64,000 nt of DNA from Nocardia brasiliensis. Lineage in GTDB: Bacteria > Actinomycetota > Actinomycetes > Mycobacteriales > Mycobacteriaceae. Below the pieces are notes generated by a model that worked only from the letters and a program-made list of their open reading frames with translations, was not told where the DNA came from and made no database searches. Both the position numbers and the translations under genes were made by a program. The stretch covers positions 62,001 to 126,000 of the forward strand of contig NZ_CP046171.1 of assembly GCF_011801125.1 (NCBI RefSeq), given 5' to 3'. Of the stretch, positions 1 through 64,000 are shown in pieces (the first letter of the stretch is position 1; each line of letters starts with the position of its first letter).

Positions 1-877
1 TTCGGGTATCGAGGTCGACCGCGACGGCGGGCTCGTCGCGATCGAGCAGTACGGCATGAGCACCCGTGGTGGCCCCGTGCGTATCCCGGTCGAGCGGCTC
101 GTCGCCTACGTCGTCGACCGTGAGGGCGGCGACTGGACCGGGCAAAGTCTGTTGCGTCCGGCGTACAAGCACTGGCTCGTGCGCGACCGGCTGCTGCGCG
201 TGCAGGCGCAGACGATCGAGCGAAACGGTATGGGCGTGCCCGTCTACGAGGGCGGCCCGGCCGATGATCAGCAGCAGCTCGAGGCGGGCAAGAAGATCGC
301 CCAGAGCTACAAGTCGGGCATCGCGTCGGGCGCGGCGACGCCGTATCAGGCCCGCCTACGGCTCGCCGGTGTCGAGGGCAACCTGCCCGATGCGCAACCG
401 GCCATCGACTACCACGATGCGCAGATCGGCCGCTCGGTGCTGGCGCACTTCCTCAACCTCGGAAACTCAACGGGCAGTTGGGCACTCGGCACGACGTTCG
501 CCGATTTCTTCGTGATGAGTTTGCAGACCGTCGCCGAGATGGTCCGCGACACCGCGCAGGCGCACATCGTCGAGGACTTGGTCGATGCCAATTGGGGGCC
601 GGATGAACCGGCGCCGCGGTTGGTGTTCGACGAGATCGGCAGTCGGAAGGACAGCACGGCGGCGGCCCTCGAGATTCTCGTGCGCGCCGGGATTCTCACG
701 CCAGACGAGGCGATCGAGCAGGCCGCTCGGCAGGACTACGGCCTACCGATCCGCGAGGCCGTCGAGGACGCCGAGCCCGCCGAACCCACCGCCGCCCCCG
801 CCCTCGCGCCCGCCGCGCATCGCGCGATCCGCCCGGCGGCCCGCATCGAGCCGAATGGAGCACTGACGCTGTGGTGA
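1..877 (+). CDS. Phage portal protein, 3' part
   Basis: The reading frame is open from base 2 to the stop at 877, so the gene starts left of the window. The visible 291 residues include a segment reading DRLLRVQAQTIERNG, after a GDWTGQSLLRPAYKHW stretch, which resembles portal proteins of actinobacterial siphoviruses where this region precedes the clip and stem helices. The C-terminal 40 residues are rich in Ala, Pro and Glu, as is common for portal tails. The portal forms the dodecameric ring at the capsid vertex through which DNA is packaged. It overlaps the next gene by 7 bases, indicating coupled translation. The family call rests on motif likeness plus position immediately before a prohead protease. 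Confidence 0.75.
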   Translation, partial: SGIEVDRDGGLVAIEQYGMSTRGGPVRIPVERLVAYVVDREGGDWTGQSLLRPAYKHWLVRDRLLRVQAQTIERNGMGVPVYEGGPADDQQQLEAGKKIAQSYKSGIASGAATPYQARLRLAGVEGNLPDAQPAIDYHDAQIGRSVLAHFLNLGNSTGSWALGTTFADFFVMSLQTVAEMVRDTAQAHIVEDLVDANWGPDEPAPRLVFDEIGSRKDSTAAALEILVRAGILTPDEAIEQAARQDYGLPIREAVEDAEPAEPTAAPALAPAAHRAIRPAARIEPNGALTLW

Positions 878-2268
878 ACAAGAGGGGCGCAAAGCCCGAC
901 CCGTGGTACCGAATCAAGGCGCTCGACACCAGTTCGGCCGAGGTGCTGATCTACGACGAGATTGATCCGTATTGGGGCGTCTCGGCCGCGACGTTCGCGA
1001 AGGACCTCGCGCAGATCGATGCCGACGCGATCACCGTTCGGATCAACAGCCCCGGCGGCGACGTGTACGAGGGGCTCGCGATCCTCAATACGCTCCGCGG
1101 CCACCGCGCCCGCGTGACGACCGTCATCGACGGGATTGCCGCCAGCGCAGCGAGTTTCATCGCCATGGCCGGTGCCGAGGTAGTGATCTGCCGCAACGCC
1201 GAGATCATGATCCACGACGCCCGGATGTGGGCGGGCGGCAACGCCGACGAGATGCGAAAGCACGTCGAGACCCTCGACCGCACCTCGGACAACATCGCCT
1301 CGATCTACGCCGAAAAGGCCGGCGGGACGGCCGAGGAATGGCGCGAGCTCATGCGCGCCGAGACGTGGTTCTCAGCGGCCGAGGCCGTCGCCGCCGGGCT
1401 CGCCGACCGCGTCGAGGTCGCGCAGGTCGAGCCCGAGCTCGTCGCCCGATTCGACCTGTCGACGTTCAACTACGCCGGGCGTGATCGCGCGCCCGCACCC
1501 CGTACCCCCTCTGCCACCGAGGCCGAGGCCAACCCGGAAGGAACGCGAATGACTGCTCTCGCCGCCATCGCGAAGCGCCTCGGCCTGGCCGAGAACGCAG
1601 ACGACGCCGCCGTTACCGCGGCACTCGACAAGGCGCTCGGCCGACCGGCCGACGCGATCACCCCCGTACAGCTCCCGTTCAACGACAACGACATTCAGTT
1701 CTTGCGGGCGCTCGTCGCGTCCGGGCCTGAGCTGCTCGCCACCGCCACCACGGCCGTGAGCGACGGCGTCTCGCCCGATGTCGCCGCCATCGCGCAGCCG
1801 ATCGTCGACAGCTTTCAGGAGGCGATCGACACCGCGAACGAGGCGCTTGAGGTGTGGGGGCAGAACTCGACGCCCGAGCCCGAACCGGCGCCCGCGACCG
1901 ACCAGGCACCGGGCGCCCCGGCAAACAGCCTCGGCGAGCTGCCCGCCGGTGTCGTCGCGGTTGAGGCCGCGGTGCTCGCCGAGCTGCGCACCAAGGCGGC
2001 CCGCGGCGACGCGGCTCGCGCCGAGCAGGAGCGCGCCGCCCGGCTGACCGCGGTCGACGAGGCAGTGCGTACCGGCCGCATCGCCCCGGCGCAGCGCGCG
2101 AGCTGGGTCGACCGGCTCAACCGTGACCCGCGCGAGCTGGCCGTGCTGAACGGCCTGGCACCGGTCTACCCGGTCGGCGCCGAGCTCGGCCACGCCGTGC
2201 CCGTACAGGACTCCGCGGACCTCGGTTGGTTCGACGGCGTCAACACCGCGACCAACAAGGGAGTCTGA
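871..2268 (+). CDS. ClpP-type prohead protease with C-terminal scaffold region
   Basis: A 465-residue protein starting at GTG 871. Residues about 12-190 form a ClpP/SppA-like serine protease: INSPGGDVYEG near 58-68, nucleophile Ser92 in GIAASAAS, His115 in IMIHDAR. Family members cleave the scaffold and capsid delta domain during procapsid maturation. Residues about 225-465 are Ala- and Glu-rich, with a Pro-rich linker near 335-350 and a charged helical segment near 370-400, as expected of a scaffold. An internal ATG at 1549 with a good ribosome-binding site probably yields the free scaffold (separate entry). The end of the gene carries the ribosome-binding site of the decoration protein. An alternative reading is a plain protease with an unrelated tail. 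Confidence 0.85.
   Translation: MVNKRGAKPDPWYRIKALDTSSAEVLIYDEIDPYWGVSAATFAKDLAQIDADAITVRINSPGGDVYEGLAILNTLRGHRARVTTVIDGIAASAASFIAMAGAEVVICRNAEIMIHDARMWAGGNADEMRKHVETLDRTSDNIASIYAEKAGGTAEEWRELMRAETWFSAAEAVAAGLADRVEVAQVEPELVARFDLSTFNYAGRDRAPAPRTPSATEAEANPEGTRMTALAAIAKRLGLAENADDAAVTAALDKALGRPADAITPVQLPFNDNDIQFLRALVASGPELLATATTAVSDGVSPDVAAIAQPIVDSFQEAIDTANEALEVWGQNSTPEPEPAPATDQAPGAPANSLGELPAGVVAVEAAVLAELRTKAARGDAARAEQERAARLTAVDEAVRTGRIAPAQRASWVDRLNRDPRELAVLNGLAPVYPVGAELGHAVPVQDSADLGWFDGVNTATNKGV
1549..2268 (+). CDS. Nested in-frame scaffold protein (internal start within the protease gene)
   Basis: ATG at 1549 is in frame with the protease gene and is preceded by GGAAGGAACGCGA, a purine-rich Shine-Dalgarno stretch at ordinary spacing. 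The product would be 239 residues starting MTALAAIAKRLGL, beginning just after the protease domain and its Pro/Thr-rich linker. This is the arrangement of lambda C and Nu3, where a scaffold is translated from an internal start of the protease gene. The ribosome-binding site and frame are seen directly; use of this start is inference. Confidence 0.55.
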   Translation: MTALAAIAKRLGLAENADDAAVTAALDKALGRPADAITPVQLPFNDNDIQFLRALVASGPELLATATTAVSDGVSPDVAAIAQPIVDSFQEAIDTANEALEVWGQNSTPEPEPAPATDQAPGAPANSLGELPAGVVAVEAAVLAELRTKAARGDAARAEQERAARLTAVDEAVRTGRIAPAQRASWVDRLNRDPRELAVLNGLAPVYPVGAELGHAVPVQDSADLGWFDGVNTATNKGV

Positions 2269-2270
2269 CT

Positions 2271-2648
2271 ATGGCCGACAAGATGGGCATCTACGAGCCC
2301 GGCGCCGACCTCACCGGCAAGGCATCAGCCGCCGTCACCGGCGGCCGGTTCCTCGCGATCACCGGCAACCGGGACGCGACCAGCGGCACGATCACCGTCG
2401 CGCACGCGACCGCGGCGGGCCGTATCTGCGGTGTGTCCAAGCGCGACGCCGCGCTCGGCGAACTCGTCCCGATCGCGCGCGGTAACAGCCGCGTCGTGCA
2501 GGTGACCGCCGCGGCGAACATCGCCGCTTTCGCCGAGGTCGAGGTCGGGACCGCCGGGCAGGCGATCACCAAGACATCCGGCATTGCCGTCGGCTACGCC
2601 GTCACCGCTGCTACCTCCGGCGGCGACGCCGAGATCAGCCTCTACTGA
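2271..2648 (+). CDS. Capsid decoration protein (DUF2190-like)
   Basis: A 125-residue protein beginning MADKMGIYEPGADLTG. The pattern of short beta-rich segments such as VTGGRFLAITG, AGRICGVSKRDA and VPIARGNSRVV resembles the DUF2190 family, small beta-sandwich proteins that decorate the capsid exterior in many siphoviruses. The start at 2271 is chosen because AAGGGAGT just upstream is a good ribosome-binding site. A longer frame from 2226 would overlap the protease gene. It sits directly before the major capsid gene, the usual place. Confidence 0.75.
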   Translation: MADKMGIYEPGADLTGKASAAVTGGRFLAITGNRDATSGTITVAHATAAGRICGVSKRDAALGELVPIARGNSRVVQVTAAANIAAFAEVEVGTAGQAITKTSGIAVGYAVTAATSGGDAEISLY

Positions 2649-2662
2649 GAGAAGGACTCGAT

Positions 2663-3571
2663 ATGTCGACTGCTCCCGTTTCGTTCCCGCTCGGTGCGCC
2701 GACTCTCGCCGGTAGCACCCTCACCGTCGATCTGGCACTCAAGCAGCCCGCGCGGATCACTAAGCGCCTTGCCGATCTGACCTTGCAGAAGTTCATCGTC
2801 GACCGGATTTTCTCGAGCTCGGGCGCCTCGGTGGCGGCCGGTGCCGTGATCTACGACCAGATCACGGCGAACGAGCTCTACACCACGCGCGATATCGAGC
2901 AGCGCGCGCCGTCCGCCGAGTACCCGATCGTCGGTAGCGACCGGACCGACCCGAAGGTCGCGACGAGCGAAGATTGGGGCGGGAAGTTCTGGATCTCGGA
3001 TTCGGCGCGCACTCGAAACGACGTGGCGCACTTCAACAACCAGGTCACGGCGTTGTCGAACACGATCGTGCGCAAGGTCAATCAGCGCGCGGTCGTAACC
3101 CTCGAGGCGGCAATCGCCGCGCTCGGCGGCGCGGGTGTCGTGCCCGGTCACGACTGGTCAGACGTGCAGCTCGCGGGCACCACGCCGACCCCGAGCGATC
3201 TGCGCCCGACCGCCGATTTCGCGAATGTCCAGCTCGCGGCCGACATCGAGGAACTCGGCGTCGTCTACGACCTGTGGCTCGTCAACCCGCAGGAAAAGGC
3301 GAACCTCGCCATTGCCTACGGTTCGGCGCTCGCCGAGGTGCTCGAGTCGGCGGGTATCCGCGAGATGTTCGCCTCGAATCGCGTCGCCGCGGGCACCGCG
3401 TACGCGGTCGCTACCGGCGAGGTCGGGTTCCTGTCCTACGAGCAGGGTCTCGCCACCGAGACGTGGCGCGAGGAGAAGACCAAGCGCACGTGGGTGCAGT
3501 CGTCGGTCATGCCGATCATGGGCGTGACCAACCCGTACTCGATCAAGAAGGTGACCGGTCTTGCGGGCTGA
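2663..3571 (+). CDS. Major capsid protein (HK97-like fold)
   Basis: A 302-residue protein, ATG at 2663 preceded by GAGAGAAGGA. Its size and position between decoration and connector genes fit a major capsid subunit without a separate delta domain. Features typical of actinophage capsid proteins are an N-terminal arm, a central helix-rich part around ARTRNDVAHFNNQVTALSN, a conserved SYEQGLATETWREEKTKRTW stretch near residues 255-275, and a C-terminal NPYSIKKVTGL. The shell is probably matured by the upstream protease. The family assignment is by context and pattern; I cannot verify the fold. Confidence 0.8.
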   Translation: MSTAPVSFPLGAPTLAGSTLTVDLALKQPARITKRLADLTLQKFIVDRIFSSSGASVAAGAVIYDQITANELYTTRDIEQRAPSAEYPIVGSDRTDPKVATSEDWGGKFWISDSARTRNDVAHFNNQVTALSNTIVRKVNQRAVVTLEAAIAALGGAGVVPGHDWSDVQLAGTTPTPSDLRPTADFANVQLAADIEELGVVYDLWLVNPQEKANLAIAYGSALAEVLESAGIREMFASNRVAAGTAYAVATGEVGFLSYEQGLATETWREEKTKRTWVQSSVMPIMGVTNPYSIKKVTGLAG

Positions 3572-3980
3572 GATTCGGGCGGCGGTGTGGGCGTACCGCA
3601 CCGCCGCCGGTCGCCGCCGCCTCGCCTACTTCGGCGATGTCGTCGACCTGACCGAGGACGAGTACGAACGCGCAGACCGCGCGGGCGTGCTCACCCCCGA
3701 GCCGGTCGCCGCCGAGCCCGTCGTCGAGCTCGTGCTGCCCGACGGCGGCGATCTGTTCCCGCGGCTCGCGGACGACTCCGACGACGACCAGAGCGACCAG
3801 GACGACGGCGACGGATCGGACGAGGGGGACCAGGGCGACGACACCGCCGTGCCTCGCCCGGCGAGCACCACCTCGCCCAAGGCCGAGTGGCACGCCTACG
3901 CCGTCTCGCGCGGGATTCCCGCCGAGGAGGCCGGGCGCATGTCGCGCGCCGAGATCGCGGCCCGTCTGCCCGAGGCGTAG
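3561..3980 (+). CDS. Head-to-tail connector-region protein with acidic linker and LEM/HeH-like tail
   Basis: A 139-residue protein, TTG start at 3561 overlapping the capsid gene end by 11 bases. Residues 1-50 form a basic-to-mixed domain (RAEIRAAVWAYRTAAGRRR then LTEDEYERADRAGVL), similar to the small proteins that follow the capsid gene in actinophages. Residues about 65-100 are a very acidic Asp-rich linker. Residues 105-139 (AEWHAYAVSRGIPAEEAGRM, then SRAEIAARL) look like a helix-extension-helix or Rho-N-like mini-domain. Role inferred from position: connector or capsid-associated. The TTG start is the only plausible one near the capsid stop. Confidence 0.6.
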   Translation: MRAEIRAAVWAYRTAAGRRRLAYFGDVVDLTEDEYERADRAGVLTPEPVAAEPVVELVLPDGGDLFPRLADDSDDDQSDQDDGDGSDEGDQGDDTAVPRPASTTSPKAEWHAYAVSRGIPAEEAGRMSRAEIAARLPEA

Positions 3981-3983
3981 ACG

Positions 3984-4385
3984 ATGCCACTCGCGACCCC
4001 GGCAGATGTGGCACTCGGGTGGCGCACGCTCACCGCGGACGAGGAGACGCGCGCCGAGCTGCTCATCGCCGTGGCCGAGGCGTGGATACGGGACCCGTCA
4101 CGGCGGCCCGACATTGCCGAGGGCGACCCGACAGGGAAGCACGTCGTCGTCGAGGTGGTGCGGGCAGCCATGGCGGCCCCGGCCGAGTGGACCGGGCACA
4201 CCAGCTACAGCGAGACCATGGGGCCGTGGGCGCGCTCGGGCACGCTCTCGACCCCGGCCGGGGTGCTCCAGTTCCTCAAGGTGCACGGGGAGATGCTCGG
4301 TATCTCCGACGGGCCGACCGCGGTCGGCTCGTTCGGTGATCCGTGCGGGTACCGCTACCCGCCGGCGGGATCGGTCGGGCTGTGA
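3984..4385 (+). CDS. Head-tail connector (head completion adaptor)
   Basis: A 133-residue protein starting ATG at 3984, four bases after the preceding stop. The N-terminus MPLATPADVALGWRTLTADE followed by EETRAELLIAVAEAWIRDP matches the common adaptor layout (a short strand then helices) of gp15/gp6-like connector proteins that bind under the portal. The C-terminal part reads GDPCGYRYPPAGSVGL. It overlaps the next gene by 4 bases. Assigned by order in the head-tail joining module. Confidence 0.65.
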   Translation: MPLATPADVALGWRTLTADEETRAELLIAVAEAWIRDPSRRPDIAEGDPTGKHVVVEVVRAAMAAPAEWTGHTSYSETMGPWARSGTLSTPAGVLQFLKVHGEMLGISDGPTAVGSFGDPCGYRYPPAGSVGL

Positions 4386-4687
4386 GCGTCGCTGTCACCC
4401 GGCATCGCGGCGGCGGATTCGACGACGACGGCAACCCGGTCCCGTGGGTCGATACACCGCTCACCGCGAAGACTGTCGCACCGGGCGCCAACCCGGGCAA
4501 CGTCGACCGCGGGCGCAACGGGCAGCGCGTCGAGAAGTCGGTGTACTTCGAGCCCGCCGTCGACCTCACCGGCGCCGACGAGCTCACCATCGACAACGAG
4601 CGGTACGTGATCGCCGTCGAACAGTGGCCGTCCCCGTGGTCGTCGAGGACGGCCACCGTCGCCCTGTGCAGTCGAGGGGAGGGGTAG
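4382..4687 (+). CDS. Head-tail stopper-like protein
   Basis: A 101-residue protein. GTG at 4382 overlaps the previous stop (GTGA) and is preferred over the ORF's earlier start inside the previous gene. The sequence holds several short beta-strand-like segments (VAVTRHRGGGF, KTVAPGANPG, YFEPAVDLTGADELTIDNERY) and ends in Ser/Arg-rich residues. Its size, beta-rich nature and position match stopper proteins (SPP1 gp16 / HK97 gp10 neighbourhood). No strong motif is visible, so the name rests on gene order. Confidence 0.55.
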   Translation: MSVAVTRHRGGGFDDDGNPVPWVDTPLTAKTVAPGANPGNVDRGRNGQRVEKSVYFEPAVDLTGADELTIDNERYVIAVEQWPSPWSSRTATVALCSRGEG

Positions 4688-4689
4688 CC

Positions 4690-4950
4690 GTGGCCGCCCC
4701 CATGGTGCGACTCAACCACGCGACCATGCGCAAGCTGCTCACCTCGCCGGGCGTTGTGCGCATGGTGAACGCCGCGGCCGACGCCATCGCCGGGCAGCTC
4801 GACGAGGACGACGACGGATTCGTCGAGAGCTACACGACCGACCGCGGCGCGGCGGCCGTGCTCGTGCCCGCCGAGGTGCAGGCCCGCGACGGCGCGCTCA
4901 CCCGAGCCGCCGCCGCGGTCGGTCTGCCCGTCGTGCAGGCGGGCGGATGA
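4690..4950 (+). CDS. Neck protein, HK97-gp10-like
   Basis: An 86-residue protein starting GTG 4690, right after the previous stop. It reads as one N-terminal helix pair (LNHATMRKLLTSPGVVRMVNAAADAI in outline) followed by an acidic turn and a beta segment AAAVLVPAEVQARDGAL, consistent with the HK97-gp10-like neck family. The family helps join tail to capsid and is usually placed between stopper and tail terminator, as here. It overlaps the next gene by 4 bases (ATGA). Confidence 0.55.
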   Translation: MAAPMVRLNHATMRKLLTSPGVVRMVNAAADAIAGQLDEDDDGFVESYTTDRGAAAVLVPAEVQARDGALTRAAAAVGLPVVQAGG

Positions 4951-5354
4951 GCAAGCCGCTACGCCTGCCGGGTGATCCCGCCCGGGCGATCAAGGACTAC
5001 CTAGCCGCCGTGCTGCCCGGCCTCGTCGTCGCGCCAGCGCCCACGGTCGGCATGGTGCTACCGGCGGCGTGGAAACCGGCGTCGCCCCCGGCCGTCGTGG
5101 TGTTCGACGACGGCGGCCCGGTCCGCTGGCCGGTCACCACCGCGCCCACGGTGCGCGTCACCGTGTGGGCCAACGGCCGCGACCGGTCCCGCGCGATCGC
5201 GGGCCGGTGCCTCGGCGTGCTGCTGTCGCACCGGATTCCCGGCGTCGCCACCATCACGCAGCCGTCGAGCCTGCTCGAGGCGCTCGACTCCAACAACAGC
5301 GGGGTCATGACCTCGTTCACCGTGCGCGCGCTCGCCCGCACGCTCGCGCTCTAG
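4947..5354 (+). CDS. Tail terminator protein
   Basis: A 135-residue protein overlapping the previous gene by 4 bases. The pattern DPARAIKDYLAAVLPGL, then PPAVVVFDDGGP, PTVRVTVWANGRDRSRAIAG and a final SFTVRALARTLAL strand fits the tail terminator family (lambda gpU-like), which caps the tail tube and docks it to the head. Position immediately before the major tail protein supports the call. The next gene starts 73 bases further on, after a short non-coding gap. Confidence 0.65.
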   Translation: MSKPLRLPGDPARAIKDYLAAVLPGLVVAPAPTVGMVLPAAWKPASPPAVVVFDDGGPVRWPVTTAPTVRVTVWANGRDRSRAIAGRCLGVLLSHRIPGVATITQPSSLLEALDSNNSGVMTSFTVRALARTLAL

Positions 5355-5427
5355 ACGCGAATTCCGTTGACCACCTGCCCCTTTCGGGTGGGGGATTTCA
5401 CGCGCACTCACGAAAGGGAGTACTGCT

Positions 5428-6243
5428 ATGGCACTGAGCCGCAATCCGGACGCGGTCGCGATCTTCTCCGACGCCGCGGTGTACGTCGGTAAGACACTCA
5501 CCCCGACCCGGCCCGCCACGATCGCCGATCCGTTCGATGTGACGTGGGACAACGCCGGGATTCTCAACGGCGACTCGGGCATCACGAACCCGCGCGAGTG
5601 GGACGTGACCGAGCACATGGGGTGGGGAATCGGCCTGTACCGCAAGGGCTACAAGAACTTCAAGGAATCGCGGGTGTGGACCTGCCTCGAGTCGAACAGC
5701 ACGACTCGGCGTATCGCGCACCCCGGCTCGACCGCGACGAACATCGTCGTTCCTCGCCCCGGCCGGTTCATGCTCGCCTTCGAGTTCACGAACGATTTCG
5801 GCGTGCCCGAGCGGTGGTTCCCGGTGCGCCCGGCTCAGTGCTGGATTCCGAACCTCGACCGCAACGAATCGGACCCGACGAACTACGAGGTGACCTCGGA
5901 CATTTTCGCCGACGGTTCGGGTCTGCTGTACGTGCGGCAGTACACGCCGGTCAACGAGGCGCAGCTCGTCACCGTCGAGAACGCCACCGACGGCACGTTC
6001 ACGCTCGCGCTCGGCGACCTCGGCCCGACGGCCGCACTCGACCACGACATTGCCGTCGCCGCGCTTCAGGCGGCGCTAGAGGCGATCCTCGGCGCGGGCA
6101 ACGTCACCGTTGGCGGCACCGTCGGCGCGTACGCGGTCACGCTGTCGGGCGTTTTCGCCGGCGAGCCGAATCCGCTGCTCACCGCGAACGGTTCGTCGCT
6201 GGTCGGTACCGGCGCCGCGGTCACCGTCGAGCCCGCCCCCTGA
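5428..6243 (+). CDS. Major tail tube protein with C-terminal extra domain
   Basis: A 271-residue protein, ATG at 5428 after GAAAGGGAG. Residues 1-185 match the tube subunit layout of actinophages (SRNPDAVAIFSDAAVYVG near the start, then VTWDNAGILNGDSGI). Residues about 186-270 form a separate domain beginning TVENATDGTFTLALGDLG and containing VAALQAALEAILGAGNVTV. This short repeat-like domain is added to many phage tail and surface proteins and probably projects from the tube. Role: polymerises into the tail tube guided by the tape measure. Confidence 0.75.
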   Translation: MALSRNPDAVAIFSDAAVYVGKTLTPTRPATIADPFDVTWDNAGILNGDSGITNPREWDVTEHMGWGIGLYRKGYKNFKESRVWTCLESNSTTRRIAHPGSTATNIVVPRPGRFMLAFEFTNDFGVPERWFPVRPAQCWIPNLDRNESDPTNYEVTSDIFADGSGLLYVRQYTPVNEAQLVTVENATDGTFTLALGDLGPTAALDHDIAVAALQAALEAILGAGNVTVGGTVGAYAVTLSGVFAGEPNPLLTANGSSLVGTGAAVTVEPAP

Positions 6244-6250
6244 GACGCGG

Positions 6251-6289
6251 CCGGGCCCGGAATTCCATGGCGTGGTTCGCCGGGCCCGG
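6251..6289 (+). terminator. Stem-loop between tail tube and tail chaperone genes
   Basis: Two copies of the self-complementary 10-mer CCGGGCCCGG (6251-6260 and 6280-6289) can pair to form a strong GC stem with a 19-base loop. There is no T-tract. It lies just after the tail tube gene, a place where attenuation would favour tube over chaperone expression. Function is inferred. Confidence 0.4.
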
Positions 6290-6329
6290 TCGCACCCTCA
6301 CGAGCCACGCCGAGTAGGGAGCCACGCCC

Positions 6330-6698
6330 ATGCAGAAGCCAGCACACCCACCGACCAGCGGCTCGGGCATCTCGCCCCGGTCGGTCGTGCCGACCGAGCC
6401 CGAACTGCGCAAGGCGGCGGCCGAGCTCGGTCTCGCCGACGAGAACGGCAACTACGACCGGTCGCTGCGTAGTCGGCTCGCCGCGGCCGTCCAGCTCGCC
6501 AAGCGCGAGCAGGAGGAGGCCGCCGACCCGGCCGCGCAGTCGACCGCCCGGCAGCTCGCCCACTTTCAGGCCGACCTCATCGCCGCGGGCGTTCGCAGCG
6601 ACGGCGCATTCGAGCCGCTGCTCGTCGAGGCCGCCCGTCATCTACTCCGGTCGCAAGGTCTGCGACTCGACGAACGAGAGGAAACCACGCCATCATGA
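6330..6698 (+). CDS. Putative tail assembly-region protein
   Basis: A 122-residue, mainly helical and charged protein (RKAAAELGLADENGNYDRSL, then LAAAVQLAKREQEEAADPAA). No signal peptide or membrane segment. It precedes the frameshifted chaperone gene and overlaps it by 4 bases (ATGA). In this position phages encode either a first tail chaperone or a small unknown protein. I do not recognise the family. Confidence 0.5.
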   Translation: MQKPAHPPTSGSGISPRSVVPTEPELRKAAAELGLADENGNYDRSLRSRLAAAVQLAKREQEEAADPAAQSTARQLAHFQADLIAAGVRSDGAFEPLLVEAARHLLRSQGLRLDEREETTPS

Positions 6699-7051
6699 CC
6701 GCACCCCGCACGCCCCGCAAGGCACCCGCCAAGCGCGCCACCCCGTACAAGCCCGCCGGGGTCAAGCAGCCGCAGGACCACAAGCCGCCCGCGCAGCGTG
6801 AGGCCGACGGCGACGACGAGGTCACGGTCGAGTTCCGCGGCGAGAGCTTCACCGTGCCCGCCGACACCGACGATTGGCCGACGCTCGCACACCAGGCGCT
6901 CGGATCGAATCGCCATATCGACGGGATGGAAATCCTGCTCGGTCCGAAGCAGTGGCCGCGCCTGATCCGGCTGTGCCCCAAAAAGCGGGACTTCGAAGAG
7001 TTCTCGCAGATGCTCGCCGATGTCATGGGATTCGGCACCGCGGGAAACTGA
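6695..7051 (+). CDS. Tail assembly chaperone G-like (unshifted product)
   Basis: A 118-residue protein. A basic, Pro-rich N-terminus is followed by EVTVEFRGESFTVPADTDDW and a helical end with LIRLCPKKRDFEEFSQML. It is the short product of a programmed frameshift pair: its last two sense codons are GGA AAC, directly before TGA, and form the slippery heptamer. By analogy with lambda gpG it binds the tape measure during tail assembly and is absent from the virion. Confidence 0.75.
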   Translation: MTAPRTPRKAPAKRATPYKPAGVKQPQDHKPPAQREADGDDEVTVEFRGESFTVPADTDDWPTLAHQALGSNRHIDGMEILLGPKQWPRLIRLCPKKRDFEEFSQMLADVMGFGTAGN

Positions 7052-7479
7052 CCGCGCTGCTCGTCCTGCTCCGTGACCACGCGGGCGCCGTCGAGGCCCA
7101 CTTACGGACTCTCGGCGTCCGCTACTCGGACCGGTGGCGCCGCGACGCGGACGGGCAGCGAAAGCTCACCCTGCGCGAAATCTGGGTGCTCATCCAATAC
7201 GCGCGCCCCGACTCGCCGCTGATCCTCAAGGACGGCAAGGGCGCTCGCTGGACCGCTACCGACTATCTGCTGTCGGACGTGTGGACGGCGCTCACCGGCA
7301 AGCCACACCCGGCCCGGCCCCAGAGCGTCAAGCAGCAGGCCGCCACCGCGCAGCGCGCCGCGGCAGTGCGCCGCGTGCAACGCCAGTTCGCGGCACGCAA
7401 TCGCCAGATAGCCGCCGCCCAGCGCCCGGCCGATCCCACCCCGCCCGAGGCACGCCAACCGCACCGACCCCGAGAGTGA
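6695..7479 (+). CDS. Tail assembly chaperone GT-like fusion made by -1 frameshift
   Basis: After slipping at 7042-7048, translation continues as KLTALLVLLRDHAGAVEAHL to the stop at 7479, giving a fusion of about 260 residues. The T-part has a compact domain with LREIWVLIQYARPDSPLILK and a highly basic, Ala/Gln-rich tail (ARNRQIAAAQRPADPTPP). No good independent start exists for the T-part, supporting synthesis only by frameshift. The fusion is expected to load tail tube subunits onto the tape measure. The stop lies nine bases before the tape measure start. Confidence 0.75.
7042..7048 (+). promoter_or_regulatory. -1 ribosomal frameshift site GGGAAAC
   Basis: G_GGA_AAC in the zero frame of the chaperone gene, immediately followed by its TGA stop. 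This fits the X_XXY_YYZ rule and is close to lambda's GGGAAAG. A -1 shift reads GGG AAA CTG and continues for 143 more codons to 7479. Confidence 0.85.
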
Positions 7480-7488
7480 GGTGAGCGC

Positions 7489-10400
7489 ATGGCGCAGGAC
7501 GTAATCGGCTATGCCGCACTGCAAGTGGTGCCATCCTTCGCGGGCACCGCAGGCAACCTCGCGGCCGGTCTGTCCGCGCCACTCGTCGCGGCCGGGCGCG
7601 AGGCCGGGCAGGCGACCGGCCGGGCGATCTCGGGCGGAATCGAGGCGGCGCAGGCCGCCGTCGAACGCGCGTCCGAGGCGCTCAAAGTCGCGCGCGAGAA
7701 GCAAGCCGACTCGGTCGGCAAGGTGCGCGTTGCCGAGGAGAAGCTCGCCGAGCTGCGCGCCAAGGGCAACGCCAGCGCCTCGCAGCTCGCCCGCGCCGAG
7801 GAGGCACTCGCCACCGCGCAGCGCAACGCCGACCGCGCCGCGCGCGCCACACAGCGCGCCGTCCAGAACGTGAGCGATGCGCGCGCGGCGCTGGCGAACC
7901 ACACCGACGACGCCGTCGAGAGCGAATCGCGATTCTCCCGCGCGCTCAACGGCGTGACCTCGCGGATGGGCCCGGCCGCCAAGGGAATGCTCGCGCTCGG
8001 CGCGGCCACCGCCGGTGTCGGCAGCGCCATGGATACCGTCTATGAGGCGATGTCGCGCGAGTCGTTGACAGACGTGCTCGCCGCCCAGCTCGGCGCCTCG
8101 CCCGAGCTCGCCGCCCAATACGGCAAGATCGCCGGTGACCTCTACAAGCAGGGCCTCGGCGAGAGCTTCGCCGATGTGAGCTCGGCCGTCGGCGCCGTAC
8201 AGAGTGCCTTTCAGGCGCTCGGCGCGGAAGGCGAAGCGAGCATTGATCAGGTAACCGCTACGGCGCTGAATTTCCAAAAGGTATTCGGCAGCGACGTGCC
8301 CGAGTCGGTGCAGACCGCCTCGCAGCTCGTGACGAACGGGCTCGCGAAGGACAGCACCGAAGCGTTCGATCTGATGACGACCGCATTCCAGCGGGTCCCC
8401 GCCGCGATGCGGGATGAACTCCCGGAAATCATCAACGAATACGGGACGCACTTCCGAGGCTTGGGATTCAACGGGCAAGAGGCATTCACCCTGTTGGTCG
8501 ACGCCGCCCAAAATGGAAAATGGGCGCTGGATAAGACGGGCGACGCGCTCAAAGAATTTACCTTGCGCGGCTCGGACATGTCCAAGGCATCGCAGGAGGC
8601 GTACGAGTCGATCGGGCTCGACGCGGCGGTAATGAGCGACGCCGTTGCCTCGGGCGGCGACGAGGCACAGGACGCGCTACAGCGGGTCGCGCAGGGACTA
8701 CTCGGAATCGAGTCCCCGGCCGAGCGCGCGAATACTGCGGTTGCGCTATTCGGTACGCCGGTGGAAGACCTCGCCATCGACCAGATTCCGCAATTCCTCG
8801 AGGCGCTCGCGGGCGGCTCGGAATCGATGTCGGGATTCGCCGGGGCCGCGGGCGAAATGGGCGACACCGTCAACAACAACACTTCGGGTGCGCTCGAGCG
8901 GCTCAAGCGCGGCATTCAGGATGGGCTCGTGACCGGGCTCACCGAGTCCGCCGGATGGGTCGAGCAGAACAAGACTCTCGCGCTCATTTTCGCCGGCGTC
9001 CTCGGGACCGTCGTCGGCGCGATTACCGCGGTCAAGGTCGCCACCGTCGCATGGAACGCCGCGCAGACCATCGCCGCCGGTGCCACCAAGGCGTGGACCG
9101 CCGTGCAGTGGCTATGGAACGCCGCCATGTCGGCGAACCCGCTCGGCCTGATCGTGATCGCTATCGCCGCGCTCGTCGCCGGAATCGTCGTCGCCTACAA
9201 CAAGAGCGAGACTTTCCGAAACATCGTGCAGGGCGCCTTTTCCGCGATCGGCGCGGCGGCGTCCTGGCTCTGGGACACGATCCTTAAGCCGTACGTCGAT
9301 TGGTTCGTCGGCAATTTGCAGACGGCGGGCAATGTCGCATCCTGGCTGTACACGAACGCCGTCAAGCCAGCGTTCGACGGGATCGGCGCCGCCGCCTCGT
9401 GGCTCTGGGATAACGCCCTCAAGCCCGCCATGACTGGAATCGTGACCGGTCTCGGCTGGGTGAACGACAAGGCGACCGAAGTAAGAGAATGGATCGTCGG
9501 CAAATTCACTGAGGTAATCGACCATTTCCAGAATTTGCCTGGCAGTATGCGGTCGGCCGTGTCCGGGCTATTCGACCCGATCCGGGACAGCTTCAAGACC
9601 GCCCTTAATTGGCTGATCGAGAAGTGGAACAATTTCCGGCTGAGTTTCGATTTCAATATTCCGGTTGTAAACAAGCACGTGCAATTCGCGATCGATACCC
9701 CGGACCTACCGCTGTTCAACCGCGGCGGCGTCGTGTCCGGGCCCGGCACCGGTACGAGCGATTCCATTCTCGCCATGGTGAGCGACGGCGAGTTCATCGT
9801 GCGCGCCCAGTACGCCAAGCGGTACCGGTCGCTGCTCGAGTCGATCAACGCCGGGACGCTGCCCGGCTACGCCGGGGGCGGCCTCGTCGACATTCAGAAC
9901 TGGGCGCGCGGCGAGGCGGGCAAGCCGTACCAGTACGGCGGCACGGGCAACCCGTCGTGGGACTGCTCGGCGTTCGTCGGCGGGGCATGGGCGATTGCCA
10001 CCGGCAAGGAACCGAATCGGCGGTACTTCAACACCGAATCCGACTTCCCCTCGTTCGGATTCGTCGAGGGCCTCGGCGGTCCGAACGACCTGTCGATCGG
10101 CGTCATGCGCGGCGGCGGCGGTCCGAACTCTCACATGGCGATGACCATCGGCGATCTCAACGCCGAGTCGTCCGGATCGGACGGCGTCGAGGTCGGGTCC
10201 CGCGCGCAGGGCGCCGCCGATTTCCCGCTGCAATGGCATTTCCCGCTCGGCGGCAACCCGCTCGACGGCGCGCTCGACGGCTCGACCGGCGGCGGACTCG
10301 GCTCGGGCGGCACCGGCGGCTCGTCGAGCAGCAGCACGGGCGACGGCACCTCGGGCAGCAGCACCCGCCCCGCGGGCAATGCCACGCCGGTGTGGGTCGA

Positions 10401-10743
10401 CAACTGGCCGAGCAACCTCGGCAGCAGCAGCTCGTCGACGACCGGCGCCAGCTCGACCGGCGGCGACAGCAGCTCGACGGCGTACACGCCCGACGACGGC
10501 GGCACGTCCGACCAGTTCGACCAGGCCGCCGCGATCGAGGCCGCCTGGTCCAAGTTCACCGGCTCGATGGGCGACGCCGGAAACACCTTCCTGTCCGGGC
10601 AGAAATCGGCCGTCCCCGGGGTCGGCGGATACATCGACGGAACCGAGAAGCAAGTGAGCAACGTGCAGATTGTCGTCGCCGACGTATACGAGGCGATGAA
10701 CGCCTACAGCCGTGAGCAGAAGCGCCAGACGGTGGGCAAGTAG
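7489..10743 (+). CDS. Tape measure protein with NlpC/P60-like hydrolase domain
   Basis: A 1084-residue protein, the longest in the prophage part of this window. Residues about 50-140 are a charged coiled coil. Hydrophobic segments lie near 499-524 (LALIFAGVLGTVVGAITAV) and 547-570 (GLIVIAIAALVAGIVVAY). Repeated Trp-rich units read AAASWLWDTILKPYVDWF and AAASWLWDNALKPAM. Around residues 797-920 is a cysteine-peptidase-like domain with WDCSAFVGGAWAIATG and a later SHMAMTIGD histidine. A Ser/Gly-rich low-complexity stretch follows (about 930-1000). Length sets tail length; the peptidase domain probably opens peptidoglycan on infection. Confidence 0.85.
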   Translation: MAQDVIGYAALQVVPSFAGTAGNLAAGLSAPLVAAGREAGQATGRAISGGIEAAQAAVERASEALKVAREKQADSVGKVRVAEEKLAELRAKGNASASQLARAEEALATAQRNADRAARATQRAVQNVSDARAALANHTDDAVESESRFSRALNGVTSRMGPAAKGMLALGAATAGVGSAMDTVYEAMSRESLTDVLAAQLGASPELAAQYGKIAGDLYKQGLGESFADVSSAVGAVQSAFQALGAEGEASIDQVTATALNFQKVFGSDVPESVQTASQLVTNGLAKDSTEAFDLMTTAFQRVPAAMRDELPEIINEYGTHFRGLGFNGQEAFTLLVDAAQNGKWALDKTGDALKEFTLRGSDMSKASQEAYESIGLDAAVMSDAVASGGDEAQDALQRVAQGLLGIESPAERANTAVALFGTPVEDLAIDQIPQFLEALAGGSESMSGFAGAAGEMGDTVNNNTSGALERLKRGIQDGLVTGLTESAGWVEQNKTLALIFAGVLGTVVGAITAVKVATVAWNAAQTIAAGATKAWTAVQWLWNAAMSANPLGLIVIAIAALVAGIVVAYNKSETFRNIVQGAFSAIGAAASWLWDTILKPYVDWFVGNLQTAGNVASWLYTNAVKPAFDGIGAAASWLWDNALKPAMTGIVTGLGWVNDKATEVREWIVGKFTEVIDHFQNLPGSMRSAVSGLFDPIRDSFKTALNWLIEKWNNFRLSFDFNIPVVNKHVQFAIDTPDLPLFNRGGVVSGPGTGTSDSILAMVSDGEFIVRAQYAKRYRSLLESINAGTLPGYAGGGLVDIQNWARGEAGKPYQYGGTGNPSWDCSAFVGGAWAIATGKEPNRRYFNTESDFPSFGFVEGLGGPNDLSIGVMRGGGGPNSHMAMTIGDLNAESSGSDGVEVGSRAQGAADFPLQWHFPLGGNPLDGALDGSTGGGLGSGGTGGSSSSSTGDGTSGSSTRPAGNATPVWVDNWPSNLGSSSSSTTGASSTGGDSSSTAYTPDDGGTSDQFDQAAAIEAAWSKFTGSMGDAGNTFLSGQKSAVPGVGGYIDGTEKQVSNVQIVVADVYEAMNAYSREQKRQTVGK

Positions 10744-10745
10744 CC

Positions 10746-11729
10746 ATGGGCGTGCACGCCACTGTCGAGCTGTTCGGGTGCGACGACTCGTATTTCTGCC
10801 TGTCGGGCGCGGACGCCGGCAATCAGAACGTCGTACTCGGCACGAACCCGCAGGGCCTCTACGACGCCCCGGTCAAGGTCGCCATGAAGCGCGGCGCGTT
10901 CGAGGTCGGCGGCAAACCGTCCAAGGTCGACCGCCCGTACCGCGAGCTCGACCTCGGTCTCGGCGCGTTCTCGATGGAGACCGACGAGGACAAGCGCGCC
11001 GAGGAGTGGGCCGAGGTCGATTCGCGGCTACGCGGCGCGTTCGACTACGAGCTCGATCCGTGGGACCCGGACGCGAAACCTGCCCGCCTCGCGATCACCA
11101 CGGCGCGCAGCGGTACCCGCTGGCTCGATGTGCTGCTCATGGAATCGCCCATCATGGCGATGGACACCGACCCATGGGACTACGGGCACTCGCTACTGCC
11201 CGTCAAGCTCGTTGCGCCACAGCCGATGTGGTATCAGGACGACTGGACGGGCGACGATGAGCACCCGGCCGGATGGCAGATCGAGGGCGCCCCGTCCGGC
11301 GAGGGCGAGGTGTGGGTGTGCAACCCGACCGATCGGCCGATGGCGCATACGGTCGTCATCACCGGCAAGGGCCGTGCGCACATTCCCGATGTGTCATGGA
11401 CCGGGCCGAAGGGCGCCCGCGTGATCGGCGTCGATTTCCGTTCGGGCCGTGACGATTCCGACCGCGCCCTCGTCACGATCCCCATCGGCGAGGTGCACGG
11501 GTCCGGCCTCGTCGCGCACGTCGACCGGATGCGTATCCCGTGGGAAGACTTCACCGGCACGAACGTAACCGGCCTGTTCGGTGGTAACCGCCTGCTCTAC
11601 GTGATCCCGCCGTACACGCCGTGGACGGCGTTGCCGGTCGCCGCGTCCGAGATCACCTCGCCGACGTTCGGAATCCTGTTCAGGCAGCCGCGGCTCTGGT
11701 CGCGCCCGTGGGGCCTCGAGAGGTTCTGA
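10746..11729 (+). CDS. Minor tail protein, distal tail (Dit)-like
   Basis: A 327-residue protein starting two bases after the tape measure stop. It has the length and position of the distal tail protein linking tube to baseplate. Visible pattern: an N-terminal beta-rich half with DRPYRELDLGLGAFSMETDE, a middle MWYQDDWTGDD, and a C-terminal half with NPTDRPMAHTVVITGKGRAH typical of tail proteins with a second galectin-like or Ig-like fold. Assignment is by order plus general likeness. Confidence 0.65.
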   Translation: MGVHATVELFGCDDSYFCLSGADAGNQNVVLGTNPQGLYDAPVKVAMKRGAFEVGGKPSKVDRPYRELDLGLGAFSMETDEDKRAEEWAEVDSRLRGAFDYELDPWDPDAKPARLAITTARSGTRWLDVLLMESPIMAMDTDPWDYGHSLLPVKLVAPQPMWYQDDWTGDDEHPAGWQIEGAPSGEGEVWVCNPTDRPMAHTVVITGKGRAHIPDVSWTGPKGARVIGVDFRSGRDDSDRALVTIPIGEVHGSGLVAHVDRMRIPWEDFTGTNVTGLFGGNRLLYVIPPYTPWTALPVAASEITSPTFGILFRQPRLWSRPWGLERF

Positions 11730-11730
11730 C

Positions 11731-13419
11731 ATGGCCGCGATGACTGCTGACCTGCTCGCCGAGTGCGAGGCCATCTGGCAGGTCACCGAGCAACGCGAAC
11801 GGCAGCGGGCCGCGCAGCGCCTCGAGCCGCCCGAGGTGGGCATCTACGACGGCGAGATGCGCCCGCAGGGGTGGCTCGACGCCGCATACCTCGGTGATTT
11901 CGAGTGGGTCGACAACGACACCGGCGCCGGAATCACAGAGATTCCGTGGGATCACTATCTAGCGCAATGGATGTGGGACGAGCACGGCCGAATCCAGCGC
12001 GGCGAAAAGCGCGTCGTCGTGATCGTCGTCGAGTGCCGCAACGGCGCGAGGTGGTCGGGCCGCCTCGAATCCGTCTCCGCCGAGAAGCGCGAAGATGGCT
12101 CGAAAGTGCTTGTGGTCGAATGGCTTTCGGATTACGAGACGGTCAAGTGGTACACCGTTTGGTCGAACCCGTTTTTGCCCTCGATCCTGCAGTTTCCCCG
12201 GGTTTTCATGCTGGCCGGGGGCGCCCGGTGGAGCCTGCTTACCGCCCTGCACCTGCAGGTCATGCGGGAACAACAGAACTGGTGGAACCTCCCCGACGAC
12301 CCGCTCGACCCTGGCTCATGGGTACCGGCCGACGTGTCGCAGTGGTCGGTCGTCGTCAAGCCGCACTCGTTCTCCGACGACCTCGCCGACGGCATCCTGT
12401 GGTGCCTGCTCTCGTCGCGGTTCAAGAACTGGCACAACATCGCCACACCCATTCTGAATGACGCCGAGCTGTCGCTCACCTGGCGTCGGTACATGCCCGA
12501 CCTCGGCGACGAGCAGCCCATACCCGGCATGACGCTGCGGCCCGGCGCTCTCGTCATCGACATAGTCGACAAGAGCGGGTACTACAACCAGGGCACGAGC
12601 AACGGCGGCACGTTGTGGGACGGGTTGATTCGCACCGTCGCGTCGTTCGCCGCTCCCTTCATTGACCCGGTCGTGCAAGAAGTCGCCGACATCGACGAGC
12701 CGACATACAAGATCCCCGACCTACTCGGCACCTCCAAGACCACGCCGTACGTGGTGTGGCTCGAGGGCGAAGAGACCGGCATCCAGTCGAGCAAAAACAA
12801 GCGGTGGCCGTCTAAGGGTAAGCAGGTCGTCGTCGGCGGCCACAGCGCCTACGGCGTGAACGAGGCCATCTCAGCAGCCGTACAGCTATCGTTCGATCTC
12901 CTCAGTGCCGCATTGTTCATTCCGGCCGTTGGGGGTAGCGCTGATGCCCTGCTTGCGCCCCTCTACACCGACACTGTGCTTAGCTGGATGAACGTTAAGT
13001 CATTGGCGCGCAGTACAACTGACGGCTGGGCGGGCTATTTCGAGTACTTCCAAGATGGCGCCGACAGGGCGTTCACGATCGAGTCTCTACTCGTGCTCCG
13101 GGCCGGTTTCTGGGCCACTCGAACCAAGTTCGCCGCCGAGGTAAATGTCGCTGATGGTTCGCCATGGGTGATCGGCGACCAGGGCAAGGGGCACTGCTGG
13201 CTCGGCGACCGCGTCGGTTTCGGCATCCTCGGCGACCGCACCGGCCGAATTCACGTCGACCGCATCACATCAATCCGGTTGCGCTACAGCGACTCCGAGC
13301 CGCTGTCATGGATTCCCGTAATCGGCGACAACGCCGACGACAAGGACCCCGCGGTGCGCGCAATCGAGAAGCTCGAGGGCGTGTTCTCCGCGTTGCACGA
13401 CCTCGGCGTTTTCGGCTGA
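11731..13419 (+). CDS. Minor tail protein, ReqiPepy6 Gp37-like (tail hub)
   Basis: A 562-residue protein. The sequence GIYDGEMRPQGWLDAAYLGD near the start, KWYTVWSNPFLPSILQFPR around 140 and NWWNLPDDPLDPGSW around 190 fit the Gp37-like tail proteins of actinophages, which occupy the Tal/hub position after Dit. The C-terminal third has GDRVGFGILGDRTGRIHVDR. It probably forms the tail tip hub that contacts the cell envelope. It ends 35 bases before the next gene. Confidence 0.7.
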   Translation: MAAMTADLLAECEAIWQVTEQRERQRAAQRLEPPEVGIYDGEMRPQGWLDAAYLGDFEWVDNDTGAGITEIPWDHYLAQWMWDEHGRIQRGEKRVVVIVVECRNGARWSGRLESVSAEKREDGSKVLVVEWLSDYETVKWYTVWSNPFLPSILQFPRVFMLAGGARWSLLTALHLQVMREQQNWWNLPDDPLDPGSWVPADVSQWSVVVKPHSFSDDLADGILWCLLSSRFKNWHNIATPILNDAELSLTWRRYMPDLGDEQPIPGMTLRPGALVIDIVDKSGYYNQGTSNGGTLWDGLIRTVASFAAPFIDPVVQEVADIDEPTYKIPDLLGTSKTTPYVVWLEGEETGIQSSKNKRWPSKGKQVVVGGHSAYGVNEAISAAVQLSFDLLSAALFIPAVGGSADALLAPLYTDTVLSWMNVKSLARSTTDGWAGYFEYFQDGADRAFTIESLLVLRAGFWATRTKFAAEVNVADGSPWVIGDQGKGHCWLGDRVGFGILGDRTGRIHVDRITSIRLRYSDSEPLSWIPVIGDNADDKDPAVRAIEKLEGVFSALHDLGVFG

Positions 13420-13454
13420 TCCACCAACCACGCCAGCAAGTTAGGAGGCCCGCC

Positions 13455-13706
13455 GTGTCGCAGGCACAGCTCGTCTACTTCCAAGTTCCGGCCGCCCCGC
13501 CCGCCCCGCCCGGCCCGTGTCGGCCGTACGTCGAGTTGCGCTCGGCGGTCCCGCCGCCGGTCTCGGCCGCCGCGCGGTGTCTCGTCGGCGAGGTCGCGCA
13601 GTTCGACGAGTGCGAGGACGACGTCGACCCGTACTCGCAGGTCCCGGTGCGCTACCGCGGGCGCGTCATGGCCGCGCCCCTGCACGCGATTCGGCCGGTC
13701 CTGTGA
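13455..13706 (+). CDS. Small tail-region protein
   Basis: An 83-residue protein with GTG at 13455 and a strong AGGAGG at 13443-13448, which decides this start over a longer upstream frame. It is Pro-rich at the N-terminus (FQVPAAPPAPPGPCRPYVEL) and ends with VRYRGRVMAAPLHAIRPVL. No domain is recognised. It overlaps the next gene by 4 bases and belongs to the minor tail operon. Confidence 0.55.
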   Translation: MSQAQLVYFQVPAAPPAPPGPCRPYVELRSAVPPPVSAAARCLVGEVAQFDECEDDVDPYSQVPVRYRGRVMAAPLHAIRPVL

Positions 13707-14404
13707 GCGACATCGAGGACGCGCCCCCGCAGGCACCCGGCGCCGAACTGCCGACCCCGCAGCGCCGCGCGTGCACCGTGTGCGGAACTCGCCGATGCCC
13801 GTGCGAGTGGTGCCACATCGCATGTGGAATCGACCACTCGCCGCGGTTGCCGGCGAACTCGTTTCCGACCGTCGACAACTGCAATCCCGAGTGCCCGGCC
13901 GAGGCATTCTTGCCGTTCCTCGTGGGCCTGCCCGGGATGCGCGGCGCATCCATGGCCGTACCAATCTCAGGCCTGAAATCGTGGTCGGTTCGCCTGTGGA
14001 ACGGCGGCGCCCGCCGCGTCGCTGAACAGCGCGAGTTCTACTGGCCGCCTCGACAGGGCGAGATAAACCCCCTGTTCGCCGCGGGCGAGTGGAAGGACGA
14101 GCCGCCGCCAGCCGACTGGACAACCGAAGTCGACGCGCAGGCGCTCGCGAACGTGATGCAAGCCGAGCTCAGTCGCCAGCTCGAACAGCGCGAGGCCGCC
14201 GCCGAGGTCGCCCGCCCGGCCGAGGTCGCCCGCGGTTACGTCACCCGCATAACCCGATTCGACCCGACCGAACACACGGTTACCGAGGTGCTCGCCCACC
14301 TACGCACCGCGAGCGCGGCCGAGGTGCATCGCGTGATCGGCATCGAGGCCGAGACCAGCAAGCGCGCCGGAATCCTCAAGCGCTACAAGGAGAGTGGACA
14401 GTGA
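13703..14404 (+). CDS. Cys-rich (zinc-ribbon-like) tail-region protein
   Basis: A 233-residue protein, GTG at 13703 overlapping the previous stop. Residues 20-40 hold a dense cysteine cluster (CTVCGTRRCPCEWCHIACG) plus CNPECP downstream, suggesting a small zinc-binding module. The C-terminal third is a charged helix followed by HTVTEVLAHLRTASAAEVHR and AGILKRYKESGQ, a short helical motif common in phage tail-region proteins and sometimes fused to connector proteins. Function unknown. Overlaps the lysin gene by 4 bases. Confidence 0.5.
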   Translation: MSDIEDAPPQAPGAELPTPQRRACTVCGTRRCPCEWCHIACGIDHSPRLPANSFPTVDNCNPECPAEAFLPFLVGLPGMRGASMAVPISGLKSWSVRLWNGGARRVAEQREFYWPPRQGEINPLFAAGEWKDEPPPADWTTEVDAQALANVMQAELSRQLEQREAAAEVARPAEVARGYVTRITRFDPTEHTVTEVLAHLRTASAAEVHRVIGIEAETSKRAGILKRYKESGQ

Positions 14405-14988
14405 CCGAACGCATCCTTGACCACACGTACAGCCCCCAGGAAACGGGCTATTGGTGCGGCCCGGCCGCGACGCAGATCGCGCTCACCGCGCTAGGCATCG
14501 ACGTGGCCGAGCAGCAGCTCGCCGACGAGCTCGGTACCGACACGGACGGTACCGACTGGATCGGACAGATAACCGCGGTGCTCTCCCGGCGCAGCGGACA
14601 GCCATACGTCACGGTCGAGATTCCGAACGACCCGCCCACCGACGGGCAGCGCGCCCGATTGTGGGACGACATCGTAGGCAGCATCGACGGCGGTAACGCC
14701 GTGGTCGCGAACATCGTCGCCCCGCCCGGCAACCAACCGCCCGGATATCCGTCGAATCAGACGATTTGGCACTACTTTGCCATTGTCGGATACGACGACC
14801 ACACGCGCGCCGTCTACGTTGCCGACCCCGCGCGGTTCGGCGGCCTCGAGCACTACTGGCTCTCACTCGGCAAGCTGGCGAGCCTCATCACGCCCAAGGG
14901 CTACGCCGCCGCGCCGACCGCGTCCGCCGACGCCGAGGTGTGGCGCGACAACCTCGTGCAGATGCTCGGCCCGGGCGGTGCCCAATGA
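14401..14988 (+). CDS. Lysin A, C39-like peptidase part
   Basis: A 195-residue papain-like peptidase. Cys19 lies in SPQETGYWCGPAATQIAL and the likely catalytic His near residue 124 in WHYFAIVGYDD. This is the C39-type peptidase found as N-terminal domain of many actinophage lysin A proteins, where it cuts peptide stems of peptidoglycan. Here it is a separate gene. GTG at 14401 overlaps the previous stop, and its own stop overlaps the muramidase start (ATGA). Together with the next gene it forms a split lysin A. Confidence 0.8.
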   Translation: MTERILDHTYSPQETGYWCGPAATQIALTALGIDVAEQQLADELGTDTDGTDWIGQITAVLSRRSGQPYVTVEIPNDPPTDGQRARLWDDIVGSIDGGNAVVANIVAPPGNQPPGYPSNQTIWHYFAIVGYDDHTRAVYVADPARFGGLEHYWLSLGKLASLITPKGYAAAPTASADAEVWRDNLVQMLGPGGAQ

Positions 14989-15857
14989 CGGTATGGGGCG
15001 TCGATATCTCGTCGTGGCAGGCCGGTATCCGGCTCGACCGCGTCGCCGCCGAGGGATTCTCTGCCGTCATCGCCAAGGCCACGCAGGGCGACTACTACGC
15101 GAGCCCCGAGTACGCGCGGCAGAAGCTCGACGCGCTCGGCAACCGGTTGCGGTTCATGGCGTACCACTACGTCGACGGCAACACGGGCGCGGTCGAGCAG
15201 GTCGACCAGTACGAGCGCGTCGAGCCCGACCGGCGCGTGCCCGTGATGCTCGACCACGAGGACAACTCGGGCGGCGCTGACGTGCTGCGCGACGTGCACG
15301 CCGAGTTCGTGCGCCGCGGCTACGCCGTCGCGCTGATCTACATTCCGCGCTGGTACTGGGACCGCATCGGCCGCCCCGACCTATCCGGCCTGCCGCCGAT
15401 CATGGCGAGCAGCTACGGCAGCGACCAGCCCGGCTACGCCTCGTCGCTGTACCCCGGCGACGGTTCGCCCGGATGGGCGCCCTACGGCGGCAACGACGTC
15501 GCCGTACTCCAGTTCACACAACGTGCCCGCGTCGCCGGTCTGCTGATCGACGCATGGGCGTATCGCGGCACCCCCGCCGCCCTCAACGCGCTGTTCAGCG
15601 CAGGAAGTGAGGCCCCCGCCATGAGCGAGGCGAAGGACGTACAGACTCAGCTCCGCGGCCCCGACCTGAACGGATGGCCGCAGCTCGGTGACAAGACGCT
15701 CGTCGACGCGGTCGCCGATATGCGAGACCAGCTCGGCGGCCCCGACCACAATTTCGGCGGGTGGCCGCAGCTCGGCGGCCGCACGCTCGTCGATGCCGTC
15801 GCGGCGATCGGCGAGCACCTCGGCCTGCCCGGATTCGCTGCGCCTAAGGCGAAGTGA
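14985..15857 (+). CDS. Lysin A, GH25 muramidase part with C-terminal repeats
   Basis: A 290-residue protein. Residues 1-200 are a GH25 lysozyme: VWGVDISSWQ with Asp7, AKATQGDYYASPEY, YHYVDGN and the acidic cluster VMLDHED (residues 88-93) that holds the catalytic acids in the family. Residues about 220-285 contain two copies of a GWPQLG-TLVDAV unit (LNGWPQLGDKTLVDAVADM and FGGWPQLGGRTLVDAVAAI), a cell-wall binding repeat typical of actinophage lysins. It cleaves the glycan while its partner cleaves peptides. A mycolylarabinogalactan esterase (lysin B) is not visible in the window. Confidence 0.88.
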   Translation: MTVWGVDISSWQAGIRLDRVAAEGFSAVIAKATQGDYYASPEYARQKLDALGNRLRFMAYHYVDGNTGAVEQVDQYERVEPDRRVPVMLDHEDNSGGADVLRDVHAEFVRRGYAVALIYIPRWYWDRIGRPDLSGLPPIMASSYGSDQPGYASSLYPGDGSPGWAPYGGNDVAVLQFTQRARVAGLLIDAWAYRGTPAALNALFSAGSEAPAMSEAKDVQTQLRGPDLNGWPQLGDKTLVDAVADMRDQLGGPDHNFGGWPQLGGRTLVDAVAAIGEHLGLPGFAAPKAK

Positions 15858-16120
15858 TGGGGCGCCACTCGGCGCCGGACGCGCCGACGCAGGTTCGGTT
15901 CCCGTGGCGCGCAGTCACTCGCTCTGTGTTTCAGGCGGGCGTCGGTATCGCCGCCGCTATGCCGGTGATCGTCGAGTCGTCGGGCCTGTCCTCGACCGCA
16001 TGGGGCGTCGGAACGGCGATCGGCGTCTCGGCGGCCGTCACGCGCGTGATGGCTATCCCCGCGGTGAATCTGGCGCTCGCGCAGTGGGCACCGTGGTTGG
16101 CCGCCGAGCCGAGGCAGTGA
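15857..16120 (+). CDS. Holin-like membrane protein
   Basis: An 87-residue protein whose ATG overlaps the lysin stop by one base (TGATG). After a charged N-terminus it has two predicted membrane segments, around AVTRSVFQAGVGIAAAMPVI and WGVGTAIGVSAAVTRVMAI, with a short C-terminus. Two transmembrane helices, small size and position directly after lysin A fit a holin that permeabilises the membrane at lysis. The exact family is not recognised. Confidence 0.65.
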   Translation: MGRHSAPDAPTQVRFPWRAVTRSVFQAGVGIAAAMPVIVESSGLSSTAWGVGTAIGVSAAVTRVMAIPAVNLALAQWAPWLAAEPRQ

Positions 16121-16153
16121 CCGCTCATGACCTACGCAGCAGGAGGCGATGAC

Positions 16154-16498
16154 GTGCTGAGCGAGATGATCGTCGCCGCGGGCGGCGCGCTAGGTGTGGG
16201 CGGACTTGGCGGTGCGCTGGTCGGCGCGATCGTCGGCCGTCGCGGTCGCAAGGTCGACGCCCTCGAGAAGATAGAGGGCATCGCGACCCGGCTCGCCGAC
16301 AAGGCCACCGAGGCGGCCGACAAGCGGGTCGAGCAGGTCGAGGCGAAACTGTCGGCCTACGAACAGCGCGACCACGAGCGCGAACAGGCACGGCGCGTGG
16401 CGTCGATGCTGCACACGCAATGGGACATGGCAATCGCCGAGCAGGTACGTGCGCTCGGCGGCACGGTCCCGCCGCCCCCGCCGCTCGAGGTGGTGTGA
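16154..16498 (+). CDS. Second holin or membrane-anchored coiled-coil protein
   Basis: GTG at 16154 is chosen because AGGAGG at 16141-16146 is at proper spacing; an ATG at 16127 in frame lacks one. The 114-residue product has one Gly/Ala-rich membrane segment (MIVAAGGALGVGGLGGALVG) then a basic RRGRK stop-transfer and a long charged helix (ADKATEAADKRVEQVEAKLS). The C-terminus is Pro-rich. Actinophages often carry two adjacent holin-like genes; this would be the single-pass member, acting as holin or antiholin. Confidence 0.55.
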   Translation: MLSEMIVAAGGALGVGGLGGALVGAIVGRRGRKVDALEKIEGIATRLADKATEAADKRVEQVEAKLSAYEQRDHEREQARRVASMLHTQWDMAIAEQVRALGGTVPPPPPLEVV

Positions 16499-16499
16499 C

Positions 16500-17327
16500 G
16501 TGACACAGCCCGACGGCGCCGATCCGAACGGCGCGCTTAACCCCACGAAACCCGGCGCGTTCGGCGAGTTCCAGAGCCTCACCGAGGCCGACATTTTCGA
16601 CAAGCAGAAGGCGCCGATTGTCGGCACCGGCGGCTCGGCTCGCAAGGCGCAGCTCGACCTCGCCGCGGCCGACGGCAACGTGATCCCCTCCGGTACGGGT
16701 CTCTGGCAGACGTTCACTCGCAACGCCGACGCCACGTTTCCCCGGATCATGCTCGAGCCACAGCTCGACAGCAGTACCGGGTTCGACGGTAGTAGCGGGG
16801 GCAGTCACTCGCACTCGATGTCAGCGAATCGCCCGCCCGACTATCGGCCTGCGGGCAACGGCGCGAATCTCATAGAACTCGGATTCATCGAGTGCACGAA
16901 AGACCGCCGGTACGAACGGGTTACGTTCGGCACCGGTAACAGCGTGACGCTGCTCGGCATCACGGCTATGTACGTGTGTGCCTACCTCATGTCGCCCTCA
17001 ACCGGCGAGCTCGCCCTCATGGCAGCCACCGGCAACATCACCACGAGCGTTGGCGACACGAACACTGAGTACACGTTCGATCTACCCGCACCGATCGACG
17101 CGCTTAAGGCTGAGGTCTGGGCCGTCGGCGTGTTGCAGGTGACCAGCGTTACGCAAACGTGCAAAAGCATCCTGGCTAAGCGGGTCTGGGCGATGAATGC
17201 CCCGTCAGGATTCCGTCCCGCCGCCCTCTACGCAACCGCCGGTCCCTACGTCTCGCCACCCGCGACGATCGCGTACTCGTCGCTCACGTTCGGCACCGCA
17301 CGTGTGCCGTACTACGCACTCAGCTAG
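16500..17327 (+). CDS. Minor tail or baseplate surface protein
   Basis: A 275-residue protein, GTG at 16500 one base after the previous stop. The sequence is Gly/Ser/Thr-rich and beta-strand-like (NSVTLLGITAMYVCAYLM, EYTFDLPAPIDALKAEVWAV), and has a GGSHSHSM stretch that could bind metal. Such genes after the lysis cassette often encode tail fibre or base plate upper proteins. No catalytic motif is seen. Confidence 0.5.
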   Translation: MTQPDGADPNGALNPTKPGAFGEFQSLTEADIFDKQKAPIVGTGGSARKAQLDLAAADGNVIPSGTGLWQTFTRNADATFPRIMLEPQLDSSTGFDGSSGGSHSHSMSANRPPDYRPAGNGANLIELGFIECTKDRRYERVTFGTGNSVTLLGITAMYVCAYLMSPSTGELALMAATGNITTSVGDTNTEYTFDLPAPIDALKAEVWAVGVLQVTSVTQTCKSILAKRVWAMNAPSGFRPAALYATAGPYVSPPATIAYSSLTFGTARVPYYALS

Positions 17328-17338
17328 GAGGCCCCGAG

Positions 17339-17647
17339 ATGCCGATCGGATGGCGCGCGATTCGCGACGATATCGAGCTCACCCGAGGCGATTTCATCGC
17401 CTCGCGCACACACCCCGGTGGGGCACTGCCGCCCGGCACGACGGCCGAAATCGTGTGGGGCACCAAGCCATCGCCGACTACGTGGACGGCGACGGTCGAG
17501 GGCGACACAGTGTCGTGGCTCGAGCAACAAGCCGCCGTCGCACTCATCCCGGCCGGGACTCCGTTCGTGATGTGGATTCATTACCCGAATGCCGAGACGA
17601 GCAGCACTGACGATTACGAATGGGTACGCGGCGTCGCGCGCAGGTAA
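17339..17647 (+). CDS. LtfC/Gp6-like beta-sandwich phage protein
   Basis: A 102-residue protein with AGGAGG just upstream (17327-17333). The layout LTRGDFIASRTHPGG, AEIVWGTKPSPTTWTATVEGD and IPAGTPFVMWIHYPN resembles the small LtfC/p132/Gp6 beta-sandwich domain found in actinophages and some tail fibre neighbours. Probably a structural accessory protein. Assignment from pattern memory only. Confidence 0.5.
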   Translation: MPIGWRAIRDDIELTRGDFIASRTHPGGALPPGTTAEIVWGTKPSPTTWTATVEGDTVSWLEQQAAVALIPAGTPFVMWIHYPNAETSSTDDYEWVRGVARR

Positions 17648-17674
17648 TCAGTTGAGAGACAAGGGGATTCAGTC

Positions 17675-18016
17675 ATGACAGCAACGACGGCCGAGCGCAA
17701 CGCTCACGCCGAGTTCTGGGCGTCGCGCGGCAACACGTTCTCCGCGCACACCGGCGACCCCGGCGCGGCGGGCACCGCGAATGAGGTGGTCGGCGGCGGG
17801 TACTCGCGCCAGACCACGACGTGGCCGGGCTCGGCGATCGACGGCACGATCACCGGGTCTCAGCTGACGTTTCCAGTTCCGGGCGGAACCAACGTGACCC
17901 ACCTCGGCCGCTGGAACGGCAGCACTTATCTCGGCTCGATCGACTCGCCCGACGCCTCGGTGAGTCCCGCCGGCGAAATCAAGCCGACCCCGAGCTACAC
18001 CTACTCAGGCGACTAA
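17675..18016 (+). CDS. Tail fibre-like protein
   Basis: A 113-residue protein with a helix at the start (ERNAHAEFWASRGN), then a beta-rich body with GGGYSRQTTTWPGSAIDGTI and VTHLGRWNGSTYLGSIDSP, ending PTPSYTYSGD. This is the pattern of short phage tail fibre proteins of actinophages, built for surface presentation. Its TAA is immediately followed by the ATG of the next gene, so the two are coupled. Confidence 0.6.
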   Translation: MTATTAERNAHAEFWASRGNTFSAHTGDPGAAGTANEVVGGGYSRQTTTWPGSAIDGTITGSQLTFPVPGGTNVTHLGRWNGSTYLGSIDSPDASVSPAGEIKPTPSYTYSGD

Positions 18017-19231
18017 ATGCGCTGGCCGGGTGCAGACGCGAAAGTCGCCGCGTTCCCGGGGCCGGACGCACGCGAGGCCCGGTTTCCCGGCCCCGACCGG
18101 CGCGGCATCCTGTGGCCGACTCCGCCGACGTTCGCGATCGTGCTCACGGCCGAAGCATTCGGCGTCGGGTCGGCGAGCGCGACGGTATCGGCCGTGTCGC
18201 GGCCGGTAGCCGCGGCGACCGGAGCGGGCATCGGCTCGGCGAGCGTCAGGACCGCACTCGCGATCACAGCACCGGCGGCCGGTAGCGGCGCGGCGACGGC
18301 GGCCTACCTTCCGTCCGAGGTCGCGGCGGCGGCGGCCGGTAGCGGTGCCGCGTCGGCGACCGTGCTACCGCAGGTCGCGGTCGCTGCCAGCGCGGCCGGT
18401 GCGGGCCTAGCCGCGGCCGCCGTTCGGCACGCGGCCATCGTTGAGGCCTCGGCCGTCGGGTCCGGTACCGCGGCGGCCTCGGTCACCACTCGCGTAGCGG
18501 TCCCGGCGGTGGCGGTCGGTAGCGGTGCCGCGTCGGCGACTGTTGTCGTCGGCTACCGGTACAGCGACAATTTCAACCGCGCCGACGCCGCCACGCTCGG
18601 CGCGGACTGGCGCGTCGACCGCAACGCTTCGCCGAAGATCGCGACGAACCGCGCGCAAATGAAGACCATGGCGAACGGCGACGGCCGCGCCGGTTGCTGG
18701 ACGAGCTACCAAGGCGGCGGCGGCACACAGGGCGGACGATTCGCGACCGACAAGTACGGCGTCAAAATCCAATTCATAGCACCGACCGGCAACACGGCAA
18801 CGGACAACTTCACCGGTGCCGTGCTCGCCGTCGCCGACACATTCGGCGCTGGCGTGATGTGCTATTTCGTCGCCAGCACCGGCCTAGGCTGCGCCATCTA
18901 CACCCAGAGCGGAGCCCCGCCGACTGGGGGAGTCTCGACCGGGCAGACCGGGCAGACACAGCGGGCAGCCACCGCGACGAATGCCGCGCTGACCGACGTA
19001 TTCGATTTCCGTCGCGAGCGCAACACGGGGAATACCGCAGATGTGTTCCGGCTCTACCGGAATGGGGACTACACGACGCCGTTCCTGTCGTGGGAGGACT
19101 CCGGCGGCGTGGTGAGCAGTGGCGCGACCAACCGCCGATGGGGGTTGGTCACCGAGGGTAACTACCCGTTGTTCCAATCCGAGTTCCGCGCGCCCGCAGT
19201 CGACGCGATCCTCGATGCCTACGACCTGTAG
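18017..19231 (+). CDS. Repeat-containing tail tip protein, possible receptor-binding protein
   Basis: A 404-residue protein. The N-terminus has a short P-G-x-D motif three times (WPGADAKV, FPGPDARE, FPGPDRRG). Residues about 43-177 hold seven degenerate repeats of mostly 19-20 residues built around A-x-G-S-G-A-A-S-A. Residues 185-404 are a globular lectin-like domain (YSDNFNRADAATLGADWRV at its start, DVFRLYRNGDYTTPFLSW later), similar in outline to concanavalin-like domains that bind surface glycans. It is the last late gene before a strong terminator. Receptor binding is inference. Confidence 0.6.
   Translation: MRWPGADAKVAAFPGPDAREARFPGPDRRGILWPTPPTFAIVLTAEAFGVGSASATVSAVSRPVAAATGAGIGSASVRTALAITAPAAGSGAATAAYLPSEVAAAAAGSGAASATVLPQVAVAASAAGAGLAAAAVRHAAIVEASAVGSGTAAASVTTRVAVPAVAVGSGAASATVVVGYRYSDNFNRADAATLGADWRVDRNASPKIATNRAQMKTMANGDGRAGCWTSYQGGGGTQGGRFATDKYGVKIQFIAPTGNTATDNFTGAVLAVADTFGAGVMCYFVASTGLGCAIYTQSGAPPTGGVSTGQTGQTQRAATATNAALTDVFDFRRERNTGNTADVFRLYRNGDYTTPFLSWEDSGGVVSSGATNRRWGLVTEGNYPLFQSEFRAPAVDAILDAYDL
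18143..18550 (+). repeat. Coding tandem repeat, about 57-66 bp period, seven degenerate copies
   Basis: Repeats encode A-x-G-S-G-A-A-S-A-T-V type units. The last five copies keep a period of 57-60 bases. A 24-base block beginning CGGTAGCGGTGCCGCG is identical at 18337-18360 and 18517-18540, exactly 180 bases apart. Expansion or contraction by recombination is likely. Confidence 0.75.
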
Positions 19232-19243
19232 CCGGACTTGGAA

Positions 19244-19282
19244 ACGACTGCGCCCCCACCGACTTGGCGGGGGCGCAGTCGT
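19244..19282. terminator. Perfect 14-bp stem-loop, bidirectional terminator
   Basis: ACGACTGCGCCCCC pairs exactly with GGGGGCGCAGTCGT around an 11-base loop. It separates the + strand late operon from the - strand lipoprotein gene, whose 3' ends converge here. Confidence 0.85.
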
Positions 19283-19291
19283 GTTCCGGGC

Positions 19292-19783
19292 TTAGCGACC
19301 GGTCGTCTGGTTGATGACGCAGCGGTCGACGGCCTGCACTACATCGTCGCCGGGGGAGACGCCGACGGCGTCACCCTTGGGGAACGTGGTGTTGTTTCGG
19401 GCGCCGCCGGTGCTCGCGTACACCTTGCCGTTCGCGATAACCCACACGTCCGAGCGCTCTTTCATCTTTCCCGTGCCGTCGACGATTGTCGCGCCGAGGT
19501 ATGTTTTGCCGCCCTGGTCAATCACCGTGCCGTTTGTGAGCCGCCAACCAGCGTGCGTGAGCCCAGCCTGTACCAAATCGACCGCGCTGCCAGCTGCGGG
19601 CGCGCATCGTGGATCGGAGTCGTCACCACCGGACGCCGCCGGAGGTGCGGACGAAGTGCGCGGCGGCGGTGCGGTCGAGCTGCTCGCTGCGGGCCGCGCT
19701 GCCGGAGTATCGGAATCGGTGGAGCTACAACCTGCCATCGCCACTGCGGCGGCACATACCCCGAGTACAGCAATCGTTTTCAT
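19292..19783 (-). CDS. Lipoprotein, possible lysogenic conversion product
   Basis: A 163-residue protein with an n-region MKTIAVLG, hydrophobic core and lipobox AMAGC at Cys19, followed by a Ser/Thr/Pro/Ala-rich tether. The globular part (about 60-160) has CAPAAGSAVDLVQAGLTHAG and GGKTYLGATIVDGTG, ending near a second Cys in VDRCVINQTTGR; the two Cys may form a disulfide. It would be exposed on the outer face of the membrane. Location on the opposite strand after the late genes suits a moron expressed from the lysogen, for example in superinfection exclusion. Function unknown. Confidence 0.7.
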   Translation of the reverse strand: MKTIAVLGVCAAAVAMAGCSSTDSDTPAARPAASSSTAPPPRTSSAPPAASGGDDSDPRCAPAAGSAVDLVQAGLTHAGWRLTNGTVIDQGGKTYLGATIVDGTGKMKERSDVWVIANGKVYASTGGARNNTTFPKGDAVGVSPGDDVVQAVDRCVINQTTGR

Positions 19784-19857
19784 AAGGTCCCCTCATGACA
19801 TCGGTCGAACCGCTACCCTGCTGCCGATCATGTCGCGCCCGAGACGATGATCGATAC

Positions 19858-19901
19858 ACGAAAGTGCCCGACTCGTCTGAGTGCGAGTCGGGCGCTTTCG
19901 T
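19858..19901 (-). terminator. Long perfect stem-loop terminator of the Clp N-domain gene
   Basis: The arms CGAAAGTGCCCGACTCG and CGAGTCGGGCGCTTTCG pair over 17 positions apart from one T-G wobble. It begins at the stop codon of the minus-strand gene and ends transcription before the lipoprotein gene. Confidence 0.8.
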
Positions 19902-20203
19902 CATTCCGTGGTGTCAGTCGGGTATTCGACTGTCGTGCCGTCGAGTGACCGAACCCGGTAGTTGCCCGGTGCTGGAATCGGGGCGTCGAGGAACTTGACC
20001 AGCCGATTCGCAAACTCCTCGACGTCCACCCCCATCCGATACTGGAGTTCAAACGTCGGGATCGCGTCCGGGTCCGACAACACGGCGAGCACCAGGTGTT
20101 CCACCGAGACGTACCCGTCTGCCCGGTCCCTGGCAAGTTGCGCGGCAGAGGCCAGGACGGCGTGATAATCCTCGGTGAATCTGAGGCCGTCGGCAGTGGT
20201 CAT
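19901..20203 (-). CDS. Stand-alone Clp N-domain protein
   Basis: A 100-residue protein containing the Clp repeat signature: FTEDYHAVLASAAQLARDRA, then YVSVEHLVLAVLSDP and a second helix pair FELQYRMGVDVEEFANRL. In ClpA/ClpC this domain binds adaptors or degrons, but there is no ATPase here. The ATG at 20203 is preceded by a GA-rich stretch (AGAGAGAGGATGGACCG). Flanked on the same strand by a secreted protein gene upstream and its own terminator downstream. It could modulate host ClpC function or act as a sensor or decoy; that is inference. Confidence 0.7.
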   Translation of the reverse strand: MTTADGLRFTEDYHAVLASAAQLARDRADGYVSVEHLVLAVLSDPDAIPTFELQYRMGVDVEEFANRLVKFLDAPIPAPGNYRVRSLDGTTVEYPTDTTE

Positions 20204-20218
20204 CGGTCCATCCTCTCT

Positions 20219-20572
20219 CTACGAAGCGAGAATTTCATCCCACTCGTAATAGACGTTGCCCCACTGGTCTTTTCGGCTGCTACATGACCAATAGCGCCAC
20301 GCGTGACCGTCCCAGGTCTTCACGCTCTGTTTGTGGTTCAACCTGGAACACGACAGGGCGGGCGTCCCGTCGGGTCGTGCCTCCGTTTCCACCGGACCGC
20401 CGAGACGGCATGGTGAGTTGGGGTTGTTCGAGTCGACGTGCCCGAACAGACACGGGCCGTGTGTAGCTGCTGGGGCCGCTTGTGCTGTGGTGACGAGTCC
20501 GGTAGACCCGGCGCCGAGGATGAGTGCGGCCGTGATGATCGCGGTACCGAACGGACGGACGATTTTTCGCAT
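20219..20572 (-). CDS. Small secreted Cys-containing protein
   Basis: A 117-residue protein. The start at 20572 (MRKIVRPFGTAIITAALIL) is chosen because GGGGGAAA precedes it; a longer frame from 20608 adds no sensible sequence. A signal peptide ends near AQAA around residue 33. The mature part is about 84 residues with Cys in GPCLFGH, SPCRLGG, LSCSRLN and YWSCSSRKD, compatible with two disulfides, and a Trp-rich C-terminus. Lies 15 bases upstream of the Clp N-domain gene on the same strand, so they may be co-transcribed. Function unknown. Confidence 0.65.
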   Translation of the reverse strand: MRKIVRPFGTAIITAALILGAGSTGLVTTAQAAPAATHGPCLFGHVDSNNPNSPCRLGGPVETEARPDGTPALSCSRLNHKQSVKTWDGHAWRYWSCSSRKDQWGNVYYEWDEILAS

Positions 20573-20853
20573 GATTTCCCCCAAGGAATCTAGGCGTCGA
20601 GCGGACACGATGTGTCCGCCTGCTCAGAACGCGCCGGGCAGCCGCGCTGCTGCTGGCGCAGGTAGATTTTCTTCCCGCCAGGTGGGAACGGCCATCGAAA
20701 TTGCCTGGTGTGGCAGCCATTTGGCAGGCGGGCCTCGCGCACTCCACGTGGATGAGCGCGCCGTCGGCCGAGAAGCCCTCACCGCCGCACTGAGACAGGC
20801 GGATTCGCGGCACTGGCCTGAGCTCTGTGCATGCTCAGCCGTTTGGTTCGCCT

Positions 20854-21648
20854 TCACTCGAGCGTTTTGCGGCCGAGGCCGCCATAGATGACCAGCCGTG
20901 TCGCGGGCAGTTCGGTATCGAGAAACTCTTGCGCGGGCGCGACCCCGGGCGCGATCAGCTCGAACCCGTCCATCAGTGCGGAGATCTCCTCGGGTGAGCG
21001 GTAGACGACCTGCGCGGGGGTCGCCTCGGTGTCGGTTTGCGACTGGGTGATGAGATCGCGATGCGTCTCGTTCGAGCAGTGCGTGATCGCCAGGTGGCTG
21101 CCGGGTGCCATGGCGTAGCGGAACGCTGTAATGATTCCGGCGGGCTTCTCGTGGTCCATCACGTAGTGCAGGACGCCGATCATCAGCACCGCAACCGGCT
21201 CGCTGAAATCGATAAGCGACTCGGCTTCGAGCTGGTCGATGATCTCGTGTGGGCGGCGCGCGTCAGCCTGCATCACCGAGAGGCCGGGGGAGTTGGCAAG
21301 CAACGCGTCGCAGTGGGCGCGGACGACGGGGTCGTTATCGATATAGACGACTCGGGCCGACGGCTCGATTTTGCGTGCGACCTCGTGCACGTTGGGGGAG
21401 GTGGGGATGCCCGCGCCGAGGTCGATGAACTGCTTGACCCCCGCCCCAGCGGCCAATTCGACTGCACGGACCAGGAATTGGCGGATGAACCATGCCAGGG
21501 CCTTGGTGTCCGGGGCGATCGCGAGCATGCGATGGGCGACCTCACGGTCGACCTCGTAGTTGTCCTTACCGCCGAGCATGTAGTCGTAGATGCGCGCCGA
21601 GTTCGGCACCTTCGGGTCGAGCCCGGGCGTACGCTCCAATCCCGTCAC
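20854..21648 (-). CDS. SAM-dependent methyltransferase (DUF574 / SCO2246-like family)
   Basis: A 264-residue protein starting GTG 21648. The opening VPNSARIYDYMLGGKDNYE is the hallmark of this actinobacterial family. SAM-binding motif I reads FIDLGAGIPTSPNVHEVA, then VVYIDNDPVVRAH, VMQADARRP and AVLMIGVLHYVMD. Members occur in many copies in Nocardia and Streptomyces, often next to XRE regulators; their substrates are unknown. The start overlaps the preceding stop (GTGA), so it is translationally coupled to the upstream gene. Last gene of a three-gene minus-strand operon. Confidence 0.85.
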   Translation of the reverse strand: MTGLERTPGLDPKVPNSARIYDYMLGGKDNYEVDREVAHRMLAIAPDTKALAWFIRQFLVRAVELAAGAGVKQFIDLGAGIPTSPNVHEVARKIEPSARVVYIDNDPVVRAHCDALLANSPGLSVMQADARRPHEIIDQLEAESLIDFSEPVAVLMIGVLHYVMDHEKPAGIITAFRYAMAPGSHLAITHCSNETHRDLITQSQTDTEATPAQVVYRSPEEISALMDGFELIAPGVAPAQEFLDTELPATRLVIYGGLGRKTLE

Positions 21649-22121
21649 CGACCTGCGATGGACAGGCAAGCCCGGACGGCGTCGACAACTTCGGTGCCGC
21701 GAGGCCGGAACCCGTTGATCGGTTCGAGTACCCACTCTCGATAGCTGATGAGTGGGTCGAACGGTGAGGGCAGCGGGACCTCGCCGCCGATCGGTACCAC
21801 CGATACGTTGTGACGGGCCAGTTCCGCGAACAGAACGATGTCGTACGGGATGTCCGGGCACACGAGAAACGTCCATCGCTTCGAGCGCGGGTGCGAAATG
21901 ACGGGCCCGGCTTGGCCGTTGGGCCGGGCCAGCAACCGCGCTTTGACCAATGCGCCGACACGGGCGGGCATCGTGACCGCGCCGACGCTCCCGACCGTGA
22001 ACTCGAGCCGCGCGAACTCTGGCCGTACACGGGCAGGCAACCCGCAGGTGACCTGATAGAATCGGCGGCTCGATTCCAACGCAGCCGCACGATTCTCGAT
22101 GGGAATCTCGGTGTTCGTCAT
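21645..22121 (-). CDS. Uncharacterised protein of the methyltransferase operon
   Basis: A 158-residue soluble protein. Visible features: a helix SSRRFYQVTCGLPARVRPEF, a central beta part with SKRWTFLVCPDIPYDIVLFA and VSVVPIGGEVPLPSP, and C-terminal EWVLEPINGFRPRGTEVVDA. The layout is reminiscent of small actinobacterial proteins found beside XRE and DUF397 genes, but I cannot name the family. Its start overlaps the upstream gene's stop by 4 bases and its stop overlaps the downstream methyltransferase start, so all three are probably made together. Confidence 0.65.
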   Translation of the reverse strand: MTNTEIPIENRAAALESSRRFYQVTCGLPARVRPEFARLEFTVGSVGAVTMPARVGALVKARLLARPNGQAGPVISHPRSKRWTFLVCPDIPYDIVLFAELARHNVSVVPIGGEVPLPSPFDPLISYREWVLEPINGFRPRGTEVVDAVRACLSIAGR

Positions 22122-22489
22122 GCCGGGTCACCCGCTCCCGGTCCTGGTTGCCGCCGATCGGAATCAGGTTCGACCATGCGGGCTTTCAGTTCGGCGACGC
22201 CATCCTCGGGCGGCAGCTCGGCGAGTGTTGCCCGGATCGTGCTGGTAATCCAGCCCGCCTGTTCCATCTCTACAAGCAAGGCAGCGATATCGTCGGCTGA
22301 GGGCGTGTTCGCCTCGTAGTACAGAACCTTGCCGGTGACCCCGTCGGCCTGTTCCGGTGGCGGTGGCCCGGCCGCAGAGAATTCAGCTACCTGCTCAGGT
22401 GTGCCGTGGCGCTCGAGGTAGTACCGCTGCGCGTAATAGCTCTGTTGCGGTGTCACTTCCAATGGTGACTGCTCGTCGTCCGAAGCCAT
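22118..22489 (-). CDS. Uncharacterised small protein, first gene of the methyltransferase operon
   Basis: A 123-residue protein from ATG 22489 (MASDDEQSPLEV); a longer frame to 22567 is less likely because its extra residues are unlike a folded domain. It has QQSYYAQRYYLERHGTPEQV, then a Pro/Gly turn region, and LLVEMEQAGWITSTIRATLA. No membrane segment. Divergent from the XRE regulator with a 233-base gap, which may hold the operator. Function unknown. Confidence 0.6.
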   Translation of the reverse strand: MASDDEQSPLEVTPQQSYYAQRYYLERHGTPEQVAEFSAAGPPPPEQADGVTGKVLYYEANTPSADDIAALLVEMEQAGWITSTIRATLAELPPEDGVAELKARMVEPDSDRRQPGPGAGDPA

Positions 22490-22722
22490 CGCTTGCGTCT
22501 CCTGGTCGTTCGTCGGTTGCACAGCACCCGATGCCGGGGCGGCGCGCACACCACCTAGCGGTTCCAAACGAGTCGGCTTACAGGAGGAGGGGAAGCGCCT
22601 TCCATCCGGTGTCGGGGCCTACATCGAGAGTCGCGGACCAGCGAGTTCGATCCCAGACACAGAACCGCACGGAACCGATACGCTTCCGAAAGAGTGCATT
22701 GCGAGCACGAACAGGGGCGGCG

Positions 22723-24003
22723 ATGATCGTCAACAGATGGACAGGCGTCGAGGTCACGGCGCTGCGTGAGGACGCATTGCGCCTGACAAAAGCGCAGTTC
22801 GGCGCAGATCTGGGTTACAGCGAGCCCACCGTGCGGAAGTGGGAAAAAGCGACACCGGATCGCCCCGTCCGCGGCGAATCCGCGAGTGCGCTGGACACAG
22901 CACTTGCACGACTGACCGACGAGCAGCGCGCCCGCTTCCGTGCTGCAATGGAGGGCGGGCCGGACCGCGCGCTTGCGGCGCCCGATCCGTCGATTGTGCT
23001 GGAGGACGAGGTGAAGCGGCGAGATTTCGGAATTGCGATCGGTGCCGCTCTCGCCGGATCGACTTCACCGCTGAGCCGTATCAGTACAGGTGACGCTCGG
23101 CGACTCATGGCACGTGTCTCCGAGTTGAACACTCGTGACCAAGCGATCGGAGGGGCCTCGCTCGTGCGCGAGGCAGTCGACAGGCTCGACCTGGCGAAGA
23201 GCCTTCTCGAAACCTGCACATTCGGCGAGTCGGCCGGCAAGGTCTTCATGAGTGCTGCGGGAAATCTTGCAGCACTTGCAGGGTGGCTTTCGTACGACGC
23301 CGATATGCATGCGCTCGCACTGCGTTGCTACGCTGATGCCTTCTCACTTGCGAACCAGGCTGGTGACGACGAACTGACTGTGCACGTCTGTCTCAATGCT
23401 GCGCACCAGTCGGTATGGCTGAGTCGTATCGGCAAGGGAAATCCACACAGGGCGCTCGGCCATGTTGCCCGCGCACGAGACCTCACCCGAGGCAATCCGC
23501 CGGGTCGGATTCATGCACTGATCGCGACGCGCGAAGCGCAGGCGTACGGCGTTCTGGGTGATCGATCTGGGTTCGCCAGGGCGGTCGCAACTGCCTGGCG
23601 AGAACTCGACTTCGCCCTCGAACATGAACCCGCCGACCAGTGCCCCGAGTGGCTTTCGTTCGTGTCACCCACAGAGGTTCGGTTTCATGAGATTCGCGGT
23701 TTCGGTGACCTTGGCATGTTCTCGCGCGCGGCTGACCTTTCGGCCGGGCTCGCACTTGCCCAAGCGGGCGCGCGGAACGCTGCGGTCTATCGGGCCGGGT
23801 GGGCGGCAGCCCTTGCCAACATCGGCGACGTTAGCGGTGCGGTGGACCAGGGGCTGACTGTCCTAGCTGACCTCGAAGATTCGGTGTCTTCTACACGCAC
23901 ATTGCGGGTGCTAGAACCAGTTCGGAAGGCCTTCCCTGTTGACTCGTCCAGTGAGTTTCCCGAACGATTCGACATATTGACGCGACAGGCGGCGACAACG
24001 TGA
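22723..24003 (+). CDS. XRE-family regulator with TPR-like C-terminal domain
   Basis: A 426-residue protein from ATG 22723. Residues 10-60 are a helix-turn-helix: LTKAQFGADLGYSEPTVRKW, the usual XRE pattern in actinobacterial multidomain regulators. Residues 75-110 are a linker with KRRDFGIAIGAALAG, and residues 120-426 are helical repeats of the tetratricopeptide kind (LNAAHQSVWLSRIGKG, ALIATREAQAYGVLGDRSGF). Such proteins sense small molecules or peptides and often sit beside the methyltransferase family seen here. Codon use is slightly less GC-biased than host genes around it. It overlaps the GNAT gene by 4 bases. Confidence 0.8.
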   Translation: MIVNRWTGVEVTALREDALRLTKAQFGADLGYSEPTVRKWEKATPDRPVRGESASALDTALARLTDEQRARFRAAMEGGPDRALAAPDPSIVLEDEVKRRDFGIAIGAALAGSTSPLSRISTGDARRLMARVSELNTRDQAIGGASLVREAVDRLDLAKSLLETCTFGESAGKVFMSAAGNLAALAGWLSYDADMHALALRCYADAFSLANQAGDDELTVHVCLNAAHQSVWLSRIGKGNPHRALGHVARARDLTRGNPPGRIHALIATREAQAYGVLGDRSGFARAVATAWRELDFALEHEPADQCPEWLSFVSPTEVRFHEIRGFGDLGMFSRAADLSAGLALAQAGARNAAVYRAGWAAALANIGDVSGAVDQGLTVLADLEDSVSSTRTLRVLEPVRKAFPVDSSSEFPERFDILTRQAATT

Positions 24004-24596
24004 CCACCGAGCGATCATCCTCGATCCTGCCGGGTGTCGAGTTTCAGCGGTACTCGGCCGAGCAGGCACGAGGTATCCGGGCCGAGGTTGAAGCCATTTT
24101 TCGAGGGTCTTACGTTGACGCCATCGAATCGGGCGAAGACTTCGAAACACCCGAGGCGTTCATGCAACGGTTCGATGCGTACACCGATCCCGGCCGCCAA
24201 CCTGGATTCGAGTTGGCCGTCGCTCTGATCGAAGGCGAGCCAGGTGGTCAAGCGTGGGGTTGGCCGCTGCACGAGGGAACCGCCTGGTGGACTGGACTAC
24301 ATCTCGACGAGGGAGACCTCGCGGAGTTCACCGTAGAGGACGGGCACAGGACCTTCGCGCTGAGCGAGATCATGGTCCGCTCTGAGCTGACCGGCCGAGG
24401 GATCGCCCACGCTCTCCACGACGAATTACTCACTGGCCGTACTGAGTGCCGCGCAACCCTGCTGGTTCAGCCAGACAACGAGCGTGCATACACCACCTAC
24501 CGCAAATGGGGCTGGTATCGAGTAGGCACGCTGCGGCCGAGCTGGCCAGCCGCACCGACCTTCGATGTCCTAATCCACGATCTCGGACCCGCCTAG
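24000..24596 (+). CDS. GNAT-family N-acetyltransferase
   Basis: A 198-residue protein, GTG at 24000 overlapping the regulator's stop. GNAT features: ALSEIMVRSELTGRGIAHAL (motif A, acetyl-CoA pyrophosphate loop R-x-x-G-x-G/A variant), ATLLVQPDNERAYTTYRKWG (motif B) and the final strand FDVLIHDLG. The substrate is unknown. Coupling to the XRE regulator suggests a joint stress or resistance unit within the prophage right arm. Confidence 0.8.
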   Translation: MTTERSSSILPGVEFQRYSAEQARGIRAEVEAIFRGSYVDAIESGEDFETPEAFMQRFDAYTDPGRQPGFELAVALIEGEPGGQAWGWPLHEGTAWWTGLHLDEGDLAEFTVEDGHRTFALSEIMVRSELTGRGIAHALHDELLTGRTECRATLLVQPDNERAYTTYRKWGWYRVGTLRPSWPAAPTFDVLIHDLGPA

Positions 24597-24764
24597 CGCG
24601 TCGAGGCTCGGACAGTCGGCCCAGTAGGTACCCTGCATCCACTCGTGCCACCGTTGGCACTGGCTCAACAGGCCCTCGGCGGTGTAACCGTCGAATAGCG
24701 GAGTCCAGTCGACGCTGGCTCCCGGAGTTTCAGTCATGCAATGGTTCGACGCAACGCATTTCAC
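24570..24764 (-). CDS. Small hypothetical protein
   Basis: A 64-residue frame (a shorter 55-residue version starts at ATG 24737) reading WTPLFDGYTAEGLLSQCQRW, then MQGTYWADCPSLDALGG. It is acidic and Trp-rich, unlike a random shadow of the GNAT gene, whose 3' end it overlaps by 27 bases in convergent orientation. No domain recognised. Confidence 0.35.
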   Translation of the reverse strand: MKCVASNHCMTETPGASVDWTPLFDGYTAEGLLSQCQRWHEWMQGTYWADCPSLDALGGSEIVD

Positions 24765-24884
24765 CGTGGTTCCGGCGGCGGTGAGGTTGTCCGCACCCTG
24801 TCCGGGGGTCGTCCCGATCAGACCCGCGAGCGCGTGATGCGCGATCCGCGAAGTTGGACGCCACGAGGCGTTTCAGAACCTGGC

Positions 24885-25211
24885 CTACGACCGCTTGGGC
24901 GACGACAACCCAGCGACGCCACTTCTTGTCGCAGCCTGCCGTGTCCCAATAACTGTGAAGGTGTCGCCGTTCGGCAACGATCCCCAGCCGCCATCCACCT
25001 CACCGCGATCGAAAGCGTCGATAAGTGCGTTAGCGTCCTGGGCGAGGTGGTCGTGGCTGCACGGCGTGCCGTCGTTCACGTGTAACTCTGCGTCGCGCTC
25101 GGCGCTGCACACGAGGACCGCGCAAGCGTGCTGTGCGATTCGATCAGGGACTTCACTGGGACGCTGAGCCCATGGCAACAAGACTCCGCGAACATCTTCA
25201 TCGAGTGACAT
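24885..25211 (-). CDS. Small hypothetical protein next to the att site
   Basis: A 108-residue protein from ATG 25211, chosen because AGGAGG lies 8 bases upstream on the minus strand. It reads DEDVRGVLLPWAQRPSEVPD, RIAQHACAVLVCSAERDAEL and HDHLAQDANALIDAFDRGEV. The start is about 60 bases from two tandem CRP-like palindromes, so it is the most likely target of that control. No family recognised; the sequence is soluble and acidic. Confidence 0.5.
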   Translation of the reverse strand: MSLDEDVRGVLLPWAQRPSEVPDRIAQHACAVLVCSAERDAELHVNDGTPCSHDHLAQDANALIDAFDRGEVDGGWGSLPNGDTFTVIGTRQAATRSGVAGLSSPKRS

Positions 25212-25273
25212 ACCGATCCTCCTAGCTAGACCGTCAGCTGACGATCTTGGTGCGACCTGAACCCTACTCTTAA

Positions 25274-25311
25274 TGTGATTTGCGTCACCTCCTAATGTGA
25301 TTTGCGTCACA
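25274..25311. promoter_or_regulatory. Two tandem CRP/GlxR-like palindromes
   Basis: TAATGTGATTTGCGTCAC occurs twice, at 25271-25288 and 25293-25310, spaced 22 bases apart (two helical turns). Each contains TGTGA-N6-TCAC; the second completes TGTGATTTGCGTCACA, a full match to the CRP-type consensus used by actinobacterial Crp/GlxR proteins. They lie upstream of the minus-strand gene ending at 24885. Confidence 0.65.
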
Positions 25312-25527
25312 AGAGCAGGTGGGGGGCTGTCCCATTAGGACCTGCCGCAGGTGGTCGTCGCCTAGGCGTGAAAGGAGCATCATTTGCCCCGGTTAGACGT
25401 GTGGACACGGTACACAGAATCGCGCTATCTTCGTGTTTCCACAGGCGTCGAGATGCTCTCAGATGTCCGGGGATGTGCCAATGACCTGCACTTTTGCTGA
25501 TTCGCCCTAGTCGAACCGGCGGCGGCT

Positions 25528-25553
25528 AGGGGTTCAAGTCCCCCTTCGCCCAC
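25528..25553 (+). other. Displaced tRNA 3' end, probable prophage attachment site
   Basis: The sequence AGGGGTTCAAGTCCCCC (25528-25544) followed by TTCGCCC and A (25545-25552) has the exact layout of a T-arm, acceptor 3' strand and discriminator base of a tRNA. The T-loop TTCAAGT is canonical. The 60 bases upstream do not form the other arms, and A49 mispairs with C65, so only the 3' half is present. This is what is left when a phage recombines into a tRNA gene. The tRNA type is uncertain; a leucine tRNA is one possibility. Confidence 0.7.
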
Positions 25554-25565
25554 TTCACTCGTGCG

Positions 25566-25594
25566 AGGCCCATGCTCATGTAGAGCATGGGCCT
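25566..25594 (+). terminator. Perfect 12-bp stem-loop terminator behind the tRNA 3' end
   Basis: AGGCCCATGCTC and GAGCATGGGCCT pair exactly around ATGTA, followed by TTGCTCGTTTCG. It lies 13 bases after the tRNA fragment and most likely was the original terminator of the host tRNA gene, marking the host side of the attachment site. Confidence 0.85.
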
Positions 25595-25700
25595 TGCTCG
25601 TTTCGTAGTGTTTTGTGGGGGCGCTGCCCCCACGCCCCGCTCGGGGGGGCTTTGCCCCCCGAACCCCCCATTCCGGTTTTGTTTGCCTATCTGGGGATGC

Positions 25701-25820
25701 AGGGCTGGGGGCGGTTGCAGGAAACTGCGGGCTGGGGGCAGTTGTAGGAACTGTGGGCTGGGAGCGGTTGTAGGAACTGTGGGCTGGGAGCGGTTACAGG
25801 GAACCGTGGGCTGGGGTGGA
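25701..25820. repeat. 26-27 bp minisatellite
   Basis: Five degenerate copies of a unit like GGGCTGGGAGCGGTTGTAGG, with the GGGCTGGG core at 25702, 25729, 25755, 25781 and 25808. It lies in the 340 bases between the att terminator and the insertion sequence, where I see no gene. Confidence 0.7.
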
Positions 25821-25938
25821 TGCAAGGTCACGAGCCGGGGCGATTACTTGGGTGGGCTGCGTGGTGGGGTTTGCGCTCGGGATTGAGCTCTGGTGCGGCT
25901 TTTCGGGCGATGAGAATTCCGGTGGTTCCTAAGAGCTC

Positions 25939-26738
25939 CTATCGGGTTCGATTGCTGAGTCGTCGCCAGCAGATCAGTGCTGCGGCGAGGTCGAGGAATC
26001 CGTGGTGGATGTCGGTGCGGCGTTCCCATCGGATGGCCAGTCGCCGGTACTGGTGCAGCAGGGCGAAAGTTTGCTCAACGATCCAGCGCCCGGCGGTGAC
26101 CTTGTCGCGGGTGCCGCGGCGGGCGATGTAGCCGGTGATATGTCGTTGCCGCAGTTCGGCATACACGCTGGGATAGTCGTATCCCTTGTCGGCGATCAGG
26201 GTGGTGATCCGGCGCCGAGGTCGGCCCGCACGCCCACGCAGGGGGCGAACCCGATCGAGCAGTGTGGGCAACATCAGGTGATCGTTGACGTTGGCCGCAG
26301 ACAACGTCAACGCGAGCGGGAATCCGTTCGCGCAGGTCAGGATGTGGTGCTTGGTCCCGGTCTTGGCGCGGTCGACCGGGCTCGGACCTGTTGCAGCGCC
26401 CCTTTTTTCGCCCGCACGTGCGAGCCGTCGACCATGACCCGGTCGAAGTCGATCAGCCTGGCGGCATGGGCGCGGGCGAGCACGGCCTGATGGATCTGCT
26501 CGAACACCCCGGCCGCTTGCCAGTCCCGCAACCTGCGCCAACAGGTCATCCCGGACCCGAACCCCAACTCCTGGGGCAGGTCCTCCCATCCGATCCCGGT
26601 GATCAGCACGAACAAGATCCCCTGCAGCACCAGACGGGAGTCCATCCGTGGCGGTCCCGGCGCCCCGGTCGGCTTCACCGGGAGTAGCGGTTCGATTACT
26701 GCCCACAACTCGTCATCCACGATCCATGGTGCTGCCAC
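25939..26738 (-). CDS. IS5-family transposase made by -1 frameshift (OrfA plus OrfB)
   Basis: OrfA starts at 26738 (MAAPWIVDDELWAVIEPLLP) and ends at 26337 in its own frame; OrfB continues in the -1 frame to 25939. OrfA holds the DUF4096-like DNA-binding part and the first catalytic Asp in VMVDGSHVRAKKG. OrfB holds TGPSPVDRAKTGTKHH, the second Asp in ADKGYDYPSVYAEL and the Glu in WIVEQTFALLHQYRRL. Together they restore the full DDE enzyme of about 265 residues. The frame switch falls at a run of six A on the coding strand. Confidence 0.85.
26403..26408 (-). promoter_or_regulatory. Transposase frameshift slippery run
   Basis: On the coding strand GCG AAA AAA GGG gives six A then G. A -1 slip changes GGG GCG into AGG GGC and joins VRAKK to RGAATGPSPVDR, restoring the conserved family sequence. 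Same type of slip site as in other two-frame IS5 elements. Confidence 0.8.
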
Positions 26739-26802
26739 AGCGAAACATCCTGCACTGCAACATAACCCAACGCCACTCGAAGGAACCTGTTAGGAGCTCT
26801 AA

Positions 26803-27119
26803 GGCTGCTGGTGCCTTGATGGGTGGTAGGGGTAGATGACTCAGTCCGAACTCTTGGTCTGTATTCGGGTGTGATGTGACCGTTTTCGTCTTGTGATGGG
26901 GGCGTTTGCGTTCATTCTTATGGGGTCCGGTGGGTGGAAACGGGAAAGCTCGGGAGATTTTCGGCGAAACGCAATAATTCTTCGATTCATTGCACGTGGT
27001 TTCGTCGGGACGGCGCTATGCTCGCCGCGAAACTATCCCGCATCGGGTGTATCCCCAACGCCGTTCGTGGAACTCCCACTCCCATAAATGTTCTACTCTC
27101 CGACTGCGAAGGATCGCGT
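26803..27119. other. Intergenic region before the lipase gene
   Basis: 317 bases with AT content above the surrounding genes and no credible gene. It must hold the lipase promoter, but I cannot pick a convincing -35/-10 pair. AAGGA at 27109-27113 is the ribosome-binding site. Confidence 0.4.
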
Positions 27120-28589
27120 ATGAATGTGCTCGGAACAGGGTCGCGGCGCCGATTAGTCATGACATTGGCGGCCACCGCCGCTCTGACCGTTCAGGTGGCG
27201 GCCGCCGGTTTCGCCGCGGCCGAACCGGAACCCGTTGGACAGCAAGGGCCTTACCCGGTGTACCCGCAGCTCCCGTTCCCGGTGCCGCCGGCGACACCAT
27301 GGCACGACCATGGAATACTCGGCCGGTTCGAAGGCCACGATCCGTCGTTCTACTACCCGCCCGCCGACGTGGTTGCCTCGAAAGAGCCGGGCGAGATCAT
27401 CGCCGCCCGGGAAATGGTGCCGTCGTTCTTCGCGCTGGTGCCGCTCGACGTGGACGCCTGGCAGCTGTCCTACCGCTCGACCAACTCACGCAACGAGCCC
27501 ATCGCCGCGGTGACCACGGTGCTGAAACCGCGTGGCAGCAGGCCGGATCGGATGATCTCCTACCAGTTGCCGCAGGACTCGCTCGCCCCGCATTGCGCAC
27601 CGTCGCAGACGGTGCAGCAGGCCAGTGTGCCGTCGAACTACCGCGGCACGGTGGGCCCGGACAGCGAAATGCTGATCCCGCTGTACGCGATTTCGCAGGG
27701 CTGGGCGGTTTCGCTGCCTGACCACGAAGGACCGGCGAATGCGTTCGGCGCGGGCCCGCTGGCCGGAATGGTGACCCTCGACGGCGTGCGCGCCGCGGAG
27801 AATTTCGCGCAGATGGCATTGGACCGGGGCGCGGACACCATGATCGGCTTGATCGGTAACTCCGGCGGCGCCATTGCCGCGGGTTGGGCCGCGGAATTGA
27901 AAGAGCAGTACGCGCCCGAACTCAACGTGGTCGGTGTCGCCGAGGGCGGCGTGCCCGCGGATATGACCGCGATGGTCGATCTGGCCAACAGTCAACTGGC
28001 CGCCGGGCTCATCTACTCCGGCGTGCTCGGTGTCGCCCGCGAATACCCCGAACTGCAGGAGTATTTCGACCAGCACATGAATCCGCTCGGCAAGGCGATG
28101 GTCGGGCCGCAGAGCAATATGTGCATGGGCTGGAACGCGACCACGATGTTCCCGTTCCTCAATATCAAGGGCCTGTTCGACAGCCCGGATATGACGCGTG
28201 AGCCGGTGCCCGCCGCGGTGCTGGAGAAGGTGCGGATGGGCAAGCACGTGCCCAAGATGCCGATGTTCATCTACCACGCCAACCCGGACTGGGTCGCGCC
28301 GGTCGGCCCGGTGAACAAGCTGGTGGACACCTATTGTTCGGATCCGAACGCGCGCGTCGAATACAACCGCACGCACGCCAACGAGGGCTACAGCCTCTTC
28401 GTCACCGCGCAGCCGCGGGTGATGTCGTGGATGAAGGATCGGTTCGACCGGGTGCCGGTGGCCAACGGCTGCGTCCGTAACGACGTCGCCGGGATCGCGC
28501 TGGAAGGCGAAGCGCTGCAAGAATTCGCCGCCGCCGTCGGCCCGCGTGCCGCGGAGCTGTCCGAGCGGGCGATCCGCGAGATCAACTGA
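27120..28589 (+). CDS. Secreted lipase (LIP family, alpha/beta hydrolase)
   Basis: A 489-residue protein from ATG 27120. Residues 1-38 form a signal peptide (RRRLVMTLAATAALTVQVAA, cleavage near AAA). The nucleophile elbow is GLIGNSGGAIAAGW with Ser near residue 247, and later MFIYHANPDWVAPV and HANEGYSLFV supply the probable Asp and His of the triad. Length and Tyr/Pro-rich start match bacterial secretory lipases related to fungal LIP enzymes, common in Nocardia and mycobacteria. It would hydrolyse host or environmental lipids outside the cell. It ends at a strong terminator. Confidence 0.85.
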   Translation: MNVLGTGSRRRLVMTLAATAALTVQVAAAGFAAAEPEPVGQQGPYPVYPQLPFPVPPATPWHDHGILGRFEGHDPSFYYPPADVVASKEPGEIIAAREMVPSFFALVPLDVDAWQLSYRSTNSRNEPIAAVTTVLKPRGSRPDRMISYQLPQDSLAPHCAPSQTVQQASVPSNYRGTVGPDSEMLIPLYAISQGWAVSLPDHEGPANAFGAGPLAGMVTLDGVRAAENFAQMALDRGADTMIGLIGNSGGAIAAGWAAELKEQYAPELNVVGVAEGGVPADMTAMVDLANSQLAAGLIYSGVLGVAREYPELQEYFDQHMNPLGKAMVGPQSNMCMGWNATTMFPFLNIKGLFDSPDMTREPVPAAVLEKVRMGKHVPKMPMFIYHANPDWVAPVGPVNKLVDTYCSDPNARVEYNRTHANEGYSLFVTAQPRVMSWMKDRFDRVPVANGCVRNDVAGIALEGEALQEFAAAVGPRAAELSERAIREIN

Positions 28590-28606
28590 TAGACCGCACG
28601 AACGAC

Positions 28607-28636
28607 AGGGCCTCGGATCGGTGGATCCGGGGCCCT
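28607..28636. terminator. Stem-loop between convergent lipase and OYE genes
   Basis: AGGGCCTCGGATC pairs with GATCCGGGGCCCT with one T-G wobble. It lies between the lipase stop at 28589 and the stop of the minus-strand gene at 28650, so it can serve both. Confidence 0.75.
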
Positions 28637-28649
28637 GCGCGTGTCCGGG

Positions 28650-29819
28650 TCAGGCCGGCGTGGTCAGGACGCAGCGGGTGCCCCGATAGATGGTCGGCAT
28701 GCAGCGGTTGCAGTGGGTGCACGGCGAGACCGCGTCCGTCTCGGCGCTCATCCGATTGACCAGGTCCGGGTCGTACAGCAGCGCCCGCGCCATCGCGACG
28801 TAGTCGAATCCGTCGGCCATCGCCAGATCGATGGACGCGCGCGAGGCGATGCCGCCGAGCAGCACCAGCGGCAGCGTGAGCTCGGCGCGGAAGCGGCGCG
28901 CCTCGTCCAAGAGATAGGCCTCGTGGAAGGGGTAGGTGCGCAGAAAGCGTCGACCCGCCAACCGGATTCCGGCCCGTTGCGGCTGCGGGAACTGGTCGGC
29001 GAACTCGCGCAGCGGCACGTCGCCGCGGAACAGATACATCGGATTGCGCAGCGAACTGCCGACGGTGAGCTCGAGCGCGTCGAGGTTGCCGTCCTGCGCG
29101 AGCCACCGCGCGACGGTCAGACTCTCCTCGCCGCGGAAGCCGCCGGGCACCCCGTCGTCCATGTTGAACTTCGCCAGCACCGCGATCTCGGCGCCGACCT
29201 CCTGCCGCACCGCCGCCGCGGTCTGCCTGGCCAGCCGCGCCCGATTGAGCAGGGTGCCGCCGTACTCGTCGCCGCGTTTGTTCAGCGCGGGACTGAGGAA
29301 CGAGCTGATCAGATAGTTGTGCCCGAAATGCAGTTCCACGGCGTCGAAGCCGGATTCCACCGCCAGGCGCGCGGCACGGGCGTGCGCGGCGATGATCCTG
29401 CTGATGTCGGCCGCGCTCGCGGCGTGCGTGAGCCGCAGGCTGATCGGGCTGAACTGCCTGTTCGGCGCGAGCGCGGGCGCGCGGTTGGAGGCGGCGTTGG
29501 CGACCGGGCCCGCATGGCCGAGCTGCGCGGAGACCGCACCGCCCGCCTCGTGCACCGCGTCGGTGAGCCTGCGCAGGCCGGGCACCGCCTCGGGACGCAT
29601 CCAGATCTGGTGCCGGTCGGTGCGGCCCTCCGGCGCGACCGCGCAGTACGCGACGGTGGTCAGGCCCGCGCCGCCCGCGGCGACCGCGCGGTGGAACTCG
29701 ATGAGCTCGTCGGTGACCAGGGCGTCGGGCGTGCGTCCCTCGAACGTCGCGGCCTTGATGATCCGGTTACGGAGGCGAACGGGCCCGAGCTCGGCCGGTT
29801 GGAACGCGTCGTGCGGCAT
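28650..29819 (-). CDS. NADH:flavin oxidoreductase, old yellow enzyme family
   Basis: A 389-residue protein. Opening ELGPVRLRNRIIKAATFEGR and later AQLGHAGPVANAA, FDAVELHFGHNYLISSFLSP, KRGDEYGGTLLNRARL are family signatures of the FMN-binding TIM barrel. The C-terminus has CTHCNRCMPTIYRGTRC, resembling the cysteine cluster of 2,4-dienoyl-CoA reductase-like members, though the protein stops here and lacks the FAD/NADPH half. Two KstR-like boxes lie between it and the divergent SDR gene, suggesting steroid or fatty-acid catabolism. Substrate unknown. Confidence 0.85.
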   Translation of the reverse strand: MPHDAFQPAELGPVRLRNRIIKAATFEGRTPDALVTDELIEFHRAVAAGGAGLTTVAYCAVAPEGRTDRHQIWMRPEAVPGLRRLTDAVHEAGGAVSAQLGHAGPVANAASNRAPALAPNRQFSPISLRLTHAASAADISRIIAAHARAARLAVESGFDAVELHFGHNYLISSFLSPALNKRGDEYGGTLLNRARLARQTAAAVRQEVGAEIAVLAKFNMDDGVPGGFRGEESLTVARWLAQDGNLDALELTVGSSLRNPMYLFRGDVPLREFADQFPQPQRAGIRLAGRRFLRTYPFHEAYLLDEARRFRAELTLPLVLLGGIASRASIDLAMADGFDYVAMARALLYDPDLVNRMSAETDAVSPCTHCNRCMPTIYRGTRCVLTTPA

Positions 29820-29829
29820 GGCCTCACAC

Positions 29830-29904
29830 TAGAACGTGTTCCAGTCACGTGTCCGGGAAATGGGTTTTCGGAAGTGCCTTGACTGATAATGAGAACCTGT
29901 TCTA
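29830..29904. promoter_or_regulatory. Two KstR-like operator boxes
   Basis: TAGAACGTGTTCCA (29830-29843) matches TnnAACnnGTTnnA fully; GAGAACCTGTTCTA (29891-29904) matches it with one difference. They sit 11 bases before the oxidoreductase start and 10 bases before the SDR start respectively, so one regulator could repress both directions. Confidence 0.65.
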
Positions 29905-29913
29905 ATTCATGAC

Positions 29914-30681
29914 ATGCGCAGATATGACGGCCGCCGCGTGGTGGTGACGGGAGCTGGATCCGGCATCGGGCAGGGCATCGCCCTGCGTCTGCTGGACGAG
30001 GGGGCGCAGCTGGTCGCCGCCGATGTGGACGAATCGGGCCTCGCGGCCACGGCGGAGAAGGCGGGCGAGGCGGCCGAGCGGTTGCACACCGTCGCGGTGA
30101 ACGTCGCCGACCCGGAGTCGGTCCGCGTCGCGACCGCCGCGGCGCTCGATTTCCTCGGCGGACTCGACGTGCTGGTGAACGGGGCGGGCATCCTGCGCCC
30201 GGCGCGCACCCACGAGATGCCGCTCGAGGTCTGGAACCAGGTGCTCTCGGTGAACCTGACCGGCACCTTCCTGATGACCCAGGCCGCGCTGCCCGCGCTG
30301 CTCGAGACCGGGCACGGGGTGGTGGTGAACCTCTCCTCGACCGCGGCCTTCAGCGCCGCGCCCTATCTCGCGGCATACGCGGCGTCGAAGGGTGGCGTCA
30401 ACGCCTTCACCCACGCCATCGCGCTGGAGTACGCCAAGCAGGGGCTGCGCGCGGTGAACATCGTGCCCGCGGGCATCACCAGCAACATCACCACGAAGTC
30501 CATCCTCGACCAGCCCGAGGGGTTCGATCACAAGCTGTTCGCCCGGATGACCGGCTGGCTCAACGGCGGCGCGCTCGGCAGCCCCGAGGACATCGCGGGC
30601 GTGGTGGCGATGGTGGCCTCCGACGACGGCCGCTATATGACCGGCACCGAGATCCGGATCGACGGCGGGGCTTTGATGTAA
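29914..30681 (+). CDS. Short-chain dehydrogenase/reductase
   Basis: A 255-residue classical SDR. Cofactor loop TGAGSGIGQGIALRL, acidic VAADVDESG after strand 2 (favouring NAD), NGAGIL, catalytic Ser in VVNLSSTAAFSAAP, Tyr-x-x-x-Lys in YAASKGGVNAF. Ends with the family's GTEIRIDGGALM. The KstR-like box before it and the divergent OYE gene suggest oxidation or reduction of a steroid or acyl intermediate. It converges on a methyltransferase gene with 7 bases between stops and no room for a classic terminator. Confidence 0.85.
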   Translation: MRRYDGRRVVVTGAGSGIGQGIALRLLDEGAQLVAADVDESGLAATAEKAGEAAERLHTVAVNVADPESVRVATAAALDFLGGLDVLVNGAGILRPARTHEMPLEVWNQVLSVNLTGTFLMTQAALPALLETGHGVVVNLSSTAAFSAAPYLAAYAASKGGVNAFTHAIALEYAKQGLRAVNIVPAGITSNITTKSILDQPEGFDHKLFARMTGWLNGGALGSPEDIAGVVAMVASDDGRYMTGTEIRIDGGALM

Positions 30682-30688
30682 GGACCGG

Positions 30689-31324
30689 TCAGGGCGTGGC
30701 GATCAGCAGATGACGTGGCAGCGGTGGTGTCGTGGACCGCTGATGGTCGACGGTGCAGCCCGCCTGCTCCAGCGCGGCGATCACCTCGGCCACCGGGCGC
30801 AGCCGGAAGCCGTAGGGGGTGAACGGCAGCTTCGCCATGGCGTCCGGGTCGCCGATGTCGACGACGATCCGCCCGCCGGGTCGCACAACCCGGACGAGCT
30901 CGGCGCAGGCCGCGGCCAGATCCGCAACGAAGTAGATGGTGTTGACCGTGATCGCGCTGTCGAGGCTGTGGTCGGCGAGCGGCAGCGCGGTGAGCGAGCC
31001 CTCGGCCAGACACAGCCTGCCGCTGGTGATCTCGCGGGCGAAGGCGGACCTGGCGCGCGCCAGCATGTCCGGCGAGATCTCCACCCCGTGCACGGTGCCA
31101 CTGTTGCCGATGCGCGCCAGCAGCAGCGAAAGCCCAGCGCCGCCGCCGAATCCGAGGTCGGCGGCGCACTGACCGGGGCGCACGGCGGCGGCCGCCACCG
31201 CGGCCGCGATCGCGCGCTTGTTGGCGCGGTTGAGGAGCACCGCGAACCCGCGCCCGAGCGGTCCGTGCGGATTGCCGAGCTGACCGGCCACCGCAGACAG
31301 GACGCGAGCCCGCACACCGTTCAT
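30689..31324 (-). CDS. Class I SAM-dependent methyltransferase
   Basis: A 211-residue protein from ATG 31324. Motif I is AADLGFGGGAGLSLLLARIG, then GTVHGVEISPDMLARAR, LTALPLADHSLDSAITVNTI and VRVVRPGGRIVVD (motifs II-III). The domain is a complete UbiE/Methyltransf_11-like core. N-terminal residues include HGPLGRGFAVLLNRANKRA, typical of small actinobacterial members. Substrate unknown. The start is 114 bases from the divergent secreted-protein gene. Confidence 0.8.
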   Translation of the reverse strand: MNGVRARVLSAVAGQLGNPHGPLGRGFAVLLNRANKRAIAAAVAAAAVRPGQCAADLGFGGGAGLSLLLARIGNSGTVHGVEISPDMLARARSAFAREITSGRLCLAEGSLTALPLADHSLDSAITVNTIYFVADLAAACAELVRVVRPGGRIVVDIGDPDAMAKLPFTPYGFRLRPVAEVIAALEQAGCTVDHQRSTTPPLPRHLLIATP

Positions 31325-31438
31325 GGCGCCATGGTATCCACGCGGCACCGCGATGTGGATCAGCAATGCTTCCGAATATGGTGCCGGGAGCGCCCGTTTC
31401 GCTTCGAACGACGCCTCAGCACGAACCGAAAGACCCCG

Positions 31439-32848
31439 ATGCGCGCCTTGCTGTTGTTTCTGGCCACCTGTCTCGTCGTGCTGTGGCCCGGCTCGGCCGC
31501 GGCGGCGGAGCCGTGGGGGCCGCTCGCCCCCGCCAACCCGTATCTCGGCCCGCTCGGCACCGCGACCATGCACGGCGACGCGGGCTCCTCCGATGTCACG
31601 CCGCTGGCCGGGCCGGGCTCGGCGGCGGTGCCGGTGGCCGGATATCCGCTGCTCGCTGCCTGTCCGACGCTGCTGGAAGGTGCGGACAACCTGGTTGTCG
31701 CGCTGTGCACGGCGATCGCCGGACAGGTGCCGACGGTGCATCTGATCGATCCGGCGACTCCGGGACCGATCGGGCACTCGCTCGCCGCGCTTCCGCTGAC
31801 CAAGGGCAGTCTGCTCGGCGGCGTCTACGCCTACCTGGACAACGCGGATCGACTTGTCGTCGTGGACGGCGGCAACCGGCTGCTGCGCATCGCGCACTCC
31901 CGCGACGCGGCCGGGGCCTGGCGGTTCACCAGCGCGCTCGTTGCCGATCTGAGTGCGGCGATAGCGGTGGGGGACAACGTGACCGGGTTGGTGCCCGACT
32001 GGTCCGGCAACATCTGGTTCGCGACCGGCGACGGCGTGGTCGGGCTGGTCACGCCCGCGGGCGCGGTCGCGACGTCGTCGTTGCCCGCGGGCGAGCGGGT
32101 GGCCAACAGCATTTCCGCGGCACCGAGCGGCCGGATCGCGGTCGCGACCACCCACGCGCTCTACGAGTTGGTCGAGAGCGCGGGCCGTCCCGAGATCCGG
32201 TGGCGCGCGGCCTATGACCGTGGCTCGGCGCGCAAGCCGGGTCAGTTGAGCTGGGGGACCGGGTCGACGCCCACCTATTTCGGGCCGACCACCGGGGCCG
32301 ACTATCTGAGCATCGTCGACAACGCCGAGGACCAGGTGCACGCGCTGGTATTCCGTTCCGGCACCGGCGAGTTGGTGTGTGACCAGCCGGTGCTGGCGAA
32401 GGGCGGTGCGGGCAGCGAGAATTCGCCGATCGGCGTCGGCCGCTCGCTGTTCGTCGCGAGCACCTATGGCTATCCCTATCCCGCGGTGCCTGCGGACGCC
32501 GGGCCCGCGGTGCCGCCCACCGCGCCCTTCGCCGGCGGCATGACCCGGGTCGATGTGGCCGAAAGCGGTTGCCGCACGGTGTGGGACAACGAGGTGCGCA
32601 GTGCGGCCGTACCGCGTCTGTCCGTTCCCGACGGCGCGGTGTACACCGTGACCCGGCTGGGGCCGGACCGGACGACGCCGCTGGACGGCTACGCGTTCAC
32701 GGTGCTCGACCCGGAAACCGGCGCGGTGACCGCACGACATCCCTTGCCAGGCACGCTGATCGGCGATCCGTTGCAGACCGCGCCGCTGATCACGCACAGC
32801 GGACAGGTGTTGCAGGGCACGATCACCGGGATCCTGCGCATCGGCTGA
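31439..32848 (+). CDS. Secreted beta-propeller-like protein
   Basis: A 469-residue protein from ATG 31439. Signal peptide RALLLFLATCLVVLWPGSAAA, cut near AAAAEP. The body is built of short beta repeats such as ADRLVVVDGGNRLLRIAHSR, GNIWFATGDGVVGLVTPAG and RIAVATTHALYELVES, the look of a propeller of the NHL or YVTN type. Four Cys lie at TALCTAI-like, LVCDQPV and SGCRTVW positions. Probably envelope-associated or exported. Function unknown; nothing downstream is in an operon with it. Confidence 0.65.
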   Translation: MRALLLFLATCLVVLWPGSAAAAEPWGPLAPANPYLGPLGTATMHGDAGSSDVTPLAGPGSAAVPVAGYPLLAACPTLLEGADNLVVALCTAIAGQVPTVHLIDPATPGPIGHSLAALPLTKGSLLGGVYAYLDNADRLVVVDGGNRLLRIAHSRDAAGAWRFTSALVADLSAAIAVGDNVTGLVPDWSGNIWFATGDGVVGLVTPAGAVATSSLPAGERVANSISAAPSGRIAVATTHALYELVESAGRPEIRWRAAYDRGSARKPGQLSWGTGSTPTYFGPTTGADYLSIVDNAEDQVHALVFRSGTGELVCDQPVLAKGGAGSENSPIGVGRSLFVASTYGYPYPAVPADAGPAVPPTAPFAGGMTRVDVAESGCRTVWDNEVRSAAVPRLSVPDGAVYTVTRLGPDRTTPLDGYAFTVLDPETGAVTARHPLPGTLIGDPLQTAPLITHSGQVLQGTITGILRIG

Positions 32849-32919
32849 GTCCCGCTGCCCGCACGGATATCTCGGACGCGGTGTTTCGGATAGCGGTGTC
32901 GCACAGACCGGTTCGGTGG

Positions 32920-33448
32920 TTGTCCACATGCGCTGTGTGCGGCGCCGTCCTGTGGACAAAGCTGTGCGCTGCTCGAGGACGAGCGGGTGTGCATCGCCGG
33001 GGAAATACCAGTGCCCGCGGGTATCGGTGGGGACGGATGGGGTCCACCGCAGCTCGCTCGCACCTGTGGATGAGTCTGTGGGTTGTTTCGGGACGGACGG
33101 GCATCGTTCACCCCCGCTTTGCCGCCGCGACCTCGAGGATCATGCCGTCACGTTCCCTGAAATGCCTGGTGCCGGGCTGTGGATGAACGTGAACCCGGGT
33201 GCGGAAGCAAACTCGGAAACCGATGCCGCGGCGTCCACATTGTGGATGGCGGAGTTGGGCCGGCGTGTGGACATCGATGACGCCGCGCGTCATGCACAGC
33301 GGTGGCGACAACGCGTGCCGAACCTGTGCACAGTGGTGGAGCGAACCGCATACCCAGGCTGTGCACGGCGGGCCGGTTCGGCGCACAGCGACCGCCGACC
33401 GCCGACCAGGACAGCCCGCCGCGATGGCTCGGCACGGGGTTGTCCCCA
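32920..33448. other. Cluster of DnaA-box-like motifs in a gene-poor region
   Basis: Two perfect TTGTCCACA boxes in opposite orientation lie at 32920-32928 and 32951-32959. The core TCCACA/TGTGGA recurs at 33065, 33179, 33234, 33241 and 33266, and TTGTCCCCA at 33440. At 33234-33246 the two cores form a palindrome, TCCACATTGTGGA. No convincing gene covers 32849-34172: frames here have no recognisable domains. This is not the standard dnaA-dnaN origin. It could titrate DnaA or act as a secondary origin-like site. Confidence 0.6.
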
Positions 33449-33745
33449 GCCCACTTCCGGCGTGTCGTCTCTGCGTGTCTGGGCGGCGGAACGCTTGCCC
33501 CCGTGTCGATTTCGCGTGGTTCGCCGGGCCTGCGCCGCAGGTGAGGCGAAGATCACAGCGGCTGGGAAAGTTGCGGCCGAGGTGCTGAGCGGACGCGCTC
33601 GAGGCCGCGTGGCAACGACTCTGCGATGTCTGGTTATTCCCGATCTTGTCATGACGCATGTATGTCCATGGTCGGTTCAACTGGGTGCACGTCGTGTTAA
33701 TTACGCCGCAAACAAACCTTAAGTCGCTTTCTGTTCATCTGTTGT

Positions 33746-33990
33746 CCAGCTAACGCCAACTTCGATGATGAACGGCCAGCTCAGGCGGCTCGCGATGGAA
33801 CATCGGCCGATCTATGTCGAGCGGACAGCTAATCGTCCGGGGGAATGTTCGGGTCGCCGCGAAACGGTTGACGCGAGACCTGCGGATTCCTGGGATCGGG
33901 TGGAAATCGAACCGGCGAATCGGTCGCGGCGAGCGGCGCTACAAGTTAGCTGGAACTGTGAAAAACCATGCCCTCACACGGGTTAGCTGG
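33746..33990. repeat. GTTAGCTGG repeat elements
   Basis: GTTAGCTGG occurs at 33945-33953 and 33982-33990 on the + strand and at 33746-33754 on the - strand, with a variant ATTAGCTGT at 33825-33833 on the - strand. Four copies in 245 bases, two facing each way. They follow an AT-richer stretch (33690-33745) and the DnaA-box-like cluster. Iteron-like or regulator-binding; function unknown. Confidence 0.5.
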
Positions 33991-34064
33991 CTCGCTGCTT
34001 TATACGCTTGACATAAGCGAAGAGGGTTGCATCGCCATAACGATTGTGTAGAGTCAACGGCAAC

Positions 34065-34100
34065 GCTGGCCGCAGCTGAGCACGACTCGCTGCGGCCAGC
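34065..34100. terminator. Perfect 12-bp stem-loop upstream of the SpoIIM gene end
   Basis: GCTGGCCGCAGC and GCTGCGGCCAGC pair exactly around a 12-base loop. There is no T-tract. A TTGCAT-N16-TAGAGT promoter-like pair lies just before it (34027-34054), so it could end a very short transcript or serve the minus-strand gene that stops at 34173. Confidence 0.5.
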
Positions 34101-34172
34101 GGAACTCAAATGGGGGACATCGCAACCGATCCGTGACACGGCGTAGCTGTCGAGTGTCCGAACCCGCTTCGC

Positions 34173-35189
34173 TCAGTGTGTGCTCGCGGTTGTCTGCCCG
34201 GCACCGATCACCTCGGGACTCGGCGTCCGCGCCTCCTGTTCAGCCCTGGCCAGGACCACCCGCCGGCCCACCCCGAACACATAGACCAGGAAGAACGCCT
34301 CGGCGGTGAACCCGATGGCGATGCGCACCGGGGCGGGCAGCGGGCTCGGCGTCACGAAGCCCTCGATGCAGCCGCACACCAGCAGCACCCCGACCAGCCC
34401 GAGCGCGACCGTCGCGGTGGCCCGGCCCTGGCGCGCCACCGCTTCTATTCGGCTGAGCCGGCCCGGGTCGATCAGCGTCCAGCCCAGTTTCAGCCCCGCG
34501 CCGCCCGCGACGAAGATCGCGGTCAGCTCGAGCGTGCCGTGCGGCAGGATGAACCCGAAGAACGAGTCGAGCCGCCCGGCATCGGCCATCAGCCCGGCCG
34601 AGACGCCGAGGTTGAGCGCGTTCATGAACAGCAGGTACACCGCAGGCAGGATCAGCACGCCGGTGAACAGGGCGATCGCCGTCACCCATGCGTTGTTCGT
34701 CCACACCTGGGCGGCGAAGGCGCCCTGCGGGTGCTCGGAGTAATAGGTCTCGAACGCACCGCCGCGTGCCGTCAGGCCGCTGGTATCGGCGGGGATGCCG
34801 AGAACCGTACGCGCCGAATCGAATCGGTCCACCCAGATGGCCAGGCCCGCCGACACGAGCAGGAACACCGCCGCCACCCCGGCCCACCACGGCCAGGTCC
34901 GATACAGCGCCGCCGGAAAGCGGTGGGTGAAGAAGCGGCCGATCTCGGACCAGGTGTCGGCTCTGCTGCCGAGCACCCGCCCGCGGGCCCTGGTGAGGAT
35001 CGCGCTCAACCCGGCGATCAGCTCCGGGTCGGGACTGTGCGACTGCAACCGGGCCAGCTGCTGGGACGTGCGCCGATACAGCATGACGAGCTCGTCGGCC
35101 TCGGCGCCGGAGAGCTTGCTCCGCGACGCCAGGTGATCGAGCCGCTCCCACGCTCTGCGGTGCGCGAAACTGTATGCGTCTACGTCCAT
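34173..35189 (-). CDS. SpoIIM/DUF95-family membrane protein
   Basis: A 338-residue protein from ATG 35189 after GGGAGG. Residues 1-95 are a cytosolic helical part (YSFAHRRAWERLDHLASRS). Membrane segments are near 118-138 (WWAGVAAVFLLVSAGLAIWV), about 190-270, and 290-320 (RIAIGFTAEAFFLVYVFGVG). The PHGTLELTAIFVAGGAGLKL segment is the DUF95 signature. In mycobacteria a SpoIIM-like gene is found with RDD and moxR2-locus genes, as here. It starts 42 bases from the divergent RDD gene. Role in the complex is unknown. Confidence 0.8.
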   Translation of the reverse strand: MDVDAYSFAHRRAWERLDHLASRSKLSGAEADELVMLYRRTSQQLARLQSHSPDPELIAGLSAILTRARGRVLGSRADTWSEIGRFFTHRFPAALYRTWPWWAGVAAVFLLVSAGLAIWVDRFDSARTVLGIPADTSGLTARGGAFETYYSEHPQGAFAAQVWTNNAWVTAIALFTGVLILPAVYLLFMNALNLGVSAGLMADAGRLDSFFGFILPHGTLELTAIFVAGGAGLKLGWTLIDPGRLSRIEAVARQGRATATVALGLVGVLLVCGCIEGFVTPSPLPAPVRIAIGFTAEAFFLVYVFGVGRRVVLARAEQEARTPSPEVIGAGQTTASTH

Positions 35190-35231
35190 CGGTTGCCTCC
35201 CACTACCGCCGGTCGCAAGAATGCTATCGAC

Positions 35232-36047
35232 ATGGCTGAATTCACCACCGGCGAAGCGGTCGCGCTCGAGCTGCCGATCGCTCGGATCCCGACCAGGGCC
35301 GCCGCGTTCCTCATCGACGCGGTGGCACAGTTCACGCTGGGCTCGGTGCTGTTCGTACTGACCGTCGTGCTGCTGCTGCCCAGCGGCGCGGACACGGCCT
35401 GGCTGAGTGTCGCGGTGCTCGTCACGGTCGTGGGCGTGCTGGTGGGTTACCCGGTGCTGTGCGAAACCCTCTCGCGCGGCAGGACGCTCGGCAAGCTGCT
35501 GCTCGGCCTGCGGGTGGTGCGGGCCGATGGCGGCCCGATCGACTTCCGGCACGCGCTCACCCGCGGCCTGGCCGGCGCCATCGTGGACTTCTGGATGCTC
35601 GGAGCGCTCGGCGCCGTCGCGGTGCTCACCTCGATGTGCTCCCCGAACGCCCGCCGGGTCGGCGACGTGCTCGCGGGCACCGTGGTGGTGCATGCGCAGC
35701 GCACGCTGCCGCTGCCGTTGCTCGCGGCGGCGCCGCCGTGGCTGATGGGCTGGACGGCGCAGCTGGAGCTGGCCGGACTGCCCGACGACCTGGCACTCGC
35801 GGTCCGGCAGTACCTGAGCCGGTCGAAGACCCTGACCCCCGAGGCGCAGCACCAGCTGGGCAGCGCGCTCGTCGTCGCGGTCTGCGCGCGGTTGCAGGTG
35901 CCCCCGCCGAACGGCTACCCGCCGCTGCAGGTGCTCGGCGCGATCATCGCCGAGCGGCAACGCCGCGTGCTGCCGCCGCCGCTGTTCCCGGTGTTCCCGC
36001 CCGGACCGGTCGGGCAGCCCGCGTTTCCCGCCGTCGCGGCGCAGTGA
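35232..36047 (+). CDS. RDD-family membrane protein
   Basis: A 271-residue protein from ATG 35232. The N-terminal RDD domain (residues 20-160) shows PTRAAAFLIDAVAQFTL, ETLSRGRTLGKLLLGLRVVR and SPNARRVGDVLAGTVVV, with three membrane helices. The cytosolic C-terminal half is helical (PDDLALAVRQYLSRSKTLTP) and ends Pro-rich. Divergent from the SpoIIM gene and separated by a short gap from the convergent deaminase gene. Likely part of the moxR2-type envelope locus. Confidence 0.8.
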   Translation: MAEFTTGEAVALELPIARIPTRAAAFLIDAVAQFTLGSVLFVLTVVLLLPSGADTAWLSVAVLVTVVGVLVGYPVLCETLSRGRTLGKLLLGLRVVRADGGPIDFRHALTRGLAGAIVDFWMLGALGAVAVLTSMCSPNARRVGDVLAGTVVVHAQRTLPLPLLAAAPPWLMGWTAQLELAGLPDDLALAVRQYLSRSKTLTPEAQHQLGSALVVAVCARLQVPPPNGYPPLQVLGAIIAERQRRVLPPPLFPVFPPGPVGQPAFPAVAAQ

Positions 36048-36107
36048 GGTTTCCCGCCGTCGCGAGGCAGTGAACTCGGATCGGCCGCAACGGCTTCGGC
36101 CGCGTCG

Positions 36108-37124
36108 CTAGGTCGCCGAGGCGGCGTAGTCGTCGATCTCCTGGAGGAAGCGGTCCAACCGCGCCGGGGTGATCCAGGCGGCGCGGAAGGAGTTCTTCGC
36201 CAGCGTGACGAGTCGCGCGCGGTCCAGGCCGGCGTGTTCGGCGAGCGCGAGGTAGTTCTCCGCCGCGTAGGCGCCGAAGTAGGCGGGGTCGTCGCTGTTG
36301 ATCGTCACGGTCAGCCCGCGCTCGAGCAGCCCCACGATCTCGTCCGATTTCATCTGGGTGGTCACGAACGAATTCGACACCGGACAGCAGGTCAGCCCGA
36401 TGCCCTTGGACTTGGCCAGCTCGACCAGCCGCTCGTCCTCGACGATGTTGGTGCCGTGGTCGATCCGGTCCACGGCGATGTCCTCGAGCGCCTGCCGGAT
36501 GTGCTCGATCGAATTCTGCTGGTCGATATCGCAGTGCATGGTCAGCAGGAAACCTTCGCGCCGGGCGCGGGCGAAGACCGCCGCGAACTTGCTCGGCGGA
36601 TTGCCGCGCTCGTCGGAGTCGAGGCCGACGCCGATGATCCAGTCCCGGTAGGGCAGCGCCTCCAGCAGCGTCGCCATCGCGTACTCGGCGGAATAGTCGC
36701 GCAGGAAGCACAGGATCAGCTCGGCGGAGATGCCGAACTCGCGCCGCGCCCGCACGATGGCCGAGCGGTATCCGCCGATCACGGTGGCGAACGCGACGCC
36801 GCGCCCGGTGTGCGCCTGCGGGTCGAAGAACATCTCGACGTGCCGCACGCCCTGCGCGTGCGCCCTGGTCAGGTAGTCGTAGGCCAGATCGTGGAAATCC
36901 GCCTGCTCCTGCAATACCGCCATGGCGGGGTAGTAGACCTGCAGAAACGAGGTCAGGTCGTGGAATCGATAGGTCTGTCTGACCTCCTCGACCGTCTGCT
37001 GTGGCAGCCGCATCCCGTTGCGCTGCGCCAGCCGGAACTTCAACTCGGGCTCGAGTGTCCCTTCCAAGTGCAGGTGCAACTCGGCCTTGGGCAAGCCGTG
37101 GACGAACGAGGCAAGATCGGACAT
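36108..37124 (-). CDS. Adenosine/adenine deaminase
   Basis: A 338-residue metal-dependent deaminase. Metal and catalytic motifs in order: HLHLEG near residue 17, MHCDIDQ near 195, DHGTNIVED near 220 and NSDDPAYFGAY near 275. The SDDPAYFG form and HCDIDQ are features I associate with the adenine deaminase subgroup more than with adenosine deaminase, so substrate is left open. It removes the 6-amino group in purine salvage. It lies 19 bases after the DUF58 gene on the same strand, at the end of the MoxR operon, which is an unusual partner. Confidence 0.8.
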   Translation of the reverse strand: MSDLASFVHGLPKAELHLHLEGTLEPELKFRLAQRNGMRLPQQTVEEVRQTYRFHDLTSFLQVYYPAMAVLQEQADFHDLAYDYLTRAHAQGVRHVEMFFDPQAHTGRGVAFATVIGGYRSAIVRARREFGISAELILCFLRDYSAEYAMATLLEALPYRDWIIGVGLDSDERGNPPSKFAAVFARARREGFLLTMHCDIDQQNSIEHIRQALEDIAVDRIDHGTNIVEDERLVELAKSKGIGLTCCPVSNSFVTTQMKSDEIVGLLERGLTVTINSDDPAYFGAYAAENYLALAEHAGLDRARLVTLAKNSFRAAWITPARLDRFLQEIDDYAASAT

Positions 37125-37143
37125 GGGTCCATGATGCGCCCGG

Positions 37144-38475
37144 TTACATGGTGCCGGACTGTTTGAGCTCGAGGTATTCGTCGGCGAGTGCTTCGGGCAG
37201 ACGTTCCGGCGCGGCGGCGACCACGCCGATCCCGGTGCGCCGCAGCGATTCCTGCACGAGCGCGCGCTCGGCCAGGATGGTCTCGGCGGCCGCGGCCGGG
37301 TAGAGGTCGGCGCGGTCGGTGCGCCGGGCGGCGGCCGCCGCGACGTCGGGATCGGTGACCGAGACGATCAGCACGCGGTGCCGTTGGGCCAGGGTCGGCA
37401 GCACGGGCAGTAGGTTCTCCTCCACGGCGGCACCGTCGAGGCTGGTGAACCAGACGACCAGACTGCGCCGCCGGGTGCGCTGGATGGCGGCGCGGACCAG
37501 CCCGGCGCTGTCGGTGTCGACGAGCGCGGGCGTGACCCCGGCCATGGCGTGCATCAGCTTCAGCTGCAACCCTTTTCCGCTGATGCCGCGCACTTCGGCG
37601 CGGGCCTCGCGGTCGAAGGCGAGCAGATCGACCGAGTCGCCCGCCGCCGCGGCCAGCCCGCCGAGCAGCAGCGCGGCCTCGACCGCCGCGTCCAGGCGGG
37701 TGCCGTCGCCGACCCGGCCCGCGCTGATCCGCCCGGTGTCGAGCAGCATCAGCATGTGCCGATGGCGTTCCGGACGCCAGGTGCGCACCAGCACGTCGGT
37801 CGCGCGGGCGGTGGCGCGCCAGTCGATGGCGCGCACATCGTCACCGGCGACATACTCGCGGAACGAATCGAACTCGGTGCCCTGCCCGCGCTGGTTGGCC
37901 ACGTTGCGGCCCTCGAGGTGTTGCAGCCGTTTGACTTTCGAGCGCAGCAGCCGCTCGCTGCGGAACTGCGGCAGCGCCCTGACCCGGGCCGGAACCCGGC
38001 GGCGGGTCTGCGTGCCGGCCAGTCCCAGCGGGCCGATCAGCCGCACCGTCACCTGGCCCGCGACGCGGTCGCCGCGCTGGGTCGGCGTGAGCGTGGTGCG
38101 CAACCGGACCAGCGTGGCGGGCGCGAGATCGAGCCGGTGCGTGCGGTGCTCGGCGCGAGCGCTGTCGGGCCAGTCGTCCCACAGGGTGCCGCGCAGCGGC
38201 CGGGTCCCGTTGTTCACCGCGACGAGTTCCACCTCGGTGGCGCGGCCGAGCCGCACGGTGGTCAGCGGCGGCCGGGACAGGCCGAGGTCGCGGGCCCGAC
38301 CGACCGAGCCGAGGTCGAACAGCACGGCGGCGGCCAGCACCGCGGTCGCCACGACCACGCCGATCCAGGAGGGAACGACGAACGTGACGAGCAGTGCCAG
38401 TACTCCCGCGAGGGCGGCGAGCCTGCCGGTGACCGCCGCCTGCGTGCGGCCTCCGGCGTCGGAGCGGGCGAACAC
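37144..38475 (-). CDS. DUF58 membrane protein (moxR2-locus type)
   Basis: A 443-residue protein, GTG at 38475. Two N-terminal membrane segments (AALAGVLALLVTFVVPSWIG and VATAVLAAAVLFDL), a middle beta domain, and the DUF58 core REYVAGDDVRAIDWRATAR near residue 210, followed by a VWA-like part with MLMLLDTGRISAG. These proteins pair with MoxR ATPases, which are thought to act as chaperones on VWA-containing partners. The stop-to-start gap from moxR is 2 bases. Confidence 0.85.
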   Translation of the reverse strand: MFARSDAGGRTQAAVTGRLAALAGVLALLVTFVVPSWIGVVVATAVLAAAVLFDLGSVGRARDLGLSRPPLTTVRLGRATEVELVAVNNGTRPLRGTLWDDWPDSARAEHRTHRLDLAPATLVRLRTTLTPTQRGDRVAGQVTVRLIGPLGLAGTQTRRRVPARVRALPQFRSERLLRSKVKRLQHLEGRNVANQRGQGTEFDSFREYVAGDDVRAIDWRATARATDVLVRTWRPERHRHMLMLLDTGRISAGRVGDGTRLDAAVEAALLLGGLAAAAGDSVDLLAFDREARAEVRGISGKGLQLKLMHAMAGVTPALVDTDSAGLVRAAIQRTRRRSLVVWFTSLDGAAVEENLLPVLPTLAQRHRVLIVSVTDPDVAAAAARRTDRADLYPAAAAETILAERALVQESLRRTGIGVVAAAPERLPEALADEYLELKQSGTM

Positions 38476-38477
38476 GG

Positions 38478-39464
<987 letters not shown>

Positions 39465-39519
39465 GGGACCTCCAGTGTCAGGTGGGGGTTCGGCATCGGC
39501 CGGGCCGGCGCGCGGTGGT

Positions 39520-40575
39520 TCATCCGAGCTCCGCCTCGATCCACTCGAGTTGGGCGGCAACGAGTTCCAGCGTTGCCACGTCGGGCACCGGGCCGTACAG
39601 CGCGGTGCCGAGCTGGGCGGGATCGGTGCCGATGCGGGCGGCGAGCGCGCCGAGCAGCCGATCCGGTGGGGTGTCGGCGGTCATGCCGAGGGTCGGGCGG
39701 ATCCGGCGCAGGGTCGCCCCGCGCAGCTTGGCCGCGACGTGCTCGTAGTCCTTCGAGCGTCGGTACAGCGCGGCCTGCCCGGCCAGCAGTTCGTTCGCGG
39801 CGACCTCGACCGGGCGTGGCTCGGGCACCAGCGCGCCGCGCCTGCGCGCGCGCCACCAGACCACGATCGCGGCGGCGATCAGGAACTGCAGCGCGCCGAA
39901 GAACACCGGCGCGGGCAGGCGCTCCCAGATCGGGGCGTCACCGGCGCCGAAGCCCGGCCAATCGGGGCTGTCGGGACTGTCGGGGCGCGGCGGGTTCGTA
40001 GGTACGGGCGGCGGGTTCGGCGCGGTCGGCGCGCCACAGGATTGCAGGACGCCGTAGAGCAGCAGCAGGAGCGCGGCGATACCGGCGAGCGCGCCCCAGA
40101 ACCGCGGGTCGCGTAGCAGTTCGGGCAGCGGCGGCAGCTGCCTGCGGGTGCGCGGCGATTTCTCCGCGACCTCGACCTCGATGGGCTCCGCGGCCGGCGG
40201 CGGCGCGGACTCGGAGAACCGGTCCGCGTATTCGAGCCTGCGGTACTCGTCCTCGGTCGCCCGCCGGCCGCCGTAGACGACCTCGTCGAAACTGTGCGCG
40301 GCGGGATGCAATTCGGTCGCGGTGTCGGTGGGCAGCGCGGTCGTCACGTCGTCGGCGGTCTCGCGGGCGGTGCGGGACCTGCGGACCTCGAGCACGCCGC
40401 GCTGTTCCAGCCCGCGCAGCACGGCGCGGAACCGTTCGCGCAGTGCGGCATCGAAATCACGGCGCTGGGCGGCCTGTTCGGCGGCCGCGCGATGATCGGC
40501 GGCGGTGCCGAGCCGTGGCGGGCCCGGTGGCTGGTCCCGGTCCGCGTCGTGCGGTAGGCCGTGGTAGTCGTTCAT
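39520..40575 (-). CDS. Chimeric DUF4129 / DUF4350-like membrane protein
   Basis: A 351-residue protein. Residues 24-117 match the cytosolic half of DUF4129 (AALRERFRAVLRGLEQRGVL, then EVVYGGRRATEDEYRRL), but the usual N-terminal membrane anchor of that family is absent. Residues 159-178 are a membrane helix, followed by only about 45 Pro-rich residues and a second helix (224-243), then a tail LLAGQAALYRRSKDYEHVAA like the C-terminus of DUF4350 proteins. The DUF4350 extracellular core between the helices is missing. The gene overlaps its upstream neighbour by 4 bases. Confidence 0.65.
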   Translation of the reverse strand: MNDYHGLPHDADRDQPPGPPRLGTAADHRAAAEQAAQRRDFDAALRERFRAVLRGLEQRGVLEVRRSRTARETADDVTTALPTDTATELHPAAHSFDEVVYGGRRATEDEYRRLEYADRFSESAPPPAAEPIEVEVAEKSPRTRRQLPPLPELLRDPRFWGALAGIAALLLLLYGVLQSCGAPTAPNPPPVPTNPPRPDSPDSPDWPGFGAGDAPIWERLPAPVFFGALQFLIAAAIVVWWRARRRGALVPEPRPVEVAANELLAGQAALYRRSKDYEHVAAKLRGATLRRIRPTLGMTADTPPDRLLGALAARIGTDPAQLGTALYGPVPDVATLELVAAQLEWIEAELG

Positions 40576-41444
40576 CGGACCTCGGAACCTGGCACGTGGA
40601 TGTCCAAACCCTCAAGGCGGCAGCGCCGGTCGACATAGCCGACCACCCTGGTGGCCGACTCGACGACCTCGCCGAACGCGGCGATCAGCAGCGCACCCGA
40701 GGTGAGCAGCACGATCACCGCCCAGCGCTGGGTGCCGGTGAAGTCGGACAGATAGAACGGAATCCCCAGCAGCGGCACGCAGAGCAGCCCGAGCAGGCAG
40801 CGGTGCGCGACCCACAGCCAGGTGAAGCGCCAGTCTGCCCCGGCGACAAGCAGTTTCGACCGGGCGACGGCGGCGCGGTGCGGTGCCTGTTCGACGAACA
40901 TCACCGGCACCGCGACGAAACGTTTGGCGCGCAGCCACCCGAGCCAGAGCACGCCGAACGGCAGCGTGATGATCAGGACGCCGGTCAGCGCGAGCACGCC
41001 GATGCCGACCAGGGTGTACAGCGCCTGGAACACCAGCAGCGGCGCGGCGATCGCGCCGAGGCGCCCGAGCGCGGTGCCCGCGCCGATCGGCGCGCCCGCG
41101 ATGCTCGCCAGCCCGATCGCCACGGTGGTGCCGCGCAGGACGAACCGCACCACCAGCACGCAGGCCGCGGTGGACAGGATCGCCGCCCACGCGGTGGCCG
41201 CGTCCGAGTCGTCGGCGAGGTCGGACAGGCCGACGGTGACCGCGACGACCACGAGCTCGGCGAGCACGATGGCGGGCAGGCTCAGCCGCAGCAGGGCGGG
41301 CAGGTGCGCCTGGATCAGCGCGAACGGCACGTCCAGGAGCTCGCGGAAGGTCATCGGACGGATCGGCACCGTCGTTCCAGGTGACCCTGGTGCCGGATCG
41401 TCTCCCGCCCCGACGGCACCGGCCGGGTCGGCAGCTGGTAGCAC
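40572..41444 (-). CDS. Polytopic membrane protein, GPDPase membrane domain-like
   Basis: A 290-residue protein, GTG at 41444. It has a proline-rich N-terminus, then MTFRELLDVPFALIQAHLPA and about six membrane segments (VLAELVVVAVTVGLSDL, GVLALTGVLIITLPFGVLWL among them). Such proteins resemble the membrane domain linked to glycerophosphodiester phosphodiesterases but carry no catalytic part. It is the first gene of the minus-strand MoxR operon, overlapping the next by 4 bases. Confidence 0.7.
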   Translation of the reverse strand: MLPAADPAGAVGAGDDPAPGSPGTTVPIRPMTFRELLDVPFALIQAHLPALLRLSLPAIVLAELVVVAVTVGLSDLADDSDAATAWAAILSTAACVLVVRFVLRGTTVAIGLASIAGAPIGAGTALGRLGAIAAPLLVFQALYTLVGIGVLALTGVLIITLPFGVLWLGWLRAKRFVAVPVMFVEQAPHRAAVARSKLLVAGADWRFTWLWVAHRCLLGLLCVPLLGIPFYLSDFTGTQRWAVIVLLTSGALLIAAFGEVVESATRVVGYVDRRCRLEGLDIHVPGSEVR

Positions 41445-41482
41445 GGGCCGAGTGTAACCGGCGCGGCCGCGAAGCCACCGGG

Positions 41483-42028
41483 TCAGCGGTGCAGCAGGCG
41501 TTCCACGACGCGGCGATAGCGGGCGGGTTCGATCGGCGGCAGGCCGAGCAGGGCGCGCAGGTACACGCCGTCACCGACCAGGCGGACGATATCGGCGTGC
41601 ACCGGGTCCTCGATCTCGTTGTCCAGATCGACCGACCAGGAGTTCATCATCTCGGCCAGGGCCTGCTGCACCTCGTCGGTATCCGCGTCGGTCGCGGCGT
41701 CGATGGTGCGCATGGTCGCCAGCATCGAGCGGTAGACCTCCAGCTCGACCGCTTCCTCGGCGTTGTCCGGGTTCGGGGTCTGCAGGTACCACTCGACGAC
41801 CGACTGCCCGCGCTCGGTGGCGCTGCTCAGCTGCTGGGTCGCGCGTTCGGTGAGGCGCCGGACCAGGCCGGCGAGCAGCGCGTCCTTGCTCTTGAAGTGA
41901 TACAGCAGGCCGCCCTTGGAGACGCCTGCGGTCGCCGCGACATTCTCCAACGTCACGTGCGACATGCCTTTTTCCAGGAGCAGCGATTCGAGCGCGTCCA
42001 GAATTCGGTCGCGGGTAGTGGCCGTCAC
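41483..42028 (-). CDS. TetR-family repressor of the adjacent efflux gene
   Basis: A 181-residue protein. HTH residues 6-52: RDRILDALESLLLEKGMSHV, then VSKGGLLYHFKSKDALLAGL. The C-terminal half is the ligand-binding helical domain ending RYRRVVERLLHR. It is divergent from the MFS gene with two perfect inverted-repeat operators in the 89-base gap, as in the LfrR-LfrA pair of mycobacteria. It presumably represses both genes and is released by a drug-like ligand. Confidence 0.85.
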   Translation of the reverse strand: MTATTRDRILDALESLLLEKGMSHVTLENVAATAGVSKGGLLYHFKSKDALLAGLVRRLTERATQQLSSATERGQSVVEWYLQTPNPDNAEEAVELEVYRSMLATMRTIDAATDADTDEVQQALAEMMNSWSVDLDNEIEDPVHADIVRLVGDGVYLRALLGLPPIEPARYRRVVERLLHR

Positions 42029-42040
42029 AGCGCCCGACTA

Positions 42041-42085
42041 TACCGGCTGGACGGTAAGGTCTGTTACTGTACCGTCTGGACGGTA
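42041..42085. promoter_or_regulatory. Double TetR operator TACCG(G/T)CTGGACGGTA
   Basis: TACCGGCTGGACGGTA at 42041-42056 and TACCGTCTGGACGGTA at 42070-42085, each an inverted repeat of TACCG and CGGTA, 29 bases apart centre to centre. They occupy the whole intergenic promoter area between the divergent TetR and MFS genes. Confidence 0.85.
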
Positions 42086-42117
42086 AGAAGAAGCACGCGG
42101 CGAAAGTCGAGAAAGTC

Positions 42118-43656
42118 ATGACCACCCAGACCAAGACCACCCGGTTGACCGGGTCACAGACGCCACCCCGCGCCGGCACGCGCGAGTGGGCCGGGCTGTC
42201 CGTGCTCGCGCTCGCCCTGCTGCTGCTCGCGGTGGACGCGACGGTGCTCGACCTGGCGGTACCCGCGATCAGCGCCGATCTGGCGCCGACCACGCCGCAG
42301 CTGCTGTGGATCATCGACGTGTACTCGTTCGTGCTGGCCGGTCTGCTGGTGATGATGGGCAACCTGGGCGACCGGATCGGCCGCCGCAGGCTGCTGCTGA
42401 TCGGCGCCGCCGGCTTCGGCATCGCCTCGCTGCTCGCTGCGTGGGCGGTGTCGCCGGAAATGCTGATCGGCGCGCGGGTGCTGCAGGGTGTCGCCGGCGC
42501 GACGCTCATGCCCGCCACCCTTGGCCTGATCCGCTCGATGTTCCTCGACCCGCGGCAGCGGACCGTGGCCATCGCGGTGTGGAGCGCGATGGCGGGCGGC
42601 GGTGCGGCGGCGGGCCCGCTGCTCGGCGGCTGGCTGCTCGAGCATTTCTGGTGGGGTTCGGTGTTCCTGGTGAACCTGCCGGTGATGCTGGTGCTGATCG
42701 CATTGGGCCCGTTTCTGATTCCGGAATCGCGGGATCCGAACCCGGGCCGCTTCGATCTGCCGAGTGCGGGGCTGTCCATGCTCGCGCTGGTGCCGGTCGT
42801 GTACGCGGTGAAGGAGACCGCGGCGCACGGCTTCGCGGTGGCCACCACCGGGGTCGCGGTGGTCGGTGCGCTCGCCGGTGCGCTGTTCGTGCGCAGGCAG
42901 CGGCGGCTGGACCAGCCGATGCTGGATCTGAAGTTGTTCGCGCTGCCCAGGTTCCGCACCGCGGTGCTCACCAACCTGCTCGCGGTGTTCGCGCTGGCCG
43001 GTGTGCTGTTCTTCGGCTCGCAGTACCTGCAGTTGGTGCTCGGCCGCACGCCGCTGCAGGCCGGATTGCTGCTGCTGCCGGGTCTCGCGGCCAGCGTGGT
43101 CGCCTCGCTCGCGGCGGCCTGGCTGGTGCGCAGGCTGGCGCCGGGCCGGGTGCTCGGCGGCGCGCTGAGCGTGGCCGCGCTCGGTTCCGTGCTGTTGCTG
43201 TGGCTCGGTCCGGACGCGGCGACCAGCACCACGCCGTTCATCCTCGGGTTCCTGCTGATCGGCGCGGGTGTGGGTGTCGCGCTGACGGTTTCGTCGGATC
43301 TGGTGGTCGGCGCCGCGCCTGCCGAGCGGGCCGGTGCCGCGGCGGCGGTGTCGGAAACCGCCTACGAGACGGGTATCGCGCTGGGCGTCGCCATCCTCGG
43401 CAGCGTGGTGATGGCGATCTTCCGCAACGGGCTCGACCTGAGCCAGGTGCCGAGCGACCAGGTCGGTGCCGCGTCCGAATCCCTCGGCGCCGCCACGGCG
43501 TTCGCGCAGCAGCTACCGGAATCGGTGGCCGGGGCCTTCCTCGCCTCGGTGCACGAGGCGTTCGTCTCCGGCATCCACTTCGCCGCGGTCGGCACCGCGT
43601 CGATCCTGCTGATCGCCGCGTGGGTGGCCTTCCGGTTGCGCGCGGCCCGCTCGTAG
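42118..43656 (+). CDS. MFS drug efflux transporter, DHA2 (14-helix, LfrA-like)
   Basis: A 512-residue protein with 14 predicted membrane helices. Family motifs: LLLAVDATVLDLAVPAIS (motif D1 region), GNLGDRIGRRRLLLIG (motif A between helices 2 and 3), ARVLQGVAGATLMPATLGLI (motif B) and GPLLGGWLLEHFWWGSVFLV (motif C). It exports cationic or lipophilic drugs by proton antiport. Transcription probably starts within the operators and is controlled by the divergent TetR protein. A terminator follows at once. Confidence 0.87.
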   Translation: MTTQTKTTRLTGSQTPPRAGTREWAGLSVLALALLLLAVDATVLDLAVPAISADLAPTTPQLLWIIDVYSFVLAGLLVMMGNLGDRIGRRRLLLIGAAGFGIASLLAAWAVSPEMLIGARVLQGVAGATLMPATLGLIRSMFLDPRQRTVAIAVWSAMAGGGAAAGPLLGGWLLEHFWWGSVFLVNLPVMLVLIALGPFLIPESRDPNPGRFDLPSAGLSMLALVPVVYAVKETAAHGFAVATTGVAVVGALAGALFVRRQRRLDQPMLDLKLFALPRFRTAVLTNLLAVFALAGVLFFGSQYLQLVLGRTPLQAGLLLLPGLAASVVASLAAAWLVRRLAPGRVLGGALSVAALGSVLLLWLGPDAATSTTPFILGFLLIGAGVGVALTVSSDLVVGAAPAERAGAAAAVSETAYETGIALGVAILGSVVMAIFRNGLDLSQVPSDQVGAASESLGAATAFAQQLPESVAGAFLASVHEAFVSGIHFAAVGTASILLIAAWVAFRLRAARS

Positions 43657-43662
43657 TTCGCA

Positions 43663-43694
43663 CGCACCCGTCCCGGTCCGCCGGGGCGGGTGCG
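43663..43694. terminator. Stem-loop between convergent MFS and cyclase genes
   Basis: CGCACCCGTCCCGG pairs with CCGGGGCGGGTGCG (one T-G wobble) around TCCG, then TTATT. Lies between the stops at 43656 and 43700. Confidence 0.8.
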
Positions 43695-43699
43695 GTGCG

Positions 43700-45250
43700 T
43701 TATTCGTCGTTCGGACGGGCCAGTTGGGTGGGGGTGAGGCGGCCGCGCAGGGTGACCGGCTCGCCGAGCTGCCAGTGCGCGGCCTCGGCCGGATCGGCGG
43801 CGGTCACCGTGTTGGCGGAGGCGAGCAGCAGGTCGTCCTGTTTGGCGAGTTCACAGAGGCGGGCGGCCTCGTTGACCGCGTCGCCGATGACGGTGAACTC
43901 GTAGCGCTGCCTGGCGCCGACATTGCCCGCGACGACGCGGCCCGCGGCGACACCGATGGCGGCGATGAAATCGTTGGCCGTGTCGTCGAGGCGGCGGCGG
44001 ATCGCGCGGGCGCAGGCGAGGGCGGCGCCTGGGGCGTCGGGAAGGTCCGCCGGCGCGCCGAACACGGCGAGCGCGGCATCGCCCTCGAACTTGTTGAGCA
44101 GGCCGCCGTGCGCCTCGACCTCGTCCACCACGATGTCGAAGAAGCGGTTGAGGATGGCGACCATCTCCGCGGCGGGCACGGTGGCGGCCATCGTGGTGGA
44201 GCCGACGATGTCGATGAACAGCGCCGCCGCCTCGCATTCCACGCCGCCCAGGGTCGGGTTGCCCGCCAGCGCGGCATCGGCCACCTCGCGGCCGACATGC
44301 TTGCCGAACAGGTCCCTGATCTGTTCGCGTTCGCGCAGGCCCTCCATCATGTGGTTGAAACCGCTTTGCAGTTCACCGAGTTCGGTGCCGTCGTACACCG
44401 TGATCGTCACCCGCAGGTCGCCGTCCTCCACCTGACGCAGGGCTCGGCGCACCCCGCGAATCGGCGCGATGATCGCCGACACCGTCTGCATCATCAGCAG
44501 CAGACCGAACATCAGCGTGGCGCCGCCGAGGGAGAGCATGCAGACCGCGAGCCGGGCGGTGCTGACCGAGTCGTCGGCCAGCGCCCACACCGCGACGACC
44601 ATCGACAGCGTCACCGGCACGCCGGCGCCGAGCACCCACGCGATCAGCGAGCGCATGAACACGCCCATGCCGCGGCGGCGGCGCGAGGGGGCCGCGTCCA
44701 GCACCCGTGCCGTCACCACCCGCAGCGCGAACTCGGCGATGAGGTAGCTGTAGGCGCACACCACGACCGCGCTGAAGCCGATGCCGAGCAGGATCTTCGG
44801 GATGAGGGCGGGCTCGACCACGCCGTAGAGCGGCGCGAGCACCGCGGCTCCGGCGAACCACAGCACCGCCTGGCGCACCACGAGCCTGCGGGGGACGGCG
44901 GTGGCGGCGATCTGCTCGGCCTCGGTGGGGCGCTGGTCGGGATCGGTCGCCCAGCGCAGGGCGCGCAACCCGCCGACGGTGCCCCACCAGATCCCGATCA
45001 GCAGCGCCAGCGCCGTGTACAGGGGTGTCGCGACGACGTTCAGCAGCAGCAGTTCCCGGGTGAACACGGTCGGGCCGGGCAGCACGAAGCCGATCAGCGC
45101 GAACGTGACGGCCATTCCGGCCAGGTTCGCGGCCACCGTCGGCACGGTCAGCAGCACCTGCACCCGCAGCCTGCGCATCCCGGAGGACTCGTCCACGGGG
45201 CCGAGCAGCCGCGACCCGAACGCGGCGGGGGAGGCGTCAGTGCGGGACAT
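43700..45250 (-). CDS. Membrane adenylate cyclase with HAMP domain
   Basis: A 516-residue protein from ATG 45250. Six membrane helices occupy residues 25-290 (LLTVPTVAANLAGMAVTFAL first), then a HAMP domain (SAIIAPIRGVRRALRQVEDG, DGTELGELQSGFNHMMEG) and a class III cyclase domain from about 345. Metal Asp in AALFIDIVGSTTMA, Lys in LNKFEGDAALAVFGAP and Asn/Arg in GDAVNEAARLCELA are all present, so it should be active. Same architecture as M. tuberculosis Rv1318c-Rv1320c. It makes cAMP in response to an unknown membrane signal. Confidence 0.85.
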   Translation of the reverse strand: MSRTDASPAAFGSRLLGPVDESSGMRRLRVQVLLTVPTVAANLAGMAVTFALIGFVLPGPTVFTRELLLLNVVATPLYTALALLIGIWWGTVGGLRALRWATDPDQRPTEAEQIAATAVPRRLVVRQAVLWFAGAAVLAPLYGVVEPALIPKILLGIGFSAVVVCAYSYLIAEFALRVVTARVLDAAPSRRRRGMGVFMRSLIAWVLGAGVPVTLSMVVAVWALADDSVSTARLAVCMLSLGGATLMFGLLLMMQTVSAIIAPIRGVRRALRQVEDGDLRVTITVYDGTELGELQSGFNHMMEGLREREQIRDLFGKHVGREVADAALAGNPTLGGVECEAAALFIDIVGSTTMAATVPAAEMVAILNRFFDIVVDEVEAHGGLLNKFEGDAALAVFGAPADLPDAPGAALACARAIRRRLDDTANDFIAAIGVAAGRVVAGNVGARQRYEFTVIGDAVNEAARLCELAKQDDLLLASANTVTAADPAEAAHWQLGEPVTLRGRLTPTQLARPNDE

Positions 45251-45546
45251 GAGAGAAAAGCCTATTCCGGGCCATCCTCGAAGTGCAGGACCCGACGTCC
45301 ACGCCTGGCCGAGCGCATCGACGAGCGGCCGGGTGCGTGCCTCGAAGCGGGCAGGCCGTCGCGCGGGAGCCGCGCTCGTCGGTCCAGCGGACGACCGCGC
45401 GCCGACGCCGGGGTGTCGCTCGGCGTGCGCGTGTCGTTGCCGGAGTTCATGACGGATCGCACAGCGTGCGCGCGCGGCGCTGCCGCGCGCCGATACCGTG
45501 CGGGCCAGGTGCGCTCGGACGCGTCGCATAGCCCCACGGTAGGCAC

Positions 45547-47265
45547 TCAGTGGCCGCGTGGCAGTTCGCGTCGGCCGTGACCGGGGAGTTCGCGCGTGCC
45601 GCGGCCGGTGAGTTCGTCCTGCTGGTGCGGCGGGAGGCCGTACGGTTGCGTCCCCGAGTGGGCGGGCAGCGCCGAATAGCGCGGGTCGTCCTGCCGGTAG
45701 TCGGCGTCGACCACCGTGGCCGCGACGCGTCGGGCATGCGCCGCGTCCGGCGCGCCCGGCGCGAGCTGATAGCCGCTCGACCCGTGCGAGTCCTGGGTGT
45801 CGACGGTGACCTTGCGGGTGCGGCGCAGCGTGAAGGTGATCTCCTCGACCTCCTCGAAGGCCTGCTTCGCGGTGCGCAGCGGGTGCGTGGCGTTGTCGAT
45901 CGCGGTGGCGACGAACGCGGGCACCAGCGGCCGGATCAGGCGGGCCGCGGTATCGGTGAACGGCACCGTGCCGATCAGCGGAAGTTCCAGGCCGCCGCCG
46001 GCTTTCGGGGCGGCGGGCGGCTGGGCGCGATGCGGCGCGAGCGCGCCCGCGGCGACCGGGGCGGGCAGGTTCGGCGTCACGAATCCTTCGGCAGACACGG
46101 CGCTGTCCTTTCGTTCGTCAGCCGGTGCGGCTGGGAGTTCTGCTCGGCGGGGCGGCTCGGTGATGCCGAGCTCCACGCCGCCGATGGCCGCGATGATCCG
46201 GGTGCGCTGGTGCTCCCGATCGATGGCGGTGTCCGCTTCGACGGCGAGCCGGGCGGAGGTGAGCTGCTGTTCGGCGCGCAGGCGCTCGGCCTCGGCGCGC
46301 ACCTCGGCCTGCTTGACCGCGATGGCCGCCTCGGCGTCCTGTTCGGCCTTGTCCCGCACGGCGAGCGCGGCGGTGGCCCGGTCGAACGAGGTGTCCCCGC
46401 GCCACCAGCGCAGCAGCAGCGGCAACAGGGCGAGCGCGAGCACAGCGAGAATCGTCAGGATGCGCAGCGGCATGGCGCCCGCGTGCTGGGTGGTGTACTC
46501 GTTCATCGCCTGCCAGCGCGCGCCGAGCCCACGGTCGGCGGCGGCGAAGGCGGCGGATTCGGCTGTGCTGACGGCTTTTTCGGCATCCGCGAGGCGCCGG
46601 TCGGCCGGCTCGACCCTGGCCTGCGCGATCACCAGCTGCTTGCGGGTGTCGTCGAGCATGTCGTTGGCCACCTGGGCCTCGGGGCCGCGCCCAGGCACGC
46701 GGGTGATCAGGGTCTGCGGGCATTCCGGGCTCGGGCTGAGCTCGCAGCGCGCGATCTCCAGCGCGCGATCGATGTCCTGCTGCGCCTTGGTGATCGAGCG
46801 GTCCAGCGCGACCCGTTCGGCGCGCGCCCGGTCCACCTCCGCGCGGGCGGCGACGACCTGCGGCGCGGTCGCGGTGTCGCGCTGTGCCCGTTCGTCCAGC
46901 GTGCGATCGACGCTGTCACCGAAGACCACGATCGCGGCGAGCTCGGCGATCAGGCCGCCGGTCAGCACCGCGAGGCCGATGCGCGCGAGCAGCCCGAGCT
47001 TGTCCGGCATGCGATCCGGGCGCCGGGTCGCCAGCGCCCGGGCGATCGCGCAGGCGAGTATCCCGACCAGCAGTGCCGCCGCGCACACACCGAGCACCGG
47101 CCAGGTGCCGACCGAGCCCACGGCGAACGCGGTGACCAGGGCGGACACGATCGCGAACAGCAGTACCGCCGCGCCGGTGAGTGCGTAGCCGGTGCGTTCG
47201 TGGCGGTAGGCGACATCGTTGGGCTGACCCCCGCCGAGCCAGGTGAACAAGCCGGTGACGGTCAT
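45547..47265 (-). CDS. DUF4407 membrane protein
   Basis: A 572-residue protein. It starts MTVTGLFTWLGGG, a DUF4407 opening, with membrane helices near 30-50, 55-75, 95-115 and 275-295 (LRILTILAVLALALLPLLLR). Residues 120-270 are an extracellular-side or cytosolic coiled coil with ARAEVDRARAERVALDRSIT. After the last helix comes a long charged helix and a Pro/Ala-rich tail rich in His at the very end. Function unknown; similar proteins are common in actinobacteria and bacteroidetes. Its ATG overlaps the stop of a tiny ORF. Confidence 0.75.
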   Translation of the reverse strand: MTVTGLFTWLGGGQPNDVAYRHERTGYALTGAAVLLFAIVSALVTAFAVGSVGTWPVLGVCAAALLVGILACAIARALATRRPDRMPDKLGLLARIGLAVLTGGLIAELAAIVVFGDSVDRTLDERAQRDTATAPQVVAARAEVDRARAERVALDRSITKAQQDIDRALEIARCELSPSPECPQTLITRVPGRGPEAQVANDMLDDTRKQLVIAQARVEPADRRLADAEKAVSTAESAAFAAADRGLGARWQAMNEYTTQHAGAMPLRILTILAVLALALLPLLLRWWRGDTSFDRATAALAVRDKAEQDAEAAIAVKQAEVRAEAERLRAEQQLTSARLAVEADTAIDREHQRTRIIAAIGGVELGITEPPRRAELPAAPADERKDSAVSAEGFVTPNLPAPVAAGALAPHRAQPPAAPKAGGGLELPLIGTVPFTDTAARLIRPLVPAFVATAIDNATHPLRTAKQAFEEVEEITFTLRRTRKVTVDTQDSHGSSGYQLAPGAPDAAHARRVAATVVDADYRQDDPRYSALPAHSGTQPYGLPPHQQDELTGRGTRELPGHGRRELPRGH

Positions 47266-47369
47266 TGGGAACTCACATCCTCTTCGTCCCAGTCGATTTC
47301 GCGGACACCGCTAGCGAGCGAAACCGTCACGGTTTCGTGGTCACAGCGTGACAGGACCGTCCCCGACAC
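47262..47369 (-). CDS. Possible 35-residue leader ORF coupled to the DUF4407 gene
   Basis: A GTG at 47369 opens a frame encoding SGTVLSRCDHETVTVSLASG and then an acidic end EIDWDEEDVSSQ. Its TGA overlaps the ATG of the DUF4407 gene (CAATGAC), the arrangement of translational coupling. The region is otherwise unassigned. Without a recognised family this stays tentative. Confidence 0.35.
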   Translation of the reverse strand: MSGTVLSRCDHETVTVSLASGVREIDWDEEDVSSQ

Positions 47370-47498
47370 ACCGAGTACGAGCGGGGGTATGTGGCCAGGC
47401 TCACAAACCGACCGATGCGGCGCCATCTCGGGTTCACCCGCGGGCTCTACCCTCGATCGATGACCCGTCGTCCAGCGCGTTGTCCGGGAGGTCAGTAC

Positions 47499-48125
47499 AT
47501 GTTCGTGCACCGGTTCCGCCGCGCGGTGACGCACGGCCGACGGCCGACGGCGTGGCTGACCACGCTGCTGCTGCTCTCCGCCGCGCTGATGATGTCCCCG
47601 GTCAGGGCGGGCGCTGACCCGACCGAATCGTTGGACCGCCTGGTCGGCCTGGTACTCGAGCGGCTGCGCACCGCCGACGCCGTCGCCGCGGCGAAATGGG
47701 CGAGCGCCACCCGCACCGGCACCGAGCCCACGATCGACGATCCGGCCAGGGAGGCCGTGGTCTACGACGCGATGGCCCGGCTCGGCGCCGGGCGTGACCT
47801 GCCGCAGCCCTGGGTGCGGCAGGTGTTCTCCGGGCAGATCGAGGCCAACAAGATCGTGCAGCGGGGTTTGATCACCGGCTGGCGTTTCGATGCCTCCGCC
47901 GCGCCGAGCACGCCGCCGGACCTGTTGTCGGTGCGTCCGGTGATCGATCGGGTGAACGTCGAGATCGTCGACCAGCTCGCGGCCGAACGCGACGAGCTGA
48001 CCGCGCCGGACTGCGCCGAACGCGTGGCCCGCAGCGTCTTCGGCGTGTTCACCGCGGGGGAGACCGACCCACTGCACCAGGCGGCGCTGGTGCGCGCCGC
48101 GGTGGCGCTCTGCGCGCCGCGCTGA
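47499..48125 (+). CDS. Secreted chorismate mutase, AroQ-gamma type
   Basis: A 208-residue protein from ATG 47499, preceded by GGGAGG. Signal peptide TAWLTTLLLLSAALMMSPV cut near RAGADP. The mature all-helical enzyme shows LDRLVGLVLERLRTADAVAA with AAAKW (active-site Lys region) and QVFSGQIEANKIVQRGLITGW, as in M. tuberculosis Rv1885c. Two Cys (DCAERVARS and ALCAPR) probably form the family disulfide. It converts chorismate to prephenate outside the cytosol; the reason is unknown in these bacteria. Confidence 0.87.
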   Translation: MFVHRFRRAVTHGRRPTAWLTTLLLLSAALMMSPVRAGADPTESLDRLVGLVLERLRTADAVAAAKWASATRTGTEPTIDDPAREAVVYDAMARLGAGRDLPQPWVRQVFSGQIEANKIVQRGLITGWRFDASAAPSTPPDLLSVRPVIDRVNVEIVDQLAAERDELTAPDCAERVARSVFGVFTAGETDPLHQAALVRAAVALCAPR

Positions 48126-49092
48126 GCGGGCACGCGCATTGTTCGGCGGGTACGCCGCGGTTCCCGTTGGGCGCGCCGCACACCCTTCCACCCGAAACTT
48201 TGTGGACCGCGCGCAACGCTGATGCGCGCCTGTCGAACTCGTCCGGCCGACGGCGAAAGGCGCCGTTTTAAGTTGAACTCAACGACGAAAGCCGGATCGG
48301 CTGGCGAATATTCGGTAAAGGGCGGGCCATTCCGCAATAAGTCACGTCCAATACGGCATAAGGACGGATAGGTTTCGGCCGTAGAAATGTGTCGAACGCC
48401 ACTCCGCGTCGTTTGCTGAATATGTGCTGAAGCCCACAGCGGGCGAAACAGTCCGGACGGTCGGATCACATGCGCGCCTCGTCAGGAGCCTGTCGGAAAT
48501 ATCTCATTCACCCCGCCTTCGAGTTAGCCGTCATCTGGTGGTTTGCCGGATGCTTCGCGAGGGAAATCATCTTCGATGCAGGTGAGAGCGATTTCCTGAC
48601 CGTATCGCGCGGTTCGGCGGCGCTCTCGCGCGCCGGCTGGGAGTGGTCGGCACCGGGCGTCGCGGGATCGATCATGCGGTGCCTGCTGCTTTACACTGGA
48701 CGACGCGCACACGTGGAGGACCGAATGAAGAAGCCCAGCTAGACCCGTTTATTAGTACAGCCTAAGTTGGTTGGGCCCCGGACCTGACTTATCGTTTGCT
48801 CTTACGCCGAACACAGAATGCTCGGCCCACTCGCCCGCTCGGGGCAGCTCCTGACCGGTGCTCAGCGTAGCGGGCCGGAACCCGCGCGGAGGTAAGGATC
48901 TTGTTAGGGATCCGTTACCGACGAGCACCCACTACGTCACTGAAGCGGGTGAAACAACTGGAGACGTGACTGCACGCCGAAGACCATCAGCGCGGCTGGT
49001 TTCGGAACGTACGGGCGCAGTCTTGTACGGAGGCATTCCGACGAAATAGCCCATTTCGTTTTTCGTCGAACGCCCTTCTTGAAGGCAGAGGC
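48126..49092 (+). other. Long untranslated region before gltB
   Basis: 967 bases without a credible long gene. A TTACACT box at 48690-48696 may be a promoter -10. GGAGG followed by ATGAAGAAGCCCAGCTAG (48725-48742) is a five-codon ORF. A stem-loop GGTAAGGATC ... GATCCGTTACC spans 48891-48919. The gltB ribosome-binding site GAAGGCAGAGGC is at the end. The first part (48126-48680) is less GC-rich and looks like non-coding spacer. Confidence 0.5.
48725..48742 (+). CDS. Five-codon ORF MKKPS in the gltB leader
   Basis: ATG AAG AAG CCC AGC TAG preceded by GGAGGACCGA, a strong ribosome-binding site at normal spacing. It lies about 350 bases upstream of gltB. A short ORF with such a good site in a leader may be a regulatory peptide; coding itself is inference. 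Confidence 0.35.
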   Translation: MKKPS

Positions 49093-53734
<4,642 letters not shown>

Positions 53735-53742
<8 letters not shown>

Positions 53743-55204
53743 CGCACAAGGTTTTTTGAAGCACACCAAGCGGGAACTGCCGGCGCGTCGTCCCGTTCCG
53801 CTGCGGTTGATGGACTGGAAAGAGGTCTACGAGCAGGGTTTCGCGCACGAGACCCTGCAGCGTCAGGCCAGCCGGTGCATGGACTGCGGTATCCCGTTCT
53901 GCCACAACGGTTGTCCGCTGGGCAACCTGATCCCTGAGTGGAACGACCTGGTCTACAAGGGGCAGTGGCGCGAGGGCATCGATCGGCTGCACGCCACCAA
54001 CAACTTCCCGGAGTTCACCGGGCGGCTGTGCCCCGCTCCGTGCGAGGCGTCCTGTGTCCTCGGCATCAACCAGGACCCGGTGACGATCAAGCAGGTCGAG
54101 GTCGAGCTCATCGAGAACGCCTTCGACGAGGGCTGGGTGACCCCGGTCTACCCGACCCGGCTGACCGGTAAGCGGGTCGCCGTCGTCGGCTCCGGCCCCG
54201 CGGGACTCGCCGCGGCACAGCAGCTCACCCGTGCGGGACACACCGTGACCGTGTTCGAGCGGGCCGACCGCATCGGCGGTCTGCTGCGCTACGGCATCCC
54301 GGAATTCAAGATGGAGAAGCGCTTCATCGACCGCAGGCTGGCGCAGATGGAGGCCGAAGGCACCATCTTCAAGACCGGCGTGAACGTCGGTGTCGACATC
54401 ACCGCCGAGCAGCTGCGCGAGCAGTTCGACTCGATCGTGCTGGCCGGCGGCGCGACCATCGCGCGTGACCTGCCGATCCCGGGCCGCGAGCTGGACGGCA
54501 TCCACCAGGCCATGGAGTTCCTGCCGTGGGCCAACCGGGTGCAGCTCGGCGACGCCGTCACCGACGCCGACGGCCTGCCGCCCATCCACGCGAAGGGCAA
54601 GAAGGTCGTCATCATCGGTGGCGGTGACACCGGTGCGGACTGCCTCGGCACCTCGCACCGGCAGGGCGCCGAGAGCATCCACCAGTTCGAGATCATGCCG
54701 CGTCCGCCGGAGGAACGCGCCGCCTCTACTCCGTGGCCGACCTACCCGCTGATGTACCGGGTCTCCTCGGCGCACGAGGAGGGCGGCGAGCGGGTGTTCT
54801 CCGTCAACACCGAGCGCTTCGTCGGCACCGACGGCAAGGTCACCGGCCTGCAGGCGCACGAGGTGACGATGGTCAACGGCCGGTTCGAGAAGGTCGACGG
54901 CACCGACTTCACCCTCGAGGCCGATCTCGTGCTGCTCGCGATGGGCTTCACCGGTCCCGAGAAGCGTGGCCTGCTCGAAGACCTCGGCGTCGGCTACGAC
55001 CAGCGCGGCAATGTCCAGCGCGACAAGGGCTGGGCGACCAACATCCCCGGCGTCTTCGTCGCGGGCGATATGGGCCGCGGCCAGTCTCTCATCGTCTGGG
55101 CCATCGCGGAGGGTCGCGCCGCGGCCGCCGCGGTGGACCGCTTCCTGGAGGGCGAGACGGCGCTGCCCGCGCCGATCACCCCCACCATGGTCGCTCAGCG
55201 ATGA
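53735..55204 (+). CDS. gltD: Glutamate synthase (NADPH) small subunit
   Basis: A 489-residue protein. N-terminal 4Fe-4S Cys: [20 protein letters not shown] and [17 protein letters not shown] site [25 protein letters not shown] site [20 protein letters not shown], and [20 protein letters not shown] near the end. It passes electrons from NADPH to the large subunit. Start overlaps gltB; a near-perfect terminator follows, so gltBD is a two-gene operon. Confidence 0.95.
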
Positions 55205-55231
55205 ACTGAACCCCTCTCTTACCGGAGCGGA

Positions 55232-55267
55232 AAAGGCGCCTGCGGACTTCGGTCCGCGGGCGCCTTT
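55232..55267 (+). terminator. gltBD terminator
   Basis: AAAGGCGCCTGCGGAC pairs with GTCCGCGGGCGCCTTT around TTCG with one T-G wobble, followed by GTTCTTTCC. Classic intrinsic terminator 28 bases after gltD. Confidence 0.9.
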
Positions 55268-55796
55268 GTTCTTTCCGGTGGATTCGACCGCAATACGACA
55301 CGCGCGAGTGACGCATTCGACCGGCTATGCCGTGCACGGCATAGCCGCGGGCGCGACGGGCGCGTTCTCCAGATGATTGCCTGTTCCTGCGCAACCGTCC
55401 TTGATTTGCGCTGATCGTCAAGGGCTTTGCGGGTTGTTCCATCGAAAGTCGCGCACGTCCGTTGATATTTGCTGAGTGATTGCGGATGGGTGCATTCGGG
55501 AGAACGAGCGTTGATCAGGGGACTGGTGTCGGGATGTGGTGTGGAACTGCGGCTTTGGGCACCGGACGAAAATCGGACATCGGGCGCGGGTTGGGATGGC
55601 GCCGGGCGCGCCCGCCCTTTATTGTGATCCCCGGCGTCTTGCTGATCTTGGGATGTGGGTTCGAGACGGCGGCGTCCGGATCGATGGGTGGCTCGGGTTA
55701 ACCCAGCGTGCACTGGAGAGTCACTCCTGCGGTCCAGCATTGGTGCGCAACTTGTCGGGGATGCCCACGGCGGGCATTGGTTTGGACTGGAGCGGT
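55268..55796. other. Intergenic region between gltD and the cutinase gene
   Basis: 529 bases. I see no credible gene; frames on both strands lack known domains. It contains a 26-bp perfect palindrome (separate entry) and presumably the cutinase promoter. Confidence 0.45.
55322..55347. promoter_or_regulatory. 26-bp perfect palindrome
   Basis: CGGCTATGCCGTG is followed directly by its exact reverse complement, with no spacer. It lies 55 bases beyond the gltBD terminator and 450 bases before the cutinase gene. A dimeric regulator site or cruciform-forming element; partner unknown. Confidence 0.6.
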
Positions 55797-56696
55797 ATGC
55801 AGTTGAAGAAGGTTGTCGCGGCTCTCGGTGCATCCGCGACGGTGTTGTCCGGCTTGGTGTTCGGCAGCGGCTCGGCGAGCGCGGAACCGGGATGCCCCAG
55901 CCTGTACGTGGTGGCGATCCCCGGCACCTGGGAGACCGGCAAGGACAAGAAGCCACAGCCCGGCATGCTGGCCGGCGTCACGAACAATCTGCCGAGGTCG
56001 GCGGAGGTCGACTACGTGACCTACGCCGCGACCGCCTTCCCTTGGGAGGGTGAGGTTTACGGCAACTCGAAGAAGGAAGCCACGGATCGGGCGCGCGGCC
56101 TGATCGCCGATATGGCCAAGCAGTGCGGCGCCACCCGGATCGCGCTCGTCGGCTACAGCCAGGGCGCGGACGCGGCGGGCGACCTCGCCGCCGAGATCGG
56201 CACCGGGACCGGCGTCGTGCCCGCCGACCGGGTCGCGGGCGTCGGCCTGATCTCCGATCCGCGTCGCTCGCCCACCGACGTCCAGGTGGGCATCCCCGCG
56301 CCCGGCGCGGGCGCGGGTGGCCCCCGGGTCGGCGGCTTCGGCTGGCTCAGCGATCGCACCCGCACCATCTGCGCGGTCGACGACCTGTACTGCGCGACCG
56401 AGCCGGACGACTTCGTCACCCGGTTCGCCGGCTTCATGGCGCAGGCCTCGGACATGAACCCGGCCAACATGTGGCGCTACCAGATCGAGGCGGGCAACAT
56501 CATGACCGATCTGTTCGCCCACGGCGGCGTGCCCGCGTTGCAGGCCCAGCTCACCGACTCGGCGAACGAGCAGCGGGCCAAGGATCTGGAGCGCTTCTAC
56601 AAGTCGCAGGCGCACACGCTGTACGGCAGCTACCCGGTCGGTGGCGGTCAGACCGCCACGTCCTGGATGCACAACTGGATCGCGGGCATGGCCTGA
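55797..56696 (+). CDS. Secreted cutinase-family carboxylesterase (Culp-like)
   Basis: A 299-residue protein from ATG 55797. Signal peptide LKKVVAALGASATVLSGLVF, cut near SASAEPG. The catalytic Ser lies in RIALVGYSQGADAAGDLAAE; Asp is probably in CAVDDLYCATEPDDF and His near the end in SQAHTLYGSYP. Two cysteine pairs fit the family disulfides (PGCPSL, KQCGAT and ICAVDDLYC). The insert of about 50 residues with PGAGAGGPRVGGFGWL distinguishes the larger actinobacterial group. Acts on esters or lipids outside the cell. Confidence 0.85.
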   Translation: MQLKKVVAALGASATVLSGLVFGSGSASAEPGCPSLYVVAIPGTWETGKDKKPQPGMLAGVTNNLPRSAEVDYVTYAATAFPWEGEVYGNSKKEATDRARGLIADMAKQCGATRIALVGYSQGADAAGDLAAEIGTGTGVVPADRVAGVGLISDPRRSPTDVQVGIPAPGAGAGGPRVGGFGWLSDRTRTICAVDDLYCATEPDDFVTRFAGFMAQASDMNPANMWRYQIEAGNIMTDLFAHGGVPALQAQLTDSANEQRAKDLERFYKSQAHTLYGSYPVGGGQTATSWMHNWIAGMA

Positions 56697-56709
56697 TCCA
56701 CGGCAACCG

Positions 56710-56746
56710 ACGAAGGCCCACCTCCGCCGCGGAGGTGGGCCTTCGT
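56710..56746. terminator. Perfect 16-bp stem-loop between convergent genes
   Basis: ACGAAGGCCCACCTCC pairs exactly with GGAGGTGGGCCTTCGT around GCCGC, between the cutinase stop and the stop of the minus-strand gene at 56768. Confidence 0.9.
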
Positions 56747-56767
56747 CGTCTGAGGGTTATCCACGAA

Positions 56768-57109
56768 TCAGCTGCTGCCCGCGGAACCGCTCGGCGGGCG
56801 GACGTGCAGGGCCCGCGGTCCCGGTTCGTTCTTGTAGATGCGCGGACCGTCACCGGGACCGTGCCTGCCCGGTCCGTTCCGGTGCTCCACCCGTGGCCCG
56901 CCCTGGTCGCCACCGGGCAGCCAACGGCGTGGGGGTGCGCTGATCTCCGCGCCGTCCTGGGCGGGCTGGGCCAGCGGGATGGCGCCGGGCTCGGGCGTCT
57001 GCGCCACGGCGTTCGCGGCGAGCGCGCCGAGCGGCAGCGCGAGCAGCGCCCCCGTCACCGCGACGCGGGCAATTCGGCGACGCAGCGGCGTCGATGTGCT
57101 ACTGAGCAA
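56768..57109 (-). CDS. Small secreted Pro/Gly-rich protein
   Basis: A 113-residue protein; TTG at 57109 after GAGAGAGGAATTCCG is the best start. Signal peptide ARVAVTGALLALPLGALAAN, cut near AVAQ. The mature part is Pro/Gly/Arg/Asp-rich (GGPRVEHRNGPGRHGPGDG) with no Cys and probably disordered. Function unknown; it may coat or bind the envelope. Confidence 0.55.
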   Translation of the reverse strand: MLSSTSTPLRRRIARVAVTGALLALPLGALAANAVAQTPEPGAIPLAQPAQDGAEISAPPRRWLPGGDQGGPRVEHRNGPGRHGPGDGPRIYKNEPGPRALHVRPPSGSAGSS

Positions 57110-57227
57110 CGGAATTCCTCTCTCTCGAAACGGGAACCGCTGGTGTAGCGGCTCACCGGTCCCATAGAAGGTTCCGTCGCTGGGGCGCCGGTGTGACGTC
57201 CCTGCCAATCGGCTGTGAACCAGACAA

Positions 57228-57857
57228 TCAGGACTTGATGTTGCGCGGCAGCAGATCCCACACGTGCCCGTTCTCGTTGATCGTCGCGGCGGTGCGGCGG
57301 CCGGTGCGGGAGAACAGGATTCGGGTGATCGAGCAGTAGTCGATCGGAAAGGTCAGCGGTCGTTCCAAGCCGAGTATCTGCTGTAGCAGCACATTGATCA
57401 CGCCGCCGTGGGTGAAGGCGAGCACGGTGTCGGCCGGATCGGTGGCCGCCGCGATCTCGGTGACGGTGTCGAGCACCCGGGACTTGAAGGCCGGTCCGTC
57501 GATCTGCGGCGGGAAGTACCCCGCCTTGATCTGCTCGTAGATCTCGCGGAACTCGACCTTGGCGTCCTCGATCGGAATGTAGGTGGGCAGGTCGCGATCG
57601 TATTCGGCCAGATCATCGAGGATCTCGACGTCGAGCCCGAGCTTGGCCGCCGTCGGCGCCGCGGTCGCGCGGGCCCGCCGCTGCGGGCTGCTCACCACCC
57701 GCGCGATCCGATGCTGGCTCAGCGCCGCGGGCACCCGCTCCGCCTGCTCCGCCCCGACCGGGGCCAACTCCGGATCAGCCGCCCCCGCGGTGCGCACGAT
57801 CCGCATCGGCTGGGCATGACGAACAAGAATCAACTGCACAGCCCCACTCTGCCGCAT
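57228..57857 (-). CDS. Histidine phosphatase (phosphoglycerate mutase-like)
   Basis: A 209-residue protein (a GTG at 57839 would give 203). The catalytic loop is LILVRHAQPMRI with the phospho-His, and the later HGG in AFTHGGVINVLLQQILG supplies the second His. VVSSPQRRARATAAPTA is the conserved Arg-containing S-P-x-R-R-A motif and EYDRDLPTYIP the acid region. Substrate unknown. Divergent from the Uma2-like gene with a palindrome between them. Confidence 0.8.
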   Translation of the reverse strand: MRQSGAVQLILVRHAQPMRIVRTAGAADPELAPVGAEQAERVPAALSQHRIARVVSSPQRRARATAAPTAAKLGLDVEILDDLAEYDRDLPTYIPIEDAKVEFREIYEQIKAGYFPPQIDGPAFKSRVLDTVTEIAAATDPADTVLAFTHGGVINVLLQQILGLERPLTFPIDYCSITRILFSRTGRRTAATINENGHVWDLLPRNIKS

Positions 57858-57942
57858 GCATGCCGCGTTGGCATTCGGCAGGGCGCGCGTCGGGTTGGCA
57901 GTCCGATGGCAGTCCGTGATGCGCCTAGGACATCACAGTCGG

Positions 57943-57959
57943 TGCCAGACTGTCTGGCA
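57943..57959. promoter_or_regulatory. Palindrome TGCCAGAC-T-GTCTGGCA
   Basis: An 8-bp perfect inverted repeat with one central base, 24 bases before the chosen Uma2 start. Good symmetry for a dimeric regulator; also resembles a short operator of the divergent pair. Confidence 0.5.
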
Positions 57960-57982
57960 TGACCGGTGCCATACTCGGTGTC

Positions 57983-58561
57983 ATGACCGAAAAACCGTTT
58001 CCGGAGTGGCTGCGCCCGCCGGCAGGCGGTTTCGTTGCCGAAGATCTGGACCGCCTGCCCGACCTGCCACCCCATACCGAGTTGATCGACGGGAGTCTGA
58101 TCTTCGTGAGCCCGCAGGCCAAGTTCCATATGCAGGTCATCAATCTGCTCAACTTCGCGTTGTATGCGTTGGTGCCCGCGCATCTGCGGGTGCGGCGGGA
58201 AATGACCGTGACTCTCGGGCATGATCAACGCCCCGAACCCGACCTCATCGTGGTCCGCGCCGACCGCGACGGTGGCCCCGACCTGACCACCTACCGAGCC
58301 GAGGACGTACTGCTCGCCATCGAGGTGGTGTCGGCGGAGTCGCGCACCCGGGACCGCGAGCGCAAGCCTCAGCTCTACGCGCAGGCCGCGATCGCGCACT
58401 TCTGGCGGGTCGAGAATGTCGACGGCCGCCCGGTGGTCTATGTCTATGAACTCGATCCGGCGACAAAGGCATACGCGCTCACCGGAATTCACCACGACCA
58501 GCTGAAGCTCACCGTCCCGTTCGACATCGACATCGATCTGACCGACGTCGACCGACTTTGA
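57983..58561 (+). CDS. Uma2-family (DUF820) PD-(D/E)xK nuclease-like protein
   Basis: A 192-residue protein from ATG 57983 (MTEKPFPEWLRPP); an in-frame ATG at 57959 overlaps a palindrome and is less likely. Nuclease-fold signatures: ELIDGSLIFVSP, RPEPDLIVVRAD with the metal Asp, and LLAIEVVSAESRTRDRERKP with the Glu. Catalysis is unproven in the family. These proteins are abundant in actinobacteria and cyanobacteria; role unknown. Confidence 0.8.
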   Translation: MTEKPFPEWLRPPAGGFVAEDLDRLPDLPPHTELIDGSLIFVSPQAKFHMQVINLLNFALYALVPAHLRVRREMTVTLGHDQRPEPDLIVVRADRDGGPDLTTYRAEDVLLAIEVVSAESRTRDRERKPQLYAQAAIAHFWRVENVDGRPVVYVYELDPATKAYALTGIHHDQLKLTVPFDIDIDLTDVDRL

Positions 58562-58599
58562 CGGGATCGCTACCGCCCGTCCGCTGGTCCAGACGAAGA

Positions 58600-58631
58600 A
58601 CGGCCCGGTTCGCGCTCGCGAACCGGGCCGT
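58600..58631. terminator. Perfect 15-bp stem-loop between convergent genes
   Basis: ACGGCCCGGTTCGCG pairs exactly with CGCGAACCGGGCCGT around CT, then ACTTGTATC. Serves the Uma2-like gene and the small membrane protein gene. Confidence 0.9.
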
Positions 58632-58648
58632 ACTTGTATCGGAAACCG

Positions 58649-58843
58649 TTACTGCTTCTTGCGTTTCATCAGCAGATAGACGCCTAGCACGATGAGGGCG
58701 ACGACGAGCAGGCAGCAGATGCCGCCGAAGAGCAGGGCACCGCCGCCACGCTTGTTCTTGCGTGCCGCGAGCTCGAGCACTTCCGGGCTCGCCCAGACGC
58801 TGTGGTCCACCAGGGTCAGGTTGGTCAGCAGGTCAAGGTACAT
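58649..58843 (-). CDS. Small single-pass membrane protein
   Basis: A 64-residue protein: a soluble N-terminus MYLDLLTNLTLVDHS, basic KNKRGGG, one membrane helix GGICCLLVVALIVLGVYLLM and a KRKKQ tail. Small orphan membrane proteins of this design are common in actinobacteria. It is 114 bases downstream of lysX on the same strand and may be separately transcribed. Confidence 0.55.
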   Translation of the reverse strand: MYLDLLTNLTLVDHSVWASPEVLELAARKNKRGGGALLFGGICCLLVVALIVLGVYLLMKRKKQ

Positions 58844-58957
58844 GGTTGGACCCCATTTCGTGTCGCGGTCCCCACCCGAGCCGACGGTGCTCGGCCGCTC
58901 CGGTTCGAATCCTCAAGGGTAGCTGGCCGATTCACCCGCAGAGCGGCGTTCGCCGGA

Positions 58958-61900
58958 TCAGCGCGGTTTCACCAGCGGGAACGGGAGTGTCTCGCGGATG
59001 CTGCGCCCGGTGATCAGCATGACCACGCGATCGACGCCGAGCCCGAGCCCGCCGGTCGGCGGCATCGCGTGTTCCAGGGCCTGCAGGAAGTCCTCGTCGA
59101 GCTCCATCGCCTCCGGATCGCCGTTGGCCGCGAGCATGGACTGCTCGGTGAGCCTGCGCCGCTGCTCGACCGGATCGGTGAGCTCGCTGTAGGCGGTGCC
59201 GAGTTCGACACCCCAGGCGACCAGGTCCCAGCGTTCGGTGACACCGGCAATGCTGCGGTGCGCACGGGTCAGCGGCGACACCGAGGTGGGGAAGTCGATG
59301 TAGAACGTCGGCGCCTCGGTGCGGGCCTCGACCAGGTGCTCATACATTTCCAGCACCACCTGGCCCGCGTCCCAGCCGTGCTGGTACGGCACCGCTGCCT
59401 TGTCGCACAGTTCGCGCAGCAGTTCGACCTCGGTGTCCGGCGTGATCTCGGTGCCGATCGCCTCGGACACCGCGCCGTGCACCGTCTTGACCGCCCAGTC
59501 GCCGGAGATGTCGACCTGCTCGAACGAGCCGTCGTCCTGCGGGCGCAACGCGACCATCGCCCCGTTGGCCGCGACCGCGGCGTTCTGGATGAGTTCGCGG
59601 CAGGCGTGCATCATCCGCTCGTAGTCGCTGTGCGCCTCGTAGGCCTCGAGGATGGTGAATTCCGGATTGTGGCTGAAGTCGACGCCCTCGTTGCGGAAGG
59701 TCCGCCCGATCTCGAAGACCTTCTCCATGCCGCCGACGCAGAGCCGCTTCAGGTAGAGCTCCGGCGCGATCCGCAGGTAGAGGTCAAGGTCGTAGGCGTT
59801 GATGTGGGTCTGGAACGGGGTGGCGTTGGCGCCGCCGTGCACCTGCTGCAGGATCGGCGTCTCCACCTCGAGGTAGCCCCAGCCGTTGAACGTGTCGCGC
59901 AGCGAGCGGACCACCGCGCTGCGTTTGGCGAGCACCTCGCGGGTCTCGGCGTTGATCGCCATGTCGACGTAGCGCTGGCGCACCCGTGCCTCGGGATCGG
60001 ACAGGCCTTTCCACTTGTCCGGTAACGGGTGCAGGCATTTACCGAGCATGCGCCAGTCCGCGGCGAGCAACGAGAGCTCGCCGCGGCGGCTGCGTCCGAT
60101 CTGGCCGCTGACCTCGATCAGGTCGCCGAGGTCGAAGAATTCGGTGAACTCGGCGCTGCGTTCGGCGCCGACCCGGTCGCGGTCGATCACCAGCTGGATG
60201 TCCTCGGTCCAGTCGCGCAGCACCGCGAAGATGACCCCGCCGTAGTCCCTGATGCGCAGCAACCTGCCGCACACCCGGACCGTGGTGCCGCGCGGTGACT
60301 GCCTGGCCCGCGCGACGGTGTGGGTCGGCGGGTAGGCGACCGGGTAGGCCTCGACACCGGAGGCGGTGAGCCGGTCCAGCTTGTCCATCCGCACCCGCAC
60401 CTGTTCGGGCCTGCGCGGCGACAGCTCCTGGCCGTCGACCGGCTCGAGGTCGGGCGGGCTGCCGTCGGCGTGCAGCCCGGTCATGGTCGCGGGCGCCGCG
60501 CGGTGCGAACCGGTGTGGGTGATCGTGTCCGGCTCTTTCCCGAATCGCGGCAGGAAGCCCTCGGCGAGCGCGCTCGCCACCGCGACCCGCGGCAGCTGCC
60601 TGCGCTCCTCGAACAGGAAAAACCTTGGTACCCAATGGGGTTGGTATTTCACGTTGGAGCGATACAGCGCCTCCAGCTGCCACCATCGGGAAAAGAACAG
60701 CAGCACACCGCGCCACATCCGCAGCACCGGCCCGGCGCCGATCCGCCCGCCCTCCTCGAACACCGAGCGGAACACGGCGAAGTTCAGCGAGATCTTGGTG
60801 ACGCCATGCTGTTCGGAGTTCAGCGCGAGCTGGGAGATCATCAGCTCCATTACGCCGTTCGGGCCGTTCGGGTCGCGGCGCATCAACTCCAGCGAGACGC
60901 CGGTGCGGCCCCACGGAACCAGCGAGAGCATGCCGAGCACACGGTCCCCCGGTTCAGGCGAGCCGACCGCAGGCTGTCCGTTGCGGGCGGTGGTGGGCTG
61001 GCGGGCGGGCTTGATGGCCTCGACGAGCAGGCAGTCCGCGTCGAGCGGGTCGCCGAGCCTGCCGAGTGCCATCGAAAAGCCGCGCTCGGTCTCGGTGTCG
61101 CGCCAGGCGTCGGCGCGGGCGAGCACGGCGGGAAATTCCTCGGCCGGGATGTCGCGGTGGCGGCGGATCCGCACGGTGATGCCGTGCTTGCGTAATCGGT
61201 TCGCGGCCTGGCGCACCGGCTTCATCTCCGGGCCCGCCAGCGAGAAGCTCCTGGTGTCCAGGATGGCTTCGTCGCCGAGCCGCAGGGCCGAGAGCCCGGC
61301 GCGCCGATAGGCCGTCGCGCCGAGTTCGCTCGCGCCCATCACCGCGGGCGCCCAACCGAATTGGTCGGCCAGTCGCAGCCAGGCGTCGATCGCCTGCGGC
61401 CAGGCCTCGCGGATGCCGATGGGGTCGCCGCTGGCCAGGCAGACCCCGAGTTCCACGCGATAGGTGACGGCCGCCTTGCCGCTCGGCGCGAACACCACCG
61501 CCTTGTCGCGGCGGGTCGCGAAGTAGCCGAGCGAGTCCTCGACATCGGAGCGTTCCAGCAGGCCGCGAATCGCGGACTCGTCGGTGCCGGTCATCGCGTT
61601 CGCCGCGCGCTGGGAGCGCAGCAGGATGATCACCGCGGCCAGCAGCGCGATGGCGCCGAACAGGCCGAGCAGGAAGTTCACGAACGAGCGTGGATGCCCG
61701 TCGAAGTGTTCGTTGTCGACCAGCACCACGGCGGTCACCCGGTACACCGCCCAGCCGAGCCGCTGCGCGCCCGGCGGCAGCGAGCCGGGGAACAACTCGA
61801 TCAGACCCCAACCGACCAGGCAACCGACCGTCAGGCCGCTGACGAGCACCCCGAGCGCTCGCCAGCCCGCGCCGCGGCGCACCTTGGTGTAGAACTCGCG

Positions 61901-62335
61901 CCACGCCGCGATCAGCACCCCGATGATCGCGAGGTGCACGATCATCGCGACCAGTGCGTTGATGTCGCCGGTGTCGGCGAACTCCAGCCCGTCGGCCAGC
62001 GCGAAGGGCACCAGATAGCCGAGCAGCAGCCACCACGCGATGCGTTTGCGGCTGGCGAGCGCGCCCGCGAGCAGCCCGACGACCAGCGCCCACATCAGGT
62101 TCGTGTCCGGTGCGTCGAAGTAGTACTCGTCGATGTAGCGCCGCGGCACCTGCGTGAGGTAGCGCAGCGCGGGCGAAAGGCTCCACAGGAAACACGCGAC
62201 CGCGAACACCCCGAGCACGAGACCCGCGATATGCGGAACCTCGGCCAGCCTGCCGTGCCCCCGATGTGGCACGGGTGGGGTCGGTCTATCCGCTGGCGGT
62301 TCGATCAGGTGTTGCCGGGCTTGCGTGGTGGTCAC
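58958..62335 (-). CDS. lysX: LysX: lysylphosphatidylglycerol synthase fused to lysyl-tRNA synthetase
   Basis: A 1125-residue protein, GTG at 62335. Residues 30-240 have about six membrane helices, then a DUF2156 transferase domain ([40 protein letters not shown]). Residues about 620-1125 are a full class II lysyl-tRNA synthetase with OB-fold ([20 protein letters not shown]), motif 2 [20 protein letters not shown] and motif 3 [15 protein letters not shown]. It charges tRNA and lysinylates phosphatidylglycerol, raising resistance to cationic peptides. Same architecture as M. tuberculosis LysX. Confidence 0.92.
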
Positions 62336-62478
62336 TGAACCAGTGTGTACGGTGCCGCCGTCCGGGTGCTCGAAGACCTACCGGGCATGTCGGTTATCGG
62401 CGCGTCGCATACGCGTGTCCATGCCCCGCACGGGGGCTGGCGTTTACCGATTCCGGGTGCAAGGTAAGGATGTATCTC

Positions 62479-62697
62479 ATGGCAGAACCAGTCGACGTAC
62501 CGATCGAGGACGAAGTCATTCGGCTAGGTCAGTTCCTCAAGCTGGCCAATCTGATCGAATCCGGCTCCGAGGCGAAGACCGTGATCGCCTCCGGCCTGGT
62601 CCGGGTCAACGACGAGGTGGAACTGCGCCGGGGCCGCCAGCTACAGATCGGCGACGTCGTCGCGCTCGCCGGACACAAGGCCAGAGTGTCGATCTGA
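62479..62697 (+). CDS. S4-domain RNA-binding protein
   Basis: A 72-residue protein from ATG 62479, with AAGGA 8 bases before; an ATG at 62470 would overlap that site. The S4 fold is nearly the whole protein: IRLGQFLKLANLIESGSEAK, then VIASGLVRVNDEVELRRGRQ and GDVVALAGHKARV. Similar to YbcJ-like proteins, which bind structured RNA. Divergent from lysX with a 143-base gap; convergent with rraA. Confidence 0.85.
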   Translation: MAEPVDVPIEDEVIRLGQFLKLANLIESGSEAKTVIASGLVRVNDEVELRRGRQLQIGDVVALAGHKARVSI

Positions 62698-62704
62698 GCC
62701 GGGC

Positions 62705-63193
62705 TCAGTCCTCGGCGCGCACCACGACACCGTCGTGGTCGCTGTAGAGCATGTCGCCGGGAACGAAAGTGACACCGCCGAATTCCACGGGGACGTCACG
62801 ATCGCCGGTACCGGTCTGCGTGCTCTTGCGCGGGTTGGTGCCGAGCGCCTTCACCCCGATGTCGAGGGTGCGCAGGATGGCCGAGTCGCGCACCGCGCCG
62901 TTGACGATCACCCCGGCCCAGCCGTTGTCCACGCCGCGCCCGGCGATGATGTCGCCGACCAGTGCGGTGTGCACGCTCGCACCGCCGTCGACCACCAGCA
63001 CCTTGCCCTGCCCCGGCTCACCGAGGGTCTGCTTGACCAGCAGGTTGTCCTGGAAGCAGCGGATGGTGGTGATCCGGCCCGCGAACGCCGCGCGGCCGCC
63101 GAACTGGATGAACTGCGTGTCGCAGCTGCGGATCTCGGGGCCGATCTCGTCGGCCAGGTCGGCAGTGGCAACAAAGTCCTGTGATTCGGTCAC
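62705..63193 (-). CDS. rraA: RraA-family regulator of RNase E
   Basis: A 162-residue protein; GTG at 63193 ([20 protein letters not shown]) is preferred over an upstream frame start at 63232. The family core reads [60 protein letters not shown] and [15 protein letters not shown]. RraA binds RNase E and reduces its activity; some homologues act as aldolases instead. Full length for the family. Confidence 0.85.
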
Positions 63194-63292
63194 CGGGTTG
63201 ATTTTGCCGTGTCCGCGCCACGGCGTGGCCACGACCCCCTCGGAGTGGCCGGACCCCGCGTCGTGGTTTGCCTGCGGTTCGCGGGCGCCGGC

Positions 63293-63772
63293 TCAGCGCA
63301 CCGGCTGATCCGGGTCGCCCGCGCGGGTGGCGTGGAAGGCGGTGATCTGGGTGATCAGGTTGTGCGTGGTGTGCTGCACCGCGATCTTCACGAACGGCTC
63401 GATGGTCTTGCCGAGCGCGCGTCCGGCCAACCCGCCGGGCACCCGGTATTCGACGATCGCGTCGACGGTGCACAGCGCCTCGTCCTTGGCGTGGAACAGG
63501 AAGGTCGATTCGATCTCGAAGCCCTTGATCGACTTCACCGCGATGACCGCGTTCTCTTCCCAGCGCACCACCTCGATGCGCGATTTCAGCGAGGCGGGCC
63601 CGAGCTTGATGTGCCCGTCGAAGGCCGCGCCTACCCCGACCGTCTGCGCGCCGACCGGGGTGAAGGACTGGATGCCGTGCAGAAAACGCGGCAGGTTCTG
63701 GTAGTCGTTGATGTACGCGAACGCGGATTCCGCCGACGCGGCACAGTCTTCGACGATCTTCACTTCGGTCAT
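63293..63772 (-). CDS. SRPBCC-family (START/PYR-like) protein
   Basis: A 159-residue protein: KIVEDCAASAESAFAYINDY, RFLHGIQSFTPVGAQTVGVG, then strands LKSRIEVVRWEENAVIAVKS and CTVDAIVEYRVPGGLAGRAL, with a long C-terminal helix. This is the polyketide cyclase/START-like fold that binds hydrophobic ligands. Substrate unknown. Separate from rraA by a 99-base gap. Confidence 0.7.
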   Translation of the reverse strand: MTEVKIVEDCAASAESAFAYINDYQNLPRFLHGIQSFTPVGAQTVGVGAAFDGHIKLGPASLKSRIEVVRWEENAVIAVKSIKGFEIESTFLFHAKDEALCTVDAIVEYRVPGGLAGRALGKTIEPFVKIAVQHTTHNLITQITAFHATRAGDPDQPVR

Positions 63773-63820
63773 GCCCGAACAGTAACCGGTTCCGTGCCCG
63801 AACGCCCGGTCAGGACCTGG

Positions 63821-64000
63821 TCAGGCGGTCACCGCGAGGGTGGCGGCGAGCCCGAAGGCCAGCGCCATCACCACGACTTCGAGCACGGCGCGGCGCAGCG
63901 AGGACTCGGCGCTGACCCGGTGCTCGGCGGCGCGCCGGACCCAGCCGCGCCGCCACCACCAGCCCAGCCCGAGCAGACCGAGCAGGACAACGGTTTTCGC
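63821..64000 (-). CDS. Membrane protein, 3' end only
   Basis: The minus-strand frame is open from the window edge to TGA at 63821-63823. The visible 59 residues are AKTVVLLGLLGLGWWWRRGW, then RAAEHRVSAESSLRRAVLEV and a C-terminal membrane helix VVMALAFGLAATLAVTA. Its N-terminal part lies outside. No family recognised. Confidence 0.5.
   Translation of the reverse strand, partial: AKTVVLLGLLGLGWWWRRGWVRRAAEHRVSAESSLRRAVLEVVVMALAFGLAATLAVTA

Follow-up and report, generated by a model that had tools for sequence, protein, structure and literature searches.

A non-coding gap on the origin side of the Nocardia brasiliensis chromosome appears to hold a clade-specific DnaA-box array and the gene of a predicted hairpin RNA

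Results

Locus and gene content

The window, by which we mean the whole stretch of 64,000 nt that was analysed, comprises bases 62001-126000 of the single-contig 7.95-Mb chromosome of Nocardia brasiliensis (C1). Positions refer to the window unless they carry the prefix C1. A gap at 32849-34172 is bounded on the left by an ORF on the + strand that ends at 32848. Its right-hand neighbour, identified with Pfam, is as follows:

34173-35960, - strand: ORF with a SpoIIM domain, its 3' end towards the hairpin element described below

Within the gap, the GC content per window was 53.5-62% at 33500-34199, in agreement with the AT-richer stretch remarked on in an earlier note on this DNA. A protein-coding gene over 32849-34172 was considered and rejected, since a Pfam scan of the five ORFs spanning the gap gave no family above the cut-off and four of the six gaps in a pairwise alignment with relative L022 (about 32780-33960) were not multiples of three and hence frame-breaking. 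The view that the gap holds no credible gene was thereby upheld. Elsewhere in the window, two overlapping ORFs on the - strand (25939-26738) resemble a split IS5-type transposase.

Predicted DnaA-box array

The left part of the gap contained seven TCCACA/TGTGGA cores in about 355 bases (32923-33271), the number given in the earlier note. They started at 32923, 32951, 33065, 33178, 33234, 33241 and 33266. The features of this part were:

32920-33274, no strand: predicted DnaA-box array with seven TCCACA/TGTGGA cores; its left end has two perfect TTGTCCACA boxes that face each other; aligned in 11 species
32920-32928, + strand: perfect DnaA box TTGTCCACA; core kept in 3/10 aligned relatives, TTATCCACA in L022-L024
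32951-32959, - strand: perfect DnaA box TTGTCCACA; core kept in 10/10 aligned relatives
33065-33070, - strand: DnaA-box core within CTGTGGATGA; kept in 10/10 aligned relatives
33178-33183, - strand: DnaA-box core within CTGTGGATGA; kept in 6/10 aligned relatives
33266-33274, - strand: near-consensus DnaA box (ATGTCCACA); core kept in 9/10 aligned relatives

The core at 33241 was kept in five of the ten aligned relatives and that at 33234 in none. The two perfect boxes face each other within 40 bases, as had been described. Perfect TTGTCCACA boxes occur 24 times chromosome-wide; no other two lie so close together, and the pair in the array is the sole close facing one. Two further perfect boxes, 437 bp apart, were seen outside the window at C1:32853 and C1:33290.

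Core density was determined in a sample of 1.2 Mb, made up of 400 kb around the origin and 40 stretches of 20 kb. It contained 378 cores, which is 0.315 per kb or approximately 0.11 per 355 bases, close to an earlier hand estimate of about 0.1. The densest 400 bp of the sample was the array (7 cores), followed by the oriC region behind dnaA (6 cores; the dnaN gene beside it was identified by eye). Over the whole window there was no excess of cores (23 seen, 21.5 expected). Moreover, when 414 hexamer pairs of similar abundance were compared, eight (one of them TCCACA) reached at least seven occurrences within 400 bp in the 400 kb around the origin; clustering alone is therefore not unique.

Conservation is the stronger test of whether the array is more than chance. 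Each of 11 aligned Nocardia loci had 5-7 cores, compared with 0-1 in the reversed control. Averaged over the ten relatives, conservation of the cores was 0.61, compared with 0.187 for the remaining 742 hexamers of the stretch; when positions were drawn at random, 15 of 20000 sets were as conserved as the cores. A chance or compositional origin of the cluster, which would be in keeping with the equally clustered hexamer pairs and with the lack of a window-wide excess, is very improbable in our judgement, given that the cores are kept at aligned positions in relatives and that so few random sets match them.

Of 103 distinct Nocardia loci, 12 had a cluster of at least four cores within 400 bp, namely the 11 aligned ones and L045; the other 91 had at most two cores and are without the array. 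For this count, duplicates with identical upstream 600 nt and loci with less than 1300 bp upstream were dropped. The array thus appears specific to a Nocardia brasiliensis-like group, which we take to include N. brasiliensis, N. vulneris, N. colli, N. ninae, N. altamirensis and N. suismassiliense. Locus L045 (genome G115) lies outside the ten best-matching relatives; its six-core TCCACA cluster starts approximately 1 kb upstream of the hairpin element and is possibly an independent gain.

The dnaA gene is located at C1:922-1965 and the array at C1:94.9 kb, about 93 kb off. In the 400 kb examined, cumulative GC skew had its minimum within 10 kb of dnaA, and a smaller local minimum occurred near 80 kb, after negative skew at 45-80 kb. 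The array has a dense DnaA-box cluster like that of oriC, and it lies neither beside dnaA nor at the GC-skew switch. Because of the distance from dnaA and the skew minimum near that gene, we do not regard it as an origin; the earlier statement that this is not the standard oriC was correct. A relic or second origin had also been suggested. The core density slightly above that of oriC (7 vs 6) and the adjoining AT-richer DNA fit such an origin, yet dnaA and the local skew minimum are some 85-93 kb away, only 12 of the 103 distinct Nocardia loci have the array, and inspection by eye of the listed neighbouring ORFs revealed no initiator or helicase gene. This suggestion was not supported, and we consider it very improbable. 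A plasmid origin was rejected as well: the sole plasmid match was a 2.66-Mb N. farcinica record covering 11% of the query, which was the hairpin block only.

Predicted hairpin-RNA gene

The right part of the gap contained a perfect 13-bp stem-loop (arms 34064-34076 and 34089-34101), in agreement with the earlier note. The features of this part, listed from left to right, were:

33542-33557, + strand: conserved TGAGGCGAAGATCACA block, 494-521 nt before the stem at nearly constant spacing, in 45 Nocardia loci
33697-33719, + strand: conserved TTAATTACGCCGCAAACAAACCT block, present in the Nocardia alignment and the upstream consensus
33746-33754, - strand: GTTAGCTGG element, perfect site
33945-33953, + strand: GTTAGCTGG element, the distal one of a direct pair (37 nt) that precedes the putative hairpin-RNA promoter
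33982-33990, + strand: GTTAGCTGG element, proximal member of the direct pair
34027-34032, + strand: putative -35 TTGCAT, 16-nt spacer; TTGC invariant in 45 Nocardia sequences
34049-34054, + strand: putative -10 TAGAGT, ending 10 nt before the stem base of the family model
34064-34101, + strand: hairpin of the predicted RNA, 13-bp stem with inner GAG/CTC
34102-34113, + strand: 3' tail GAACTCAAATGG of the predicted RNA; most aligned Nocardia copies have a similar one

In the alignment of 45 Nocardia copies, a near-invariant GGTTGC...TAACG..TGTGTASAGT was followed by ten bases and then by the hairpin and a short tail. TASAGT was at the same distance before the stem in all 45 aligned sequences. 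A consensus promoter scan found no promoter here, the -35 included, and its two terminator matches fell elsewhere; the promoter claim therefore rests on conservation. The tail of the Nocardia copies was not U-rich, and that of other genera was richer in T. The hairpin of the window folded with -34.7 kcal/mol and a z of -6.3, and a fold was obtained for the - strand as well (z -4.7).

Further upstream, 45 of the 105 distinct Nocardia loci for which the upstream DNA sufficed carried the GCGAAGAT..CAC motif, 494-521 nt ahead of the stem; the TGAGGCGAAGATCACA block of the window looks like a Crp/GlxR-type site. A GTTWGC-type pair spaced 36-38 nt was present in 48 of 109 distinct loci. Duplicates by the upstream 200 or 150 nt had been removed before these two counts. 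The consensus of 35 loci (L113 was left out, its upstream DNA being too short) placed conserved blocks approximately 495, 340, 90 and 55 nt before the conserved core. Four GTTAGCTGG-like elements, two per orientation, had been reported previously. Three of them are perfect (33945 and 33982 on the + strand, 33746 on the - strand), whereas a fourth was absent from the region at up to one mismatch. The GTTAGCTGG elements, to which the GTTWGC-type pair corresponds, may be operator sites of the putative hairpin RNA promoter.

Distribution in Nocardia and related genera

The 273 bases around the stem-loop had one match each in 146 of 148 Nocardia genomes, that of the window included; the two genomes with no match were 78% and 85% complete. 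The proposed look at conservation in other Nocardia thus gave a divided answer, with the stem-loop block nearly genus-wide and the array restricted to few loci. In the 97 genomes with dnaA and the element on one contig, the element was always on the same strand as dnaA and downstream of it, at 29.5-154 kb (median 40 kb; one circular wrap corrected). The distance is 95 kb here and 45 kb in the 9.4-Mb relative G047. Between origin and element, C1:45000-80000 (partly window 1-18000) has negative GC skew, which together with the difference in distance suggests inserted or rearranged DNA.

An exact pattern retrieved 113 stretches from the species-genome collection, and all of the 80 matches listed were Nocardia. 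A first covariance model, built from Nocardia copies, matched seven further genomes of the family, all of them weakly. Five of these had the same hairpin ahead of gltB and two had it near fhaA, one of the two also before gltB and directly behind tRNA-Leu; in one genome it was near neither gene. The genes gltB, fhaA, fhaB and pstP were named by eye; for one gltB, one fhaA and one PP2C phosphatase, the name was borne out by Pfam. With model R2, built from 27 copies, 150 of 301 family genomes, belonging to 21 of 31 genera, gave a match at E up to 0.05. Among these were 29 Nocardia; of the 121 others, 108 matched below 1e-5 and 13 more weakly. Eleven of the 91 non-Nocardia loci considered below had contributed to R2 and match by construction. 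A strict hairpin pattern was found in nine of 298 genomes of the order, all nine within the family, against two control matches. One of the nine, G379, had no tRNA and no family-like flanks.

In some Nocardia and in other genera (L061, L066, L070, L101 and L107), the hairpin is flanked on one side by a pstP-fhaB-fhaA cluster with tRNA-Leu(CAG) and on the other by spoIIM or gltB (Pfam was run on L061 and L106 for the neighbourhood genes). This is possibly the ancestral neighbourhood.

Two genomic contexts

The 91 non-Nocardia loci, from 13 genera, fell into two groups: in 31 the hairpin was directly behind tRNA-Leu(CAG) and in 60 it was elsewhere. Genus g22 was mixed, with one of its six loci fused to tRNA-Leu. 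TANNNT ended 8-10 nt before the stem in 58 of the 60 unfused loci, leaving two copies with the -10 missing, compared with 14 of 1200 control upstream windows. There is no tRNA within the 64-kb window, and the hairpin here is thus not a tRNA 3' trailer of the 3'ETS type. With the window excepted, a tRNA-Leu preceded the element in five of six Nocardia sources scanned, by about 0.6 kb in three and by 1.8 and 3.9 kb in the others.

Transcription starts approximately 7 nt after a -10. A start at that distance and a cut behind the tRNA would place the 5' ends of the two forms within about three bases of each other.

The hairpin might instead be a mere transcription terminator, behind tRNA-Leu or, here, between convergent genes, with no RNA of its own that matters. 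Its position directly behind tRNA-Leu in 31 of the 91 loci is what such a terminator would have, and so are the T-richer tails of the non-Nocardia loci (44% T in 12 nt, 24% in the 34 nt upstream). Trailers of tRNA-Leu can also be conserved elsewhere. In 17 inspected tRNA-Leu loci of two genera that do not have it (14 from a large genus, probably Mycobacterium, and 3 from another; L354 and L358-L362 were excluded), the hairpin motif was absent from the trailing sequences, and nine of them (L341-L345, L347, L353, L355, L356) shared a different hairpin, of the GGTCRCRRAC type. Sequence conservation taken by itself is a weaker argument for this reason; that from the promoter stands. Against a terminator are an own -10 at fixed distance in 58 of the 60 copies away from tRNA and two arms that keep their sequence across genera with different neighbours. 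We consider the terminator explanation unlikely, although the hairpin shared by the nine loci gives it somewhat more weight and the RNA reading slightly less. A GGTCRCRRAC-type hairpin was also seen upstream of the family hairpin in L227.

Structure and strand

Reverse-strand matches of the palindrome, 24 in number, were set aside before counting. In an alignment of 96 copies, five stem pairs were changed on both sides, so that the conserved structure with compensatory changes looked for in small RNAs is present. Reading the 12-pair stem on the + (tRNA) strand gave 37 G.U cells at six positions and no A.C cells, with pairs 25-65 and 42-49 excluded; over all 16 pairs the ratio was 38 to 46, all 46 coming from these two. 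The 96 rows were fitted to the model, and single cells do not represent independent events. Pairing was often missing at the outermost and at one inner pair of the model, and 12 of the 96 rows had a T-T mismatch at the stem base. Together, the compensatory changes and the one-sided G.U pairs support an RNA made from the + strand.

These pairs also bear on whether the block acts as DNA, either as a palindrome bound by a protein or as an origin-near site of chromosome organisation. Both arms are conserved, and the match is single, origin-proximal and in the same orientation relative to dnaA in all 97 Nocardia genomes, as such a site might be. A double-stranded site would, however, not require G.U on one strand only at six stem positions (37 vs 0 A.C), and it would not call for a tRNA fusion or a promoter directly before the hairpin. 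We regard a DNA site as improbable.

Searches with Rfam 15 over 32400-34600 gave no family at the gathering score, mir-187 reaching 23.3 bits where 58 are required; in seven related loci, tRNA alone attained its score. None of the best-ranked matches of a literature search was a paper on the hairpin. We propose that the hairpin is the predicted RNA gene of an apparently undescribed RNA family.

Discussion

Judging from sequence, the gap probably consists of two separate elements with very different distributions, a DnaA-box array and a hairpin-RNA gene. This grading applies to the explanation as a whole; what it adds to earlier knowledge is the hairpin RNA family, together with the splitting of the gap. 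The observation from which this work started was confirmed and its interpretation was partly supported. A DnaA sink or timing element, as proposed there, finds support for 32920-33274, where the boxes are the densest sampled and are kept in place by relatives. The GTTAGCTGG repeats and the stem-loop, then taken as parts of the same origin-like element, seem instead to belong with a genus-wide predicted hairpin-RNA gene that, in most of the Nocardia loci examined, occurs with no DnaA cluster.

The array has one of the marks of a datA-like locus, a conserved box cluster outside oriC, in the 12 Nocardia loci; an IHF-type site and DnaA-ATP hydrolysis are the others. Its best reading is an origin-side, clade-specific regulatory site that would bind DnaA. 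About 92 kb separate it from oriC. Most likely, several DnaA molecules would bind to it, which would lower or tune the DnaA that is free for oriC, by titration or by datA-like inactivation; being origin-proximal, it would be duplicated soon after initiation. The nearest analogues by likeness appear to be E. coli datA and a DnaA-box cluster in Streptomyces, reportedly described by Smulczyk-Krawczyszyn et al. in 2006. The Streptomyces cluster belongs to a different bacterium and different genes, and it is likened by description, not by sequence. The datA locus is, like the array, a non-coding DnaA-box cluster outside oriC. It is described as acting on DnaA and adjoining a tRNA transcription unit (PMC10950094). 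The layout of the array differs, with no tRNA in the window.

For approximately 34027-34113 we propose a gene on the + strand whose product would be a very short hairpin RNA of about 45-60 nt. Its putative promoter would fire straight into the 13-bp hairpin, so that the RNA would essentially be hairpin and tail. In the tRNA-fused form, 3' processing of tRNA-Leu(CAG) would yield an almost identical 5' end. That two routes would lead to one product suggests that selection acts on the free hairpin RNA. It is probably a small regulatory or protein-binding RNA.

A wider reading, which we put forward tentatively and at somewhat less than even confidence, is that of a family-wide regulatory RNA consisting of hardly more than one 13-bp hairpin. 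Its production would have switched between an own promoter and 3' cleavage of tRNA-Leu, both found within one genus, while the 5' end and the sequence were kept. Many Nocardia would combine it with a long conserved upstream control region, and the N. brasiliensis group also with the array beyond that, which could tie the RNA to the replication cycle.

Three published systems were compared with the hairpin. The 9,436,348-base genome G047 is presumably that of the strain used in a small-RNA study of N. brasiliensis. That study reports 70 candidates, and none of the 17 transcripts printed with positions in its Table 2 lies near 46 kb, the place of the element in G047 (PMC5543724). In E. coli, 3'ETS-LeuZ is a terminator-bearing spacer behind tRNA-Leu that acts as an RNA and pairs with RyhB (PMC6191717). 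It parallels the tRNA-fused form of the 31 loci and is the nearest analogue of that form; the hairpin, in contrast, also occurs with its own -10 and no tRNA, and the two are likened by context, not by sequence. Ms1 is described as a conserved intergenic small RNA of 200-300 nt in Mycobacteriales, Nocardia included, located by genes for a HAD hydrolase and an oxidoreductase (PMC9130861). The hairpin adjoins spoIIM, fhaA, tRNA-Leu or gltB, and identity with Ms1 was rejected since the HAD hydrolase/oxidoreductase neighbourhood is absent there.

How actinobacteria limit DnaA is an open question, and the array offers a defined 350-bp target for studying how initiation is controlled by sites other than oriC. 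With the hairpin family, many genera offer one easily deleted and easily probed predicted RNA, in which the promoter form and the tRNA-tail form would provide a natural experiment that separates RNA function from termination.
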